NCBI RefSeq assembly: GCF_900114835.1
Contig: NZ_FOUJ01000003.1
Span: forward strand, 310,001-374,000
Direction: 5' to 3'
DNA from: Methanolobus profundi
Lineage (GTDB): Archaea; Halobacteriota; Methanosarcinia; Methanosarcinales; Methanosarcinaceae
Length of the DNA: 64,000 bases
A program made the translations under genes and the position numbers. The notes under the pieces were generated by a model that was not told where the DNA came from, ran no database searches, and saw only the letters and a list, made by a program, of their open reading frames with translations. This document shows positions 1-64,000 of the stretch, piece after piece; positions within the stretch are counted from its first letter, which is position 1, and the number at the start of each line of letters is the position of its first letter.

Positions 1-53
1 TTCGCCATTGACTCGCCGGTAAATGCTGCTTTAAGGTTATCTTTTGAACTCAT
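1..53 (-). CDS. Rubrerythrin family protein, N-terminal fragment
   Basis: Partial gene running off the left edge. Only 17 full codons are visible, reading MSSKDNLKAAFTGESMA on the minus strand. The NLKAAF-GES pattern is the typical N-terminus of rubrerythrin-like ferritin-fold proteins, where the Glu of GES is an iron ligand of the di-iron site. Rubrerythrins reduce peroxide in the cytoplasm of anaerobes. An AGGAG ribosome binding site lies just upstream (about 60-66), which supports the ATG at 51-53. The family call rests on this short N-terminus alone, so a related rubrerythrin-like protein is possible. Confidence 0.72.
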   Translation of the reverse strand, partial: MSSKDNLKAAFTGESMA

Positions 54-356
54 AGATATATCTCCTTTATCTGATTTTCAATTCTACATACGAGTTCCTG
101 AATATATCACGTTAACGCCTGATAGTAAAAGAAAGAGGATGGTAAAGCATAAAGGATAGATCAATAACAGAACGTAGCTCCACTGTGCCCTGATGCACAG
201 TTAATTAATTAGAATTATGTAAAATTTGAAATAATTTTAAATTATTTTTTGAATCAGTGATAAATAATATGAGAGTATTAACAGAACATAAGAAATAGAC
301 CTACAACAACTTGTACTAAGAACAAATAACCATATCAAATACAAGAGGGCATTAAA
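54..356. promoter_or_regulatory. Intergenic region between divergent genes, with two inverted repeats
   Basis: AT-rich region upstream of both the rubrerythrin-like gene (minus) and the small membrane protein (plus). It contains a perfect 6-6-6 inverted repeat, CTGTGC at 183-188 and GCACAG at 195-200. It also contains a near-continuous palindrome at 229-247, in which AAATAATTT and AAATTATTT are separated by one base. Either could be an operator for the divergent promoters; this is inference. A TATA-like stretch near 260-270 could serve the plus-strand gene. Confidence 0.35.
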
Positions 357-656
357 TTGAACCAAAAAGCATTAAGATGGATAACAGGATGGATACTACT
401 TGCAGCAATTGTCCTCATTTTGATCCCATTGACACTCCATATAGCTCTGGGCTATCTGGGCATAATGGCAATCGCATTCATTTTCTGGATAGCGATGATT
501 ATAGATTGTCTGCAAAGACCAGATGAGGGATTTCCTCTTGAAGGACAATATGAAAAACTGATATGGTCGATGGTCCTGATCTTCCTGAATATCATAGGTG
601 CATTGTTGTATTTTAGCCTTGTATTCCTGAATACACCACACAAGGATCAGGTATGA
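357..656 (+). CDS. Small membrane protein, PLDc_N (cardiolipin synthase N-terminal)-like
   Basis: A 99-residue protein with hydrophobic segments at roughly 9-32, 34-48 and 68-91. The sequence between the last two (IDCLQRP) followed by KLIWSMVLIFLNIIGALLYF resembles the PLDc_N domain found at the N-terminus of cardiolipin synthases and as a stand-alone membrane protein. There is no phospholipase D catalytic domain, so no enzymatic role is claimed. The start is TTG at 357, preceded by GAGGG at about 344-348. It is probably a single-gene transcript. Confidence 0.6.
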   Translation: MNQKALRWITGWILLAAIVLILIPLTLHIALGYLGIMAIAFIFWIAMIIDCLQRPDEGFPLEGQYEKLIWSMVLIFLNIIGALLYFSLVFLNTPHKDQV

Positions 657-710
657 GACAGTAAGGTCCATACCCATCCTAAAAATAAGATCATGCGGGT
701 CTTTTGACCC

Positions 711-1337
711 TTACAGTTCTTTCAGATATTCCACAATATCATCAAGATCCCCATCTGACATCTGCCACCTTGGCATTGCAAGATCAAGTTCTTCACCAGA
801 AGGTTCAACTCCCTCGCTTATTGCGACCTTGATGCTCTCATCTGTGAACACCTCATGTTCTTCGCCATCTTCCATCTCATGTTCTTCAGATGTCAAAGAA
901 TCATAAGTGATGTCAGGCGGTACTACATAGGACATCATGATCGGTACACCACCCTTTCCGTCCACACCATGGCAGTTGACACAACTTCCACCATGAACAT
1001 AGAGCCAGTTCGGTCCATAAGTAAAGCCGATCCTCTCTCCGCTTTCATTGTAACCGGTATAATAGATGGTCTCACCGTTGGAATCAAACTCTGTTTTCAG
1101 GTCAACTCCATAAGGATAGACATAGTCCCCTCCCATCATACCATCATCAGTATAGTAGCCTGAACCCATCATGCCACCCTGACCATAATACCCCTGGCCC
1201 ATCATACCTCCAGCCTCATAGCCTGGCATATATGTATAATCTGCTCGCTGCGCATTCATCATGCTAATGACCACAATGAGAAGGATTATTATCACTGATC
1301 CGACCAATGCAAAGAAATAACGTTCACCTTTCTCCAT
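711..1337 (-). CDS. Membrane-anchored monohaem c-type cytochrome with Met/Gly/Tyr-rich linker
   Basis: A 208-residue protein. Residues about 7-28 form one transmembrane or uncleaved signal segment. A low-complexity linker of repeated GMMG and GYY units follows (about 38-75). The C-terminal part has a single haem-binding CVNCH (about 119-123) and a class I cytochrome c end, with a candidate axial Met in MPRW and the usual helix DLDDIVEYL. It should lie outside the membrane as an electron carrier. The Met-rich linker could bind copper or simply be a spacer (inference). Cytochromes c occur in Methanosarcinales (for example the multihaem MmcA), but a monohaem form with this linker is unusual. The TATA-like CATATAC at about 1369-1375 leaves a short leader; alternatively the structured RNA at 1413-1535 lies in its leader. 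Confidence 0.75.
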   Translation of the reverse strand: MEKGERYFFALVGSVIIILLIVVISMMNAQRADYTYMPGYEAGGMMGQGYYGQGGMMGSGYYTDDGMMGGDYVYPYGVDLKTEFDSNGETIYYTGYNESGERIGFTYGPNWLYVHGGSCVNCHGVDGKGGVPIMMSYVVPPDITYDSLTSEEHEMEDGEEHEVFTDESIKVAISEGVEPSGEELDLAMPRWQMSDGDLDDIVEYLKEL

Positions 1338-1412
1338 TTACAGACCCCATATGAAATTGGGTGGAAGAAGTATATGATCCTTTGGTAAAGGAAACAATAG
1401 AAAAGGTCATTT

Positions 1413-1535
1413 GTGGGGGCGTATTGTTGCTAAGCCCAAGTTTCTCACATCCTATGTGTTCAAGCAGGATGGGCAGGTCGGCATTCGAAGCGGTTGCCTT
1501 GAAAGACCGACCTGCCTCGGTGAGACCACCCCCAC
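1413..1535. ncRNA. Structured RNA candidate: three-way junction with kissing loops
   Basis: This intergenic stretch folds on paper into a compact RNA. The closing stem is GTGGGGG (1413-1419) with CCCCCAC (1529-1535). The second stem is TCTCAC (1443-1448) with GTGAGA (1520-1525). It encloses two hairpins: ATCCT (1449-1453) with AGGAT (1466-1470), and a perfect 10-bp stem GGCAGGTCGG (1472-1481) with CCGACCTGCC (1507-1516). The two hairpin loops carry TTCAAG (1459-1464) and CTTGAA (1498-1503), which can form a kissing interaction. I do not recognise the family. If transcribed on the minus strand (TATA-like TTATATTT near 1565) it would lie in the leader of the cytochrome gene; on the plus strand it would stand alone or lead into the 35-codon ORF at 1726. 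Confidence 0.6.
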
Positions 1536-1725
1536 GTCTGATGCTCTTATCTAAAGAGATACTAAAATATAAGATCTTTGATTAATTCCTTGTCATTAAT
1601 TTTTAGAAATGATATCAAATGGCACTATGAATACAATTTTAGAAACATATCATCGATCATACATATTTAATATATAAATAGATTTTATATGCATCCGATA
1701 CATATATACAAGTGGAGTAGGAAAA

Positions 1726-1833
1726 ATGAATAACAAAGCCATAATCAGCACCAAAAAAGTAGGGCTCATGATATTCCTCTACATTTTAATGGTCGTTGCA
1801 GTTGTAGCTATTGCCGGTCTTGTCAGTTTATGA
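1726..1833 (+). CDS. 35-residue single-pass membrane peptide
   Basis: A short ORF starting at ATG 1726 after GGAGTAGG (1714-1721), a good ribosome binding site. The peptide begins MNNKAIISTKKVGLM and then has one hydrophobic helix of about 20 residues (MIFLYILMVVAVVAIAGLV), ending at TGA 1831-1833. A short positively charged N-terminus before a single helix is typical of small archaeal membrane proteins. The function is unknown. Upstream ATATAT stretches (1665-1710) could supply a TATA box. It could be a chance ORF, but the ribosome binding site and helix make it worth annotating. Confidence 0.5.
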   Translation: MNNKAIISTKKVGLMIFLYILMVVAVVAIAGLVSL

Positions 1834-2038
1834 TAAGTCACCGACATATCAAATGTCATTTCTTTAGCCGTCGACCCCCTAAATTTTCTAATAGCTTTAG
1901 CTTTGTCTTTTTGCCAGTTACTTAATAATAAAGTCCTGTTCAGGTATCTTTATATAGATTTAGTGATAGATGTTTTTATGGAAAACGGGGGAGTACCAAT
2001 CATTAAGTACTCATTATAAAAATAAAGGGGAAAAGATA

Positions 2039-2959
2039 ATGGCCACATCGCCAATAATGGGTAGTGTATACACTATGATAGATGACATTATAGCTTTTCT
2101 TCCGACACTGGTAGCTGTTGTATTACTGTTAATAGTCGGAAAGATAGCTGGTAAAGCTTTAGGAAAGATAGGATCGAAGATCCTCGATAAGATAGGGCTC
2201 GATGACCTTATAGACAGGACCACCATCGGGAAGATGATAGAAAGAACGAACATAACGACTGTGGAATTCTTTGATGCCACGATCAGATGGTTCGTCTACT
2301 TTGTCTTTGCAGTTATAATCATAGATCTTCTCAATGTGCAGATAGTCGCGGACTTCATCACCCAGATAATACTTTACATACCACTAATTCTCTCCGCCAT
2401 AGTAGTGCTTATTATAGGACTTCTTGTAGTTGATTTCCTTGCAAACCTTGTAAAGAACGTGCTGGTCGCATCAGGAGTTGATGACAGCATAGCAAAGACA
2501 AGTCTTGGTAGTGCAATGAGCGAAACAGGAATGACAGGTTCCGGACTAGTCTCTCTTATTGTACAGGTCTTTGGATATCTGCTTTTCATCATGGCAGCAT
2601 TGAACATACTCAATCTGGACATGATAGCCGGGGTCATAGAATCCATCCTGGGTTATCTTCCCAACCTGTTCGCAGGAATACTCATACTGTTGATAGGACT
2701 GTTATCCATCGATGTCTTCGCAGATTACATTGGCAGTTTGCTCCAGAACATGAACGTTGAAGGAACGAACATCTGGATCCCGGCACTCAGAGGATTCCTG
2801 GCATTTGTTGTCATCCTTCTGGCACTGGATGCAATGCTCATCAATACAAGCATATTCTACATTTTTGTAGGACCGCTTGCATGGGGTGTTGCAGTTGTTG
2901 TTGCATTCAAGTGGGGTATTAAGGACGCACTTGTAGAATATGCAAAGGCTAAGAAATAG
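2039..2959 (+). CDS. Conserved TM-helix repeat membrane protein (MscS-related)
   Basis: A 306-residue integral membrane protein built from repeated segments. Each is a pair of hydrophobic helices around a Gly/Leu-rich LLIVGKIAGKALGKIGSKIL-type helix (about 20-40), recurring near 105-130 and 205-230. This matches the 'conserved TM helix' repeat linked to mechanosensitive channels. The MscS beta domain is absent, so channel activity is only an inference. The ATG at 2039 follows AAAGGGGAAAA. An upstream in-frame ATG at 1976-1978 lies too close to the expected transcription start below the CTTTATATAG box (about 1950) and lacks a ribosome binding site. Confidence 0.7.
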   Translation: MATSPIMGSVYTMIDDIIAFLPTLVAVVLLLIVGKIAGKALGKIGSKILDKIGLDDLIDRTTIGKMIERTNITTVEFFDATIRWFVYFVFAVIIIDLLNVQIVADFITQIILYIPLILSAIVVLIIGLLVVDFLANLVKNVLVASGVDDSIAKTSLGSAMSETGMTGSGLVSLIVQVFGYLLFIMAALNILNLDMIAGVIESILGYLPNLFAGILILLIGLLSIDVFADYIGSLLQNMNVEGTNIWIPALRGFLAFVVILLALDAMLINTSIFYIFVGPLAWGVAVVVAFKWGIKDALVEYAKAKK

Positions 2960-3124
2960 AACACAAATATCACAGGTATTGCAGATCCAAACTGCACTAC
3001 TGTCCTGAGAAAAGAACATATAAAATGCTGGCTCTTTCCGGCCAGCATCTCTTTTAATTCATCCATTCTGAACAAAGATCTTTTATTGTCCTGGCTCAAT
3101 CCAGAACTATCATTTTTACCGACG

Positions 3125-4285
3125 ATGAGTAACATGTTATCAGAAAAAGTTGCAAACATACCACCTTTTTACGTAATGGAAGTACTTGAGAGAGCACAAC
3201 AGCTTGAAGAGCAGGGAAAGAGTATCATCCATCTGGAGATCGGTGAACCTGATTTTCCCACTGCAGAACACATCTGTAATGCCGCAAAAGATGCTATGTG
3301 TACAGGCAACACCAAATACACACACAGCCAGGGACTTATCGAACTCAGGCAGGCCATTGCAAAAAATTACAAGGACAGGTTCGATGTGGATATCAGTCCA
3401 GAGCAGATAATAGTCACATCAGGCACAAGTCCTGCAATGCTCTTGCTTTTCCTTGCACTCATCGACCCGGAAGATGAGATAATCATGTCAAACCCTCACT
3501 ATGCATGTTACCCTAATTTTGTGACCACTGTTGGAGGAGTTCCTGATTTTATATATACCAACGAGGAAAACGGGTTCATGTTACAACCTGAAGAGGTTGC
3601 CGCGCATATCAACCCAAAGACAAAGGCCATACTGATCAACTCCCCATCAAACCCAACAGGCCAGGTATTACCTGACGCAACATTGAGAATGCTTGCGAAA
3701 GTTGCCGGAGATATTCCCATAATATCCGATGAGATCTACCAGGGACTTGTCTATGAAGGTGAGGACCACACTATATTAGAATACACTGATAATGCATTCG
3801 TACTCAACGGATTCTCGAAGCTTTACGCCATGACAGGATGGAGGCTCGGCTATCTTATTGCACCAAAAGAGCATATCAGGACACTCCAGAAGATACAGCA
3901 GAACCTGTTCATCTCGACCAATACCTTTGTGCAGTATGCAGGTATCGCTGCCCTTGAAGGTCCGCAGGAACAAACAGAAGAAATGGTCGATACATATAAT
4001 AAAAGACGTCTTTACCTGATAAAGAGACTAAGAGATATCGGCTTTGATATAAAGGTCGAACCAAAGGGTGCATATTACGTGCTCGCAGATGCCCGCAAAT
4101 TTGGTGACGATTCACTGAAGATGAGCAGAGATATCCTGGAAGATATAGGCGTTGCTATTACACCGGGCATTGATTTTGGACAGGGAGCAGAAGGACATCT
4201 CAGATTTTCATATGCCAACAGCCTTGAGAATATAATGGAAGGAATGGACAGACTGGAAAAGTACCTGAGTGACAGGCAGATATGA
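3125..4285 (+). CDS. PLP-dependent class I/II aminotransferase
   Basis: A 386-residue fold-type I aminotransferase of the aspartate aminotransferase superfamily. Visible motifs are LEIGEPDF near the N-terminus, NSPSNPTG in the substrate/PLP region, SDEIYQGLVYEG (the Asp that contacts the PLP ring nitrogen), and FSKLYAMTGWRLGY with the Schiff-base Lys. The C-terminal Arg of HLRFSYA should bind the substrate carboxylate. The substrate cannot be read from the sequence; aspartate, alanine or an aromatic acid are all possible. An in-frame extension to TTG at 3086 has no ribosome binding site, so I prefer ATG 3125. A TATA-like ACATATAAAA is near 3018. Confidence 0.85.
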   Translation: MSNMLSEKVANIPPFYVMEVLERAQQLEEQGKSIIHLEIGEPDFPTAEHICNAAKDAMCTGNTKYTHSQGLIELRQAIAKNYKDRFDVDISPEQIIVTSGTSPAMLLLFLALIDPEDEIIMSNPHYACYPNFVTTVGGVPDFIYTNEENGFMLQPEEVAAHINPKTKAILINSPSNPTGQVLPDATLRMLAKVAGDIPIISDEIYQGLVYEGEDHTILEYTDNAFVLNGFSKLYAMTGWRLGYLIAPKEHIRTLQKIQQNLFISTNTFVQYAGIAALEGPQEQTEEMVDTYNKRRLYLIKRLRDIGFDIKVEPKGAYYVLADARKFGDDSLKMSRDILEDIGVAITPGIDFGQGAEGHLRFSYANSLENIMEGMDRLEKYLSDRQI

Positions 4286-4330
4286 GAACACACCTGGCGC
4301 CAAAAATCTACTTTTTTTTATAGAACCTAC

Positions 4331-4382
4331 ATTTTGTAGTCAAAATAGGTAAACTTAAAATAGTACCTGTAGTATACAAAAT
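4331..4382. promoter_or_regulatory. Nested inverted repeat, candidate operator of the iron repressor
   Basis: Two inverted repeats share one centre. The outer arms are ATTTTGTA (4331-4338) and TACAAAAT (4375-4382); the inner arms are AGGTA (4347-4351) and TACCT (4364-4368). They lie just upstream of the TATA box ATATATAAA (about 4398-4405) of the DtxR-type gene at 4444. Position and symmetry suggest an autoregulatory or activator site; the protein that binds it is not known. Confidence 0.45.
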
Positions 4383-4443
4383 TATGGTTGGTTCAGGATA
4401 TATAAATGAATTGATCATATCCAAAAAAAGGTAGTTTCTTACT

Positions 4444-4935
4444 ATGACAACTGAGAGAACTGAAGATTATCTGAAGGTCATCGAAAAGATAATCGAAAGA
4501 AAGGGCTATGCACAGGTTAAAGACGTATCAAGAGAGCTTGAGCTCAGTTCACCCAGTGTAACAGGCATGTTCAAGAAGCTCACCAAGATGGGATTCATCA
4601 ACTATGAGAAATATGGTGGTGTGACCCTCACCCCTGAAGGCGAGAAGATCGCTAAGTGTACAATGGAGAAACACGGCGTTATCAGGGATTTCTTACTTAT
4701 TCTTGGTCTTGAGGATGAGATCGCAGATCATGATGCATGCAAGATAGAGCATGTACTTGCACCTGAGACCTTTGAGGTGCTCACAAAGTTCGTGGAATTC
4801 ATGAACATGAAGGAAGAATGGCCATACTGGCTTGACCACTTCAACCACTACTGTGAGACCGGAGAATACATCAACTGTATACCTAATGCAAAGGAGAACT
4901 GTCCTGTGCATGGGAAAAAGAAAGCTCAGGCTTAG
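4444..4935 (+). CDS. DtxR/MntR/IdeR-family metal-dependent transcriptional repressor
   Basis: A 163-residue regulator. Residues about 1-65 are the DtxR winged helix-turn-helix (TEDYLKVIEKIIE, then the recognition helix LSSPSVTGMFKKL). The following dimerisation and metal-binding domain has the typical EKHGVIRDFLLILGL and ACKIEHVLAPETFEVL, including His and Cys metal ligands. There is no SH3-like third domain, so it is MntR-like in length. The C-terminus has extra Cys/His (CIPNAKENCPVHG). It sits directly upstream of feoA-feoB, so it probably senses Fe(II) and represses ferrous iron import (inference from context). Its own promoter carries a nested inverted repeat at 4331-4382. Confidence 0.88.
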   Translation: MTTERTEDYLKVIEKIIERKGYAQVKDVSRELELSSPSVTGMFKKLTKMGFINYEKYGGVTLTPEGEKIAKCTMEKHGVIRDFLLILGLEDEIADHDACKIEHVLAPETFEVLTKFVEFMNMKEEWPYWLDHFNHYCETGEYINCIPNAKENCPVHGKKKAQA

Positions 4936-4987
4936 ATATAATATCCAGAAACAGGATAGAGCATATCTCTGTAATAGAAGATATCTA

Positions 4988-5064
4988 CCAGTTAATACAC
5001 ATGTATAACTGGAAGTATATAGAACTTTTATCTTTGCATACTGAAACAAATTAGGGTATGCGAA
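4988..5064. promoter_or_regulatory. feoA promoter with two inverted repeats
   Basis: The TATA-like AGTATATAG lies at about 5014-5022. Just upstream is a perfect 7-bp inverted repeat, CCAGTTA (4988-4994) and TAACTGG (5006-5012). Around the expected transcription start is a second repeat, TTTGCATAC (5033-5041) and GTATGCGAA (5056-5064), matching at 8 of 9 positions. A site over the start point is where a DtxR-type repressor would block transcription; assigning it to the adjacent repressor is inference. Confidence 0.45.
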
Positions 5065-5089
5065 ATTACTAAATACAAAAAACAGAGTA

Positions 5090-5362
5090 GTGCTATCATT
5101 AAAAAGGACAGGGAATGACTTGGTCGATATTCAGGAAACCACACTTGATACGCTTGAACCTGGCGAGAAGGCCAGGATCACAAAGGTAAGAGTAAAAGGT
5201 GCTGCAAGAAGGAAGCTCTTTGACATGGGAATGGTGGCAGGAGCAGACATAGAACTTGTAAGGAATGCACCACTTGGCGACCCGATGGATTACAGGATAA
5301 AAGGTTACCACCTCTCTATCCGAAAAGAAGAAGCAAGTCAGATATTCATTAACAAACTTTAA
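5090..5362 (+). CDS. feoA: FeoA, ferrous iron transport accessory protein
   Basis: A small SH3-like cytoplasmic protein that works with FeoB. The reading LDTLEPGEKARI, RRKLFDMGMVAGADIELVRNAPLGDP and a C-terminal YHLSIRKEEASQI is characteristic of FeoA. As drawn, from GTG 5090, it has 90 residues. That start lacks a clear ribosome binding site, and an in-frame TTG at 5120 after AGGACAGGGA would give an 80-residue protein closer to the family norm. It lies between the DtxR-type repressor and feoB, probably in one operon with feoB (76 bp gap). Confidence 0.88.
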   Translation: MLSLKRTGNDLVDIQETTLDTLEPGEKARITKVRVKGAARRKLFDMGMVAGADIELVRNAPLGDPMDYRIKGYHLSIRKEEASQIFINKL

Positions 5363-5438
5363 GCCGGTATCTCTTCCGAATCTTTTAGATACGACGGCAC
5401 ATATTATATTACTATAACTATTCTCTGAGGATCACCCC

Positions 5439-7436
5439 ATGGAAAAAAGGGAGATAAAGATAGCACTTACAGGAAATCCCAACGTAGGTAAGACCACACT
5501 TTTCAATGCACTTACCGGTTCAAGGCAACATGTTGGGAACTGGCCAGGTGTCACCGTTGAGAAAAAGAGCGGCAGGATATCATATAAAGAGTATGATATC
5601 GAGGTAATAGACCTGCCTGGAACATACAGTCTCACTGCATACTCAATGGATGAGATAGTTGCCAGGGATTTTATTATTGAGGAAAAGCCGGATCTTGTTA
5701 TTCAGGTAGTAGATGCATCCAATCTTGAAAGGAACCTCTACCTTACCACACAGCTCATGGAGCTTGGATCACAAATGCTCATTGTGCTCAATATGTGTGA
5801 CATCGCAGAAGAGAGAGGGGACCGCATATACATCGACAAGATGCAGGAGCTTCTTGCAACCCCGGTGATAACCACTGTTGCAACACAGAAAAAAGGTATC
5901 TGCGATCTTCTGGACAAGGTTATCGAACAAAAACAGATCGAGCAGCACCATGGACATGAGATCGGTTATGGTAATGAGATAGAGGAAAAGATCCTTGAGA
6001 TCGAGAAGGTACTCAGCGAAGATGAGACACGCGATAAGAGATATCCACTAAGGTGGGTCAGTATACGCCTTCTCGAAGGTGACAGCAATGTCAGGCAAAA
6101 GATCTCGGACAGCCCTGTGTATGAAAGAGCAATGGCCATCATTGATTCTATTGACCAGGAAGAGTATGAAGCTGAGATCGCTGATAAGCGATATCTTGCC
6201 ATCAATACAGTATTCCCGCAGATGTGTACCCGGGCCAATGACACACTGACAAAGTCAGACATGATCGACAGGGTATTAACTAACAAATATCTTGGGATCC
6301 CGATATTCCTTGCACTCATGTGGGGTGCATTCGAGCTTACATTCGCTTTTGCAACACCTTTCATGGATATGATAGACATTGCAGCCACATGGTTTGCAGA
6401 TTACGTATCCTCCAGCCTTCATCCTGACTGGCTGGCATCCCTTGTAGGTGATGGAATAATAGGTGGCGTCGGAGCTGTACTTGTATTCGTACCCAACATA
6501 TTCATCCTGTTCTTTCTGTTATCACTACTGGAAGGCAGTGGATATCTTGCCAGAGCTGCGTTCATCATGGACAAGCTCATGTATAAGATAGGAATGCACG
6601 GCAAGTCATTCATCCCCATGTTGATGGGGTTCGGATGTAACGTTCCTGCTATCATGGCAGCCAGGAGTATAGAGGATGATAAGGACAGACTTATTACTAT
6701 ACTTATAGTACCCTTCGTATCCTGTGGAGCCAGACTACCAATATATGTACTGTTCGCAGGTACTTTCTTTGGAAGACAGGCCGGAACGGTCATATTTGCA
6801 ATGTATATACTGGGCATACTTATCGCAATAATATCTGCAAAGCTGCTCAGGGGAACTGTGGTCAAAGGAAAGCCGGCACCATTCATTATGGAACTGCCGC
6901 CATACCGTGTTCCGACATTCAAGACGAGTGTCATCCACATGTGGGACAATGGGTTCATGTACATAAAGAAAGCAGGCTCCATCATCCTTGTAGGTGTTGT
7001 CGTTATCTGGATAATGGCATCATTCCCATGGGGAGTTGAATACGGAAGCGAGGCCAGCTATGTAGGAAGCCTTGGTCATGCGGTAGAGCCACTGCTCAAA
7101 CCACTCGGTTTTGACTGGAAGATATCAGTCGCCCTCATATTCGGACTGGTAGCCAAAGAGATCGTTGTGGCATCAATGGGAGTACTTTATGGAGCGGGCG
7201 ACAATTCCGAGGCACTCAGCGAGAGGTTGCTTGCAGACCCGGGCATCACTGCACTTAGTTCACTTAGTCTCATGGCATTTAGTTTACTATACATGCCCTG
7301 TGTGGCAACTGTCGGAGTCATCAAAAAAGAGACAGGTTCATGGAAATGGACCATGTTCGCTATCATATACGGAGTTCTTGTTGCATGGATAACAGCATTC
7401 ATCATCTATCAGGGAGGTCGGTTACTTGGTTATTAA
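5439..7436 (+). CDS. feoB: FeoB, ferrous iron transporter with GTPase domain
   Basis: A 665-residue membrane protein importing Fe(II). The N-terminal G domain shows G1 GNPNVGKT (12-19), G3 DLPG (58-61) and G4 NMCD (about 115). It is followed by the helical FeoB spacer (about 170-270) and a membrane domain with two Gate-type segments, including the paired GFGCNVPAIMAAR and SCGARLPIY motifs whose Cys residues line the proposed pore. The length is slightly below that of E. coli FeoB (773), as usual for archaeal forms. The ATG at 5439 follows GAGGATC. The downstream membrane protein overlaps its last codons. Confidence 0.96.
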   Translation: MEKREIKIALTGNPNVGKTTLFNALTGSRQHVGNWPGVTVEKKSGRISYKEYDIEVIDLPGTYSLTAYSMDEIVARDFIIEEKPDLVIQVVDASNLERNLYLTTQLMELGSQMLIVLNMCDIAEERGDRIYIDKMQELLATPVITTVATQKKGICDLLDKVIEQKQIEQHHGHEIGYGNEIEEKILEIEKVLSEDETRDKRYPLRWVSIRLLEGDSNVRQKISDSPVYERAMAIIDSIDQEEYEAEIADKRYLAINTVFPQMCTRANDTLTKSDMIDRVLTNKYLGIPIFLALMWGAFELTFAFATPFMDMIDIAATWFADYVSSSLHPDWLASLVGDGIIGGVGAVLVFVPNIFILFFLLSLLEGSGYLARAAFIMDKLMYKIGMHGKSFIPMLMGFGCNVPAIMAARSIEDDKDRLITILIVPFVSCGARLPIYVLFAGTFFGRQAGTVIFAMYILGILIAIISAKLLRGTVVKGKPAPFIMELPPYRVPTFKTSVIHMWDNGFMYIKKAGSIILVGVVVIWIMASFPWGVEYGSEASYVGSLGHAVEPLLKPLGFDWKISVALIFGLVAKEIVVASMGVLYGAGDNSEALSERLLADPGITALSSLSLMAFSLLYMPCVATVGVIKKETGSWKWTMFAIIYGVLVAWITAFIIYQGGRLLGY

Positions 7437-7932
7437 AGGCGATTCGGTCAATGAGATGCCAGATACGCGCATACCGATGATATTCTCCATCATCACAGGA
7501 ACACTTTACATCTTTTTGGGACTGCTTCAGCTATCATCCGGCATAGGCAGGATATTACTTGGACCTGATGTACAGATACCACTGACAAATATATTGTTCA
7601 TACCTGCAGATATTATAGGAGCATTTGTCCTGTTACTTATAGGAACGGTGTTCATCTATGGTGTCATGGAAATGCGTAACGGGATATACGAAGGTGTTTC
7701 CTATGCGTATGTAGGCATCCTGATAGCACTCATCTTTGCATCCATATACATACTGGTGAGTACCGGGAACATGCTTGAGGCATATCTCCTCAAGAACGAG
7801 GACTTCGTAGACTGGACACTCCTTAGTGATATGAGGCCCGGGATATACCTTGCTGCACTTCCATTAATTGCATTCATTAAATGGAAGGATATGTTCGACC
7901 CTACACCGGAAACAGGGGTGTTAAAATTATAA
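7426..7932 (+). CDS. Four-helix membrane protein of the feo operon
   Basis: A 168-residue protein with four hydrophobic segments (about 16-35, 45-70, 83-104 and 130-152) and no recognised domain. The start is TTG 7426, which overlaps feoB by 11 bp and is preceded by GGAGGT (about 7414-7419) inside feoB; a later ATG at 7456 has no such site. The overlap indicates translational coupling to feoB and a role in iron uptake or its control (inference). I do not recognise a family. Confidence 0.65.
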   Translation: MVIKGDSVNEMPDTRIPMIFSIITGTLYIFLGLLQLSSGIGRILLGPDVQIPLTNILFIPADIIGAFVLLLIGTVFIYGVMEMRNGIYEGVSYAYVGILIALIFASIYILVSTGNMLEAYLLKNEDFVDWTLLSDMRPGIYLAALPLIAFIKWKDMFDPTPETGVLKL

Positions 7933-8198
7933 AGGAAACATTGAACCTGCTTTTCATAGAGAACTGCACGATCCAGGAAGCTGGAGATAAACTTGGAGTG
8001 GACCAGAGAAGTATCAGGGACAGGTTGCTGATGCTGGAACATATGGGATACATAAAAGAGGTCTGCAACAACTCCAAACCAAAGTCATCTGCATGTTGTT
8101 CATGTAGTGCGGCATCTTCCTGTTCATCTGAAGGCGGGGATACAAAGGGAAAGGCATACCAACTTACAGAAAAAGGTGAGAAAATATGCCGCAGTTGA
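7881..8198 (+). CDS. FeoC-like winged-helix protein with C-terminal Cys cluster
   Basis: A small protein of 105 residues as drawn. It carries a winged-helix motif (NCTIQEAGDKLGVDQRSIRDRL, then LEHMGYIKEV), then a Cys/Ser stretch CCSCSAASSC, and ends with YQLTEKGEKI, a wing strand. The arrangement matches FeoC, whose Cys cluster binds an Fe-S centre and controls FeoB. The ATG at 7881 lies deep inside the preceding gene with no ribosome binding site. AGGGGTG at 7914-7920 sits 5 nt before an ATT codon at 7926, which would start the protein at IKETLNLL as in shorter FeoC proteins; a non-canonical start is therefore possible. It is the last gene of the feo group. Confidence 0.65.
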   Translation: MEGYVRPYTGNRGVKIIKETLNLLFIENCTIQEAGDKLGVDQRSIRDRLLMLEHMGYIKEVCNNSKPKSSACCSCSAASSCSSEGGDTKGKAYQLTEKGEKICRS

Positions 8199-8467
8199 AT
8201 TTTTTGCTATCAAAAGACACATTCCTTTAAAAAATAGACATAGATCCTCCATGAGGACCATATAATATACTTTTTTTAAGATACTTTCACGGCAGCTCAT
8301 CAATAAAAGGGAATAGCCAGCGGTACTGTGATATTACAGAGGTTTCGGGATGTACTTCAATCAGTTTAAATAATGACAATAAGAGAGAACAAAATACCGC
8401 AACATATATTTTGAAGTTCGGACACAGATACTACGTTATTAAAATTTAAAAGGATTAAGGGATTCAC

Positions 8468-10090
8468 ATGAAACTTGGAGTTGCAATAGACATAGGTACC
8501 AGTGGTATCAGAGCACAGAAGATAGACCTTGATACCGGAGATATCCAGAAGACGGTGATCACTCTCCGTAACCCTCTTCCGGGAGCAAATGTTATGGACC
8601 ACCTGGATTTCGCGATCACATACGGTCTTAATCTTGCACAGGGTCTGCATGTCAATGCGGTAAAGCACGTCATTGAGACATTGGGTGTAAAACCTGAGGA
8701 ACTGGAAAGGATGTCAATTTGTGGAAACCCCATCCAGCTCTCGATCTTCCAGGGAATACCAATAGATGATCTGGCATATGCAGGTGAGAGGAAGAAAGAA
8801 AAACTGAATATCAAGGAATCTGACAGAAGTGCCAGGATCATTGAATGTTCTGAGATCAAAGGACTGGAAGTATATCCAAACGCAAAACTTGTAGTTCCTC
8901 CAGCCATCAGACACGAGGTTGGTGCTGATGCACTTGCACTTATCATTAAGTCAGGTTTCCTGGACACAGAAGAAACAGCCATAGCAACCGACTATGGAAC
9001 AAACGCAGAAATGGCGCTCATCCACAAGGGAACTATCTATACAGGTTCCGCTGCAGCAGGTCCTGCACTTGAAGGTCAGCAGATCAAATACGGTAACCTT
9101 GCATCACCATTTGTAATATCCGATGTCGAGTTCGAGGGCAAGAACATACGCAACTACGTACTTGACGCAGATATGAACACTGTCAAGGCACAGTTGGTCA
9201 ACCCGGACAACGGAGATGTAATTGAAGAAGATTCAATTAAGGCAAAGGGAATTACCGGTACCGGAGTTATCGCTATTATCGAGGCTGGTATGAAGACAGG
9301 TGTCATTCAGCTCCCTAAGATCAATACCCCTGACCACATACTCTATCTGCAGGACAAGATCAAGTTCTTTGAGAGTGATGTTGATGCAGCAGGTCTTGCG
9401 ATCGGTGCTATACGTGCAGGTCACCTTGCGCTCTGTAATGCAGCAGGCATAGAGGTCGCTGATGTAAAGAAGGCATACATGTCCGGTGCCGCAGGTACCT
9501 ATATGGATGCTGTCAAGGCACACCAGGTCGGTATGGTCCCATACAATGTTGAAGAGGTCATACAGATAGGTAACACATCACTTATTGTAGCAAGGGAGAT
9601 CCTTCTTTCAGAGGACAGGCTCTGGGAACTCCAGGAAATTGCCGGAAAGATCGTCAGCAACCATGTAATGTTTGCAACTGACCCTGCATTCAAGGAAGCA
9701 TATATCCAGGAGATATCATACTGGGGAGAAGGAATGCCTTTCAAGATGCTGAAGAAGTTCCTTAAGAAGAAGGGACTGCCACAGATAGACCTTCCTGAGG
9801 GCGAGGTCAAAGTAAATAAGGTAGTTGAGAAAGATATCCCTGTACTTGGTCCTGAAGGACTTCAGGTAATTGAGCAGGTGGGTACATACCTTACAATGAA
9901 GGTTACCTGCCCCGAGTGTCCAAAATGTATCAAGGTCTGTCCAAATGATGCAATTACCATCGATGAAGAAGGTGTTGTTATGATCAGTTCCGATCTTTGT
10001 GATGGTGCAAACTGTAAGAGATGCATTAATGCATGTCCAAAAGACACATTCAAGTGGGAAAACCTTGTAGTCATGGAAGAGGCAGCATAA
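8468..10090 (+). CDS. RamA-type corrinoid protein reductive activator (ASKHA ATPase plus two [4Fe-4S] clusters)
   Basis: A 540-residue protein. The N-terminal part has the ASKHA nucleotide-binding signature VAIDIGTSGIRAQ and a second phosphate motif ATDYGTNAEMAL. The C-terminus (about 480-530) has two ferredoxin-type Cys motifs, CPECPKCIKVCP and a C-X4-C-X2-C-X3-CP variant. This is the architecture of RamA from Methanosarcina, which uses ATP to re-reduce inactive Co(II) corrinoid to Co(I). Placement upstream of mtaCB suggests it serves the methanol system, like the methanol-specific RamA paralogue (inference). Ribosome binding site AAAGGATTAAGGG; a TATA-like CATATATTTT lies near 8402. A CobW-like GTPase follows 33 bp later. 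Confidence 0.88.
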   Translation: MKLGVAIDIGTSGIRAQKIDLDTGDIQKTVITLRNPLPGANVMDHLDFAITYGLNLAQGLHVNAVKHVIETLGVKPEELERMSICGNPIQLSIFQGIPIDDLAYAGERKKEKLNIKESDRSARIIECSEIKGLEVYPNAKLVVPPAIRHEVGADALALIIKSGFLDTEETAIATDYGTNAEMALIHKGTIYTGSAAAGPALEGQQIKYGNLASPFVISDVEFEGKNIRNYVLDADMNTVKAQLVNPDNGDVIEEDSIKAKGITGTGVIAIIEAGMKTGVIQLPKINTPDHILYLQDKIKFFESDVDAAGLAIGAIRAGHLALCNAAGIEVADVKKAYMSGAAGTYMDAVKAHQVGMVPYNVEEVIQIGNTSLIVAREILLSEDRLWELQEIAGKIVSNHVMFATDPAFKEAYIQEISYWGEGMPFKMLKKFLKKKGLPQIDLPEGEVKVNKVVEKDIPVLGPEGLQVIEQVGTYLTMKVTCPECPKCIKVCPNDAITIDEEGVVMISSDLCDGANCKRCINACPKDTFKWENLVVMEEAA

Positions 10091-10123
10091 GCCTCTTTTC
10101 AGCTTTTTTAGAAGGAATTAAAA

Positions 10124-11245
10124 ATGAAAATACTTGTAGTTGGTGGATTTTTAGGTAGTGGAAAAACGTCCACCATTATAAGATTGGGCAAGGAATTCAG
10201 CGAAGCGGGGCAGAAAGTTGCTGTTATTGTCAATGAGATAGGAGAGGTAGGTCTTGATGGCGATGTCATTTCAAAGTATGGACTTGACATGACCGAACTT
10301 ACAAGCGGATGTATTTGCTGTTCTCTTAAGGTCAATATGAAGACGACCCTGACACTCCTCAACAAAGACTACAACCCGGATATCATATTAATAGAACCAA
10401 CCGGAATAGCCTTCCCGCAAATAATCAAGAATGAAGTTGACCTGATGGACCTCAAGGACACCACGGTCCAGCCTCTTGTTACATTAATAGATGGTAGCAG
10501 ATTCAAGCAGCTGATGAAGGAAGCAAAGAATTTCGCAATGCGTCAGATCATCGATGCTGAGATATTATGTATCAATAAGATAGATCTGATAGATGAGATC
10601 CGCATACCTATCCTTGAGACCTCTGTACAGCAATTGAACCCTAAGGCAAAGGTACTGTTGCTTACTACGGCCAAGGAAGATGAACACTGGTACGAATTTG
10701 TGAATCTTGCAATGGGTGATGTCCCCAGTCAGCATGGAAGACATGAATTAAGGACCACAAGCCCTGAGACACAAGTGATCGATGAGGCAACAGGCAAACC
10801 TGTGGAAGCAACCCTTGATTCAATAGAAGCTTCAGGTATAGCCAGTTATGCTACTGAATATCTGCTGGATGGCAGGATAGCTGCCGATAGCGCCCAGACA
10901 GTTGCAGAGGATATCATGAAAGATATAAAGGCAAAGGTCATGGAGCTAAGCCCGGAGTTCGTGGGCCACATCAAGTTGTTCATTGAGTCTGACTCGAACA
11001 CTGTGAAGACGAACCTTACTGCATTCGACCAGGATATCACAATGGAAGTCATCGATACTGTGACTGGAGATACGCCCCGACTCAAAGTACTCTCCGCAGT
11101 TTCAAGCATTGACCATGATAAGCTTGTGAATATAGTAAATGAGACCATTTCAGGGACCCTGACAGGGCGGAACATCAGTTTCAAGCACAGTGAGCCACAT
11201 GCCCATGCTCACCCTAAACCTATAGACCTAATCAATAACAATTGA
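10124..11245 (+). CDS. CobW/COG0523-type G3E GTPase
   Basis: A 373-residue P-loop GTPase. Walker A GGFLGSGKTS lies at residues 7-16, the metal-binding GCICC at about 62-66, EPTG follows, and NKIDLID provides base recognition. COG0523 proteins insert or deliver metals (Co, Zn, Ni) to target enzymes. The C-terminus is His-rich (HSEPHAHAHPKP), consistent with metal binding. It is probably co-transcribed with the RamA-like activator and lies upstream of mtaC, whose product carries a cobalt corrinoid, and of the zinc enzyme MtaB. A role in metal or corrinoid supply to the methanol methyltransferase is plausible but inferred. Confidence 0.88.
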   Translation: MKILVVGGFLGSGKTSTIIRLGKEFSEAGQKVAVIVNEIGEVGLDGDVISKYGLDMTELTSGCICCSLKVNMKTTLTLLNKDYNPDIILIEPTGIAFPQIIKNEVDLMDLKDTTVQPLVTLIDGSRFKQLMKEAKNFAMRQIIDAEILCINKIDLIDEIRIPILETSVQQLNPKAKVLLLTTAKEDEHWYEFVNLAMGDVPSQHGRHELRTTSPETQVIDEATGKPVEATLDSIEASGIASYATEYLLDGRIAADSAQTVAEDIMKDIKAKVMELSPEFVGHIKLFIESDSNTVKTNLTAFDQDITMEVIDTVTGDTPRLKVLSAVSSIDHDKLVNIVNETISGTLTGRNISFKHSEPHAHAHPKPIDLINNN

Positions 11246-11251
11246 TTAGAA

Positions 11252-11290
11252 TGCAGGCATTTAGCTACAATGCCTGTAGATTCTTTTTTT
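11252..11290 (+). terminator. Terminator of the activator-CobW transcript
   Basis: Hairpin CAGGCATT (11254-11261) with AATGCCTG (11269-11276), a perfect 8-bp stem with a 7-nt loop, followed within a few bases by a run of eight T (11283-11290). It lies 8 bp after the stop codon of the CobW-like gene. Confidence 0.75.
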
Positions 11291-12096
11291 TGGATATTTT
11301 ACAACTTTATCGAGAATGACTTTTTGTAGCTATATAAACTAGCGATCATTGCCGGTTAGAAAATAGTAGTCTTTTCATTGGCAAATTTTCTGATATATAA
11401 GTATAACGTATAAACACTTGTATACACTAATTTTAAGATATTTGGACGAGATCCAAATGTAGACTTCGAAATAAACCGTTACTTAAACCGAACGGTTAAC
11501 AATTACACAAGAAGATGATTTTTTAGCCAAATAGAATGGTAGATCCAAAGAAGATACTGGAACATATTTATTTTTTTAACAGGCTTTCAAAATTAACCAC
11601 ATGTAGAAAATAAAATATAAATCCATATATTAAAACAGAGACAACAAGCAAACTTTAGTTAATGAGAGAAAAATCGGAAAAATCACCGGTCATATTTAAA
11701 GTTAACTGATACAGTCAAAAGTAATATACATGAATACATAAAGAACAATAAACAGTTAAGGACATACTTTGTAAATATAATCAGAGTATGGCCCCCATAT
11801 ACCCCAGTAAAAAAGAAACCAGCCGGAACTGTATAAAAATATCCGACTTTTTTGTATCAGAATTTAATTATAAAATACCGAAACCGCTAGGTTTATATAT
11901 CTGCTTAGAATAGGTGTTTATGTGGAAAAGATGAAGTTAGCACTTGACTAAAGATCATTAGCAAATGGTTGTGGAGACTTTTGCTATATCGATAATTGTC
12001 ATAAGCCAACTGATGTCCATCTGCTGCTTAACGTGCTTCGTTCGAAGTCATGTAAAGTCGCAGGAAGTCAATCTAGATCTAAGGAGGTAGAATTAG
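11291..12096 (+). promoter_or_regulatory. Long regulatory region and leader of mtaCB
   Basis: About 800 bp without a convincing gene. The main promoter candidate is TTTATATA at 11891-11898, which puts the transcript start near 11920-11925 and gives a leader of about 170 nt before mtaC. Further upstream an inverted repeat, AACCGTT (about 11476-11482) and AACGGTT (about 11493-11499), could bind a regulator. CTATATAA near 11330 is a second TATA-like site. The leader contains a 6-codon ORF (ATG 11930, MKLALD) and a small CTTCG-TTCGAAG hairpin, and ends in a near-perfect ribosome binding site AAGGAGGT at about 12080-12087. Long leaders are known for mtaCB operons of Methanosarcina, where Msr regulators act; assignment here is inference. 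Confidence 0.5.
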
Positions 12097-12858
12097 ATGG
12101 ATATAGACCCAAGTAAAATATTAGTTAGGTATAATGTTGCTAAAGAAAAAGCACAGACACCTGAAGAGATGGCAGCTGAGCTGTACCCAACCGCAGAGCC
12201 AGCAAGAACAATTTGCGCTGCAATCTTTGATGGAGAAGAAGACGACGTAATCGAAGGTCTCGAGAAGGCAATCGAGGGCGGAGCAGATCCAGTAGCACTC
12301 ATTGATGATGTGCTTATGGTCGGAATGAAGATCACCACTGACTTATATGACCAGGGCGTAATCTTCCTGCCAAACGTTATGATGTCAGCAGATGCAATGC
12401 TCGAGGGTATCGAGTACTGTAAGGAACAGGGCGGAGCAGCACCAAAGCCAAAAGGCAAGGTTGTCTGCCACGTAGCAGAAGGTGACGTACACGACATCGG
12501 TAAGTCAATTGTAGCAGCACTCCTCAGAGCAGCTGGTTACGAAGTAGTTGACCTTGGCCGTGATGTACCAGTAGATGAAGTTATCGCAGCTGTAAAGAAG
12601 GAAAGCCCAATGATGCTTACCGGAACAGCACTGATGACAACAACAATGTATGCATTCAAGGAAGTCAATGACAGACTCCTCGAGTCTGGAATCAAAATAC
12701 CATTCCAGTGTGGTGGCGGAGCAGTAAACCAGGACTTCGTTACACAGTACGAACTCGGTGTATATGGTGAAGAAGCAGCAGACGCACCAAAGATGGCAGA
12801 CTCAATTGTAGCAGGAAAGGGTCTTGCACAGCTTAAGGAACAGTTCCACAAACACTAA
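12097..12858 (+). CDS. mtaC: MtaC, methanol-specific corrinoid protein
   Basis: A 253-residue corrinoid carrier. An N-terminal four-helix cap domain (about 1-115) precedes a Rossmann-type B12-binding domain with the base-off/His-on motif in EGDVHDIGKS (Asp130, His132, Gly135) and the typical TGTALMTTTM and CGGGAVN loops. It accepts the methyl group of methanol from MtaB and hands it to the MtaA-type enzyme. It is followed 13 bp later by mtaB, as in all mtaCB operons. The strong ribosome binding site and even codon choice (for example gca and ctc) point to very high expression. Confidence 0.97.
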   Translation: MDIDPSKILVRYNVAKEKAQTPEEMAAELYPTAEPARTICAAIFDGEEDDVIEGLEKAIEGGADPVALIDDVLMVGMKITTDLYDQGVIFLPNVMMSADAMLEGIEYCKEQGGAAPKPKGKVVCHVAEGDVHDIGKSIVAALLRAAGYEVVDLGRDVPVDEVIAAVKKESPMMLTGTALMTTTMYAFKEVNDRLLESGIKIPFQCGGGAVNQDFVTQYELGVYGEEAADAPKMADSIVAGKGLAQLKEQFHKH

Positions 12859-12871
12859 AGAGGTGACAGAA

Positions 12872-14257
12872 ATGGTAAAAAGATACACATCATTGGCATA
12901 CAAAGCTGCTGACGACATGATCTTCGGTAAGTCAGTATACCCAGTAAAGGCAGAACTCGGATTAGAGGTCGGTGCAGGATACGTAACAGCAGAAGTTAAC
13001 TACGCACCAAGGCCAGAAGCAGGTGTCTCCAAGGAGAAGCTCGTTTCAGAATACCGCAGACTCACAACCGATATCATGGCAAGAGCAGTCCAGATCGGTT
13101 TCCCAGCAGTATCACTCGAGACAGAACACGTAGAGCAGATGACCAACAACCCAGACTGGGGAGGAGAGATCGCTCACGTACAGAAGACAATCCTTGAAGA
13201 ATACCACGAAGAATACGGCATCAAATGTGGTCTCAGACACACACCTGGTGACATCCGTGAGAACCGTGACCTCCTTGCACTTATCGGTGACAAGTATGAC
13301 GTCCTTATGGAGTCATTCGAAGCTGTAGCAGACGCAGGAGCAGACTTCCTGTCCATCGAAACAATGGGCGGTAAGGAAGTACTTGACTACGCAATCCTCA
13401 GGAACGACATTCCTGGTCTCGTTTACTCAATTGGCTGCCTCGGTTCAATTGACATGACCATGATCTGGGAAGACATCAGGAAGATCGCAGACAAGAAGGG
13501 CAGAATTGCAGCTGGTGACACTGACTGTTCACAGGCAAACACCGCTATGTTCATAGCAGGTGGTCTCCTTGACAAGAACCTTGCACACACCATCGCAATC
13601 ATCGCAAGAGCAATTTCCGCACCAAGAACACTCGCTGGATATGAAGCAGGTGCTCAGGGTCCAGGAAAGGACTGTGGATACGAGAACACAATCGTAAAAG
13701 CAATCACCGGATGCCCAATCGCTCAGGAAGGAAAGACCTCAACCTGTGCACACGCTGATGTAATGGGTAACCTTGTCATGCAGTGCTGTGACCTCTGGTC
13801 AAACGAGTCTGTAGAATACCACGGTGAATTCGGTGGTACCTCTGTACAGTGCTGGTCCGAGTCCCTTAACTACGATGCAGCAATGCTTAACGTAGCAACC
13901 GAGACAGGAAACGCAAAGATGCTTCGTGACATCCTCGTACTCTCTGACAAGTACAGAGACCCACAGGGATATGTACTCGCATACGACAACGCATACAAGG
14001 TAGCAGAGTCAATCGCAAAGGACGGAGACGACCTTTACCTCCGTGCAAAGAATGCAGCAATTGCATGCTGTGACATCCTGAACGACGCAGACAGCAAGAA
14101 GCTTGTCATGTCCAAGTTCGAGATCAACGCACTCAACGATGCAAAGGCAGCACTCGACGCAATGACCGACGAGTCCGAAACCTTCATGAGCGAAAGCGTA
14201 GAGAAGTACAAGGCAGAAGTCGCTGTATTCAGACCAGACGACAACTACAAGTTCTAA
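12872..14257 (+). CDS. mtaB: MtaB, methanol:corrinoid methyltransferase
   Basis: A 461-residue zinc enzyme, the same length as Methanosarcina barkeri MtaB. It activates methanol and methylates the corrinoid of MtaC. The three zinc ligands known from the M. barkeri structure are present, shifted by one: Glu163 (SIETMGG), Cys219 (DTDCS) and Cys268 (KDCGY). ATG 12872 follows AGAGGTGAC, a clear ribosome binding site; a longer in-frame ATG at 12824 lies inside mtaC and would add 16 residues foreign to the family. It is co-transcribed with mtaC and ends at a strong terminator. Confidence 0.97.
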   Translation: MVKRYTSLAYKAADDMIFGKSVYPVKAELGLEVGAGYVTAEVNYAPRPEAGVSKEKLVSEYRRLTTDIMARAVQIGFPAVSLETEHVEQMTNNPDWGGEIAHVQKTILEEYHEEYGIKCGLRHTPGDIRENRDLLALIGDKYDVLMESFEAVADAGADFLSIETMGGKEVLDYAILRNDIPGLVYSIGCLGSIDMTMIWEDIRKIADKKGRIAAGDTDCSQANTAMFIAGGLLDKNLAHTIAIIARAISAPRTLAGYEAGAQGPGKDCGYENTIVKAITGCPIAQEGKTSTCAHADVMGNLVMQCCDLWSNESVEYHGEFGGTSVQCWSESLNYDAAMLNVATETGNAKMLRDILVLSDKYRDPQGYVLAYDNAYKVAESIAKDGDDLYLRAKNAAIACCDILNDADSKKLVMSKFEINALNDAKAALDAMTDESETFMSESVEKYKAEVAVFRPDDNYKF

Positions 14258-14268
14258 GTTTAGAAACG

Positions 14269-14307
14269 AAACAAGTTCTTTCAGAACTTGTTCCTTTTCT
14301 CTTTTTT
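14269..14307 (+). terminator. Terminator of mtaCB
   Basis: Hairpin AACAAGTTCT with AGAACTTGTT (about 14269-14292), a 10-bp stem with a 3-nt loop, followed by CCTTTTCTCTTTTTT. It lies directly downstream of the mtaB stop codon and fits termination of a highly expressed transcript. Confidence 0.8.
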
Positions 14308-14401
14308 AATTACATTGTTTTTAAATACCATACTGTAGAGTATGCATTTTTTCTGGCTTTGATCCATTAAGCTAAGCTGAATAAAAAAAGATGATGCGTG
14401 A

Positions 14402-16333
14402 TCACATCATGAACTTCTTAGGGAAACCAATTCCAGTTATTTGGATCACTGTTTCAAGAGGATCATGTTTCCAGTCCTCTGGTGAAAAGGTCTTTTGGGT
14501 CATCCTGACCTCAACGTTGTCTTTGCTCACACCGCATTCACCCATATAATCTATAACAAATTCTTTCCCATGCATACTTGCATATTCAACTGCTTCACGA
14601 TATCCATCAAAAGTATTCCTCCCCATTGGAGAAAATACAAGATATCCCTCGCTGGGATCTGCAACTGTGATCGGCCTTACAATTATCTCTACTCTTTTAA
14701 TGCCCTTACCAAAAAGAGCACCTGCAGCATTTCCAACTTCTGCATGTTCAGGAATGATGATATCAGCATCAATAATAGCACCCATAATATCCTTATATGC
14801 AGAAACAGGCCCTCCAAGAAGAACAACAGGAATATCTACTTTGAATCTGGAATCAAACTGTCCTTCAACTATTTTTTTGATCCCTTTCCGGTCAATTCCT
14901 GGCAGCACAAATGACATCAGATCAAAGGCCATATTCCTGGCTACAATATCCTTTACCTTATGACAAAGTTCATAGCTGGTCATCTTACTAAGCCGTCCAA
15001 GCTTCTCAGCGCCTACTTTTGATGCCTCGCAATCCCATTGGTCATATTCCCCGAGAACATGCAGAGCATCAGTTGGTGTAAAACCAATAGCTTGCACGAG
15101 TCTTTTCTGAATTAACGAATCAATGATTATCGTAGAAGGATATCTTTTGGACAATATAGAGATCTCATCAAGACTCATCGGCTCATAACCGATCACACTC
15201 AGAACCTCGGTTTCTGAATCATCCAGACCAACTGGTTTAAAACCGGAACGCATGAAGAATTTAGTTGGTTGTACATTCCTGTCGAGAACACTCCTCAGAG
15301 GTATAGGGCTTTTCTTTAGTTTATTTAGAAAAGAAGGATATTTTGAAGAAGCAAGGCAAAGTGGAACAACTCTCCTTGGACCAACATATACGTTTGAAGA
15401 CCGTGTCCAGACATGACTGTCGCCACCCATGGCAGATGTTTCCATCCTTGTTGCGCGGACTCTGGTCTTCCAGCCACCTACCACTGCACCTGTATCTGAT
15501 AATTCAGGAATACCATCACGGATCACCGAGACATCAGTACTTGTACCACCAACATCGACCACCGCACAAGTATCCATCCCCGAAAGGAAAGAAGCGCCAA
15601 CTAGACTGGCTGCAGGACCCGAGAATATAGTTTCAACAGGCTTATCCAGCGCATCCTTCAAACCAACAACAGTACCATCACATTTAAGCATCAATAATCT
15701 TGCATCGATATTCTTTCTTTTGATCTCATCCATAACAGAGCGGATGAACTTATGGGATATAGGGATCAGTTGAGCATTCAAAGCTGCAGTAACAGCTCTT
15801 TCATATGCACCAAGATCCTGGGAAAGTTCATGCCCGCAAACAACCGGCATTCCTGTCATCTCATGTATAAGTTCAGTAATAGCAAGTTCATGCTCAGGAT
15901 TTCGAATACTGAAAAATGAAGAAACTGCAAAAGCAGCAACATCATCCTTTATCTTTTCAACAAAGTTCTTCACAAGTTCCATATCAGGTTTTTCAAGTTC
16001 GTCACCATTGAAATCATGCCCACCGGATGTAGAAAGAACATGCTTTGCTGGAAAATCGCCCTTAACAGGATGTTCACCCATAAGGATCAGAGCTACCGGA
16101 CACCCGGTACCCTCAAGAACAGTATTTGTTGCAAGTGTTGTTGAAACCGATACAAGATTTATCTTTTCAAGATCATCCGTATCGAGTCCCTCTATTGCAT
16201 TCCTTATACCACCTACCAGATCAGGATATGTTGTGAGTGCCTTACTTGAACTCACCACAGAACCATCTGAATCTTTCACAAGAATAGCATCTGTATACGT
16301 ACCGCCGGCATCAATTCCCAGACTATAATGCAT
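14402..16333 (-). CDS. Hydantoinase/oxoprolinase-like ASKHA protein (HyuA family)
   Basis: A 643-residue protein of the HyuA/oxoprolinase fold. The phosphate-1 motif LGIDAGGTYTDAIL opens the protein, VSTTLATNTVLEG follows, and the second motif VDVGGTSTDVSVIRDG lies near residue 265. Family members hydrolyse ATP while opening cyclic amides such as hydantoins or 5-oxoproline. Here it lies between mtaCB and an mtaA-type gene with no HyuB partner, so a role linked to methyltransferase function, for example ATP-driven corrinoid handling like RamA, is a reasonable but untested idea. ATG 16333 follows TAGGAGGTATATT, a strong ribosome binding site. It is transcribed away from mtaA's terminator, so probably from its own promoter. 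Confidence 0.8.
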   Translation of the reverse strand: MHYSLGIDAGGTYTDAILVKDSDGSVVSSSKALTTYPDLVGGIRNAIEGLDTDDLEKINLVSVSTTLATNTVLEGTGCPVALILMGEHPVKGDFPAKHVLSTSGGHDFNGDELEKPDMELVKNFVEKIKDDVAAFAVSSFFSIRNPEHELAITELIHEMTGMPVVCGHELSQDLGAYERAVTAALNAQLIPISHKFIRSVMDEIKRKNIDARLLMLKCDGTVVGLKDALDKPVETIFSGPAASLVGASFLSGMDTCAVVDVGGTSTDVSVIRDGIPELSDTGAVVGGWKTRVRATRMETSAMGGDSHVWTRSSNVYVGPRRVVPLCLASSKYPSFLNKLKKSPIPLRSVLDRNVQPTKFFMRSGFKPVGLDDSETEVLSVIGYEPMSLDEISILSKRYPSTIIIDSLIQKRLVQAIGFTPTDALHVLGEYDQWDCEASKVGAEKLGRLSKMTSYELCHKVKDIVARNMAFDLMSFVLPGIDRKGIKKIVEGQFDSRFKVDIPVVLLGGPVSAYKDIMGAIIDADIIIPEHAEVGNAAGALFGKGIKRVEIIVRPITVADPSEGYLVFSPMGRNTFDGYREAVEYASMHGKEFVIDYMGECGVSKDNVEVRMTQKTFSPEDWKHDPLETVIQITGIGFPKKFMM

Positions 16334-16516
16334 AATATACCTCCTATTTTACAATGCAAAATGAACAAAGTAAATTTGAAAAAACGAATGAATGCTGCGA
16401 ATTAGCTTCGCTAAATAAAATATGGAGTCTGGCAATATTTAAAATTTATGTTAACAGTGAGAACTGACGACAAAGAATAGAAACAAAACAAATTTAATTT
16501 GAACTAAGATGGAATC

Positions 16517-16552
16517 AAAAAAAGAATGTGACATAACCATAGCTAGCTATGG
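16517..16552 (-). terminator. Terminator of the mtaA-type gene
   Basis: Perfect 16-bp palindrome CCATAGCTAGCTATGG (16537-16552), followed on the minus strand by a stretch ending in seven T (16517-16523). It lies 18 bp past the stop codon of the minus-strand mtaA-type gene. The palindrome could also act as a protein-binding site upstream of the next gene. Confidence 0.6.
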
Positions 16553-16570
16553 CATGTCTGTGTGAAAGAT

Positions 16571-17581
16571 TTATGCGTAGTACTCGTCTCTTGCTTCGAC
16601 CATTGCCTTAAGGTTTGCAACTGGGGTGTCAGGTGCAATTCCACAGCCTGGTGCAAGGACATCGATTCCGTCGTCGAGAGCCTTTGTTGCTGCTTCCTTA
16701 ACAGCTGCTTCGTCTGCTGCAAGAAGTACGAAAGGACTGGATACGTTACCGCAGATGGTTACCTTACCAGCTACCTTTGCCTTTGCGCCCTTGAGGTCCT
16801 TTACTTTCTCTTCGATACTGATAGATTCGAAGTGGCAGTCTGCCATCATTTCAAGGATCGGGGATACGTCACCACAAACGTGGAGGATCATTGGGCCCTT
16901 TACACCATCAGCGAACTTCTGGAGGCATGGCTTGAGCATCTTGTCGAAGGTGTCAGGAGCCATGAGGTCAGGGGATGATACTGGGTCTGGTACACTGATT
17001 ACGTCTACTCCTGCATCGAAGAGTGCGTTTGCGTACTCGATACATGCATCACATGCGAAGTCGAGGATTGTGTTGAAGTCTTCTGGCTTCTTGATTGACC
17101 ATTTCATGAACTTCTTTACACTTGCAAGGTCGGATGCGAGGGTTACAGGACCTTCCATACCTGCGATGATAGGTACGTCGTCTCCTACTTTCTCTCTGAT
17201 GATCTTCATGCATTCCATTACAGCAGGGATCCTGCCGATGCTAAGGAGATCCTCTGGCATAGCAAGGTCGTCAACGCCCTTTGGATATGGGTGGTCGGTG
17301 ACTGATGGCTGTCTGTTCTTTGTACCCATGTTGACTTCACAGCCCATTGCTTCTGCAAGTACTGTGAGACAGTATGGAGCTCTTACACCCTCAAGACCAC
17401 ATACTTCGTATGATGCGACTGCAAGGTCTGCCATCATCTGTGGGTTGCTGTGTGCCTCTGGCCATGATGCACCAGTCTGGTCCATAAGCTCAACAATAGC
17501 GGACTGTGTTACTGTACAAACAGGTACTTTGTCGACTTCTTCACCTTTTAATGCTTTGAGTAATCTTTCTTTCATGTTCAT
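16571..17581 (-). CDS. mtaA: MtaA-type methylcobamide:coenzyme M methyltransferase
   Basis: A 336-residue zinc enzyme of the uroporphyrinogen decarboxylase superfamily. It transfers the methyl group from methyl-MtaC to coenzyme M. The zinc motif His234-X-Cys236 (LHVCGD) and Cys313 (PGCGI) has the same 76-residue spacing as His237, Cys239 and Cys316 of M. barkeri MtaA. Length also matches (339). MtbA, the methylamine paralogue, is similar, but proximity to mtaCB favours MtaA. Start ATG 17581 follows GAGAAGGATTCATT. TATA-like sequence on the minus strand lies near 17740-17760, giving a leader of about 150 nt. Confidence 0.9.
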   Translation of the reverse strand: MNMKERLLKALKGEEVDKVPVCTVTQSAIVELMDQTGASWPEAHSNPQMMADLAVASYEVCGLEGVRAPYCLTVLAEAMGCEVNMGTKNRQPSVTDHPYPKGVDDLAMPEDLLSIGRIPAVMECMKIIREKVGDDVPIIAGMEGPVTLASDLASVKKFMKWSIKKPEDFNTILDFACDACIEYANALFDAGVDVISVPDPVSSPDLMAPDTFDKMLKPCLQKFADGVKGPMILHVCGDVSPILEMMADCHFESISIEEKVKDLKGAKAKVAGKVTICGNVSSPFVLLAADEAAVKEAATKALDDGIDVLAPGCGIAPDTPVANLKAMVEARDEYYA

Positions 17582-17790
17582 AATGAATCCTTCTCTGTTG
17601 AGTAGATTTTAGTCACCTTGATTTGCGTAACATCAGATATAAAACTATTGGATTAAAGCAGAGTGATGCAGAAAATGAAAGAAAATCACAATTAATAACC
17701 ATTAACAAATATGCAAAACACTATAAATGATCTCACATAGAACATAAATATAAATAAAAGTACAAATGAACAGGAACAAAAATATAGAGT

Positions 17791-17814
17791 TAACTGGTAT
17801 TTTTATGCCAGTTA
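17791..17814 (-). terminator. Hairpin terminator overlapping the stop of the 61-codon gene
   Basis: TAACTGG (17791-17797) pairs with CCAGTTA (17808-17814) around an AT-rich loop; on the minus strand the stem begins at the TAA stop codon of the 61-codon gene and is followed by CTCTATATTTTTG. Weak T-run, so moderate confidence. Confidence 0.5.
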
Positions 17815-17997
17815 CTTCTTTTCATCACTCCATATAGCAATTATCTTGTCAATTGCGATATGTGTATACATATCATTGTCCTTAATGGTCAGGACCCCGT
17901 CAGCACATGCTTCCACAACCCCGTAGAACCTGTCAGGTCCACCACAGTAGATATCGATCTTCTTTTGCAGATAGTGTTCAACTATAAAAGATTGCAT
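17812..17997 (-). CDS. 61-residue Sm-like small protein
   Basis: A short protein beginning MQSFIVEHYLQKKIDIYCGG, followed by FYGVVEACADGVLTIKD and YTHIAIDKIIAIW. The alternation of strands with a central G-V-V-E-x-C-x-D-G-V-L-T-I pattern resembles the Sm/LSm or related small beta-barrel fold, in which GxVxxxxDGxLxL marks strands 2-3. The identification is by pattern only. ATG 17997 follows GGGAGGCTAAGA, a clear ribosome binding site. It lies upstream of lhr and next to the mtaA-type gene, on the same strand but with its own terminator. An RNA-binding role is possible but unproven. Confidence 0.6.
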   Translation of the reverse strand: MQSFIVEHYLQKKIDIYCGGPDRFYGVVEACADGVLTIKDNDMYTHIAIDKIIAIWSDEKK

Positions 17998-18101
17998 TCT
18001 TAGCCTCCCGGTTCAAGATCAAAGACCTTTTCCCAATATTAAATCTGTGCTATATTTATATTAAGATTATCTATCCGATGAGCCTTAGAGATAAAAGCAG
18101 A

Positions 18102-20933
18102 TCAACTCCAGAATCTCTTGTTCTTGGCATAGTTCCTTTCAGCGACCAGAATATCACGATAGAAAGCTTCCTCATCATGTCGCATCTTCTGTATCACACG
18201 GGTTGCCATCTCAGGACCAACTCCCCTGCTTGCAAGCGCTACCACTGCCATTTTCCCATGGGTCATCACAATATTCGCATTCCTATAGACCCTGCGGATA
18301 CGTTTGATCTCCTCCTTTGCAGTGATCTTATCCTGTTTCCTCACAAGCTTTATCTCCTCCTCTTCCCATGGCTTCAAAGCAGCCACAAGACCGGAATCAC
18401 ATACCGGACAGATTATCTCGTCAGGAACGTTCTTAACTTTCCTTCTTGACGTCCATTTCTTGCAATGCACACAAAAGAGGATCACATTATCATTCATGAT
18501 ACGTTCCTTAAGTGCCATAACGATCGACCTGTCAGCCTTCTCCGGAGCCACAAGATCACGCTTCATGGAAAAACCGGACCTGCCTATGGGCGTAGATCCA
18601 CTAACAACAACACGGATCTCACCTGCGGCTATCCTTGAAAGAATATCTGTTACCCTCCTGACATCCAGCATATCGTGGAAGATCTCCCTGATGACCTCAT
18701 CATACATGGCAGTATCACGATATATCTCAAGGAGTTTCTTCATGCTTATCCTGTCATAATCAAGATCCTTGCTCAGAGCACCGAACTTCCTGGCAACATG
18801 TACCATCTTCCACTTCATAAGTGAAGTGTTCTTCAATGTCATCTCGATGATAGGTTCAATATGTTCCGGCTGAATATCCTGCAACAGGGTTTCGATCTCC
18901 TTCGCCTTTATCCTTCGTGGAAGGGTCATGCGGATCCTGTATGGATCGATCTCCTGTGCAACACTGCTCCCATACCTTGCAGCAAGTAGCGACGTAAGGA
19001 CCTTCCCCAGAGTCTCATTTGCATTGTGTCCAACGCATGTGTTTATCAGAACGGCATCCCCATCATTCTCTATAACGAACATATGCTGGTCAGGAAGCGG
19101 ATGCCCACCTTCCACATGTTCCCTAAGAATAGAAAGCAGATCCAAAAGACTCTCATGGTCGATCGGATAAATGGAACATATCTCTTTTGCGATATGATCA
19201 TCATCTTTTTCCTCATGGATCATACCTGCGATCAGTGAACGGATGTTCGCAACTTCCTGAGCAACCTCGAATGGAACAGGGATCTCCTCGCCGACCCAGC
19301 TTGGGATCTCACCCATCCCCCTTACAGGTTCCACTTTTATCCTGTTGCGATCGCCCACCATCTCAATGACCCTCCACATATCACCCTTGGTAATGAACAC
19401 AGCACCCGGTGTTGCAAAATTGATGACGAAAGCCTCGTCCAGAACACCAACGGTCCTTCCGGTGACTATATCGAATATCTCATACTTCTTCTCATCCGGG
19501 ATCATGGAAAGATTATCGTAATAATATTGCCAGCTCTTCCTTCTGCGACTGATATTATCGGAACCTTCTTCCTGCCAGACCATTCTGTAATCCTTGATCT
19601 GATCGATGACCTTCCTGAGAACCTCGATCCGGAGGTTCCTGAACGGATAGGCACGTTTGAGGATACTGTATATCTTCTCTATCCCAATATCCCCGAAATC
19701 AAGCACTATCCCCGCAAGTTGATTGGCAACAACATCAAGAGAGTTCATATGAGGAGAAATGGATTCAACCTTGCCTGCCATGGCCAGTTTACATATCGCC
19801 ATGCTCTCTGCCACATCATCGGCATCCATGGCAATGATAGTCCCCCTTGACACCTCATGTATCCGATGTCCTGCACGTCCAACACGCTGCAATAATCTTG
19901 AGACCTGCCTGGGGGAACCGTACTGTACCACATGGTCCACATTACCTATATCGATACCAAGCTCCATGGAGGACGTACATATCAGACCTCTGAGATCACC
20001 ATTCTTGAAAGATTCCTCTGCTTCTATACGGGAATCGACCGAAAGGGAACCATGGTGAACTCCAACAGGAAGTTCCAGCATATTGAATCCGGCAGCAAGC
20101 GCTTCTGCACTTTGTCTTGTGTTCACGAAAACTAGCGTGGAAACATTATCCATTACAATATCCCTGACGCATCGGATGTGTGCTGCAAAATTGATATCAC
20201 ATGCCAGTTTTTTTGAAATGGTCATGTCCTCATCTGTGACCTGTGGACAGACAACACTGAAATCAAGAAGTTTCAGCAGAGAAACCGACACTATGGAAAC
20301 ATCCCTCTCTGCACCTGCAAGGAACTTTGCCACCACTTCAGGATTTCCCACCGTGGCTGAAAGACCAATCCTCTGGAACTCACCAGATAGTTCTACAAGT
20401 CTTTCAAGACCAACAGTGAGCTGAGTTCCCCTCTTTGAGGAGGCCATCTCGTGGATCTCATCAACTACCACATGTGTCACATAGCTCAGGTTCTTACGCA
20501 AACGTGAACCGGTGAACATAGCCTGTAATGTCTCAGGTGTCGTTATCAGGAAATCAGGCGGTTTGCGTGATTGTTTCTGTCTTTCATACTGGGAAGTATC
20601 ACCGTGTCTCACCTGCACAGTGATGCCGAGTTCCTTTCCCCACCACTGGATACGGGATAGCATATCACGATTCAGCGCCCTTAACGGAGTGATGTAGAGA
20701 GCGGAGATACCAACTCTCTGCTCCGTGGTCTTTGCAAGGATAGCATGAAATATCGGAAGGACCGCAGATTCGGTCTTACCGGAACCAGTTGGAGCGATTA
20801 GGAATGTGTGGTCACCTTTCATGATATATGGGAAGACCTTTTCCTGAGGTTCCGTTGGAGCATTGAAGCCCTGCTTCTCAAGAGCATCCTGGATCGCCGG
20901 GTTGAATGAATCGAACACGTTTCCAAAACTCAT
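18102..20933 (-). CDS. Lhr-type superfamily 2 helicase
   Basis: A 943-residue DEAD/DEAH-type helicase. Motif I APTGSGKT lies near residue 48 and is preceded by the Q-motif-like [10 protein letters not shown]. Motif Ia is TPLRALN, motif II DEIHE, motif III SATVG, and the second RecA domain has VGRAGHR (motif VI). It is followed by a winged helix and a C-terminal region as in archaeal Lhr-core and Lhr-like helicases. A CXXC pair near the C-terminus (VHCKKW and CPVCDSG) looks like a small zinc ribbon. Lhr proteins unwind DNA 3' to 5' and act in repair. ATG overlaps the stop of the phosphoesterase gene (ATGA), so they are translationally coupled. Confidence 0.9.
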
Positions 20934-21781
20934 TTTTTAGCTCCCTTTCGTTTTCTTCTGGGACGTACTTTACTCTCTTCCAGTTTCCTTATGTTCTTGA
21001 GCTTACCAAGCTGGGTCCCATCCAGCAGATAGGCCTGAGCATTATCAATATCAACACCTTTTGATGAGAACAGGGGACCAAGAAGGTCATCGTGCATGGA
21101 TTCGTTGAAGGCAACGCCACCACAAAGCTCATTGAAAGATGGAACGACGATAAGTTCCGGGTCGTTCCAGTTATCATTATCCTCACCCAGTTCGAGACTT
21201 GTAAAATGGCCCTGAAGTACTGAAAGGTTCAGACGTGTCCTGATCCAGCTCTGCTCCACAGTTGCATATCCCAATGAATCAGTAAGACGGATAGTAGGGT
21301 GATTATGTGCAGTTATAATGTAATCAGCAGCCAGCAGTTTTGGATCTGGCCATGTGTGTCCGTGGAAATATCCCACATCCTCAATAACAGAACCACGCAC
21401 AGGATGAACATTTATGTCCTTCCCTTCCGGTAGCAGATATTCTATACCGCCGTCATGGTTGCCAGGAAAGATATCCACTATTGCATGGTCTGAGAGCTCA
21501 GAAAGGAAATACGGGATCTCATCCCTTTCCTGCCAGGATATCTGTGGTACATTATGTTTCACATCCCCGAGCAGGATCACTCTGTCAGGTGAGACCTTTT
21601 CGATGTAAGCAAGTACTCTCTCAAGACCAAATTTCATACGGCTTGGAATGGAGAATCCACTTCTGTAGAGATCCCACTCTATACCCAGATGCACATCCGC
21701 GATCACAAGTGCCTTCGTCTCGTTGCTTACCACGAGTGCAGGTTCATCAATTATGGGATCGATCTCTATTGTCATTGTCAC
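20930..21781 (-). CDS. ICC-type metallophosphoesterase (COG1407-like)
   Basis: A 283-residue calcineurin-like phosphoesterase. The metal-binding motifs are visible in order: [25 protein letters not shown] and AHNHP. This set matches the archaeal family usually found beside Lhr-type helicases. The substrate is unknown; nucleic acid ends are plausible given the partner. The C-terminus is strongly basic ([11 protein letters not shown]), suggesting nucleic acid contact. It overlaps the helicase gene by four bases and follows the 145-residue membrane protein gene by 6 bp, so the three form one operon. Confidence 0.85.
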
Positions 21782-21787
21782 GGAGAG

Positions 21788-22225
21788 TTAGCTATTGTCA
21801 TGATGCTTATCTTTAGCCTCATTCCTGTCCATACGGTCTATCTTCTCGGAAAGCTCAAGAACGACATGTTTCAGTTCAGTAATATCACTTTCTAGATCCA
21901 ATACCTTGTTGAAAAGTGGACTTCTGTTATCCTTTATGGCCTGTTCCTGTGAAAAGCGCTGTTTGCTTGGGAACACATAGACATAGGTCAGCCACATGCC
22001 TATGAATGCTGCAATGAACAATGCTGCCAGGAAGAAGAGATAATGGGGAAAGAGCGTCCTCATGAAACTGTCACCTGAACTGTAATACTGCAATCTGGTA
22101 ATCATCAGGAAGTTCAGCAGGGAGAATAAGAACATGGTCTCTCCTACAATTATCAGCAACCCACCTACCTTTGTGGACATTTTCCGTTGCTTTGGAACGA
22201 TCCTGTCGATAATGGAACTCATCAA
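21788..22225 (-). CDS. Two-helix membrane protein with C-terminal coiled coil
   Basis: A 145-residue protein with transmembrane segments at about 20-42 and 62-85, followed by a C-terminal helix with heptad pattern (LDLESDITELKHVVLELSEK, about 110-130) and an acidic, His-containing tail. No known family recognised. It is the first gene of the operon with the phosphoesterase and the Lhr-type helicase, so it may anchor or assist them, but this is only context. Confidence 0.65.
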   Translation of the reverse strand: MMSSIIDRIVPKQRKMSTKVGGLLIIVGETMFLFSLLNFLMITRLQYYSSGDSFMRTLFPHYLFFLAALFIAAFIGMWLTYVYVFPSKQRFSQEQAIKDNRSPLFNKVLDLESDITELKHVVLELSEKIDRMDRNEAKDKHHDNS

Positions 22226-22722
22226 GGAAATATTGGACCCATGTGATATTTATATTTGTAGTGTTGTGAGGACATTCAAAAATTCGTTATTTTTGCAAAA
22301 CGACATCACCTGAAAGAGTAGGTCCGGCATTCATGTTCTCTATTTTAACAGGAGCAATAAGGCTGTTCATCATAAATTTGACAAGGGACATGAAAGGCTC
22401 TTGTAATTATAAGCCAAGCATCTTTGATCGAGTTTACCCCCATTAAAACAGGACATATGAGCTTTAAAATTAAAAATAGGCCATAATAAGCACTTATTCT
22501 ATTGATTTTAGATTCAAATCAGCATATAAACTGATATTTCAGATAATGTAAGTTATTTTTTAAAATAAAAAGTTAATATCAATTTTATTTAGTTCTAAAG
22601 TAGTTATATCCAATTATTATTTTAAAAAATGGCTCTGAACTATTTATTTTGAGCAAAACAGATTTATTCTCAGTATTTAGTTATATACATCTTTCAGAGT
22701 TGTCTGAATTGGCTTAAAGCTG
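22226..22722. other. AT-rich intergenic region
   Basis: About 500 bp between the divergent membrane protein and Cys-cluster genes. It is AT-rich, especially 22490-22690, and holds no ORF or convincing RNA structure that I can see. TATA-like stretches occur near 22640-22690 and could serve the plus-strand gene at 22723. Confidence 0.4.
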
Positions 22723-23340
22723 GTGAAAATAACGTCTATAATAAATAGCGCTGCTGTGAAAAAAGCAATTCGATATAGCGTGGTTCAGAACATCCTGAAA
22801 CACTATCAATGCCCTGATACTTGTGGAGCACATTGTTGTAGTAAAGGACAGATACACATGTTCGAGGATGAGGTCGAGGTCCTGACCATACAAGATGCGG
22901 AAAAAGCCAGAAACATTACAAATGAAGGTTTATCTGCAGGCCTTTACCTGATGAATGCACCTTGTTCTTTCCTCAATATGACCGGCAGATGCGAAGTGTA
23001 CGATAGAAGGCCTACTGTTTGTGGTATGTATCCCTTTAAAGTAAATACATCCGGCAATTCTGTTGGACTGCAGCCCTGCCCAATTGGTTTTTTGATAATC
23101 CAGGATTTTGCTGAGTGGATCGTTACATCCTTTTCAAGATCAGATGTATCAGATGAAGAAAAGGCCAGGATAAAAGAAGAATGGAAAAAAAATGTCGATG
23201 CATATGCAGCAGAACTTGTTGACTTCCATTCCAAACAGACACTTAACGAGATGCAGATACCTTTTGATGAACTGGAGATGCTTTCAATGTTCCTGTCTTC
23301 AGGTTCGAACGTATCTACTTTGAAAAGAGAGACACACTGA
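22723..23340 (+). CDS. YkgJ-family cysteine cluster protein
   Basis: A 205-residue protein with the conserved Cys set of the YkgJ/UPF0153 zinc- or iron-binding family: CPDTCGAHCC near residues 30-39, PCSFLNMTGRCEVYDRRPTVCGMYPF in the middle (cited in parts: PCSFL, GRCEVYDRRP, CGMYPF), and QPCPIG. The biochemical role is not established; some relatives are linked to methylation or metal-centre maturation. The start is GTG 22723, after AAAGCTG, a weak ribosome binding site. It is monocistronic as far as can be seen. Confidence 0.78.
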   Translation: MKITSIINSAAVKKAIRYSVVQNILKHYQCPDTCGAHCCSKGQIHMFEDEVEVLTIQDAEKARNITNEGLSAGLYLMNAPCSFLNMTGRCEVYDRRPTVCGMYPFKVNTSGNSVGLQPCPIGFLIIQDFAEWIVTSFSRSDVSDEEKARIKEEWKKNVDAYAAELVDFHSKQTLNEMQIPFDELEMLSMFLSSGSNVSTLKRETH

Positions 23341-23527
23341 CCCTGAACTTTTAATTTTATTATAGATCAAAGATCTCCTGTAGAATTTTATCTCGTCAAC
23401 TGTAAACTCTGCTATATTGAGATATGAGATCCCAATAGAATAAAGTATGAGCTACTTAGTGTAAATACAGATGCTGATATGACTTTTGTACGCCTTTGTT
23501 CGCCTCAACCCGAAAATATGAGAATCT

Positions 23528-23640
23528 ATTTATAGAGAAAAAATAGAATATAGAGTGGTCTGGGGTGGCATAATAAGTATTAATTGAGCTTAGACAGTTC
23601 ACTTTGAATTTCGATTTTTAAAATATGCTCAATTAACAAA
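23528..23640 (+). promoter_or_regulatory. Promoter and 10-bp inverted repeat upstream of the katG unit
   Basis: TATA-like TTTATAGA at about 23528-23536 places the transcript start near 23557. In the following leader is a perfect 10-bp inverted repeat, TTAATTGAGC (23580-23589) and GCTCAATTAA (23627-23636), with a 37-nt spacer, ending 6 bp before GGAGGAG. It could be a leader hairpin controlling translation, or an operator. The upstream part of this gap, 23341-23527, shows nothing further. Confidence 0.5.
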
Positions 23641-23658
23641 ATGGAGGAGTGGAACAAA

Positions 23659-26033
<2,375 letters not shown>

Positions 26034-26049
26034 ATAGATCGTGGCATAA

Positions 26050-26096
26050 AAGCTTCGTGGGGTTCTGTAGTATGATCAGACTCCCACGGAGTTTAT
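26050..26096 (+). terminator. Possible katG terminator
   Basis: CTTCGTGGG pairs with CCCACGGAG (one mismatch) around a 21-nt loop, followed by TTTATTACTATATTT. It lies about 20 bp after the katG stop. The T-tract is interrupted, so this is a moderate call. Confidence 0.45.
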
Positions 26097-26160
26097 TACT
26101 ATATTTGAGTATGGCGTTTCAATAGGGTGTGGGACGCCGTCTTTTTCTTAGTGTGATTTT

Positions 26161-26274
26161 CAGGAAGCAGTCGGTAATGTGAAGAAAAATGCGAAGGTTG
26201 ATACGCCTTTTACGCTTAATGCACATAATAAAGAACGGTTGGATAAATGGGAGAAACTTGTTGCAAATGGTTGA
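26161..26274 (+). pseudogene. Possible C-terminal gene remnant
   Basis: A 37-codon open stretch without an obvious start (stop codon just upstream, GTG at 26179) reads QEAVGNVKKNAKVDTPFTLN and then AHNKERLDKWEKLVANG before TGA. The clean, charged, protein-like composition looks like the end of a former gene. I cannot name the parent. The rest of the gap 26034-26433 holds only the katG hairpin and AT-rich sequence. Confidence 0.3.
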
Positions 26275-26433
26275 TTTTGGTGGCATTTAAGAGTGTCTTT
26301 TTGTCGGTTTCTATGGAAGTTCAGAAGACAAACACAAAAAACAAAACGATAGACTTCAGAGACAATAAAAATAATATATGAAAGCAATGACGATGGTATT
26401 TCTGTTGTTCACTACTATCTCTATCAAAGGGTT

Positions 26434-29004
26434 TCAGTTTTGCAAATTATCTACAATAACATGGTCCTTAATTTCACCAAGAAACTTGCTTTCCGAATCG
26501 ATTTGGCTGTAAATTATTAGATTTTCCATTGCTCTGGTTATTGCCACATAGAAAAGTCTTCTTTCCTCTTCCTCTGTATCTTTTTTTCTTCCTTTGGTAG
26601 CAAGCTCGAAAATATCAGGATTTTCTTTTTTACAGGGAAAACCATATAGTCCATCTACAACGTTGAGCAAAAACACAACTCTTGCTTGCAAGCCTTTACT
26701 TGCATGAACAGACATAAAACGAATTTTATTCCATGATCGTTTTTCAAAGGAAATAGGCACGTTACAGACAACAGCATAATCACGTAGCTTGTTTTTCAAT
26801 ATGGGACTATTGGCTATCCTTGAAAGAATTATGATATCCTGTGGATTATATCCTTTTTGCAAGTAACTGTTTATGGTACTTATACAATGCTGAGCAACTT
26901 GTGTATAGTAGTTATTCACGAATCTGGTATTGTGAATTGAAATGTATACTCTTATAGGCTCCAGAGTATTATTGTGGGCTAATGCATTCTTTTCAATCTG
27001 AACATCTCCATTGTGCTTGATTATTTCTGCCCCGGTGTCCACTATTGATTTGCAGCTTCTGTAGTTCACAGTAAGATGTGTAATAGTAGGATGATCAAAG
27101 TATTGATCGAACCGTACAAAAAAATCTAGGTTCGAACCGGAGAAGCCCATTATACTCTGCCAGTCATCACCTACACAAAACAGTTTGCAACCAGTATTTT
27201 TATCCATCAATGATTTAATGAGTTCATATCTTTGCTGACTGATATCTTGATATTCATCAACAAGAATATGGTCAAAATAATTCTTATATAGTTCTTCTTT
27301 TTGCTTGAGATTTCTGACTGCAAGGTTTATCATATCAGAGAAATCAATTTTGTTTTCAGACCGCAGTCTGTTCTCATAACTAGAGTAAATGATAAGAGCT
27401 ATATTAGCAAATTCGATTTGTTTCAAAGACCAGGATTCATTTTTAATTCTTTGTTCTATTGCTTCTGGAGTTAAATTGTATGTTTTAGATATATTTATGA
27501 AGTTACCAATATTCTTAGGAAGGTCTCTTACAGAAACTACACATTCTTTCCATACTCGATTCACAAGTTTTTCATATGTAACTTGTGTAAACTCAAAATC
27601 TTTTCCAGGATTTTTTTTCTTTAATGCAATTAACATCCTGTCTTTCAAAATTTCAATGAAGTTATTTTGTTTAAAGTCTTTATGGGTGGTTTCTACAAGT
27701 AAATATTTGTCTTGCTCTGCAAATTTCTTCTTTTTTTGTTCCATACTATTTTTGTAGACTTCAGTAGGATTCTTTCCTTTAAACCATTCAGGAACCGTTC
27801 CATACTTATCTAGAGCCCAATGTTCAATATATATATCATAATCCGGAAAGAAAAAATCAGGTTGTGGAACGTGAGTGTCACCGTCTTCTTTCTTATACAG
27901 CATCCATTCTGCAGGACTTTCATAAAGAACTTTTACTCTTCTTCCATTCAAATCATGGGTTACAAAAAAGTTGAGTATCTCTCTTTCAGCTTCACTTTTA
28001 ACTTTGGTACCATCTAAGGCAGTATAAGTTAAATTTCGCATATACTCATAGTACGTCTCTTTATCCTCGAAATCAGTTTTTGACTTGCGTATTTCACTGT
28101 CTCCATACGCTTTCATGTAGTTAATGATATCATTTTGAAACTTGTTATCATTTATTTTTTCATTATACACTGAAAGAACAAGTCGTTTTTGTTCAGTCTC
28201 ATCAGCAATCTGAAGAGAATCTATATCTGAATTCCTGTTTGCTTCCTTCAAAATCTCTAAACCTAGTGAGTGAAATGTTTTAATCTTGACATCAAAACCA
28301 AATCTTGAGTCAAGCCTCTCATGCACTTCCTTGGCAGCTTTATTCTGAAAAGCAAGAACAAGAATCCTTTTTGAGTTTATAGTATCTGGTTTACGTTCAA
28401 TTAGGTATGCTGCCCTTGTAATCAAAACTTCTGTTTTTCCTGATCCGGCTCCCGCAACGACTAAGTTATGGGTATCATCTGTAACAACTGCAACTTTTTG
28501 AGATGTGTCTAGTGGGAAAGGTGATTTCTTGAACAAGTAGTCATACTCTAATATTCTTTTTTCAACAAAAGCAGTATTGTCATATGTTTGAAAATTATTT
28601 TTCAGTTCTGTGACTATGTAAATTGATTTACTAATGAAATTGGTAAAGTCATTTGAGAATAGTGCTTTATTTTTGTTAATAAATTGGAGTTCTTCCAGAC
28701 ATAGATTGCATTTCTCGATAGTTGAGAATCTTTTATGGTAAGTAAAATAAGTGTCATTTATATTATTGTAGATATCAGCTAGTTCTGTGATTAGAGCTTT
28801 ATTCTCTTTTTCAACTTCATGAATTAAAGTTTCTTTCAATTTCAATAAGTCATTCTTTTTTTGTTTTGCCCTTTTAACTAAAAATATACCGATAATTAAA
28901 GGGATTAATATGATACCTACAAGTATCAGATGATTCTGCTGTTTAATCTCTGATATTAAAGATTTGAGATGCTTTGTTTTTTTGTATGACATTATACTTT
29001 CCAA
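26434..29004 (-). CDS. Membrane-anchored UvrD/HelIV-type SF1 helicase with inserted nuclease-like domain
   Basis: An 856-residue protein. It has one transmembrane helix at 26-43, a helical/coiled region to about 150, and SF1 helicase motifs: Walker A AGAGSGKT (184-191), DEYQD (583-587), GDDWQS (612-617), VHASKG (766-771) and EEERRLFYVAITRA (812-825). Between the RecA domains, about 330-445, sits a PD-(D/E)XK-like segment with KSEAEREI (336-343), QPDFFFPDYD (381-390) and IYIEHWALDK (391-400), as in HelIV-type helicases. The base composition is clearly more AT-rich than the neighbours, suggesting acquisition. It lies next to a second nuclease candidate on the same strand (88 bp), so the pair may form a DNA-processing or defence system (inference). 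Confidence 0.8.
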   Translation of the reverse strand: MESIMSYKKTKHLKSLISEIKQQNHLILVGIILIPLIIGIFLVKRAKQKKNDLLKLKETLIHEVEKENKALITELADIYNNINDTYFTYHKRFSTIEKCNLCLEELQFINKNKALFSNDFTNFISKSIYIVTELKNNFQTYDNTAFVEKRILEYDYLFKKSPFPLDTSQKVAVVTDDTHNLVVAGAGSGKTEVLITRAAYLIERKPDTINSKRILVLAFQNKAAKEVHERLDSRFGFDVKIKTFHSLGLEILKEANRNSDIDSLQIADETEQKRLVLSVYNEKINDNKFQNDIINYMKAYGDSEIRKSKTDFEDKETYYEYMRNLTYTALDGTKVKSEAEREILNFFVTHDLNGRRVKVLYESPAEWMLYKKEDGDTHVPQPDFFFPDYDIYIEHWALDKYGTVPEWFKGKNPTEVYKNSMEQKKKKFAEQDKYLLVETTHKDFKQNNFIEILKDRMLIALKKKNPGKDFEFTQVTYEKLVNRVWKECVVSVRDLPKNIGNFINISKTYNLTPEAIEQRIKNESWSLKQIEFANIALIIYSSYENRLRSENKIDFSDMINLAVRNLKQKEELYKNYFDHILVDEYQDISQQRYELIKSLMDKNTGCKLFCVGDDWQSIMGFSGSNLDFFVRFDQYFDHPTITHLTVNYRSCKSIVDTGAEIIKHNGDVQIEKNALAHNNTLEPIRVYISIHNTRFVNNYYTQVAQHCISTINSYLQKGYNPQDIIILSRIANSPILKNKLRDYAVVCNVPISFEKRSWNKIRFMSVHASKGLQARVVFLLNVVDGLYGFPCKKENPDIFELATKGRKKDTEEEERRLFYVAITRAMENLIIYSQIDSESKFLGEIKDHVIVDNLQN

Positions 29005-29092
29005 AAAAAGATTATTAGAAGTAGTAACTTATAACTTTCAAACGATGTAACTATTTTCCCATATTTCTCACTAAATGTATACTCTTCAACCA

Positions 29093-29767
29093 TTAAACAA
29101 CATTAAAAAACTTGACAGCAAAATCACAGAATTTTATTATTACATCTTTATCCAATTCAAATTCTTTTCTATTACCTAAATAGTTCCTCGAATTTGGATT
29201 GATTTCTTTGCCTTCTTTTAGTTCTTTGTACGTAATACATTTAATATGCTTTTTAGATACAAGTATGAAATAACAGTTCTCATAAGGATAATCTTCACCG
29301 CCTATATCTTTAAATGTAAGCGTTTCATCTTTTCTAAACTTCACTTCAATAAAATAAACATCACCTGTTTTTGGGCTTTGAATAACAAAATCCGGCATTT
29401 TTCTGATGTTGTCCGCAACATCACCACGCACACCCTTTAGAAGATTCATGACTCCTGGTATTGTGTTTTCCATTCCATATCTAAAAACAGAGTATTTTAA
29501 TTGTAAAAATAATTCTTCAATTAATGTTTCGGCAATTCGTCCTTTAATCATACTTTCAACAAAATTAGCATTTTTACTTGAAAGTCCATTGGAATTATTT
29601 TTTGATGAGGTTGTTTCTGCTTCAACTTTTTTTATTTGGAAAACTTCTGTTGAATCGGAGTTACTTTTTTGGTGTATTCTGCATAAAGAACGATTATATT
29701 TTTTCATTGAAAATTTATATTCGGCAGCAGTAATCTTTTCTTTACAATTTGAACAGAAATAATCCAT
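29093..29767 (-). CDS. Zinc-ribbon PD-(D/E)XK nuclease-like protein
   Basis: A 224-residue protein from ATG 29767. The N-terminus has a zinc-binding pattern C5-X2-C8-X20-C29-X2-H32. A Ser/Asn-rich linker follows to about 68. The rest resembles a restriction-endonuclease fold: helix with KGRIAETLIEE (Glu80), KMPDFVI (Asp126) and YFIEVKF (Glu141, Lys143), the classical D...ExK arrangement. A longer in-frame ATG at 29881 would add 38 residues without the zinc motif's usual start. A TATA-like TTTTAAAATATTT on the minus strand about 50 bp upstream suggests a short leader. It is upstream of, and probably co-transcribed with, the AT-rich helicase gene. Confidence 0.65.
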   Translation of the reverse strand: MDYFCSNCKEKITAAEYKFSMKKYNRSLCRIHQKSNSDSTEVFQIKKVEAETTSSKNNSNGLSSKNANFVESMIKGRIAETLIEELFLQLKYSVFRYGMENTIPGVMNLLKGVRGDVADNIRKMPDFVIQSPKTGDVYFIEVKFRKDETLTFKDIGGEDYPYENCYFILVSKKHIKCITYKELKEGKEINPNSRNYLGNRKEFELDKDVIIKFCDFAVKFFNVV

Positions 29768-30001
29768 AATATCAACGCCAAAAGTTATAAAGTGCGTAAA
29801 TATTTTAAAAGTTTCCACCTGATTTTTACTACAAGTAAAATTCAAGCTATATACATCCGAAATTTTTGAACATATAAACATCAGGATACGTATTACCCAT
29901 ATCTATTCTAAAAGGGTGAATTCAACCCTGACAACACATCCCATAATAACCTTAAAGAATAACCTTCGCATTAACTCTGCTTATATTAACGAGGCTTTCA
30001 A

Positions 30002-30955
30002 ATGGAACATTGTCATTCACATGGAGAGAAACTCCAGAATCCTATAAAACAGGCAAAGATAACAGAGAATATGAGCGTTGACGAGCTCGTGTGTGCCATC
30101 GATGGCTGTGCATTTGGTGCAGGCAAACTGGCAGATGCAGTTGACATCTACACCGAGATGCTTGCGAATGGTTCTACCAGCTTTTTCGGACTTGCAGGTG
30201 CAATGGTGCCGGCAGGAATGCGTCAGATAGTCACCGACCTGATCTATGACGGTTACATCGATGTACTTGTCACAACCGGAGCCAACATGGTTCACGAGAT
30301 AGTAGAATCAATGGGACTGCATCACTACAAAGGATGTGCAGATTGTGATGACATCGAACTGAAACACGATGAGATAAACAGGATATACGATGTCTATCTT
30401 CCTGAACCTTACTTTGTTGACTTCGAGGAGAAGCTCAAGGCAATACTCTCCGATGTAGGTACAGAGACCATCTCCATCAGGGAATTCATGACACACCTTG
30501 GGAACAACATCGATGACAAGGACTCCATCCTCAGAGCAGCAGCAGATATGAACGTACCTGTCTACTGTCCTGCGATACAGGATTCCATGATAGGACTTCA
30601 GGCATGGCTCTACAAGCAGAACAATGCACTCAACGTCGATGCATTCTCAGACATGAAAGAGATCATCGATATCTGCTACGAGGCAAAGGACCCGGGAGCA
30701 GTACTTATCGGCGGCGGTGTCCCGAAGAACTACATATTCCAGTCCATGCTTATCACACACCAGGAATTCGAGTACGCGATCCAGCTTACAATGGACACCC
30801 CGGAAACAGGCGGACTCAGCGGTGCAACACTTGATGAAGCACGTTCATGGGGTAAGGTCAGCGAAACAGCACGCTCTGTGACAGTCCACTCTGATGCCAC
30901 CATCACACTTCCAATAATGGTCGCAGCAGCAAGGAGCAGACTTGCCAACAAGTAA
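30002..30955 (+). CDS. Deoxyhypusine synthase
   Basis: A 317-residue enzyme transferring the aminobutyl group of spermidine (via NAD) to a lysine of aIF5A, giving deoxyhypusine. The fold motifs are GAGKLADAVDIYTEM, LAGAMVPAGMRQI, VTTGANMVHE, and GGGVPKNYI. The active-site Lys is in EARSWGKVSE, matching the essential WGK lysine of human DHS. An N-terminal HCHSHGEK stretch is His-rich. ATG follows GAGG. It is followed by pyrF 40 bp downstream, probably in one transcript. Confidence 0.9.
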   Translation: MEHCHSHGEKLQNPIKQAKITENMSVDELVCAIDGCAFGAGKLADAVDIYTEMLANGSTSFFGLAGAMVPAGMRQIVTDLIYDGYIDVLVTTGANMVHEIVESMGLHHYKGCADCDDIELKHDEINRIYDVYLPEPYFVDFEEKLKAILSDVGTETISIREFMTHLGNNIDDKDSILRAAADMNVPVYCPAIQDSMIGLQAWLYKQNNALNVDAFSDMKEIIDICYEAKDPGAVLIGGGVPKNYIFQSMLITHQEFEYAIQLTMDTPETGGLSGATLDEARSWGKVSETARSVTVHSDATITLPIMVAAARSRLANK

Positions 30956-30995
30956 ATGGGTCTTGATATCGCAAATATAGACAAGGAGAATTCAC

Positions 30996-31649
30996 ATGGA
31001 AAGGAAGACAGGACTCATACTCGCACTTGATGTTACAGACAGAGAAGAAGCTGTAAAAATATCCGAAAAGGTTGCAGGATACGTGGATGCCATCAAGATC
31101 GGCTATCCATTGGTACTTTCAACAGGAATGGATATGATAAGCAAGCTCTCAGAATATGCACCTATAATTGCAGATTTCAAGGTAGCTGACATACCTAACA
31201 CCAACCGCCTTATCTGTGAACAGGTCTTCAAAGCAGGTGCTGATGCTGTTATCGTCCAGGGATTCACCGGACACGACAGTCTTGAAGCAGCTGTGAAACT
31301 GGCAAAGGAGCAGAACAAGGACATCTACGTAGTTACAGAGATGAGCCACCCCGGTGCTCTTGATTTCATGCAGGATGTCGGAGAAGGTATCGCAAAGATG
31401 GCAGCCGATGCAAAAGCATCAGGTGTCGTTGCACCAGCAACACGTCCTGAAAGGGTCACAGAGATCAGGAAGATAATAGGTAGCGAACTCTCCATAATAT
31501 CACCTGGTGTCGGTGCACAGGGAGGCACTGCCTCAGACGTGATCAAAGCCGGAGCTGACTGGGTAATTGTCGGAAGAAGTATCTACCAGTCCGAAGATCC
31601 AGCAATGGCTGCAAAAAAGCTGGTCGATGAGATGAAGGAATTCATCTGA
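30996..31649 (+). CDS. pyrF: Orotidine 5'-phosphate decarboxylase
   Basis: A 217-residue TIM-barrel enzyme that makes UMP from OMP. The catalytic Lys-Asp array is [11 protein letters not shown]. The start [15 protein letters not shown] and the phosphate-binding VIVGRSIY near the C-terminus complete the pattern. The length is standard for archaeal enzymes. ATG 30996 follows AAGGAG. It is in the same orientation as the deoxyhypusine synthase gene and ends just upstream of a C/D box sRNA. Confidence 0.95.
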
Positions 31650-31691
31650 ACTTATCGACACATTATTCAAAATATTAAATTGAGATATAAC

Positions 31692-31757
31692 CTGTGTGCC
31701 AATGATGAGAGAACACATCTGATACGTGATGAACCCTATGAGTTCTGAGGCACACAG
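31692..31757 (+). ncRNA. C/D box sRNA (2'-O-methylation guide)
   Basis: All four boxes are present in order: C box ATGATGA (31702-31708), D' box CTGA (31719-31722), C' box GTGATGA (31726-31732), D box CTGA (31745-31748). The ends are closed by a perfect 9-bp stem, CTGTGTGCC (31692-31700) and GGCACACAG (31749-31757). Guide regions are about 10 nt (31709-31718) before D' and 12 nt (31733-31744) before D. Such RNAs, with L7Ae, Nop5 and fibrillarin, direct ribose methylation of rRNA or tRNA. Targets were not identified. It may be transcribed with pyrF upstream. Confidence 0.8.
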
Positions 31758-31787
31758 ATATCTGCTAATTTTACCAAGCTATCTCGT

Positions 31788-33344
31788 TTAACGCATCAGT
31801 TCAATATTTGTTTTAAGTATCTGTGAGAATACTTCGTTCTTCTTGAAATCAGACCTTGCTTCCTCAAGACTTCTCTTAAGGTCAGCAACATTGGATTCAA
31901 GACTCTGTATGTAGATGGTCTGCTGCTCAAGTTTATTATTAAGCTTCTTTATATCAAGGTCCTGACGATGGATAGTGACATGATTGCCAATTTCCTTGTT
32001 CGTCTTCTCGACCATCTCATCAAGTTCTTTTCTCTTCGCTTCCATCTCAGCAAGAGCATTTTCCATCTCAGCTTCGAACTTTGAATTTTCCTCACGCTTT
32101 TGACCCAGCTTCTCGGTCTCAGCCCTGATCTCAGCTTTCCTTGCTTCAAGAGCTTTCATATCCTCATGGAAAGCATGCTCCTTTTCCTCGTGAGCCTTGA
32201 TGTTCTCTTCATGCTTCAACTTGAGTTGTTCACGCTCGGTCTTGAAGTTGGCCTTCATATCCTCAAAGGTCTTCTCGTAGGCTTTTATCTTCTCTTCGTG
32301 ATCCAGCTTGAGTTTCTCACGTTCAGCCTTGAATTCAATCTTCATATCCTCAAAGGCCTTTACCTTATCCTGGAATGAAAGCTCTTTGTCCTCATGGGAC
32401 TTCAGACGTTCCTCATAAGTAGCCACTGATCTTTCAAGTTCTGTGGCCTTGTTACTTATCTCAGATAGTTCGGTCTGGATATGACCTTTCATCTTTTCAA
32501 TAGAAGAGCGTTTTTCAGTAAGAAGTGACTCGTCATCCTCTAACTGGGTCCTGAGTGTTTCAATATCTGCCTTTTTGCGATTAAGCTCTTTTAGCTCAGC
32601 ATAGAAGCTTTCCTTCAGCACTTCAACAGCTGCGGGACATGTAGCTTCTGCAAGCTCCAGAGATATCTCCTCACCGGAGGCAAGCTTCTCTTCCAGTGAC
32701 CTGCACTGCTCATCAAGCTCAGCCTTCTTTTTAGAATATTCTTCCAGTTCGGCATCATAGGTGGACCTGAGAGATGTCAGTTCCTCCATTTTAGAACTAT
32801 ATTCAGAGAATTCCTTTTCATGGTCACGACGGGAACTCTCGAATTCCTTCACTTTGGATTCGAATTCAGAACGCCTTTTTTCGAACTCAGCGATCTCGTT
32901 CTCAAGACCTTCCTTCTTTTCCTTTGGTATGGCCCTGTCTGCTTTTTCCATTGCAGACTTCAGTATCGAACATTTCTTGTTGAGAGCCTTTTCCTGATCA
33001 GAGAACTTGCTTCGCAGATCATCAAGTTCTTTCTGCTTTGCCTCATATTCACTGATCTCAAGCTCATAGCGCTTCCTTATCTCAACAAGCTGAGCTTCTT
33101 TCTGAATGAATCCATCAAAATCAAAACCAGTAACAACATTAGCATGGTTTCCAGATGATCGCTGATCCACCTGCACAGGTACTGCTCCCGGAACATAGTT
33201 CACCGGAGCCACAGGAGTGGTATCATTACCTGCTTCCTTTTCCATCTCTTCTTTTACAATTGGTTTTCGATAAATATTGGGAGTGAAAACCTTCGCTGTC
33301 TTCTCAGCCTTTTTACTTTCATCTGATAAATTCAATGAATTCAT
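31788..33344 (-). CDS. Long coiled-coil protein coupled to the actin-like ATPase
   Basis: A 518-residue protein. The first 90 residues are polar with a Pro/Val-rich stretch. The remainder is almost wholly charged heptad sequence (Glu/Lys/Leu), predicted as a long coiled coil. Residues about 320-420 contain a tandem repeat of about 35 residues around FEDMK-x-FK-x-ERE-x-LKL-x-HEE. No enzymatic domain is seen. Its start codon overlaps the stop of the actin-like gene by four bases, so the products are made together and probably interact; filament scaffolding or anchoring is inferred. It resembles bacterial and archaeal structural coiled-coil proteins only in general. Confidence 0.75.
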   Translation of the reverse strand: MNSLNLSDESKKAEKTAKVFTPNIYRKPIVKEEMEKEAGNDTTPVAPVNYVPGAVPVQVDQRSSGNHANVVTGFDFDGFIQKEAQLVEIRKRYELEISEYEAKQKELDDLRSKFSDQEKALNKKCSILKSAMEKADRAIPKEKKEGLENEIAEFEKRRSEFESKVKEFESSRRDHEKEFSEYSSKMEELTSLRSTYDAELEEYSKKKAELDEQCRSLEEKLASGEEISLELAEATCPAAVEVLKESFYAELKELNRKKADIETLRTQLEDDESLLTEKRSSIEKMKGHIQTELSEISNKATELERSVATYEERLKSHEDKELSFQDKVKAFEDMKIEFKAEREKLKLDHEEKIKAYEKTFEDMKANFKTEREQLKLKHEENIKAHEEKEHAFHEDMKALEARKAEIRAETEKLGQKREENSKFEAEMENALAEMEAKRKELDEMVEKTNKEIGNHVTIHRQDLDIKKLNNKLEQQTIYIQSLESNVADLKRSLEEARSDFKKNEVFSQILKTNIELMR

Positions 33345-34405
33345 ATTATCAGCTCCTCATCCTGTTTTCCGGCAACCAGTTGTTTCCAGAATTCGGGTGG
33401 CATATTCTTTGCAAGCTCGAGTGCACCTTCGGATATGCCATAAACAGAGTCGATATCAGAGCGAACTTTCCCTCCACCGAGCTCTTTTAGTTCATTCTCG
33501 ATAAAAGTACCAATATTGGTCAGACCACTGGTACCTCCAAAAATATGAATATTGTTCCTCAGTGACTCACGCATATCCGGATCAACATCGGAGAGGATCC
33601 TTGTAATACCAGAAACAATATCAGTAATAACAAATTCGCATGCGATCTCCAACTCATCAGCAATGGATCCCTGAACATTACCATCTTCAAGGGGGACCTC
33701 GACAGTACAATTGTCTGAAACTGGACCAAGATGCCCATACTTTTCCTTCCATTCTCTGGCAACTTCTTCCGTCACCTGTGATGCTGGCCATCTTTCCTTG
33801 ATAAGTTTAACGATCTCACGGTCAATATCCTTTCCTGCACAGGGAATACTAAGATGATCAGTATCCTGTGGGACTTCACTATTGATGATACAGATATCGG
33901 TTTTGTCTAAACCCATGTCCACAATGATCGAACCACCAAGAAGACCTTTCTTGTATGCTGCACAAAAGATCTCATCTACAAGCATTGCACCTGAGAATAG
34001 CTCCCTTGACAGTTCCATAACCTTCTTTTTGTATTCCTTATCAGAATCAGAAGGCACACCAACTATGGCATATACATTTCTATTCAGGTCAATGCCATTT
34101 TCAGCAAGGAGAGCCTCAAGGAATTTTCTTAAAGCCATTACATCCTCTTCGCTTTTAAGACCGCCAGCCAGAGGTTCCCTTATATCGCCATCTTTCAGGT
34201 CCAGAGCTTCTCTACCTAAAAGAACCGTTCCTTCAGAACCACCATCTGATCTTGAAAGAGCTACAACACTTCGCTCAGAGAATCTCTTCCCGTCGCTTGT
34301 GCAAACTGATGTTTTGAACATTCCTGCATCTATTCCAATATACAGGTGTTCTTCATTGCTGATCTTATCATCCATGTCATCAACTACTATATTATTAAGA
34401 CCCAC
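33341..34405 (-). CDS. Actin-like ATPase (MreB/MamK/ParM superfamily)
   Basis: A 354-residue ASKHA protein with the actin-fold nucleotide motifs: phosphate-1 YIGIDAGMFKTSV near residues 22-34, connect-1 VGVPSDSD, phosphate-2 IIVDMGLDKTDICI (about 160-173) and the adenosine motif IHIFGGTSGLTNI near 290. Length and layout fit bacterial-type actins such as MamK or MreB rather than Hsp70 or sugar kinases. As drawn it starts at GTG 34405; ATG at 34375 is an alternative. A TATA-like TAATATATAAA on the minus strand (about 34466-34478) lies upstream. It is coupled to a coiled-coil gene downstream. Filament formation is inferred. Confidence 0.75.
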   Translation of the reverse strand: MGLNNIVVDDMDDKISNEEHLYIGIDAGMFKTSVCTSDGKRFSERSVVALSRSDGGSEGTVLLGREALDLKDGDIREPLAGGLKSEEDVMALRKFLEALLAENGIDLNRNVYAIVGVPSDSDKEYKKKVMELSRELFSGAMLVDEIFCAAYKKGLLGGSIIVDMGLDKTDICIINSEVPQDTDHLSIPCAGKDIDREIVKLIKERWPASQVTEEVAREWKEKYGHLGPVSDNCTVEVPLEDGNVQGSIADELEIACEFVITDIVSGITRILSDVDPDMRESLRNNIHIFGGTSGLTNIGTFIENELKELGGGKVRSDIDSVYGISEGALELAKNMPPEFWKQLVAGKQDEELII

Positions 34406-34612
34406 ATGGAGTTACAACAAAATACATGGGATCCGTTTTTCTTGAATAATGAATGTTCTATTAAATCAGTATTTATATATTATGAACATGGGATCGCACC
34501 TTATGGCGATAAATATAGTGAAATAAATTAAAAAGCCATCAAAAAACAGTAGCAATTGAGCCAATATAGTGACATTGACCCATGGACAAGAAATCGAATT
34601 ATATTTGCGAGC

Positions 34613-35503
34613 CTAGATAAAAGTATCTTTATGTTTTTTATAAAGAACATGTATGATCCCATCTGCAAGACCCAGCTGAGGAACATGCATCGAATTGATA
34701 TCTCCCCATTTCATAACTGAGGAATATATCTTAGAAGCAGGCACTATCACATCAGCCCGATCCGGACGAAGGCCCAGTTTTGTTATACGTTGCTCCAGAG
34801 TAAAGCTCTTAAGATATCTGTTGAGATACTTAAGATCCCCACGTCTGATAAGGGTCCCATCCTTCCTTCCAGACATACGGAAAAGCTTATTGATATTTCC
34901 GCCACTACCGATCGCATAGTCAGGATCGTGCTTTTCAGTAACTGTCTTCACCCACTTTTTCATCTCATTCCAGTCTTCTTTTGTCACGATACCTTCAAGG
35001 ATCCTTATTGTCCCTATATTGAAAGACCTGTAAGCAAAGACCTCACTGCCCTTGAAAAGTATAAGTTCAGTACTGCCACCTCCCACATCGATATGAAGAT
35101 ACGTAGAACTACTATGGCCTATAATTTTTTCAATGCGATTGGAATAGATGATCTTCGCCTCTTTCCTTCCACTTATAACATTGAGACGAATACCACTCTT
35201 TTTCTTTATCTGTGATATTATCTCAGCGCTGTTATCAGCCTCCCTCATAGCAGAGGTCGCACATGCCATATAATCGACCGGCCCATAAGCATCCATCAGA
35301 TGCTTGAAAGCTATCATGGTACTTACAAGACGTGAAACCTTGTCCTTAGAGATGCTATTGTGGACAAAAGCATCCTCTCCAAGTCGAATAGGCATTCGTA
35401 TAAGTGAAACTTTCTCATAGATCGGCTCTATACCTTCAGTATCAACTCTGGAAAGGAGCAAACGCACTGCATTGGAACCAACATCTATGGCCGCGAACTT
35501 CAA
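34613..35503 (-). CDS. Ppx/GppA-type exopolyphosphatase
   Basis: A 296-residue protein of the Ppx/GppA ASKHA family, consisting of the two N-terminal domains only, which is common in archaea. Motifs are DVGSNAVRLLLSRV at the N-terminus, ATSAMREADN, and GGGSTELILF (about 160). It removes phosphates from polyphosphate or the pppGpp 5' end; with ppk1 as partner, polyphosphate is the likely substrate. ATG overlaps the ppk1 stop by four bases. It is the last gene of the ferredoxin-CHAD-ppk1-ppx operon. Confidence 0.88.
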   Translation of the reverse strand: MKFAAIDVGSNAVRLLLSRVDTEGIEPIYEKVSLIRMPIRLGEDAFVHNSISKDKVSRLVSTMIAFKHLMDAYGPVDYMACATSAMREADNSAEIISQIKKKSGIRLNVISGRKEAKIIYSNRIEKIIGHSSSTYLHIDVGGGSTELILFKGSEVFAYRSFNIGTIRILEGIVTKEDWNEMKKWVKTVTEKHDPDYAIGSGGNINKLFRMSGRKDGTLIRRGDLKYLNRYLKSFTLEQRITKLGLRPDRADVIVPASKIYSSVMKWGDINSMHVPQLGLADGIIHVLYKKHKDTFI

Positions 35504-37581
35504 TTGATCACCTCATTCTTTAATTGTTCTTCAAGGAAGGTGTAAGTATCCTCCTGAGCACGGTATACCCTGTCGCCACCTCTCCTGTACTTATTATCCT
35601 GAACATCGTTGATGATCCTTGCCTTGGTATTGTCCATGAACTGGAATTCCATATACATCTTCAGCTCTTCCTGAAGTGCCTTATCATAGATCGGCGTGGC
35701 CACCTCCACACGTCTGTCAAGGTTCCTTACCATCCAGTCAGCAGATGAAATGAAATATCTTTCATCCCCATCGTTGCAGAAAATGAATATACGTGAGTGC
35801 TCAAGATATTTATCAACAATACTGATGACCTCGATATTCTCACTAAGGCCTTTCACACCCGGAACAAGAGAGCATATGCCCCTGACTATCATCCTCACCA
35901 TGACCCCTGCTTTACTGGCCTCATACAGTTTATTGATCATCTCACTGTCCACGAGACTATTGATCTTCACATGGATATACGCAGATTTTCCGGCTCTGGC
36001 ATTCTTTATCTCATTATCAATGTACTTCTCAAACGCATTACGCATCTGCAGAGGAGCCACTATAAGATGTTTATAGTCATAGATCTTGTAATTGTGACTG
36101 AAGAAATCAAAGACCTTTTCCACCTCGTTGGTGATATCCCTGTCACATGTCATGAGCATATGGTCACAATAGAGCTTTGCCGTGGATTCGTTGAAGTTAC
36201 CGGTACCTATACAGGAATAGTGTACGGTCTTGTCACCTTCTGTCCTTGTAATATGACATAGCTTGGAATGTACTTTCAGACCCGGCACACCATCGATTAT
36301 CCTTGCTCCTGCATCCTCAAGCTTCTGGGTCCAGTAGATATTGGACTCTTCATCGAACCTTGCCTGAAGCTCGATAACTACCGTGACACTTTTACCATTC
36401 GTTATCGCATTGATGAGAGCATTGATAACATTGGAATTCCTTGCGACCCTGTAGAGGGTCACCTTTATGCTCGATACATTGGGATCGATAGCTGCCTCTC
36501 TTAACAGATCTATAAAATAATCGAACGATTGATACGGATAATGTAGAAGTATATCATTTTCCCTGATAGCTGCAAATATACTTTTATGGGTCACAAGGTC
36601 CTTATGAGGTAAAGGATTTTTCTTTTCATAATAGAATGAATCAGGGCCTACATCCGGGAAACCCATGAAATCCTTTGCATTATGATATTTCCCTCCTGGA
36701 ACAAGATTCTCGAACTTCTGGATACCAAGTCTTGTCAATGCAAAATCAAGAAGGTAGTAGGGCATTTCCCTGTCATACACAAAACGGACCGGCTGGCCTT
36801 TCTTCCTCTCTTCCAGACTCTCGGATACCTTTTCAAAGAAGCTTTTTGTGACATCATCATCAATATCAAGCTCAGCATCTCTTGTGAGCTTAATAGTGTA
36901 TGCACCGATCGAATCATAGTCAAAGGTGGAGAATATATCATCAAGACCGAAACGGATCACATCATCCAGCATGATAACACATTTTTTATCACCGGAATCA
37001 GGAAGCATTATAAAACGTGGAAGGACATCCGCCGGGACCTCTATAAGAGCGAATTTTGATGCCTGAGGGTTCCATTTCTTCCGGACATCGATCAGTAGAT
37101 AGATAACCTGGTTCTTCAGGTATGGAAAATCAGGAATATCCTTGAGCATCACAGGAATAAGACGTGGACGTACCTTTGTCTGGAAATATACTTTGAGGAA
37201 GGACTTCTGAGCATCATCAAGCTGTGTCTCATCAACTATGAAGATATTATGCTTTTCAAGTTCCTGTGTCACTTCTGTGAAAGCCTTGTCAAAATCATCA
37301 CGTAACCTCAGCACATTGCTATGTACCTGTTTCATGACCTTTTTTGGGGAAACACCGACCATGACCTTTGATCGTACACCGGCATCTATCATACGCTGCA
37401 GAGTACCGACCCTTACGCTGAAGAACTCATCAAGATTGGAAGAGAAGATACCAAGGAACTTCAAACGTTCAAGTAAAGGGACCTTATCGTCCTTTGCTTC
37501 CTGTAGCACTCTTTCATTGAATGAGAGCCAGCTTATTTCCCTGTTAATATAATCGTCTACTTCTCTTGACATAAGACTCAT
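35500..37581 (-). CDS. ppk1: Polyphosphate kinase 1
   Basis: A 693-residue enzyme building polyphosphate from ATP. It shows the N-terminal ISWLSFNERVLQEA, SSNLDEFFSVR, and the two phospholipase D-like catalytic domains, with the autophosphorylated His in VHSKLCHI followed by YSCIGTGNFNE. The open frame extends upstream to 37731, but the family starts at the MSLMSREVDDYINREIS region; no clear ribosome binding site marks the start, so it is uncertain. Repeated ATATAG sequences upstream (about 37655-37700) look like TATA elements and suggest an internal promoter within the operon. Confidence 0.93.
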   Translation of the reverse strand: MSLMSREVDDYINREISWLSFNERVLQEAKDDKVPLLERLKFLGIFSSNLDEFFSVRVGTLQRMIDAGVRSKVMVGVSPKKVMKQVHSNVLRLRDDFDKAFTEVTQELEKHNIFIVDETQLDDAQKSFLKVYFQTKVRPRLIPVMLKDIPDFPYLKNQVIYLLIDVRKKWNPQASKFALIEVPADVLPRFIMLPDSGDKKCVIMLDDVIRFGLDDIFSTFDYDSIGAYTIKLTRDAELDIDDDVTKSFFEKVSESLEERKKGQPVRFVYDREMPYYLLDFALTRLGIQKFENLVPGGKYHNAKDFMGFPDVGPDSFYYEKKNPLPHKDLVTHKSIFAAIRENDILLHYPYQSFDYFIDLLREAAIDPNVSSIKVTLYRVARNSNVINALINAITNGKSVTVVIELQARFDEESNIYWTQKLEDAGARIIDGVPGLKVHSKLCHITRTEGDKTVHYSCIGTGNFNESTAKLYCDHMLMTCDRDITNEVEKVFDFFSHNYKIYDYKHLIVAPLQMRNAFEKYIDNEIKNARAGKSAYIHVKINSLVDSEMINKLYEASKAGVMVRMIVRGICSLVPGVKGLSENIEVISIVDKYLEHSRIFIFCNDGDERYFISSADWMVRNLDRRVEVATPIYDKALQEELKMYMEFQFMDNTKARIINDVQDNKYRRGGDRVYRAQEDTYTFLEEQLKNEVIN

Positions 37582-37733
37582 TTTTTTCAATTTTAATGAC
37601 GTAAGAAGATTTCCGTATGCGGATGAAAGTAAAGCCATTCTGATATTTAAGACTTCATATAGATTCATATATAGTTGTATATAGCACAATATAGTTTCAT
37701 ATGGTCGATACAGACCCCCAAAATACAACAATA

Positions 37734-39626
37734 TCAGGAATTATAGATACCTGCTATTGCCCGTGAGAAACTGACACTGAAATCAGGTTCGATGACCCTT
37801 GACCAGGCCTCCGGGAAACCATCCACAAGATCCTGTAGTTCCTGCTTCCTATATTCTATATAGGCATCCACCCCCGGATGATGGCGAAGTCCTGTGGAAG
37901 AGCTGACCTGCTTCTTGTTCTCTTTACCCCACCTGCCATATTTCTCGAAATTCTCAAGAAGGTCCAGTGCTACAACCGTGTCATGCATATCTCCAAGATT
38001 ATCCTGAAGGGCTTTCAGGTCCTTTATCAATCCTTTTGATTCCTGACCGAGTACCTCCTTGAAGAACTCCAGTGTGTAGCGTAATATCTTCACATCGATC
38101 CTGAGCTGATGATATTTTTCAAGATGGGGATCCATTGCCTCGTTTGCAATGATCTCATTATATGACCTGACAGTTGCTAACTGTGTGTATAACAAAGCCG
38201 GAAGGATATCGACAACCCTGCATGGAACCGGTTCACCATTCTTCTTTACAGACCTCATCTTCCATGACTTTTTGCTCAGCAGATGGTCAGCAAAATTATT
38301 CTTGAACTTGTTGTATTTCACATCGTCCAGATATACAAGCATATTTCCACGCTGTTTTGCCCTTTCTATCATTAGAGCATCAGTCAGCGGATCCATACCT
38401 ATCCTAGTCCCCATTGGTTTATCCTCAAGATAACGATCGATGACCTCAAGGAAAACATCCAGATCACGTACCGAACCAAGTACCCTTCTTGTCATTTTGA
38501 TGTTCCTGTAATGAGGATACATCTTCTTCATGTCTATGTGATCCTCCAGGACTTCCACAATAGAACGCATCCGCATTGCAGCAACCCGCATATCGTGAAG
38601 TTCTTCAATATCCCTGCCTACTTTGGTACCTCGCTCATGTTCTATCATTACTCCAAAATGGAACATGAGGATCTTACGGGCAGCCTCACGCATTGTATCC
38701 GTTGCCTTGACATCGGTCTTTTTCATGGAACGGAACTCAGAGAATGGAAGAGGTTGTTCCGCGGCAGACAGTTCACTGGTCTCTGTAGAGGAAGCTACCA
38801 TTACATCCTGATCATCATTTGATGTATCATCGAATATTTCAGTATCATCAGTTTCCGGAACATCGACTATTTCAGGGAATTGTGTTGTTTCCATCGCAGT
38901 GGGTTCTGCAGGAATCTCTTTTTCCTGGCAGTCATCCATTTCTATAATTTCATCACTAGTTGCAAGGGGTATAGTAGTTCTCCCGGTCGTTTCCATTATT
39001 TGCGACTCCGAATGTTTTTCTTCAGAAGCAGTATCAGTTAGAATAAAGGTATCATCGCTCCCATTAGTACTTGTCAAAAAAGAAGGTTCGTATGAACCAG
39101 CAGTTATGTTCGTCATCATTATACCTGCAAATGTTGCAAGCATAGAGTGATCATTGTGACCTTCCGGCCTTTCATTACTATTTATGCTCTGTTCACAGAC
39201 AACAGTTCCCAGATCACCTGATCCTGAAGATGCCTGCAGGAAATAGTTAACGAATATATTGATCAATAAAAGGAATATACCCAGGGAATAGAACACGATC
39301 ACATAGGATACTCTTGGATACAACCAGTTGTCAGGGAATGAGAAAGCAAATACAAGAAGTCCAATTGAGGATAACAGCATTCCTGCTATGAACGAATAAC
39401 TACGTGAGAGCTGCTGGCGTATCCCTGCAATGTTGATACCTGCAAGTATGAGCAATATACCGGCACCCAGCAGGAAACATACGGTCAGTATCACCTCTGA
39501 ACCGGAACCACGGTTAAGCCTGCTAATAATAGCAAAGAGCAGGCCTGTCATGCAAAACACCAGACCTGCCAGGAAACCAATAGATGCTATAAGAGAATAT
39601 TTCTTCACTAGCATATTCGACAACAC
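37734..39626 (-). CDS. Membrane-anchored CHAD domain protein
   Basis: A 630-residue protein with four transmembrane segments (about 10-33, 43-63, 77-96 and 104-126), an acidic Thr/Asp-rich linker to about 310, and a C-terminal CHAD domain (about 330-610). The CHAD signature of conserved His and basic residues is seen in ELHDMRVAAMRMRSIVEVL, SVRDLDVFLEVID and YHQLRIDVKILRYTLEFF. CHAD domains bind polyphosphate. Between ppk1 and the ferredoxin gene, this suggests a membrane site for polyphosphate binding or granule tethering (inference). It is co-transcribed with its neighbours (21 bp gap to the ferredoxin gene). Confidence 0.85.
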   Translation of the reverse strand: MLSNMLVKKYSLIASIGFLAGLVFCMTGLLFAIISRLNRGSGSEVILTVCFLLGAGILLILAGINIAGIRQQLSRSYSFIAGMLLSSIGLLVFAFSFPDNWLYPRVSYVIVFYSLGIFLLLINIFVNYFLQASSGSGDLGTVVCEQSINSNERPEGHNDHSMLATFAGIMMTNITAGSYEPSFLTSTNGSDDTFILTDTASEEKHSESQIMETTGRTTIPLATSDEIIEMDDCQEKEIPAEPTAMETTQFPEIVDVPETDDTEIFDDTSNDDQDVMVASSTETSELSAAEQPLPFSEFRSMKKTDVKATDTMREAARKILMFHFGVMIEHERGTKVGRDIEELHDMRVAAMRMRSIVEVLEDHIDMKKMYPHYRNIKMTRRVLGSVRDLDVFLEVIDRYLEDKPMGTRIGMDPLTDALMIERAKQRGNMLVYLDDVKYNKFKNNFADHLLSKKSWKMRSVKKNGEPVPCRVVDILPALLYTQLATVRSYNEIIANEAMDPHLEKYHQLRIDVKILRYTLEFFKEVLGQESKGLIKDLKALQDNLGDMHDTVVALDLLENFEKYGRWGKENKKQVSSSTGLRHHPGVDAYIEYRKQELQDLVDGFPEAWSRVIEPDFSVSFSRAIAGIYNS

Positions 39627-39647
39627 CGGCTCCCCCTCACAATATGA

Positions 39648-39992
39648 TCATAATTTCAAACGTTTCAATTCCTTCATCATTCCCCGAAGGACCTGCTGCT
39701 CTCTTTTAAGTTGACGCATTCTGCTTCTGATCACTCTTTTTTTGGCTTTTTTATTCTTACTATCAGAAAGAGAATCCTTTACATCATTCATATTTGATGA
39801 TATCAGGAATCTGACAACTTCCCTGTCCTTAAGAATGGCCTTTACCGGACAGATCTTTATGCATTTCCCACAATTTATGCACTTATCCTCTTCTATCACG
39901 GCTTTTCCCTTTACCATTTCAATGGCATCTACAGGGCACTTTTTGACACATTTCTTACAGGATACACATTTGCTCTTGTTTACCAATGGCAT
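39648..39992 (-). CDS. 2[4Fe-4S] ferredoxin-like protein with basic C-terminal tail
   Basis: A 114-residue protein. Two Cys motifs, CVSCKKCVKKCP and CINCGKCIKICP, give two [4Fe-4S] clusters within the first 60 residues. The extra C-terminal half is highly basic (KNKKAKKRVIRSRMRQLKRE) and helical. An electron-carrier domain with a polycation tail, encoded first in a polyphosphate operon, may bind polyphosphate or a nucleic acid through the tail (inference). ATG 39992 follows GAGGACAGGAAT. It is divergent from the MgtC-like gene. Confidence 0.85.
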   Translation of the reverse strand: MPLVNKSKCVSCKKCVKKCPVDAIEMVKGKAVIEEDKCINCGKCIKICPVKAILKDREVVRFLISSNMNDVKDSLSDSKNKKAKKRVIRSRMRQLKREQQVLRGMMKELKRLKL

Positions 39993-40168
39993 ATTCCTGT
40001 CCTCATTACTAATAATGGGTCACGCAGATATAAAAGTATATACAGTGAACAATAATATACTATAATAACTTTCATTTAAAACCTGTACTGACCAGACAAA
40101 TTATTTCTACACGAGGTGAGACCATTATCCAGGCTATCCAGTGGGGTATCGACCCTTTACATATAATA

Positions 40169-41419
40169 TTGCTCGAAAAGATAATACTCTCTTTGATGAT
40201 AGGGATACTTGTTGGTCTGGAAAGAGAACACTGGCGACTGGATAAGAAAATATTCGCTGGTGTCAGGACATTTGCAATAACCTGTATGACAGGGACCATT
40301 GCCACCATACTTACAGACTATACAGGAACATGGATACTGGTAGTTGCAACCCTGTTAGTGGCATTTGCTGCAGCAGCCATCATATATGCGGTCAACGTCC
40401 TCAAAGGAAAATCAGGACTCACAACCGCCATAGCACTCTTCTGCACATATCTGATAGGAATACTCGTTGCGTTCGAACTGTACCTTGTAGCTATAGTTTC
40501 GGCACTTATCCTGACATTCCTTCTGATAGAGAAGAGACCTCTGCATCTGTTTGCTGAACATCTTTCCGAAAGTGACATCAGCAGTGCCCTCAAATTCCTT
40601 GCAGTTGCATTCGTACTTTATCCTATCATGCCGGAAGAACCTGTTTACGGTATCCTTCGACTCAAATCTGCGATACTTATAGTGGTGCTTGTATCACTTA
40701 TTACCTTTATCAGCTACCTGTCACTGAAAAAAATGGGACCACATGGCGGGATACCATATTCAGGACTTTTTGGTGGTTTCATAAGCAGTGAAGCCACAAT
40801 TGCCGCACTTTCCGGGATCTCAAAGAAAAGACCGATACTCAAGGACTCCATCCACATCGGTGCAATGCTCTCTGTAGTATCCATGATAATAAGCAATACG
40901 ATAATAGCGCTCATTGCTGACCCCAGCACAAAGACCGCCATGATGATGGCACCGCCTTTCATCATAATGGGACTTATTGCCCTCACCGTTGTAGCTCTTA
41001 AATGGAAAAAGACACTGAACCTGGAAGAAAGCATAGAGATCGGATCTCCTTTTGCACTTGGTCCTGCATTCAAGTTCGGTGCGGTCTTCACAATACTTCT
41101 TGTAATTGCCAACTTCGCAAATGAATATGCAGGAGCAGGAGGAGCATACGCAACAGCCCTTGGAGGAATTGTAAGCAGCTCGGCCGTGACAGCTTCCGTT
41201 GCAGCACTGGCATTCTCAGGCAACCTCTCAGTAGAAACAGCTGCAGAGACCGCTATTCTTGCAGGAATTGTTAGCACCATCAGTAAACCGTTCTACATAA
41301 AGATAAGCGGCTCACCGGAACTGTTCAAAATTTCACTTTATTCATTCATTGCAATAGTTGTTGCTGGTGCTCTGAGCCTTATTATATGGAGCTTTTACAT
41401 ACGCACACATATTGCCTGA
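40169..41419 (+). CDS. MgtC/SapB-type membrane protein with DUF4010-like C-terminus
   Basis: A 416-residue integral membrane protein with about 12 hydrophobic segments. The N-terminal MgtC motif is ILVGLEREHWR followed by FAGVRTFAITC. The C-terminal half, with FLAVAFVLYPIMP, GLFGGFISSEATIAALS and SSSAVTASVAALA, fits DUF4010. Transport is likely, but the substrate is unknown. TTG 40169 has no ribosome binding site. GAGGTGAG at 40113-40120 is followed by an in-frame ATT at 40124, which would add 15 residues. The start is therefore unsure. TATA-like sequences at about 40034-40065 support transcription from the divergent promoter region shared with the ferredoxin gene. Confidence 0.82.
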   Translation: MLEKIILSLMIGILVGLEREHWRLDKKIFAGVRTFAITCMTGTIATILTDYTGTWILVVATLLVAFAAAAIIYAVNVLKGKSGLTTAIALFCTYLIGILVAFELYLVAIVSALILTFLLIEKRPLHLFAEHLSESDISSALKFLAVAFVLYPIMPEEPVYGILRLKSAILIVVLVSLITFISYLSLKKMGPHGGIPYSGLFGGFISSEATIAALSGISKKRPILKDSIHIGAMLSVVSMIISNTIIALIADPSTKTAMMMAPPFIIMGLIALTVVALKWKKTLNLEESIEIGSPFALGPAFKFGAVFTILLVIANFANEYAGAGGAYATALGGIVSSSAVTASVAALAFSGNLSVETAAETAILAGIVSTISKPFYIKISGSPELFKISLYSFIAIVVAGALSLIIWSFYIRTHIA

Positions 41420-41474
41420 CATTGTGGTCTCTATAACTATATATATAGACCAGCACTATTTTTATTGATGATAT

Positions 41475-42977
41475 ATGCTTGAAAATGTGGACCTCACTAA
41501 AAAGATGAGTAAAGAGGAGTATGACAACGTCATCGAGGAGCTCACGATAAATATAGGAGAACTGCAGAGAAAAGCATGGAAAATGGGCATACCAATAATG
41601 ATAGTCTTTGAAGGATGGCATGCTTCTGGAATGACAGACATCATTAACAGATTCCTTTTGACCCTTAATCCTATGGGATGTGACCTGTACACTACAGGCA
41701 AACCCTGTTATCAGGAAGAGCTTAAACCTCTTCTGTGGCGTTTCTGGACAAAGATACCTAATGCAGGAAGGATCGCCATATTTGACAGAAGCTGGTATCG
41801 AAGGGCCATAATAGAACATAACAGCAAGGGCAGGGCAGACAAGGATATGTCAAAATGCCTTGATGGGCTTACATATTTTGAAAGGCAACTTACCGACGGA
41901 GGTTATCTGCTGATCAAGTTCTTCCTGCACATAAGCAAAGAAGAACAGAACAAAAGATACACGTCCCTGAAGAAAAAGGGAATACCGCTTTTCATAGTAG
42001 AAGAAGAGGAACAGGAATATATTAACGACTATGCCCGGTATCTTCCCCTGATAGAAGGTATACTTGAAAGAACAGACAGAGCCTCTGCACCCTGGAGTAT
42101 CGTGGAATCTGATGACATGAACTTCTCAACTATCAAGATCCTTGCCAAAACAATAGAGTCTATTGAGAACAAGATCAGTGATGTTGAGAATGAAAGGAAA
42201 CTTGCTTCAGGGAAACATAATGAGAGTTGTGTTATCCCGAACATAGATTCATCGATACTTGGAAAGGTAGATCTGGATAAGAGCCTTACTTACAAGGAGT
42301 ATAAGAAAGAAAAGAAGGCCTGTCAGAAGAAAATAGCTCAGCTCCAGTATGAGCTTTTCAAGAACCGTATTCCCCTTGTCATAGTATTCGAAGGATGGGA
42401 TGCCTCTGGAAAAGGTGGAAGTATACGAAGACTTGCACAGAAACTTAATCCCAGACTTTACAGGGTAACACCAATAGGAGTTCCCACAAGGTCCGAACTT
42501 GCACATCATTACCTGTGGAGGTTCTATAATGAGATACCTGAAGCAGGTCACATAGGCATATATGACAGGAGCTGGTACGGAAGGGTCCTTGTGGAAAGGG
42601 TCGAAGACCTCTGTAACATGCATGAATGGAAACGTGCCTATAGAGAGATCAACGAGTTCGAGGAAACACTGGCAAATTACGGAACCATAGTTATCAAATT
42701 CTGGACCCATATTGACAGGGAAGAACAATTAAAGAGGTTCAAACAGCGTGAAGCCACACCCCACAAACAATGGAAGATCACATCTGACGACTGGCGGAAC
42801 CGCGATAAATGGAAACTGTACCTTGAAGCAGCGGATGAGATGCTCCAGAAGACAAGCACCTCATGGGCACCATGGACAATTGTGGAAGCGAACGATAAAT
42901 ACTACGCAAGGATAAGGATACTCAAGACCGTTATTGAACGTATAGAAGAAGAGTTAAAGGAGAGAGGACTTCAGTAG
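41475..42977 (+). CDS. Two-domain PPK2-family polyphosphate:AMP phosphotransferase
   Basis: A 500-residue protein with two PPK2 domains in tandem. The C-terminal domain has an intact Walker A EGWDASGKGG and IYDRSWYGRVLVERVE. The N-terminal domain has EGWHASGMTD, where the Walker A Lys is replaced by Met, so it is probably inactive. This matches the class II PPK2 arrangement, which phosphorylates AMP with polyphosphate. Placement among ppk1, ppx and CHAD genes fits. Its stop overlaps the convergent CYTH-HD gene by 7 bp. ATG 41475 follows a TATA-like CTATATATATAG (about 41437-41448), giving a short leader. Confidence 0.9.
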   Translation: MLENVDLTKKMSKEEYDNVIEELTINIGELQRKAWKMGIPIMIVFEGWHASGMTDIINRFLLTLNPMGCDLYTTGKPCYQEELKPLLWRFWTKIPNAGRIAIFDRSWYRRAIIEHNSKGRADKDMSKCLDGLTYFERQLTDGGYLLIKFFLHISKEEQNKRYTSLKKKGIPLFIVEEEEQEYINDYARYLPLIEGILERTDRASAPWSIVESDDMNFSTIKILAKTIESIENKISDVENERKLASGKHNESCVIPNIDSSILGKVDLDKSLTYKEYKKEKKACQKKIAQLQYELFKNRIPLVIVFEGWDASGKGGSIRRLAQKLNPRLYRVTPIGVPTRSELAHHYLWRFYNEIPEAGHIGIYDRSWYGRVLVERVEDLCNMHEWKRAYREINEFEETLANYGTIVIKFWTHIDREEQLKRFKQREATPHKQWKITSDDWRNRDKWKLYLEAADEMLQKTSTSWAPWTIVEANDKYYARIRILKTVIERIEEELKERGLQ

Positions 42978-44224
42978 TCTTCTCTGAAATATATATCCTT
43001 TTCAAATATCAGGCGCCAAAGGTCGGCCTTTGTGTCAGCACGGTCAGCATCAATAGCAGCAGCAGAACCCCGTACCTTGATCACAATATCTTCTTTTTCA
43101 AGGTCAACATCAACTATTGTACTGTTCTTCCTGCTAATGTCCAGTCCATCTGCTATCCGCAAGATCGATGCCATTTTAATAATGTCGTCCTGCATCTGTA
43201 ATGAAAATCTGGAGAACTTCTTCTTCTGGGATAGTTTGAATAATTTATTTCGGTCCATTCTTTTCTTGTGAAGGAAAGTGGTCCATGGCAGGAACATGCA
43301 TAGAGGTTGAGGCAATTCCTCCGGACACAGTTCCAGCAGGATATCCCGTCCAACCTTGTGATGGGTCTTCATATCGGTCATCACACCGATATCATGTACA
43401 AGAGCTGCAAACCTCATTGTCTGCCGAAGCCTTCTGTCCAGATGATGGACAGGTTCAAGAGCATCGAACAACTGCAGGGCATTCTCAGTTACCTTCCGGG
43501 CATGGTCCTGTTCTATATTATATTCATCTAACATCTCCATAAGGGGGAGAGAAATACCTTCCCCTGATCTGGGAATAGTTCCTGCATAAAGAGTACTGGC
43601 ATCTGTCCTGATATTTTCCATATAGAGTTTGAACCCGTTATCGAACTTTGAACTGCTTCCTACTGCAAGACCGATCTCATCCCTGAAAAATTCTGCTATC
43701 CTGTGGATGTCTGCCTCAGTACCTTCACCCATAAGCTCTACCTCCAGCTCAAGATAGCTTTTCTTATTATCGTCACAAACAATGGAAACATCATCAAAAC
43801 TTAATTCTGCTATGTGTTTCTCTCCACTGTATATCTGAAGGTCGGTCCTCTGGTGCTCCACTGTAAAAAGAGGATATAGCTCACCTGACCCTATGAATCC
43901 CAATACTCTTTTCCTGAGTATACAGTTGTCCCATTCCCTTACAGGAAGCTTCTCTGACATACTGAACTCTGTCTCTTCCCTCATGTGGATAAGTGAACCG
44001 GAACCTTTGAGGGACTTAAGAGTATAAACGACCTTGTCCTTTTTCTCCCTGCATCTGAATGAAAAGCCAGCCCCGTAGATAGCCATATCCACAGTATCAA
44101 GATAAGTATCCACGAACTCTTTGAGCACTGCATCCCGAACATCAAGATCACCAATCTTATCGATATTCATAAGACTGTCAAAGAGGATACGGTCCGATAC
44201 AATGAACTTAGCTTCTATTTCCAT
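42971..44224 (-). CDS. CYTH-HD domain protein (triphosphate tunnel fold plus HD phosphohydrolase)
   Basis: A 417-residue protein. The N-terminus MEIEAKFIV carries the EXEXK motif of CYTH triphosphate tunnel metalloenzymes, with charged strands to about 200 (SFRCREKKDKVVYTLKS). The C-terminal half (about 240-410) is an HD-type domain with LVHDIGVMTD and HHKVG, resembling the C-terminal domain of Ppx/GppA. The combination points to inorganic polyphosphate or triphosphate hydrolysis, in keeping with the neighbours; activity is inferred. Its end overlaps the convergent PPK2-type gene, and 38 bp separate its start from the GNAT gene. Confidence 0.85.
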   Translation of the reverse strand: MEIEAKFIVSDRILFDSLMNIDKIGDLDVRDAVLKEFVDTYLDTVDMAIYGAGFSFRCREKKDKVVYTLKSLKGSGSLIHMREETEFSMSEKLPVREWDNCILRKRVLGFIGSGELYPLFTVEHQRTDLQIYSGEKHIAELSFDDVSIVCDDNKKSYLELEVELMGEGTEADIHRIAEFFRDEIGLAVGSSSKFDNGFKLYMENIRTDASTLYAGTIPRSGEGISLPLMEMLDEYNIEQDHARKVTENALQLFDALEPVHHLDRRLRQTMRFAALVHDIGVMTDMKTHHKVGRDILLELCPEELPQPLCMFLPWTTFLHKKRMDRNKLFKLSQKKKFSRFSLQMQDDIIKMASILRIADGLDISRKNSTIVDVDLEKEDIVIKVRGSAAAIDADRADTKADLWRLIFEKDIYFREDY

Positions 44225-44262
44225 AAAGAAAGATACTAAGTTATAAGTTAAAAGTTTTCTAT

Positions 44263-44589
44263 TCAGGAACAGCGCATTTCACTGTTGAATATAAAGGATC
44301 CATCACCATTATCAAAAAAGCCCATCTTCTGCCAGAAACCCACTGCTGTTGGTCTGACCCTGTCTGCAACTATGACATTGAAACTTTCTTTGAAGACTTC
44401 GATGGTCTTGCGACCATATTTCCTTCTCTCGAACTCAGGGAAAATTGTAATTGAATGGATCACAAGGATATTTCCGTTGACCTTTCCCCTTACCTTTCCA
44501 ACTCTGATACCATTCCTGTCGATGTTCAACCACCTGTGTTCAGAACCCTGTACAGGAGGAAGCAGATTGAATGTCAAGTCATCTGGCAT
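44263..44589 (-). CDS. Small GNAT-family acetyltransferase
   Basis: A 108-residue protein with the GNAT acetyl-CoA site, IHSITIFPEFERRKYGRKTIE, and the C-terminal AVGFWQKMGFF typical of the family. It is shorter than usual (about 140) but retains both motifs. The substrate is unknown. It lies 32 bp downstream of the CheR-like gene and 38 bp upstream of the CYTH-HD gene, all on the minus strand, so co-transcription is likely. Confidence 0.78.
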   Translation of the reverse strand: MPDDLTFNLLPPVQGSEHRWLNIDRNGIRVGKVRGKVNGNILVIHSITIFPEFERRKYGRKTIEVFKESFNVIVADRVRPTAVGFWQKMGFFDNGDGSFIFNSEMRCS

Positions 44590-44621
44590 GTTAAGGACAT
44601 CCGTTTTTCATTTAACGTAGC

Positions 44622-45221
44622 TCAGGCTACTTTTCGATATAATTGTGCGTTGGCCACTACCGGTTCAAAATGATCCTGTAGCTCGCCAGGTATCTTCTGG
44701 GTCTGTTCGGTAGCAAAGTAACCACCGTCAAGTGAATCATGGAACATACGAAGGACCTCTACCCTTTCTTCTTCCTTGAAGTGCAGGAGAACGTTCTTAC
44801 AAAGGATCAGGTTCAGTCCGGTCCTTACAGGGTTCATGTCAAGAAGATCATGCTTTGTGAATTCAACGCACTTCCTGATCTCATTAGCTATCACATAGTG
44901 GTCAGGTTCATCTGCCGGAGAGAAATATTTCTCGAATATAGGCTTTGGTATCCTCTGGACCATTTCCCTGGGATATATACCTTCCTTGATAATATCACCA
45001 AAGAGATTACTATTATCGATATCTGTTGCATGTATCCTTACATTCCTGAAGGTCATACCCATATTCTCCCGAAGTACCATAGCAAGGGAGTACGGTTCCG
45101 GACCCATGGCACAACCTGCATCCCATATATGTATATACCTTCGACTTCTGAGCTCAGGGATAACGTAATCCCTTATCATCTCCAGTGTTTGAAGATCCCT
45201 GAAAAAATAAGTAAAAGCCAT
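44622..45221 (-). CDS. Short CheR-like SAM methyltransferase
   Basis: A 199-residue protein aligning by eye with the catalytic domain of CheR. It shows TYFFRD at the start, DAGCAMGPEPYSLAMV (SAM loop; CheR usually SAGCATGEEPYSLA), ATDID, and LILCKNVLLHF. The N-terminal helical domain of CheR that recognises the receptor pentapeptide is missing, so it is about 70 residues shorter than E. coli CheR. Next to CheW and two receptors, it probably methylates receptor glutamates. ATG 45221 follows GAGATGAATT. Confidence 0.8.
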   Translation of the reverse strand: MAFTYFFRDLQTLEMIRDYVIPELRSRRYIHIWDAGCAMGPEPYSLAMVLRENMGMTFRNVRIHATDIDNSNLFGDIIKEGIYPREMVQRIPKPIFEKYFSPADEPDHYVIANEIRKCVEFTKHDLLDMNPVRTGLNLILCKNVLLHFKEEERVEVLRMFHDSLDGGYFATEQTQKIPGELQDHFEPVVANAQLYRKVA

Positions 45222-45365
45222 AATTCATCTCTCCTACATTAAAATAATTGCATGTTCATAAATATATATATGATGTTCAAGAGATAGCTGGCCAGCGCCA
45301 AACCTGTAAATAAACCATAGCGGACCAGACCCATCAAAACAAAGCTAAGACCGGGCACATATAAA

Positions 45366-45402
45366 TACTAAAAAAAAAGAAAAGATCGCCTGAATATCAG
45401 GC
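45366..45402 (-). terminator. Terminator of the receptor-cheW transcript
   Basis: Hairpin GCCTGA-TAT-TCAGGC, whose first arm contains the TGA stop codon of cheW, is followed on the minus strand by GATCTTTTCTTTTTTTTT. A strong intrinsic-type terminator that overlaps the gene end. Confidence 0.7.
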
Positions 45403-45888
45403 AAGCTTAGCTATATCATCTACTTCCTTCTTGCCCATGACCTTGCCAAGGTCAAGAAGGATCAGAAGACGGTCATCCATTTTACCTACACCTGTAATGT
45501 ATTCCTTACTTACGTTTGACATTACAAGTTCAGGTGCCGGATCAACGCTGGAAGCAGGTATCCTTAATACCTCGTTCACAGAATCTACGATCATACCCAC
45601 CACGTGATCACCGATCTCGACCACGATGATACGTGAGTGTTCGTCCTCTTCCTTGGATACTAGATTGAATCTCTTATCAAGGTTGATAACTACAATGATC
45701 CTGCCACGAAGATTTATGACACCTTCTACAAATTCAGGAGATTGTGGGATCTGAGTGATCTCAGGCATCCTTATGATCTCCTGTACTTTCATGATCTCTA
45801 CACCGAATTCCTCGCCTCCGAGCTGGAAGACGACCATCTGTAATAATTCGTCTGTAGATCCTTTCTCTGATATTGAAACATCATCCAT
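45397..45888 (-). CDS. cheW: CheW coupling protein
   Basis: A 163-residue CheW. LVVFQLGGEEFGVEIMKVQEIIR-type start (read in parts: QMVVFQLGGEEFGVEI, VQEIIRMPEITQIPQSP), VINLRGRIIVVINLDKRF and VDSVNEVLRIP are all present. It links chemoreceptors to CheA in the cytoplasm. It follows the receptor gene by 14 bp, so the pair is co-transcribed. No CheA or CheY is seen in the window; these must be encoded elsewhere. Confidence 0.95.
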   Translation of the reverse strand: MDDVSISEKGSTDELLQMVVFQLGGEEFGVEIMKVQEIIRMPEITQIPQSPEFVEGVINLRGRIIVVINLDKRFNLVSKEEDEHSRIIVVEIGDHVVGMIVDSVNEVLRIPASSVDPAPELVMSNVSKEYITGVGKMDDRLLILLDLGKVMGKKEVDDIAKLA

Positions 45889-45902
45889 ATTTTATCATCT
45901 CA

Positions 45903-48900
45903 TTAAACAAGAGCATGCTCTGTCTTTACATCACTTGCCGGTTTTTCCGGACTGTCAGCCCTATCACTGGATATTGACTTTGGGTCCAGTATGAACTTGT
46001 CAACAACCATCTTCATGTCACCAGCAAGTCCTGAAAGATCTTGTGCAGACCTTGAAAGCTCCTGCATTGTAGCAGTCTGCTCCTGCACTGCTGCAGATGC
46101 TTCTTCAGTTCCTGCTGCAGATTCCTCTGAAATAGCACTGACCTCTTCGATAGATGATGTAACCTCTTCGATAGAAGCAGACTGTTCCTGTGAAGCAGCT
46201 GCAATATCCTGGACCATATTTGCGATCTGATTACCTGCAGCAACCACGTCTTCAATTACGTTAGCTACTTCATTGATAGCAGATGCACCGGTCTCAACTT
46301 CCTCAGAGCCCTGCTGCATGGAAGTGACCGCATTCTGCGTACCTTCCTGTATCTCACCGATAAGTGTTGAGATCTGTTTGGCTGCATTACCTGAATCCTC
46401 AGCAAGTTTCCTTACCTCATCTGCAACAACCGCAAATCCACGACCATGTTCACCAGCACGTGCTGCTTCAATAGCTGCATTGAGTGCAAGCAGGTTGGTC
46501 TGGTCTGCAATGTTGGTGATCAGATTGACGATCTCACCGATCTGCTTGGACTTTCCATCCAGTTCCATTATGACACCGGAAGATGATGAGGTCGCAGTCC
46601 TGATGGAATCCATCTTGACAAGAAGGTCCTTTGCAATTACACCAAGGTTGTTGATCAGCTCATTGGACTCCTTTGCATTCTCAGCTGCTCTCTGTGAATT
46701 CGTGGCAACTTCCTGCACGGTCATGGTCATATCGACCATTGCACGTGAAACCTCTTCGGTCTTTGATGCCTGGCTCTGTGCACCTCTTGAGATCTCTGAA
46801 ACCGTATCAGCTACCTGATAGGATGAAGAGGACATCTGTTCAACAGAAGCTGACATCTCTTCGGCTGTTGATGCAACATTCCTTGAACTGTCATGTACCA
46901 TGGAGACCACATTGTTCAATGATCTTCTGGTATTCTCAACATTATCTGTCAGTAATTTGAACTCACCTACTCCCTGGACTGAAACTGCCTGACTCAGGTC
47001 ATTGTTTGCAATTGATTCCAGTACATGGGAAGAATCAGCTATAATTGCCTGAAGGCTATTTCCAAAAGAGTCGACCGTATCAGCGAATACCTTGAAGTCA
47101 CCTTCTGTCTCAAAGCTGAATCTTGCATCCAGTTGACCCTCTGAGAATTCATTCACTATACGCATTGCTTCGTTCATAGGCGTAATAAGTGCATCTATAG
47201 CACCGGTCACAGCGTCCATTGAATCCTTGAATGCACCTTCGAATTGAGCAGAATCAGCTCTGTAATCAAGATTTCCGCTCTTTGCAGCATTACCAAGTTG
47301 GACGAATTCAAGACCCAGATTCTCGATGTTGCTCATCATTGAGATGTAACATGGAATAAGTTCATCGTTCTCTGAACGTTTACCGATCTTCTTGAGTCCC
47401 TCAAGAGCACTGAGATCACCAACAGCGATCATCTTGTTCACACCCATGGTGGTCAGGATCCTGTCACGAACACCGTTGGTAGCTGATGCCACTTCAGCAA
47501 AGATACCCTGATAGTCTCCTTCAACTTTTCTTGTATGGTCATTGTCAACCATAAGCTGCAGGATCTCATTGGACTCTACAAGGCCACCAAGACCATCAAC
47601 ACAGCTGTTGATGTTGTTCTTAAGGATATTGAAGTCACCATTATATTCATCAGTGATCTTTTCAGGTATCTCACCCTTGGAGATCTGCGCAACGTAATCT
47701 GCGGCTACATTGAGAGGATCGATAACTGCATCAAGAGTATTATTAAAGCCTTCTATGATAGTCTTATAATCTCCCATATGCTTGGATGCATCTGCTCTTG
47801 TTTCCAATCTTCCTTCTACAGCAGCTTTTGCAAGCATATCTGCATCTTCGATCATCTCACCAACTGCTGATTTGACCTTGGTCAGGTTGTCGTTGATCTT
47901 CACGAAATTGGCTTTTGCCTCTGCTGTATTTTCATTAGCAACCCCGACATTCAGATTCATGTCAAGGTTACCTTTTGCCAGCAGGTCAAGATTTGCTGAT
48001 AAGCGGTCTACTTCTACTTTAGTATAGTCGCTGTTCTCAAGGATCGCTGTGAGATCGGTCACTGTCTCAACATAACCGATCTTTTCACCCTTTCTATTTT
48101 TGAGGAAAGCGGTATCCTGTTTACATCTTAATCCACACCAGTCGAAGTAACTCTCGGAAACTCCCTTCTGTAACTGTTTGATACCACAGCCTTCTTTGTT
48201 ACAGATATTCGCATTTGCACTACTACATGGCATTCCTTTTGCCTGGGTCCTCTCATTGACAACTCCCTGGTCCACCATTAGAGCTTCAAATGCCTTGTTC
48301 AGGAATACCCAGTTCATATCATTATCAATTACATGTATTGGGAATGGTACTGCATCGATAATTGCTTCATACCAATCGGTCTTGTCAACCACTGTATCAA
48401 GGGTTCTGTTCACACCATTAACGACCTTACGGAAGTCACCATTATGCCTGGTCTCATCAGCACGAACATCGAACTGCTCATTGATAGCAGCTTCTGCAAG
48501 CATCTCAGAATCTTCTATCAAAGCCTGGACCGCATCGATACACTGATTGAGATTATCTTTTATAGCGTTGAAATCACCATTATATTCCGCTGTGATCTTT
48601 TCAGGTATGTCACCTTTGGAGATACTGGCAACATAATCAGCAGTCATATTGAGCGGATCAATAAGTGCATCAAATGCACCATTTACTGTACCAACAGCTT
48701 CCTGGAAAAGACCATTGAACTTTGTAGGATCGACCCTGTAATCAAGCTTTCCTGCTTCAGCAGCATGTCCAAGTTCAATGAACTCATCGGCCATTCCTTT
48801 GACGGTTTCCATGAGGCCGACTGTGTATGGTAAAAGCTTATCGTTCTCAGAGCGTTTACCAGCCTGTTTATATCTTGGAAGGTCACTGAAGTCACCTCTT

Positions 48901-49658
48901 GCCATGAACTCGAATGTACGCTGTATGTTGAGCAATCTGTTACGAACCTCGTTCACAGCATAGGAATTGTCCTTGAAGATGCCGTTATATTCACCTTCGA
49001 CACCGGTCTCAAAGTCATTGACAGCCAGTTTAAGAAGGATATCTGTACTTTCATTCAGTGGTTTTGCAATTGAATCAAGAGTATTATTAAGGTTCTCTAT
49101 GATAGTCCTGAACTCACCGCCATGACGTGTTGCGTCGGCGCGCATGTCCACTCTGCCTTCGGAACCTGCTATTGCAATACTTTCTGAATCCTCAAGAAGA
49201 GCATTGATAGCATCAACACAGATGTTCAGATTGTTCTTGAAATCATTATAGTCGCCCTTGAATTCCTTTGTGATCTTAGGTGGGATATCTCCCTTTGAAA
49301 GACGATCCACATATTTAGAAGCTGCAGTGAACGGTCTGATAATAGAATCAAGCATTTTGTTGATCCCCAGAACAAGGTCTTTGAAATCACCTTCGAATTT
49401 CTCAGGGTCAGCACGAACATCAAGCTTACCTACAATAGCAGAATCGACAAGTATATTGATCTGATCTGAAAGCTTTTTCTGTTCATCTACCTCATTCTTC
49501 CATCCGGTAGCCTTGTCCAAAAAAGCATTAAAAGCAACTGATACTTCCTTTTCTGTTCCACTGGAAGCAAGGCTGAGCCGTGACCCCGCATTCCCAGACT
49601 CGATCGATCTTAAGACATCAAGCATTTCATTATAAAATTTCTGGTTTTTCCCTAACAT
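45903..49658 (-). CDS. Soluble poly-HAMP methyl-accepting chemotaxis receptor with PAS domain
   Basis: A 1251-residue receptor with no transmembrane helix. It has several HAMP-like repeats of about 90 residues, each recognisable by [22 protein letters not shown] segments ([45 protein letters not shown]) and following NNLNxCxDA. A PAS-like region near 425-540 has clustered Cys ([20 protein letters not shown]). The C-terminal 210 residues are the signalling hairpin with the tip [20 protein letters not shown]. The C-terminus is HALV, not the CheR-binding pentapeptide. ATG 49658 follows GGGTGAAAAC. Confidence 0.93.
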
Positions 49659-50335
49659 GTTTTCACCCTACAACATCAAAATTGACGGTTTAGTAAGTTT
49701 AACATTTGCACACATAACCACATTAAATTACACTCAAGCATACAATTCAGTATAATTATAATTAGGCAGAGTTAAAGATGCATTTAATTATATAAAAATA
49801 TATCATTGGAAAATATATGAAGTTTTTCATCATAATATTTTCTATAAATATCATACAAATGAAAAATGAGAGGCTGATAAAAAAAGTAAATGGAAACGGA
49901 AGGATAATGAACTAAGATCACTCCTTCCTGATAGCCATATACCACAATGAAAAACTGCCATCCTTACACAAGAACAGCGCTCATCTCCTCGTTCTCTTCC
50001 TCGGTACTATCCTGGTCCACCTGATCAGTTGATACCGAACATTTGTCCAGTATGAACTCATCATAAACACAGATATGGTCCATAAGTCCATGTAGTTCTG
50101 TAAAATTATGGTTTCAATTATTTGGAGTGACCTGAATGCATACAGAAAGATTGTCAGTTTCTTCCACATAAAAGGCCATTTGGAACTTACATTCAAACGT
50201 GACTGACGAGGGTCAAATTGTCATGATGAACAGAATAATTTTAAAAATATGAAAATGCCCCATGTCTGGGGCACAAACAAAAAGCTCTTTGCAGTTTTCT
50301 TATCTGCTACATTGAGCATCAAGAAAGAGATTTTA
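49659..50335. other. Intergenic region between the two receptor genes
   Basis: About 680 bp. It holds a receptor C-terminal remnant (49964-50101, listed separately) and otherwise AT-rich, non-coding sequence with TATA-like stretches near 49780-49820 that may serve the minus-strand receptor gene. Confidence 0.5.
49964..50101 (-). pseudogene. Remnant of a third chemoreceptor C-terminus
   Basis: A 45-codon reading frame on the minus strand, starting after an in-frame TGA a few codons upstream, reads TELHGLMDHICVYDEFILDK and then a polar acidic tail ending MSAVLV. Compare the end of the neighbouring receptor, [13 protein letters not shown] with terminal HALV. The shared DxFILD core, acidic tail and hydrophobic end suggest a decayed copy of the family. 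The similarity is short, so this is tentative. Confidence 0.4.
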
Positions 50336-53300
50336 TCATATCAGCGCTGCCTTATCAATATCATTGATCATTGAAGGTCCATTTATATCAGAACCACTGA
50401 TCATTCTATAATCAGCACCTGACTGAGTACACATATTCTCTTCGACCCTGAACTTGTCCACGAGTGATTTCATCTCCTTTGCAATATCAGCCAGGCTATC
50501 TGCAGAGTTTGCAAGTTCATGCAATGAAGATGTCTGTTCCTGAACCGCTGCAGATGTTTCCTCTGTACCTGCTGCTGTCTCTTCGGATATTGATGCAACC
50601 TCTTCAACAGAAGACGCGATCTCTTCCATTGCTGCAGACTGCTCTTCAGAAGCTGCTGCAATATCTGTGACCATCTTTGTTATGCTATCAACAGAAACGA
50701 TTATGTTCTCGATCTCACTGACAGCCGTGTTCAGGGACTCTGCTCCCTTTGAAACTTCTTCGGTGCCCATTTCCATGGCAGTGACAGCTTCACCGGTACC
50801 GGATTGTATCTCCTGTATCAGATCAGCGATCTGTTTTGCAGCATTACCTGAATCTTCGGCAAGCTTTCTTACCTCATCTGCAACAACAGCGAAACCACGT
50901 CCATGCTCACCGGCCCTTGCAGCTTCTATCGCTGCATTGAGAGCAAGAAGATTTGTCTGGTCTGCAATGTTGGTAATAAGGTTCACGATCTCATCGATCC
51001 TTCTGGATTTATCTTCAAGGTTATTGATCGAACTTGCTGACTTTGAAACAGCCAGACTGATCCCTTCCATCTTATTCAGAAGATCAGTGGTGACCCCTCC
51101 AAGATCTGCCATTTTCTTGTTAGATTCACTGGCATAGTCTGCAGCACTCTGTGAGTTACTTGCAACTTCCTGTATCGTCTGTGTCATGTGCTGCATGGTA
51201 CGTGATACTTCTTCAGTCTTTACAGACTGTTCCTGCGAGCCTCGTGATATCTCTTCAACAGTACCGGAAACCTCTGCTGCTGAGGTCGTTACCTGTGTGG
51301 TGGCTGCAGACATACTGGCAGCAGTGTTCACGACCATATCGGACACCCTCTTTACATGGCATACTATATCATTTAATGAGGATCTTGCATTTTCAATACC
51401 ATCAGTGAGCTGGCCGAACTCTCCAACACCCTGTACAGATACACAACGTGTAAGGTTATCATTTGCTATTTCCCCAAGGACCATACTGCTATCTTTAATT
51501 AGAGCCTGAAGATCGTCTCCGAAAGAATTCAACTTATTTGCAACATTATTGAACTCCCCATGCATTTCTGAGGTGATCCTGAAACCAAGGTTACCTTCTG
51601 AAAAGGCGTCTATAACAGTACATGCTTCCTCGAACGGATCAACAATAGCATCAAGTGTCCTGTTCACACCATCAACGATCCTGTAGAAATCACCACCATG
51701 CTTTGAAGCATCTGCCCTCACGGATAACTGACCATTGATACCAGCTTCTGCAAGCATCTGTGAATCATCCACAAGTGCATTGATAGCATCGATACAGAGG
51801 TTGATATTATTCTTGATCTCGTTGAAATCACCATAGTAGGCGTCAGTGATATGTGCAGGAATATCTCCTTTTGAGATCCTGTCTATGTACTCTGCAGCTA
51901 CATTCAGCGGAGAGATGACGGAGTCAAAAGCTGTATTCACATCCACAATAACCTCTTCATACGCACCTTCAAATCCTGATGGATCTGCTCTCTGGTCAAG
52001 CTTACCTTCTTCCACTGCTGCACCAAGTTCAACGAACTGGTCCACAAGACCCTGTATGCTTTCCATCATCCTGGTGTATGCAGGCATGAACTCATCGTTA
52101 TCAGATCTCTTACCTATGCCCCTGTATACATCGAGCATCTGCAAATCACCTGCAGCTATCTGCTTAGTAGTGTTCTGAATAACTACATTATGATCAAGAG
52201 ACTCATTGGTGGCCCTTGTGATCTCCCCGAATATGCCCTGGTATTCATTCTCGACCCGGACAGTAAAATCATTGACACTCATATTCTGAAGTACATCGTT
52301 ACACTCTACAAGTGCACCCAGACCATCGATACAATGATTGAGGTTGTTCTTGATCTCATTGAAGTCACCTCTGTACTCATCAGTTATCCTGTCAGGTATC
52401 TCACCCTTGGATATCCTGTCAACATATTCTGCTGCAACGTTCAAAGGACCGATGAAAGCATCAAGGGTTGCGTTTATTGCATCGACTATATCCCTTGGGT
52501 TCCCTTCGAACTTACTTGCATCTGCACGTGCATCGAGCTTTCCATTGACTGCTGCATCTGAGAGCTGAAGTACTTCTTTGGTAACATTCACTTCAGAGGT
52601 CATGTCCATGACATATTCAAGACCTCCGATTATCTCTCCTTCACTGTTCTTTAAAGGAGTTGCAGTGTAACGGATAGGCAGTTCACCAGAAGGAAGATGG
52701 GCTACAGTATCTGCAGAGGAGATACTACCATCTTTCATAGCCCTTGCAACACGACATTCCTCTGTGTTACAGTGAGGAGTATTGAACAGGTCATAACACT
52801 TCATACCAGTACATTCAGCAGTTGACTTGCCTACCGCATTTGCACCTGCCGGATTGATGAAAGATACATTGAACTCTTTGTCCACGGCCATGACAGGTGC
52901 AGGTATCCTGTTAAGGAGCTCGACCTTTGAACCTGAATCATCAAGAGCATTCTTTATCTCGGTCTGGTCCATGAATATCTCAAGGGAACCTATGACCTTG
53001 CCTTCTCTGTCCTTCAGTGGAACACCACTACAATTGATAGAAACATCCTGTCCAAGATCAGCAACCGCTTCCCCGTGTTCTATATTCTGCGTGATCATTG
53101 ACCTTGTACATACACAATTATCAGTCTTGCAGACATTTGTCTTGTAGTGATCATAACATTTTGTTCCCAGCATGACATTTGATGCAAGACCTGCAGCTTC
53201 TGCAGCCTTGCTGTTGACATAATTGACATTGTAGTCCCTGTCGATGATCATGAAAGGAACGGGGATACTATCTATATGTCCCACAAGTGTGGCGACAACA

Positions 53301-54190
53301 TCATTCATACCTTCCACAAGCCTGGCGTATTCCCCACTGAACTTGGCGGTGTTGCCTCTTGTACTAAGCTTACCTTCTATTGCCGCATCTGTTAGGAACT
53401 CGGCCTCTTCCAATAAGGAATTGATAGAATCGATACAAAGATTGAGGTTGTTCTTGATCTCATTGAAATCACCACTGTATGAGTCAGTGATCTTTGGAGG
53501 AATGTCTCCCTTTGAGATGCGGTCGATGTATTCGGCAGCTACGTTCAATGGACCTATGAAAGCGTCAAGACAACTGTTCACACCTTCCACTACTTTTCTG
53601 AAATCACCACTATGCCTGCCGGAATCTGCACGAGTGTCCAGACGTCCCTCAACACCAGCCTGTGCGAGCATCACAGCATCATCAACAAGTGAATTGATAG
53701 CATCGATACACATGTTAAGATTGTTCTTGATCTCATTGAAATCCCCTTTGTATTCATCTGTGATCTTCTCAGGAATGTCTCCTTTGGAGATACGGTCGAT
53801 GTATTCGGCAGAAACGTTCAATGGACCCATTACAGCATCAAGAAGTTGATTTATGCCACCAAGCACTCTGTTACAGTGACCGGTATATCCGGAGACATCA
53901 CCACGAATGTCAAGTTTACCTTCAACTACCGCATCGATAAGTTTGAGCACTTCACTGGCAAGTTGCTGATTCTGAACTTCTTCATCTTCTTTTTGAGTAA
54001 GTATCTCATTTTTTTGAGCTAATTCATTTTTCAATGATATGTATTCGTCAAGTAAACCATTAAAGGATTGAGCGACTTTTCCATTAAAAGTACCATCCTT
54101 TGCAGACAACCTGGCATCTACATCTCCATTTTTCACAGTATCAATAACAGCAATAATTTCAGATCCGATCCTATCATTCATTCCTAGCAT
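50336..54190 (-). CDS. Soluble poly-HAMP chemotaxis receptor with two Cys-rich PAS domains
   Basis: A 1284-residue receptor without transmembrane helices. Repeated HAMP-like units carry [20 protein letters not shown] and close variants, at least six times. Two PAS-like domains have an unusual Cys motif: [17 protein letters not shown] and [15 protein letters not shown]. The signalling tip [20 protein letters not shown] and adaptation helices end the protein; the last residues are KAALI. I place the start at ATG 54190, which follows GGGTGAAATT as in the other receptor; the frame stays open upstream to 54229. Together with cheW and the short CheR this forms a cytoplasmic sensory system. Confidence 0.93.
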
Positions 54191-54427
54191 AATTTCACCC
54201 ACCGTTGTAGTGAGCTGCTTCAAACACAAAATGTGAGGTTATTGCACGGGCATCACATATATGAGTGGCAGCTTTGCATTGCAAAAGGATATTATAGAGT
54301 TTAATTATATAAATATATCTACAATATAAAATTATCTAGCCACTTTCGTACTATTGAATGAACAAATGGACAATATTAGTTATGTATTTGCAAATGGTCT
54401 ACATACCACTATCAACAGGTCCGTTAA

Positions 54428-54435
54428 CTATATAT
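54428..54435 (+). promoter_or_regulatory. TATA box of the HTH-PAS gene (leaderless transcript likely)
   Basis: CTATATAT lies about 30 bp before ATG 54462, so the predicted transcript would begin at or within a few bases of the start codon. No ribosome binding site precedes the ATG, which agrees with leaderless translation. Confidence 0.5.
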
Positions 54436-54461
54436 GATCCCCAACGATATGAAGTATATAA

Positions 54462-55904
54462 ATGGAAATATATAACGAGGAAACCACCAGAATAAAAGAA
54501 GTCCTCAGATCAAATCCCAGAGGGCTCAGTGTCACTGATATTTCCAGAAGTATAGGGACTAATAGAAATACAGTAGCAAAATACCTTGAGATACTCAGGA
54601 TCAGCGGACACGTTGAGATGGATTCCATAGGGACCGCAAAAGTATATTTCCTCTCTCAGAGAGTTCCCGTTTCTACTTTACTTGACTTTTCCTCGGACTA
54701 CATTATAGTAATAGATAGTGAACGTAGAGTAGTCCAGACAAATGATAAATTTGCAGAGATCATCGGGCTCCCTAAAGATGAGATTATCCGAAGGCTTATA
54801 GATGACATCCTTCCCCCAATGATATCAAATAAAACATTGCTTGAAAAGATAGATAATGCCATGAAGGGAGAAGAAACAGTTGAAATGGCTGATATCATAA
54901 TAAATAATGAGCTCTGGTTCCTGAAAACAAAACTTATACCTTCCACATTTGATGATGGAGGATCTGGTGTAACACTTATAATGGAGAACATAACCGAAGA
55001 GATCAACAACCAGAATTCACTGAGAGAGCAACAAAAAAAGCTGGAAGAACTTGTTTCCAAAAGAACAGCTGATCTCGAAAGAACCAATAAGATGCTCCAA
55101 AATGAAATTATTGAAAGAAAAAAGATGGAAGAAAAACTTCAGGAAGAATATTCAAAGACCCAGAACTATCTGGATGTTGCCGGAGTACTTATTATAGTGC
55201 TGGACGAAAATGGAAAGTGCACACTTATAAATAAGAAAGGAACTGAGATCATTGGTTGCAAGAGCGAAGATGTGATCGGGAAAGACTTTATTGATACTTT
55301 CATAGAGGAAGGACAAAAGAAAAAAGTACAGCAAAAATGTCAGGAGCTACTGAAGGATGATATAGAGATCAACTGTGAAAGCACTATAGTCACACCTTCT
55401 GGAGAAAAGAAACTGATCAGCTGGACGAACGTATCTTTAAAGGACAAAAATGGAAAGGTCATAGGATTTATTGCATCCGGTAAGAACATCACTGAACAAA
55501 GAGAGATCGAAGAGAAACTTAAGGAAAGCGAGAAGAAATACAGACTCCTTGCAGACAACACACTTGACAGCATATGGAAAATGGATGAGAATCTTGTTTT
55601 CACTTATGCAAATCCGGCTACAATAAATATAATAGACATTGGATCGGAAGACCTGGTTGGAACAAGACTTAGTGACCATTTCCCCATGTCAGAGACTGAG
55701 AAAATGCTGATGATCATGGGTCCCAAGATCAAGAACGGTGAGAACAAAGAATTCACACGAATGGAAACTGCCATGTATGACAGGAAAAAGAACCTTGTAC
55801 CCATAGAGATCTACGCAAAGGTAATTTTTGATGAGAATGGAAAGTTTCAGGGATTACAGGGAACTACAAGAAGAATATCAAATAAAGAGAGAACAAACAA
55901 ATGA
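54462..55904 (+). CDS. HTH-PAS sensory regulator without kinase domain
   Basis: A 480-residue protein. The N-terminal 65 residues are a winged helix-turn-helix (GLSVTDISRSIGTNRNTVAKYLEIL). Three PAS-like regions follow (about 70-180, 230-345 and 355-475), with a coiled coil between the first two (KKLEELVSKRTADLERTN, then NEIIERKKMEEKL). No histidine kinase or receiver domain is present. It looks like a one-component sensor that binds DNA directly. It is divergent from the adjacent receptor gene, so it may regulate it or itself (inference). Confidence 0.82.
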   Translation: MEIYNEETTRIKEVLRSNPRGLSVTDISRSIGTNRNTVAKYLEILRISGHVEMDSIGTAKVYFLSQRVPVSTLLDFSSDYIIVIDSERRVVQTNDKFAEIIGLPKDEIIRRLIDDILPPMISNKTLLEKIDNAMKGEETVEMADIIINNELWFLKTKLIPSTFDDGGSGVTLIMENITEEINNQNSLREQQKKLEELVSKRTADLERTNKMLQNEIIERKKMEEKLQEEYSKTQNYLDVAGVLIIVLDENGKCTLINKKGTEIIGCKSEDVIGKDFIDTFIEEGQKKKVQQKCQELLKDDIEINCESTIVTPSGEKKLISWTNVSLKDKNGKVIGFIASGKNITEQREIEEKLKESEKKYRLLADNTLDSIWKMDENLVFTYANPATINIIDIGSEDLVGTRLSDHFPMSETEKMLMIMGPKIKNGENKEFTRMETAMYDRKKNLVPIEIYAKVIFDENGKFQGLQGTTRRISNKERTNK

Positions 55905-56141
55905 ACATGTTGCTTTGCTCAAAATAAGAAAACTTACCTTTAACATTTAAATTTAAATTATATTTAGCCTCTTGATCACTTTTTTAAATAGAGTTCTTTT
56001 AACTGTAGTTGCTATATAAACGCTCACCAGAAACTACATAAAAGAACATGATATATAGAATACAATTCCATCTGACACGGAGTTAGATGATTCTCTATTA
56101 TAATAATCATTCATGATCATACAGATTCCCGGAGGATTCCC

Positions 56142-57869
56142 ATGAAAGTAAAAATAACCGAAACTATTCTTCGAGATGCGCATCAATCTCTCATTGCTAC
56201 CAGAATGCGCACCCGCAACATGCTTCCTATTGTTGATAAGCTTGACGAAGTAGGATATTATTCTCTTGAGATGTGGGGCGGTGCAACATTTGACAGTTCC
56301 ATCAGATACCTCAATGAGGATCCATGGGAAAGACTGAGAGAACTTAAAAAACATATGAAAGAGACCCCTGCACAGATGCTTCTCAGGGGACAGAACCTGG
56401 TAGGGTACAGGCACTATTCCGATGATGTTGTAGAAAAGTTCGTGAAGAAAGCCTACGAGAACGGAATTGATATCTTCAGGGTCTTCGATGCTGTAAACGA
56501 TGTTCGTAACATGGAAAAGGCCATCACAGTGGCAAAGAAGGAAGGGGCACATGTACAGGGTACCATCGCATACACCATCAGTCCTGTTCACACTATTGAC
56601 AAATATGTCGAGCTTGCAACCAGTCTTGCAGAACTTGAATGTGATTCGATCTGCATCAAGGATATGGCAGGTCTTATCTCACCACAACAGGCATACGACC
56701 TGGTAAAAGCACTTAAAGCAGAGGTCAATCTCCCTGTGGACCTGCATGCACACTGTACATCAGGAATGGCACCAATGAGCTACACTGCAGCATGCAGAGC
56801 AGGTGTTGACATTCTTGACACAGCACTTTCCCCATTCGCATGGGGAACATCACAGCCACCAACAGAATCTATTGTGGCTTCACTTGCAGAGACAAAACGT
56901 TCTACAGGACTTGACCTTGAGCTTATCTCTGAGATATCACAGTATTTCAAGGAGATCAAGGAACAATACCGCTGCATACTCGACCCGATCTCAGAACAGA
57001 TCGACACCAATGTATTGCTCTACCAGATACCAGGAGGTATGCTCTCAAACCTTGTGTCCCAGCTCAAGGAGCAGGATGCACTCGATAAGTTCGATGAGGT
57101 CCTCAAGGAAATGCCACAGGTACGCAAAGAGCTTGGATATCCACCACTTGTCACACCTACAAGTCAGATAGTAGGTACACAGGCAGTGCTCAATGTGCTG
57201 ATGGGCGAAAGATACAAGGTAATTCCAAAGGAAGTCAAGGACTATGTTCGCGGACTTTACGGAAGACCACCACAGGCGATCAGCGCCGAGATAATCGCAA
57301 AGATAATCGGTGACGAAGAGCCTATCACCTGCAGACCTGCAGACCTTATCCAGCCGGAATATGAGAAGGCTAAGAAGGAAGCAGAGGAAATGGGGATCGT
57401 GAGCAAGGAAGAGGATATCCTTACATATGCACTTTATCCTGCAATAGCACCTGCATTCCTCAAGGGTGAGCTTGAAGAAGAGGAACTTACTCCGATAATG
57501 GAGAAGAAAAACCCATGTGCTACCCCTGACCTCTCTGGCATACCAACTGATTATGAGGTTGAGATCGATGGAGAGGTATTTGCTGTGAAGGTGAACCCTG
57601 TAGGCGGATCTGTCAAAGTAGTGTCAGCAGAAGAGAAGCCTTCCGCAGACTCAGTGGCAGGAGCTGTAACAAGTCACATGCAGGGAATGGTACTTTCCAT
57701 TAAAGCGAAGATAGGAGACACCATCGAAGAAGGCGACACTGTCTGTGTCATCGAGGCCATGAAGATGGAGAATGCTATCCATGCACCACATGGCGGAACC
57801 GTGAAAGCTATACTTATAGCTGAAGGGGATGCAGTAAAGTCCGGCGATGTACTGATGAGTATAGAGTAG
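56142..57869 (+). CDS. pycB: Pyruvate carboxylase subunit B (carboxyltransferase and biotin carrier)
   Basis: A 575-residue subunit that carboxylates pyruvate to oxaloacetate using carboxybiotin. The carboxyltransferase domain begins ITETILRDAHQSLIATRM with the metal and biotin-binding sites (WGGATFD, CIKDMAG, DLHAHCTSG). The C-terminal biotinyl domain has the biotin Lys in EAMKMEN. Oxaloacetate decarboxylase alpha is closely related, but the next gene is the biotin carboxylase subunit. ATG follows GGAGGA. A TATA box GCTATATAAA near 56010 gives a leader of about 110 nt. pycA follows 10 bp later. Confidence 0.95.
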   Translation: MKVKITETILRDAHQSLIATRMRTRNMLPIVDKLDEVGYYSLEMWGGATFDSSIRYLNEDPWERLRELKKHMKETPAQMLLRGQNLVGYRHYSDDVVEKFVKKAYENGIDIFRVFDAVNDVRNMEKAITVAKKEGAHVQGTIAYTISPVHTIDKYVELATSLAELECDSICIKDMAGLISPQQAYDLVKALKAEVNLPVDLHAHCTSGMAPMSYTAACRAGVDILDTALSPFAWGTSQPPTESIVASLAETKRSTGLDLELISEISQYFKEIKEQYRCILDPISEQIDTNVLLYQIPGGMLSNLVSQLKEQDALDKFDEVLKEMPQVRKELGYPPLVTPTSQIVGTQAVLNVLMGERYKVIPKEVKDYVRGLYGRPPQAISAEIIAKIIGDEEPITCRPADLIQPEYEKAKKEAEEMGIVSKEEDILTYALYPAIAPAFLKGELEEEELTPIMEKKNPCATPDLSGIPTDYEVEIDGEVFAVKVNPVGGSVKVVSAEEKPSADSVAGAVTSHMQGMVLSIKAKIGDTIEEGDTVCVIEAMKMENAIHAPHGGTVKAILIAEGDAVKSGDVLMSIE

Positions 57870-57879
57870 GTGAGCCTGC

Positions 57880-59361
57880 ATGTTCAAGAAAGTACTAATA
57901 GCCAACAGGGGTGAGATAGCCATACGCGCAATGCGTGCATGTCGTGAACTTGGCGTCCAGACCGTGGCAGTGTACTCTGAAGCCGATAAGAATGCTCTCT
58001 TTGCAAAATATGCAGATGAAGCATACCTTATAGGTCCTGCACCTTCAAGCCAGAGTTACCTGAACGGTGACAAGATAATAGAAATCGCACTTGAATGCGG
58101 AGCAGAAGGTATCCACCCAGGATACGGTTTCCTCTCCGAGAACAGTAAGTTCGCCCGCAAGTGCGAGGAAGTAGGTATCACATTCATAGGTCCATCAAGC
58201 AAAGCTATAGAGCAGATGGGAAGCAAGATCGCTGCAAGGAACACAATGATAGAGGCAGGTGTTCCAGTAGTACCCGGTATCAATGAAGCTATATCTGACC
58301 CGGATAAAGCAACAGATATTGCTGACGAGATCGGCTACCCGGTCATCATCAAGGCATCTGCCGGTGGTGGCGGAATAGGAATGAAGATAGTTCATTCCAG
58401 GGATGAGTTCAAAGGTGCACTTATTTCGATCCAGTCTGTAGCAGAATCTGCATTTGGAGATTCTACCGTATTCATAGAGAAATATGTGGAAGAACCAAGG
58501 CACATAGAGTTCCAGATACTTGCCGATAAATACGGTGATGCGGTCTACGTTATGGAAAGAGAATGTTCCATACAGCGCAGACACCAGAAACTCATCGAAG
58601 AAGCACCGTCCCCTGTGATCACACCTGAGCTTCGTAAGAAGATGGGTGAGACCGCGGTGAAGGCTGCAAAGGCTATCGGATACGAAAATGCAGGAACTGT
58701 CGAGTTCCTCTATTCTAAAGGAGATTTCTATTTCCTTGAAGTGAACACCAGACTCCAGGTAGAACACACCATCAGTGAGATGATCACAGGTATCGACCTG
58801 GCAAAGCAGCAGCTCCATATCGCATGCGGAGAGAGATTACCATTCAAGCAGGAAGATATCAGCATCAGGGGATGGGCTATCGAATGCCGTATCAATGCTG
58901 AGGACCCTCTCAATGATTTCGCACCATCACCAGGCAAGATCAGAAGATACAGATCTGCCGGAGGACCAGGGATCAGGGTCGACAGTGGAGTCCACATGGG
59001 ATATACCATCTCCCCCTATTATGATTCCATGATCTCAAAGCTCTGTGCCTGGGGAAGTGACAGGAATGAAGCTATTGACAGAATGCAGCGTGCACTTTAC
59101 GAGTACGTTGTAGTAGGTGTTACAACAAATATCCCATTCCACAAGGCAGTCCTCAGACATCCTGCGTTCAGGGAAGGAAAGCTCACTACCCACTTCATAG
59201 ATGATCACAATATCATAGAGGAAGTGAAGAAGGTAGTAGAGGAAGATTCCGAAAGGGGCTCCACACTCGCATCCGCACTTGACACAAAGGACAAAAAAAT
59301 AGCTGCTGCAACTGCTGCAGTTGGTTCTTATGTGAATGCTGCCAAAAAACAGACAAAGTAA
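57880..59361 (+). CDS. pycA: Pyruvate carboxylase subunit A (biotin carboxylase)
   Basis: A 493-residue ATP-grasp biotin carboxylase. [19 protein letters not shown] at the start, [10 protein letters not shown], the glycine-rich [25 protein letters not shown] and [18 protein letters not shown] are typical; the last contains the metal and catalytic Glu/Arg residues. It carboxylates the biotin of PycB with ATP and bicarbonate. ATG 57880 follows AGGTGAG, which overlaps the pycB end. A hydrophobic Ala-rich tail ends the protein. It is in one operon with pycB and birA. Confidence 0.95.
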
Positions 59362-59417
59362 TAAACCTTTGGCTACAATAGATTACATAGGTATGTACGG
59401 AACTTTCGTATGGTGGA

Positions 59418-60395
59418 ATGCCTGTGAATGACAACAAGAAAGAGATCATAAGGTTGCTTAGGGGATCAGAAGGAAATCCGGTCTCTGGTCAGGAGATAGG
59501 AGAGAAACTTGGTATTACCAGAGCAATGGTCTGGAAATACATAAGGGGCCTTCGAAGAGAAGGATATGATATCCGCTCTTCCCCTAAAACAGGATATATA
59601 CTTGATGCATGTCCGGACATAATTGATCCTGTGGAATTGAAAGGACTCCTGAAGACGAGCCTTGTAGGTAGTGAGATCAATTACTATTCTGTATTGGAAT
59701 CAACCAATAACACCGCCAGAGAGATCGCCCAAAAGGCACCTGAAGGCACTGTCATCATTGCTGAGAAACAAAATAAAGGACGTGGGCGCCTGGGGACCGA
59801 ATGGCAATCAGCATCAGGAGGAATCTGGATGTCCCTTATATTAAAACCTTCCATTCCGCTTGAGAATGTATCGAGGGTCACACTTGTTGCAGGTATTGCT
59901 GTCACCAATGCCTTGAGGAACATGGACATTGACGCACATATCAAATGGCCTAATGACGTGCTTATCAGAGGCAAGAAGATATGCGGAATATTAACAGAAG
60001 TAAGTGCTGAAGTGCAGAAAGTAGACCATGTCATACTTGGCATCGGCATCAATGCGAATGTTAAGTTGTCTGACCTCAGTGAAGATATCAGAAGGAACTC
60101 CACCAGCATATCCAATGAGATGGGAAAAGTGATCGATAGGAATCGTTTTGTTGCCTCGCTCCTCTATGAGCTGGAACAACAATACATCATATTCAAAACA
60201 AAAAAATTCATTGACATTGTGGATGAATGGATCAACCTCTCTGATACCATTGGCAGAAATGTCAGGGTCACAACACCTAATAGAATAATAGAAGGTAAGG
60301 CAGTAGGGATCACTGAAAAGGGAGCACTTGTCATCCTTGATGGGAACCATGAACGGCACGAGATCATCGCAGGTAACTGCCGTTACATCAACTGA
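59418..60395 (+). CDS. birA: Bifunctional biotin-protein ligase/repressor BirA
   Basis: A 325-residue protein. An N-terminal winged helix (about 1-60; SGQEIGEKLGITRAMVWKYI) precedes the biotin ligase domain with GRGRLGTEWQSASGGIWMS (the ATP/biotin loop) and KWPNDVLIRGKKICGIL. The C-terminal SH3-like domain is present. It attaches biotin to PycB and may repress biotin genes or the pyc operon. Its gene follows pycA by 56 bp in the same direction. ATG 59418 follows GGTGGA. Confidence 0.93.
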   Translation: MPVNDNKKEIIRLLRGSEGNPVSGQEIGEKLGITRAMVWKYIRGLRREGYDIRSSPKTGYILDACPDIIDPVELKGLLKTSLVGSEINYYSVLESTNNTAREIAQKAPEGTVIIAEKQNKGRGRLGTEWQSASGGIWMSLILKPSIPLENVSRVTLVAGIAVTNALRNMDIDAHIKWPNDVLIRGKKICGILTEVSAEVQKVDHVILGIGINANVKLSDLSEDIRRNSTSISNEMGKVIDRNRFVASLLYELEQQYIIFKTKKFIDIVDEWINLSDTIGRNVRVTTPNRIIEGKAVGITEKGALVILDGNHERHEIIAGNCRYIN

Positions 60396-60414
60396 CCGGT
60401 GAAGTGATCATTGT

Positions 60415-61002
60415 ATGCCATCCTTAAAAGGAAATTGCAAGATAATCATTGCATTCCTGCTTTTTTTTTCGTTGATGGGTATTGCACTTGCAGAACCTAC
60501 GATCATTAGGAGCTATAGTGAACATCTTGTTGTAAGAGATGCGGATACATTGCTAATAAACGGAACAGGTATTTTCCTGACAACTGGCGATTCATGGGAT
60601 TTCTATCAGGGATATACTCTGAACATCAAAAGTGTCAACCTTGATAAAAAACAAGTTTGGGTCAAACTGCTGAACAACGATGAGCTTCTAGAGGAAGGAA
60701 TACTCAGCGAAGGAGAAATATTAGTATATTCAAAGGAAGAACAGGAGATCCTTAACATCACGGTGGATACCATATACATAAGTCCGGAAGGAGAACTTAT
60801 CACTTTCAAACCTGTGTACCAGCACCAGGATCCAGATCTCCCGGACCCGAGAATAGAAGAGGTTGAGGATAACAGCAGTCAGAACAATGACAACGTCTCT
60901 ATAGTTGAGGATAACAGCAAACAAAGCAGTGGGTTCACAATATTACAGGCACTGGCAGGAATATCATTGATACTGCTATCCAGAAGCACTTTTACTAAAT
61001 AA
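60415..61002 (+). CDS. S-layer duplication-domain surface protein with C-terminal anchor
   Basis: A 195-residue exported protein. The signal peptide (about 8-27) ends near ALAE. The middle (about 30-140) contains one S-layer family duplication domain of Methanosarcinaceae, seen as DSWDFYQGYTLNIKSV, VWVKLLNNDELLEEGIL and GEILVYSK. Then comes an Asn/Asp/Gln-rich linker and a C-terminal segment SGFTILQALAGISLILLSRS with basic end, resembling PGF-CTERM anchors with Ser in place of Pro. It lies 19 bp after birA, possibly in the same transcript. The role is cell-envelope structural. Confidence 0.75.
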   Translation: MPSLKGNCKIIIAFLLFFSLMGIALAEPTIIRSYSEHLVVRDADTLLINGTGIFLTTGDSWDFYQGYTLNIKSVNLDKKQVWVKLLNNDELLEEGILSEGEILVYSKEEQEILNITVDTIYISPEGELITFKPVYQHQDPDLPDPRIEEVEDNSSQNNDNVSIVEDNSKQSSGFTILQALAGISLILLSRSTFTK

Positions 61003-61031
61003 AAAAATCAATAGAAAAGAAAGAAAGATGA

Positions 61032-61955
61032 TCAGAACTTCAGATCTCCTTTCTCCATCAGAACCTTAAGGTCCTCAAGACTCAGACGTCCGCTCTTCTC
61101 AAGTTTCTCTTTGGCAACAACAAGGTGCTCTTCCTGTTTCTTGTCGTCCTTCTCTACCTGTATGTCATTGAGCTTCTCAAGGTAGATACCAAGCTCGTCC
61201 CTGAGCAGAGCGATCTTCTTCTTAAGCGGATCGATCTTTTCCCTTATAGGTGCAGTGACAGCATACTTCTCAGATATCTGAGCATGTGCAGTATCAGCTG
61301 CCTTTCTGAGCTCATCTGCCTGATTGTACAGGTCGATCATCTCAAGATGGTGTTTCTGAGATTCCTCTGCAAGCTTGCCGATCTCATTCCCAAAGTCATC
61401 CCTTGAGTCAAAGACCTCTTTTGAAGCTTCGTAGGTTTCCCTCAATTGCTGATGGATAGAGTTAGCATCGAATGCTGCACCAAGTCTTTCTTTAAGGTCA
61501 AGTAATTTACCAAAAAGATCGATCTCATGTTTTAATGGAATATCAGCATTCAGGAAAATATCAATATCAGCAGCATAAGCTTTGGAGAGGGTCTCAACGC
61601 TACCTTTCGACATCTTGTTCAGGTCGTCCCTCTTTGATTTAAGATCGCTTATATTATCTGAGAACTGACGGGTCTTAGCATTGACCTCATTCCTTGAGGA
61701 TTTCAAAGCAGCGATCTTTGCATTTATAGAATCCCTTTTGGACTTGGCATCTCTTGCCTTTGTAACAAGCCCTTTTACCTGGGAATTCAGACCATTACGT
61801 TTCTCTTTCAGGTCATCAGTGTTAGTACGATGCAGCTTGAGCTCGCGATATATACCCTTAAGTTCACGTTCATTATGACCTATCTCAGCCCTGAGATCAT
61901 TGACCTTGTTCTTAAGGTCCTTCTCGCTCATTGAAGAAACATCTATCTCAGTCAT
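61032..61955 (-). CDS. Archaeal coiled-coil protein (COG1340-like)
   Basis: A 307-residue, almost entirely helical, highly charged protein with long heptad stretches. Length and composition match the archaeal coiled-coil family COG1340, sometimes mislabelled phosphoserine phosphatase. No catalytic motif is visible. ATG 61955 overlaps the preceding gene stop (ATGA), and GAGGT lies upstream. It is the last of three genes running from MCM. The function is unknown; a structural or chromosomal role is possible. Confidence 0.75.
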   Translation of the reverse strand: MTEIDVSSMSEKDLKNKVNDLRAEIGHNERELKGIYRELKLHRTNTDDLKEKRNGLNSQVKGLVTKARDAKSKRDSINAKIAALKSSRNEVNAKTRQFSDNISDLKSKRDDLNKMSKGSVETLSKAYAADIDIFLNADIPLKHEIDLFGKLLDLKERLGAAFDANSIHQQLRETYEASKEVFDSRDDFGNEIGKLAEESQKHHLEMIDLYNQADELRKAADTAHAQISEKYAVTAPIREKIDPLKKKIALLRDELGIYLEKLNDIQVEKDDKKQEEHLVVAKEKLEKSGRLSLEDLKVLMEKGDLKF

Positions 61956-62629
61956 GCTTTAACCTCTTCAGCATCATCTACAAGTGGTTGAGCTTCCCAA
62001 TACTTCAGTGCTTCTTGATGGCTCTCCAATCTGTTCTCCAGCCATTTGTGCCTTGGAGCTATTTCTGCCATTTCCTTATCGAATGAAGCAATTGTATTGT
62101 TATAGTCCTCTTCAGAACAATCGATCGAACTCAATTCTATTTTTGAACTTAAAGCTTCATTAATCCTTTCCTTCACAGTACCCAGGCTGTCGCTTATACC
62201 TGATGCCTTTGAAGCAAGTGAAGTAATTGCCTGGAGGATAGAATCCACCTGTGCTTTTTCTTCATCTACGGACAAAGAACCTTTCACCTTTGACAACTTC
62301 TCTTTTATGAGAGATACCTGTCTGGAAAGTTCCATGTCACTGGAAACCTTAGAATCGATCTCATCAAGGGTTTTTTCTGCCTGATGGTAGAACAACTGCC
62401 TCTTTTCAGTTAGTATCTCTAATTTTTCCAGGACCTCTTCTCTGTTCCTTTTGGAGGAATCGATACTTTCCTGAAGCTCTTTCAGCTTGTTCCCAAGTTG
62501 ACCGAACTCATCATTATATTCGCCTAAGAGCTTCTTGTGCTTCTGCACAACTCCTTCAATTAGCTCTTTTCTTTCAAAGGTGCTTGGAGCTGTATTGTCT
62601 GCTCCTGTAACCGTCGTTTCATCGCTCAT
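61952..62629 (-). CDS. Coiled-coil protein
   Basis: A 225-residue protein. The first 20 residues are polar, then helical coiled-coil sequence continues to the end with Glu/Lys/Leu heptads. No known domain is recognised. I choose ATG 62629 because GAGGT precedes it by 6 nt; the in-frame ATG at 62647 overlaps the DUF424 stop (TAATG) and would add six residues. It is coupled to the COG1340-like gene by a four-base overlap, so the two proteins may pair. Confidence 0.7.
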   Translation of the reverse strand: MSDETTVTGADNTAPSTFERKELIEGVVQKHKKLLGEYNDEFGQLGNKLKELQESIDSSKRNREEVLEKLEILTEKRQLFYHQAEKTLDEIDSKVSSDMELSRQVSLIKEKLSKVKGSLSVDEEKAQVDSILQAITSLASKASGISDSLGTVKERINEALSSKIELSSIDCSEEDYNNTIASFDKEMAEIAPRHKWLENRLESHQEALKYWEAQPLVDDAEEVKA

Positions 62630-62646
62630 AACAAAACCTCGTAGCA

Positions 62647-62937
62647 TTATATCCTGAATATCTGGGCGTGTGCTACTTCATTAATGATCATAACATTGCT
62701 TTTATCAACAGCTCCGCACTTGACAGCACATGATACTGCCTTTTCACCAAAGATGTTGATGTTCGTTGCCTTTGATATAACTTCAATGGCCTTTTCCTCA
62801 GATACGATATCTCCCTTGTAGAAATCCTCTGATACCGTAACAGAGATATTGCCTTCTTTAAGCGTTCTTCCTAACAGTTCTCTGTCACACAGAGCAACGA
62901 TCGTGTTATCGCCTGACCGGTGGATCTTCAGATACAT
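62647..62937 (-). CDS. DUF424-family small protein
   Basis: A 96-residue protein. The pattern MYLKIHRSGDNTIVALCDRE at the start, ELLGRTLKEGNISVTVSEDFYKG and GEKAVSCAVKCGAVD, ending VAHAQIFR, fits DUF424, an archaeal family of unknown function. ATG 62937 follows GGAGAGGTCAT. It lies 12 bp downstream of MCM, with which it is probably co-transcribed. Conserved proximity to replication genes in Methanosarcinaceae is my recollection, not checked here. Confidence 0.75.
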   Translation of the reverse strand: MYLKIHRSGDNTIVALCDRELLGRTLKEGNISVTVSEDFYKGDIVSEEKAIEVISKATNINIFGEKAVSCAVKCGAVDKSNVMIINEVAHAQIFRI

Positions 62938-62949
62938 ATGACCTCTCCT

Positions 62950-64000
62950 TCAAACTACCTTTACATGTTCCTTATCAGGTTTTATAAGATCACCGGAACG
63001 TCTCATCCTGGATATCAGGTCCTCTGCATGCTGACGGTCTATATCCTGCTTCTGGGCTTCTGCATAGACCTCTTCCAGCGGAGCTTTTCCTCCCGGGTGT
63101 TTCTCACCGACCATCTTAATAATGTCCTTTATTACCTTTATTCTGTCCCTCTGGCTCTTACTTGTTCCGGAAGCAATGACATCCACATCGAATGCACCGG
63201 TGTCCGGATCGACACCGACCTGCCTGAGACAGGAATAAACGATACGTGTTGTCCTTTTTGCATCTTCCATTGTAGCAATGTTGCTAAGCCTTAGACGTGC
63301 ACTTGCTTCAGCAAGTCTGACAAGTGCTTCGAGCTGACGTGCGGTCACAGGGACAGGAGCATCCTTTCCCTCACCCATCCTACGCAGGTCCATGTAGAAC
63401 TTGACAAGATGTTCACGTGCATCATCCTCCATCACCGGGAAAATGTTCCTTCTGGAATAGGCAACATACTTACGGAGGAAATCAGGATCAATAACAGGTT
63501 TTATAACCTCCATATGATCATCCACCTGCTCCTGTGTGATGATACTCGAAGGAAGATTCTTACGCTGTTCGGAAAGTTCACCTGCATAATGGGATTTAAG
63601 AATATGCTTTGCGATCCTGGAATCCATATCCTCGTTCGGAGTGTCCAGCATGACAAATATCATATCGAATCTTGATATCAGAGCAGGAGGCATGTTTATC
63701 TGCTGGGCTATACCCTCATACCTGTCAAAACGACCGTACTTTGGATTGGCAGCACCAAGAAGTGCACATCGGGATTTCAAAGTTGCAAGGATACCCGCCT
63801 TGGCAACACTGATCGTCTGCTGTTCCATTGCTTCGTGGAGCGCACTCTTATCTTCAGTGCTCATCTTGTCCATTTCGTCCACTGCGGCAATACCCATGTC
63901 TGCCATTACAAGCGCACCGGCTTCCAGTGTCCAGCGACCGTCACCAAGATCATCACGCACTGCTGCAGCAGTAAGACCACTGGATGATGCACTCTTACCT
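62950..64000 (-). CDS. mcm: MCM replicative helicase, C-terminal part
   Basis: The gene runs off the right edge; about 350 codons of the C-terminal half are visible. The Walker A Lys-Ser region [14 protein letters not shown] and sequence [12 protein letters not shown], then [20 protein letters not shown] (Walker B and sensor region), [18 protein letters not shown] and the arginine finger-type region [17 protein letters not shown], are typical of MCM. The C-terminal winged helix (about the last 80 residues) is present. It forms the hexameric replication helicase. No intein is seen in the visible part. Confidence 0.95.

Follow-up and report, generated by a model that had tools for sequence, protein, structure and literature searches.

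A predicted structured RNA with a three-way junction between two genes of Methanolobus profundi

Is the structured element that lies next to a c-type cytochrome gene in Methanolobus profundi a leader of that gene, or an RNA gene in its own right? In the window (the whole 64,000-nucleotide stretch of DNA that was analyzed), the element sits between two genes, on the minus strand from about 1547 to 1400, and a first-pass annotation had read it as an RNA with a three-way junction that matches no known family. The latter point held, as Rfam gave no match either at the gathering score or at E values up to 10; C/D box RNA, SRP RNA, RNase P RNA and the other Rfam families were rejected as identities of the element, for which none reached its gathering score. 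The sole Rfam match in the window is a C/D box sR41 at 31698-31750 on the plus strand, with a score of 54.1 (gathering score 54). In the open-licence papers on Methanolobus and on archaeal sRNAs, no description of this RNA was found, and, as judged by Rfam and this literature, the family is new although its kind, the archaeal intergenic small RNA, is known.

Predicted structure and its covariation

The four stems that had been read from the single sequence (1413-1419 with 1529-1535, 1443-1448 with 1520-1525, 1449-1454 with 1465-1470, and 1472-1481 with 1507-1516) are present and covary in 13 homologues. The minus strand folds to -58.3 kcal/mol, compared with -41.1 +/- 4.1 in dinucleotide shuffles (z -4.2; 0/200), and the plus-strand fold is weaker (z -2.8). 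The elements are as follows, all on the minus strand and in the order of that strand.

1567-1580, minus: putative promoter, BRE-like CAAAGATC and then the TATA box TTATAT (1567-1572)
1400-1547, minus: predicted RNA gene, ~145 nt, with its 5' end placed 19-22 nt past the TATA box and its 3' end in TTTT at 1401-1404
1526-1535, minus: 5' strand of P1, GUGGGGGUGG, partner 1413-1421; 94.5% of cells paired, 4 of 10 pairs changed on both sides
1520-1525, minus: 5' strand of the junction-closing helix P1', UCUCAC, partner 1443-1448
1507-1516, minus: 5' strand of P2, GGCAGGUCGG; 9 of the 12 model pairs of P2 changed on both sides
1472-1481, minus: 3' strand of P2, CCGACCUGCC, partner 1507-1516
1465-1470, minus: 5' strand of P3, AUCCUG, partner 1449-1454; 3 of 6 pairs changed on both sides
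1455-1464, minus: terminal loop of P3, CUUGAACACA, ~YYRAAYAMA; near-invariant unpaired letters in the alignment
1449-1454, minus: 3' strand of P3, UAGGAU, partner 1465-1470
1443-1448, minus: 3' strand of P1', GUGAGA, partner 1520-1525
1423-1442, minus: unpaired junction strand from P1' to P1, core ~AACARCAU (here AGCAACAAU); near-invariant unpaired letters
1413-1422, minus: 3' strand of P1, holding a U-G wobble (1528/1420) in this genome

The architecture shown by the sequence comparison is a predicted basal helix P1 (~10 bp) stacked on P1', which opens into two hairpins, P2 (variable and covarying) and P3 (with a conserved loop); on its 3' side the junction carries an unpaired strand of ~19 nt.

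An alignment of homologues with a check for compensatory changes, which the first-pass annotation had called for, bears the three-way junction out strongly. In the model alignment of 13 sequences, 91.8% of the cells are standard pairs, double-sided changes that keep the pairing occur in 21 of the 38 base pairs (9.7 on average after shuffling), and covariation scores 0.371 versus 0.192 in shuffles and 0.06-0.13 with the partners slid by 1-3 columns. Because this alignment had been fitted to the model, the result from a plain MAFFT alignment of ten sequences also matters (13 double-changed pairs versus 7.6; score 0.303 versus 0.156). Under a tree-aware null that keeps the column rates, 13 of the 38 pairs had p<0.05 (~2 expected) and the whole set was shifted (p 1e-8); in a test of all column pairs, 13 sequences being few, almost no structural pair was significant singly. 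The clearest single case is the copy from a second genus (G033), in which UCUCACC/GGUGAGA of P1' is swapped for ACCGACG/CGUCGGU. The sequence of P1 is almost invariant, so a few diverged copies supply much of its support. The comparison supports every predicted stem (basal, junction and both hairpins), and since the stems covary in the 13 homologues they lie far beyond chance.

The first reading had added a tertiary contact between the two hairpin loops, on a plan resembling that of purine riboswitches. The two complementary 6-mers (TTCAAG and CTTGAA) do occur at 1459-1464 and 1498-1503, but a 6-bp loop complementarity in the window was matched by 88 of 1000 shuffles (p 0.09), and complementarity of six loop bases in the same register was seen only in the window and its closest relative (there with one G-U); the copy of G060 has a 6-bp loop match, but in a different register. 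As no consistent P2/P3 loop-loop pairing was found across the 13 homologues, the kissing loops were rejected as chance-level in the window and not conserved. The likeness to purine riboswitches, which likewise have a three-way junction with two hairpins, goes no further: unlike them, the Methanolobus RNA has no conserved loop-loop contact, no Rfam match and a predicted promoter of its own, and unlike leaders of purine-related genes it has no fixed downstream gene, none of those seen being purine-related.

In copies of the bombayensis type (L014, L017, L019 and L024), GGUGGUCU is present both in P1 and in the 3' side of P2, so that P1 could serve as a partial alternative partner for the 5' side of P2. 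This alternative (AGACCACC of P2 with GGUGGUCU of P1) is specific to the clade and does not occur in the window copy.

In most copies CCCCCACA stands at the foot of P1, and an ACA directly after a basal helix might suggest a guide RNA of the H/ACA type. We regard this as very improbable: between P1 and P1' there is no unpaired 5' guide arm and hence no two-sided pseudouridylation pocket, no kink-turn was recognized by eye, an Rfam H/ACA match is absent even at E up to 10, and the ACA is not kept, the corresponding letters being CCCCCGCUAA in G048, CCCCCAUAA in G054 and CCCCCACUCC in G053.

Strand, promoter and neighboring genes

Read on the minus strand, the 13 homologues contain 35 G-U versus 14 A-C wobble-type cells (one constant G-U column left out), and these 35 G-U cells would become mismatches in the plus reading, which argues for minus as the RNA strand. 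The window itself has one such pair in P1 (1528/1420), which would be a C-A mismatch on plus. All 13 homologues have a T/A-rich TATA hexamer at a near-constant distance from P1 (about -31 to -39; in G054 as the variant ATAATATAT); no plus-strand promoter was found at a consistent place in them. Downstream of the RNA, most of the 13 copies have an oligo-T within ~10 bases. BRE/TATA promoters lie 19-22 nt ahead of the transcript start in Methanolobus psychrophilus (PMC5378194), and this distance, applied to the TATA box, gives the predicted start at P0; we infer transcription of the RNA and both its ends from such signals. The covariance model spans 1402-1547 end to end (E 5.4e-42; the window sequence is a seed member). 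Homologues range from 129 to 147 nt and differ by non-multiples of three, so the RNA is not coding.

The first-pass annotation placed the element on the minus strand 76 nt before a c-type cytochrome gene, and both points are borne out, the strand by the G-U bias and the TATA box. The gene (711-1337, minus; Pfam Cytochrom_C, E 5.5e-07) encodes a membrane-anchored single-haem c-type cytochrome with Met/Gly/Tyr-rich repeats; it adjoins the gene of a PLDc_N membrane protein (357-656, plus), close to rubrerythrin. The RNA might then act in cis as a leader of the downstream gene (a riboswitch or a redox or metal sensor) whose oligo-U would serve as a regulated terminator. Most carriers do have a same-strand gene 75-80 nt downstream, and in four this gene is redox-related: it encodes cytochrome c in three (the window, G057 and G050) and rubrerythrin in G054. 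The downstream gene varies by species, however, encoding an 88-aa membrane protein in six genomes and a YggS-like protein in G033, and two carriers have no adjacent same-strand gene, G053 having a convergent kinase gene and G048 an apparent opposite-strand tRNA gene (read from letters only). Moreover, both the 88-aa gene (just ahead of its start) and the YggS-like gene of the second genus have a TATA-like box of their own, and orthologous cytochrome and 88-aa genes persist in G042 and G063, which lack the RNA. A dedicated leader does not fit such differing neighborhoods, and that the RNA regulates the cytochrome gene in cis, as first proposed, now seems improbable also in view of the conserved TATA box of the RNA itself.

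A rubrerythrin gene lies within ~7 kb of the RNA in 11 of the 13 copies, mostly on the same strand, which we read as shared gene order. In one genome without the RNA (G064; locus L080, about 1100-1560), a cytochrome c gene stands directly ahead of the 88-aa gene, which joins both contexts of the carriers.

Distribution and inheritance

First, 112 genomes of the family were searched at the DNA level, and the region turned up in further members of the genus. The covariance model was then built from ten homologues, which match it by construction; the copies of G033 (the other genus, E 7e-20), G060 and G050 were not in the first model. The carriers amount to 12 of the 27 Methanolobus genomes and one genome of a second Methanosarcinaceae genus (E 2e-14 to 2e-46), with one copy per genome, and no further carrier was found among the other genomes of the second genus. 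Among named genomes, a scan for the pattern picked out Methanolobus vulcani PL 12/M and M. bombayensis DSM 7082, together with two MAGs of Methanolobus and one of Methanosarcinaceae; its remaining matches were rejected for their poor fit to the model. Elsewhere in the order or class no convincing homologue was found (the searches, of more than 40 genomes, were strictly filtered and may miss diverged copies), and the 5' pattern was not found in viral contigs. Two loci of the first DNA search (L012, L013) and the weak model matches L061-L065, L068, L164 and L165 were rejected as chance (E 0.04-0.64 per genome); most of these weak matches, once aligned, were poor in pairs.

On an rpoB tree (which leaves out G048 and G047 and places G053 by few columns, the stretch extracted from that genome having been off target), the carrier pattern takes three label changes and is compatible with one gain and two losses, and the RNA was probably inherited vertically within one Methanolobus clade, with about two losses. 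In G042 and G063 the RNA is cleanly missing from the corresponding intergenic regions; overall, clean loss took place at least twice. The copy of G050 (L026, 1501-1646), a genome that is sister to three without the RNA in the rpoB tree, has a weakened P1 (ACATAGGAATTG...) and a fold of -22 kcal/mol versus -48 to -67 in the others; it looks like a decaying copy. The RNA is accessory, being carried by one Methanolobus clade and lost several times.

The consensus carries a 10-bp near-perfect terminal inverted repeat, as an inverted-repeat DNA element or the remnant of a MITE would. That such an element, and not an RNA gene, accounts for the locus is hardly credible, given a single copy in a stable position, covarying internal helices, the one-strand G-U bias and the promoter.

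Possible function and relatives among archaeal sRNAs

What was found very probably represents a structured, free-standing RNA read from the minus strand. For the whole, the explanation that we favor, if by a modest measure, is a single-copy, free-standing sRNA of ~145 nt with its own TATA promoter and an oligo-U end that would act in trans. It would be transcribed from this promoter on the minus strand and end in the oligo-U stretch; the covarying helices would form a scaffold that displays the conserved P3 loop and junction strand with its core, and through these single-stranded elements the RNA might base-pair with its mRNA targets or contact a protein. A promoter and terminator of its own and the lack of a protein, by which a trans-acting sRNA is recognized in archaea, are found here at the level of sequence.

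As to how it would act, regulation in trans by base-pairing has a little under an even chance, by likeness to the sRNAs of Methanosarcina mazei (PMC5867862). Against the gene starts of six neighboring families (rubrerythrin, PLDc_N, 88-aa, AIM24, mechanosensitive channel and cytochrome), neither the P3 loop nor the junction strand showed more complementarity than expected by chance (mean z near 0). A mainly protein-binding role ranks next and is distinctly less probable. The RNA might in that case be a structural or scaffolding component of an RNP, in which the sequence of P1 and the junction strand would serve to bind protein and not to pair with mRNAs; we consider this rather doubtful, too. 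In its favor, the letters of P1 are near-invariant beyond the needs of pairing, conservation extends to the P3 loop and the junction strand, and there is a single copy per genome, but unlike core RNPs the RNA is limited to one clade and repeatedly lost, and no gene of a partner protein tracks it in the neighborhood. Less likely still, it may represent a new lineage-specific class of structured RNA that is more than an antisense regulator, e.g., ligand-sensing or protein-sequestering, in which the near-invariant P1, the P3 loop and the 3' junction strand would form a specific binding site.

A trans-acting sRNA would have relatives in kind. In M. mazei, sRNA154, sRNA162 and sRNA41 are trans-acting intergenic sRNAs that act on mRNAs (PMC5867862), and sRNA162 is treated in a further paper as well (PMC3510493). 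These belong to the same archaeal family and are likewise free-standing and intergenic; the likeness is one of kind, drawn from their descriptions, whereas, within the family, the model finds homologues of the present RNA in Methanolobus and a single further genus only. Closer by taxonomy, dRNA-seq of M. psychrophilus recovered 195 sRNAs; these are from the same genus and, like this RNA, intergenic with BRE/TATA promoters, but the nine conserved cold-induced sRNAs of that species occur several per genome, in contrast to the single copy here (PMC5378194).

The Methanolobus RNA offers a clear model of a three-way junction and occurs in cultured species. To our knowledge, a comparative secondary structure is available for few archaeal regulatory RNAs. 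Its intact, eroded and lost copies form a natural series, so that its role may be tested by comparison of species and by deletion.

What the first reader, a model, noticed from the sequence alone, without database searches (positions are those of the whole stretch)
26434..29767. AT-rich helicase-nuclease pair: candidate undescribed defence system
Two same-strand genes, much richer in AT than their surroundings, encode a membrane-anchored SF1 helicase with an inserted PD-(D/E)XK-like segment and a zinc-ribbon protein with its own D...ExK motif. Helicase-nuclease pairs are a recurring form of antiviral systems (for example Gabija). This combination, with an N-terminal membrane helix and a zinc ribbon, is not one I recognise. 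A gene remnant (26161-26274) at its edge hints at past insertion here.
Basis: partly seen in the sequence, partly recalled or inferred. Interest (0 to 1): 0.65.

Follow-up and report, generated by a model that had tools for sequence, protein, structure and literature searches.

The report
Two nuclease genes that travelled together
In a methane-making archaeon, a DNA-unwinding enzyme with a built-in cutting-type domain sits beside a small DNA-cutting-type protein; the two moved together between two related species, but elsewhere each mostly travels alone, so they look like two separate defence-type genes rather than one new two-gene system.

Summary
The two genes are real: AT-rich (29-33% GC), open, under purifying selection. 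The helicase (HEL) is a helicase IV-like SF1 protein with a PD-(D/E)XK-type insert whose profile matches T7 endonuclease I. E. coli HelD lacks the insert, but 12 of 12 plasmid homologues examined carry it, so the architecture is widespread. The small protein (SML) is a zinc-finger PD-(D/E)XK nuclease, Hjc-like in fold, weakly VRR-NUC-like in sequence; relatives span methanogens, DPANN archaea and Bacteroidota.

The pairing is not conserved. In 185 genomes of the order SML occurs in 25, HEL in 22, both in 7, adjacent in 2. In those two Methanolobus genomes the 3.5-kb unit sits at different sites with dS 0.16-0.26 against 0.87-1.05 for two backbone genes: recent co-transfer. In both a casposon cas1 remnant lies beside it, on the side where some related casposons have type I R-M genes.

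Verdict: two independently mobile, defence-type nuclease genes recently joined into one unit, not a Gabija-like obligate pair. SML, with at least two type I R-M subunit genes within about 8 kb in 12 of 80 loci, is the more novel lead. No function was tested.

The parts
26358..29899 (.). unit shared with a second Methanolobus genome (G136) at a different chromosomal site, 92% DNA identity
26434..29004 (-). HEL: helicase IV-like SF1 helicase with nuclease-type insert
28876..28932 (-). predicted N-terminal membrane helix (residues about 25-43)
   Evidence: hydropathy; model confidence low here
27631..28017 (-). PD-(D/E)XK-type insert of HEL, T7 endonuclease I-like (residues 330-458)
29093..29767 (-). 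SML: zinc-finger PD-(D/E)XK nuclease, 224 aa
29672..29755 (-). zinc-finger cysteines and histidine of SML (residues 5-32)
29096..29578 (-). nuclease domain of SML (residues 64-224)
26161..26274 (+). 3' remnant of a casposon cas1 (casposase) gene
26275..26364 (+). GACA-rich zone that follows cas1 in related casposons, abutting the unit

Best explanation
These are two separate, independently mobile nuclease-type genes of the defence/genome-surveillance kind that were recently joined and have moved as one 3.5-kb unit, possibly as cargo of a casposon whose other genes are lost. Inferred working: HEL unwinds branched or gapped DNA near the membrane, and its T7-endonuclease-I-like insert cuts or grips the branch. 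SML is a metal-dependent endonuclease of the Hjc/VRR-NUC kind whose zinc finger holds DNA and which backs up type I R-M and other systems against incoming DNA. Shown: the domains, their conserved residues, the dispersal of each gene, the co-transfer of the unit, a cas1 remnant beside it in both genomes, and SML near type I R-M genes. Inferred: catalysis, substrate, membrane topology, defence, and casposon transport.
For: Independent dispersal: SML in 25 of 185, HEL in 22 of 185, both in 7, adjacent in 2; 1 HEL among 80 SML loci. Co-transfer: pair dS 0.26 and 0.16 against backbone dS 0.87 and 1.05 between the same two genomes, at different sites. SML and defence: at least two type I R-M subunits in 12 of 80 loci, against 0 of 110 HEL loci and 0 of 24 shorter dhs loci; between hsdM and hsdS in G082, G167 and G169 (Pfam for G167). 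HEL lies among a DEAD_2 helicase, BrxB, BrxC and an Eco57I-type methylase in one genome, G118. Insert against T7 endonuclease I: E=6e-4. SML against Hjc: Z 9.1, rmsd 2.7, 105 residues. A cas1 remnant next to HEL in both genomes, and hsd, methylase or KAP NTPase genes on the 3' side of cas1 in L319, L321 and L323-L325.
Against: No activity was tested. The ExK lysine of T7 endonuclease I is not a lysine in the insert rows (mostly W, F or Y), and the helix lysine (K424) is missing in 3 of 12 plasmid homologues, so the insert may only bind DNA. SML also sits beside housekeeping genes (PolD large subunit, prismane protein, SHMT, RuBisCO), so a repair role is possible. The cas1 remnants of the two genomes are different pieces (residues 374-404 and 336-370), and no casposon end or target-site duplication was found at the SML side, so shared casposon carriage is not shown. 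The gene 3' of cas1 in L328 is a PAS sensor kinase, not a defence gene. Of seven HEL loci whose neighbours were scanned, one holds several genes of a known defence system. The type I R-M profiles were built from the SML loci themselves.
Confidence: 0.6

Rival explanations
1. A true two-gene defence system: HEL senses and unwinds invader DNA at the membrane and SML is its nuclease partner, as GajB and GajA in Gabija.
For: Same strand, 88 bp apart in both genomes; moved as a unit; both under purifying selection. Both genes occur together in 7 of 185 genomes, about 3 expected (hypergeometric P 0.015, not corrected for kinship).
Against: Not adjacent in 5 of 7 genomes that hold both; 18 of 25 SML genomes lack HEL and 15 of 22 HEL genomes lack SML at the thresholds used; HEL has its own nuclease-like domain.
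Confidence: 0.15
2. DNA-repair genes rather than defence: HEL a fork-remodelling helicase IV-like enzyme, SML a Hjc-like junction resolvase, carried as accessory repair genes.
For: Both nuclease domains are nearest to junction-resolving enzymes; SML is well conserved, 54-72% identical to 66 of the 67 other rows of A4, from archaea and bacteria; some housekeeping neighbours.
Against: Patchy presence (25 and 22 of 185) and broken copies in several genomes, transfer between species, and the place near type I R-M genes.
Confidence: 0.2
3. Genes that serve the mobile element itself, such as casposon or plasmid maintenance, not the host.
For: Casposase remnant next to the unit; HEL relatives on many plasmids.
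Against: At E up to 1e-3 the SML and HEL loci outside the pair have no cas1 or polB of this casposon family nearby (0 of 18 HEL loci; in the SML sets of 22 and 80 loci only the locus of the second genome).
Confidence: 0.08

Closest known systems
E. coli DNA helicase IV (HelD, NF008276)
   Same: Helicase core; best curated NCBIfam model, 291 bits; 30% and 35% identity in the two core blocks
   Different: Below the family cut-off of 543 bits; E. coli HelD lacks the insert
T7 endonuclease I (1m0d, 2pfj)
   Same: Insert motif S-x2-E ... YE ... PDF ... E-x-x-G; E=6e-4 and 7e-4
   Different: ExK lysine not present; domain embedded in a helicase
Archaeal Hjc resolvase (1gef, 2wcw) and VRR-NUC
   Same: SML core fold, Z 9.1 and 8.9; 52 of 68 members hit VRR_NUC at E up to 0.1, best E 4e-5
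   Different: Window protein below the Pfam cut-off (15.8 against 23.8 bits); N-terminal zinc finger and conserved C-terminal part
Gabija (GajA-GajB)
   Same: UvrD-like helicase next to a nuclease; HEL hits GajB models through the helicase core
   Different: SML matches no PADLOC model at E up to 1; the TOPRIM-ATPase nature of GajA is recalled; pairing not conserved
Family 2 casposons of Methanosarcinales (reviewed in PMC9939771; passages read)
   Same: cas1 3' remnant and the GACA-rich zone that follows it, directly beside the unit
   Different: No PolB, full Cas1 or second terminal repeat found at the locus

Membership tests
Gabija | GajA (ATPase-TOPRIM, recalled) next to the helicase | tested here: not met
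   SML has 0 PADLOC families and a PD-(D/E)XK fold
Gabija | conserved two-gene operon | tested here: not met
   adjacent in 2 of 7 genomes with both, of 185
DNA helicase IV (NF008276 equivalog) | score above the curated cut-off | tested here: not met
   291 against 543 bits
UvrD/Rep superfamily 1 helicases | UvrD N- and C-terminal helicase domains | tested here: met
   PF00580 175.6 bits, PF13361 62.3 bits, above cut-off
PD-(D/E)XK superfamily (HEL insert) | fold order and E-D-E(x)K residues | tested here: inconclusive
   elements in order and E340/D383/E394 conserved; classical lysine absent, K424 in 9 of 12 plasmid homologues
PD-(D/E)XK superfamily (SML) | fold and catalytic E, D, ExK | tested here: met
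   E80, D126, K143 in 79 of 79; Hjc-like fold; residue 141 is E, or D in one lineage
VRR-NUC (PF08774) | score above the Pfam cut-off | tested here: inconclusive
   window protein 15.8 of 23.8 bits; 52 of 68 rows hit at E up to 0.1
casposon cargo | lies between cas1/polB and a terminal inverted repeat with target-site duplication | tested here: inconclusive
   a cas1 remnant on one side in two genomes, different pieces of the gene; no polB match in the window; terminal repeat and duplication not identified
anti-phage defence system | protects cells from phage or plasmids | not testable with these tools
   needs an infection assay

The most novel reading that the evidence does not exclude
SML founds an unrecognised, cross-domain family of zinc-finger Hjc/VRR-NUC-like defence nucleases that plug into type I R-M and other islands, and HEL belongs to a widespread, undescribed class of single-protein nuclease-helicases with a T7-endonuclease-I-like blade; in Methanolobus casposons have begun to assemble and carry the two as a composite defence cassette.
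Probability: 0.33. Interest if true: 0.65.

Novelty: new variant of a known kind. Interest (0 to 1): 0.42.

Why it matters
If SML is a nuclease that works beside type I R-M in archaea and bacteria, it is a defence component that PADLOC 2.0.0 and NCBIfam 20.0 do not model and that Pfam catches only as a weak VRR_NUC hit, and it can be tested in laboratory strains. The insert links helicase IV-like enzymes, for which little functional information is available (PMC8655204, passages), to branched-DNA cutting. The locus also suggests that casposons of methanogens can carry defence genes as cargo.

Tried and rejected
Gabija-like pair: rejected on adjacency. A phage or plasmid origin of SML: no relative in viral contigs by tblastn, none in plasmids, one weak partial phage hit (E 0.1; region looked at), one weak PHROG hit (phrog_6376, E 8e-4, unknown function). 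HEL as the RNA polymerase factor HelD: weak hits only (58.5 bits, cut-off 419). Sequence searches of PDB gave no convincing relative of SML, alone or as a profile. In the VIA-align listing other PD-(D/E)XK folds (I-Ssp6803I 9.0, SPARDA nuclease 8.8) tie with Hjc within 1 Z unit, so the nearest fold is not settled. Casposon ends: inverted-repeat scans of five loci gave a long pair only in L319, and no copy of the polB end lay in window 20001-36000 or in L080. Literature: searches listed no paper that by title and abstract start describes SML or the HEL insert, and one search listed none at all; passages of five papers were read (PMC8655204, PMC9939771, PMC6563490, PMC1913061, PMC12839542), none whole; the library lacks most subscription papers.

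Limits of counts: SML neighbours scanned were 98 same-strand genes picked from the list, larger clusters capped at two, so type I R-M is under-represented. The genome-contig scan kept 80 of 105 relatives. The conservation count used 79 rows of at least 150 aa, the tree 68. The HEL alignment for the model used 25 of 80 viral loci, chosen for coverage. The HEL threshold was 1e-40 and only five candidates were scored in many genomes. The type I R-M count has no matched control: profiles came from the SML loci; the other sets gave two or more subunits in 0 of 18, 0 of 80 and 0 of 12 HEL loci, 0 of 24 dhs loci, and 4 of 22 archaeal SML loci that partly overlap the 80.
Full report
Observation. HEL spans 26434-29004 on the minus strand (856 aa from a TTG; four rows share an IMS context that suggests the ATG at 28992), SML 29093-29767. 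GC is 29-33% from 27 to 30 kb. The window is from an archaeon of the genus Methanolobus: G136, of the same genus, has SML at the same position of a contig of the same length as Methanolobus vulcani PL 12/M; this identification is by matching coordinates.

HEL. Pfam gives a UvrD helicase (E=2e-51). The best curated NCBIfam model is DNA helicase IV, 291 bits against a cut-off of 543, so it is helicase IV-like but not filed as that equivalog. PADLOC hits (RTasHel, GajB) have their best stretches in the helicase core. Between the core motifs lies an insert that E. coli helicase IV does not have. In an alignment of the window protein, its G136 copy and 25 viral-contig relatives, E340, D383, E394, H395 and K424 are invariant. 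In 12 plasmid homologues E, D and E are kept in 12 of 12 and the lysine in 9 of 12, by reading. The AF2 model (pLDDT 83, pTM 0.79) shows helix 338-349, strands 384-386 and 391-396, helix 413-430 and strand 435-440, the PD-(D/E)XK order. A profile of the insert alone finds four T7 endonuclease I sequences at E=6e-4 to 3e-3 and nothing else at E up to 5. The lysine of the ExK motif is not kept, so activity is uncertain. Membrane helix: in 13 rows from the order (window included) the best 19-residue hydropathy near the N-terminus exceeds 2.4 in 9 and is 1.99 in one; in 12 plasmid homologues it is at most 1.98 (L298), and at most 1.66 in the other 11. The model has low confidence there, and topology was not tested; viral relatives were not examined for it.

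HEL distribution. 22 of 185 genomes of the order at E up to 1e-40. In plasmids 631 records match, 70 with at least 80% coverage; among the 30 rows listed most are annotated UvrD-helicase domain-containing protein. Neighbours in 12 plasmid regions vary: transposases, recombinases, and in places defence-type genes such as a restriction endonuclease, a Lit-family protein or DUF262. Among seven archaeal loci whose neighbours were scanned, one (G118, L061) has a DEAD_2 helicase on one side and BrxB, BrxC and an Eco57I-type methylase on the other; another (L062) has a Schlafen/AlbA-domain gene close by.

SML. No model in NCBIfam or PADLOC at E up to 1; in Pfam only VRR_NUC below cut-off, yet 52 of 68 rows hit VRR_NUC at E up to 0.1, best 4e-5; one weak PHROG hit of unknown function. 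The AF2 model (pLDDT 82, pTM 0.66) has a zinc-finger part and a nuclease domain. Foldseek's best match is an archaeal Holliday junction resolvase (E=2.5e-4); VIA-align gives Hjc Z 9.1, I-Ssp6803I 9.0 and the SPARDA nuclease 8.8, which are ties. E80, D126 and K143 are in 79 of 79 rows, C5, C8 and C29 in 69 of 79 each. Residue 141 is Glu or, in one lineage, Asp.

SML distribution. 25 of 185 genomes of the order, 10 of 294 of a phylum sample, none in viral contigs. In genome contigs 105 relatives, 80 kept, come from Methanosarcinaceae, Methanoperedens, DPANN lineages, Bacteroidota, Ignavibacteriaceae, Leptospiraceae and one Nitrosomonas bin, among others. A tree of 68 rows has an archaeal side and a mostly bacterial side; Methanoperedens falls with Leptospiraceae inside the bacterial side (96/91), and starred branches force at least two changes of domain.

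SML and defence. At least two type I R-M subunits lie in 12 of 80 loci with flanks up to 8 kb, at least one in 17 of 80; the HEL loci (18, 80 and 12) and 24 dhs loci have none with two (the profiles came from the SML loci, and the dhs loci are shorter). In G082, G167 and G169 SML sits between hsdM and hsdS on the same strand (Pfam checked for G167); in flavobacterial loci (L179, L188, L198, L202) it lies directly upstream of hsdR. Other neighbours include an AAA_5/EVE protein (McrB-like, a recalled label) and a Fic protein, and proteins that hit mad2/mad3, AriA, GajA, Old or TIR models, but also housekeeping genes.

The pairing. Both genes are in 7 of 185 genomes, adjacent in 2. Among 80 SML loci one has HEL, and it is the second of these two genomes. 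About 3 genomes with both are expected by chance (P 0.015, kinship ignored). So the pair is not a conserved system. It is, however, a real unit: 92% identical DNA over 26358-29899 in G136, where it lies between pdx-type (SNZ/SNO) genes and a PNPOx gene on contig C9, while the dhs-pyrF locus of G136 is on contig C8. dS is 0.26 (HEL) and 0.16 (SML), against 0.87 and 1.05 for dhs and pyrF of the same two genomes. dN/dS of 0.19 and 0.14 indicates that both are maintained.

Insertion. The dhs-pyrF query matches 27 of 27 genus genomes; in 24 relatives compared the DNA match starts between 29938 and 30031 and never reaches further left. In 7 of these 24 (L114, L119-L124) sequence of 22001-22262 lies within about 1.2 kb of dhs, so katG, the remnant and the pair are extra there. 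The remnant is 91% identical to part of another copy in the same genome. The full form, 404 aa in L321, matches Cas1 (E=3e-68) and lies near a PolB gene (E=1e-7): casposons, of family 2 by the description in PMC9939771 (passages). Copies or fragments occur in 25 of 27 genus genomes. Downstream of cas1 is a GACA-rich zone and then variable genes. Of four loci whose 3' neighbours were scanned, L324 has hsdR/S/M, L321 an N6 methylase, L319 a KAP NTPase and L328 a PAS sensor kinase; L323 and L325 share the hsd clusters. Whether these genes lie inside the casposon ends was not settled. The window keeps the cas1 end and this zone up to about 26364, and the shared unit starts at 26358. G136 has a cas1 remnant in the same convergent orientation beside HEL, but it is another piece of the gene (residues 336-370 against 374-404). 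Thus the unit sits where casposons have variable genes, but no far terminal repeat or duplication was found, so casposon transport is inference. Fragments of cas1 also lie by katG in 6 of 10 loci, so the katG side may be a casposon hot spot of its own.

Mechanism. Most likely HEL is a solo helicase-nuclease for branched or forked DNA and SML a solo endonuclease of incoming DNA; both are inferred from fold and neighbourhood. Repair of host DNA is the main rival.

Noticed in passing
L319, L321, L323, L324, L325 (Methanolobus-genus genomes): Next to casposon cas1/polB genes, on the 3' side of cas1, lie type I R-M genes (L323-L325), an N6 methylase (L321) or a KAP NTPase (L319); L328 has a sensor kinase there. 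Casposons may be carriers of defence genes in this genus.
   Followed up: partly
genus-wide, for example window 26161-26274: Copies and short C-terminal fragments of the casposase are scattered through 25 of 27 genus genomes, up to 18 per genome.
   Followed up: partly
window 23841-26033 and L332-L341: katG (52% GC) is patchy in the genus (12 of 27 genomes match, one of them by 28 bases only) and lies near casposase fragments in 6 of 10 fetched loci.
   Followed up: partly
window about 22262-29939: Variable spot: in 7 of 24 relatives (L114, L119-L124) sequence of 22001-22262 lies within about 1.2 kb of the dhs gene, so katG, the remnant and the pair are extra there.
   Followed up: partly
L319:6068-6218 and 14528-14678: A 151-nt inverted repeat (87%) made of the polB 3' end flanks a casposon together with its KAP NTPase gene.
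   Followed up: no
L097, L098 (Methanoperedens): SML follows the PolD large-subunit gene directly, a housekeeping neighbour that does not fit defence.
   Followed up: no
L294 (Halorhabdus tiamatea plasmid): A 1537-aa HEL relative, much longer than most others, next to DUF5797 and DEAD/DEAH helicase genes.
   Followed up: no
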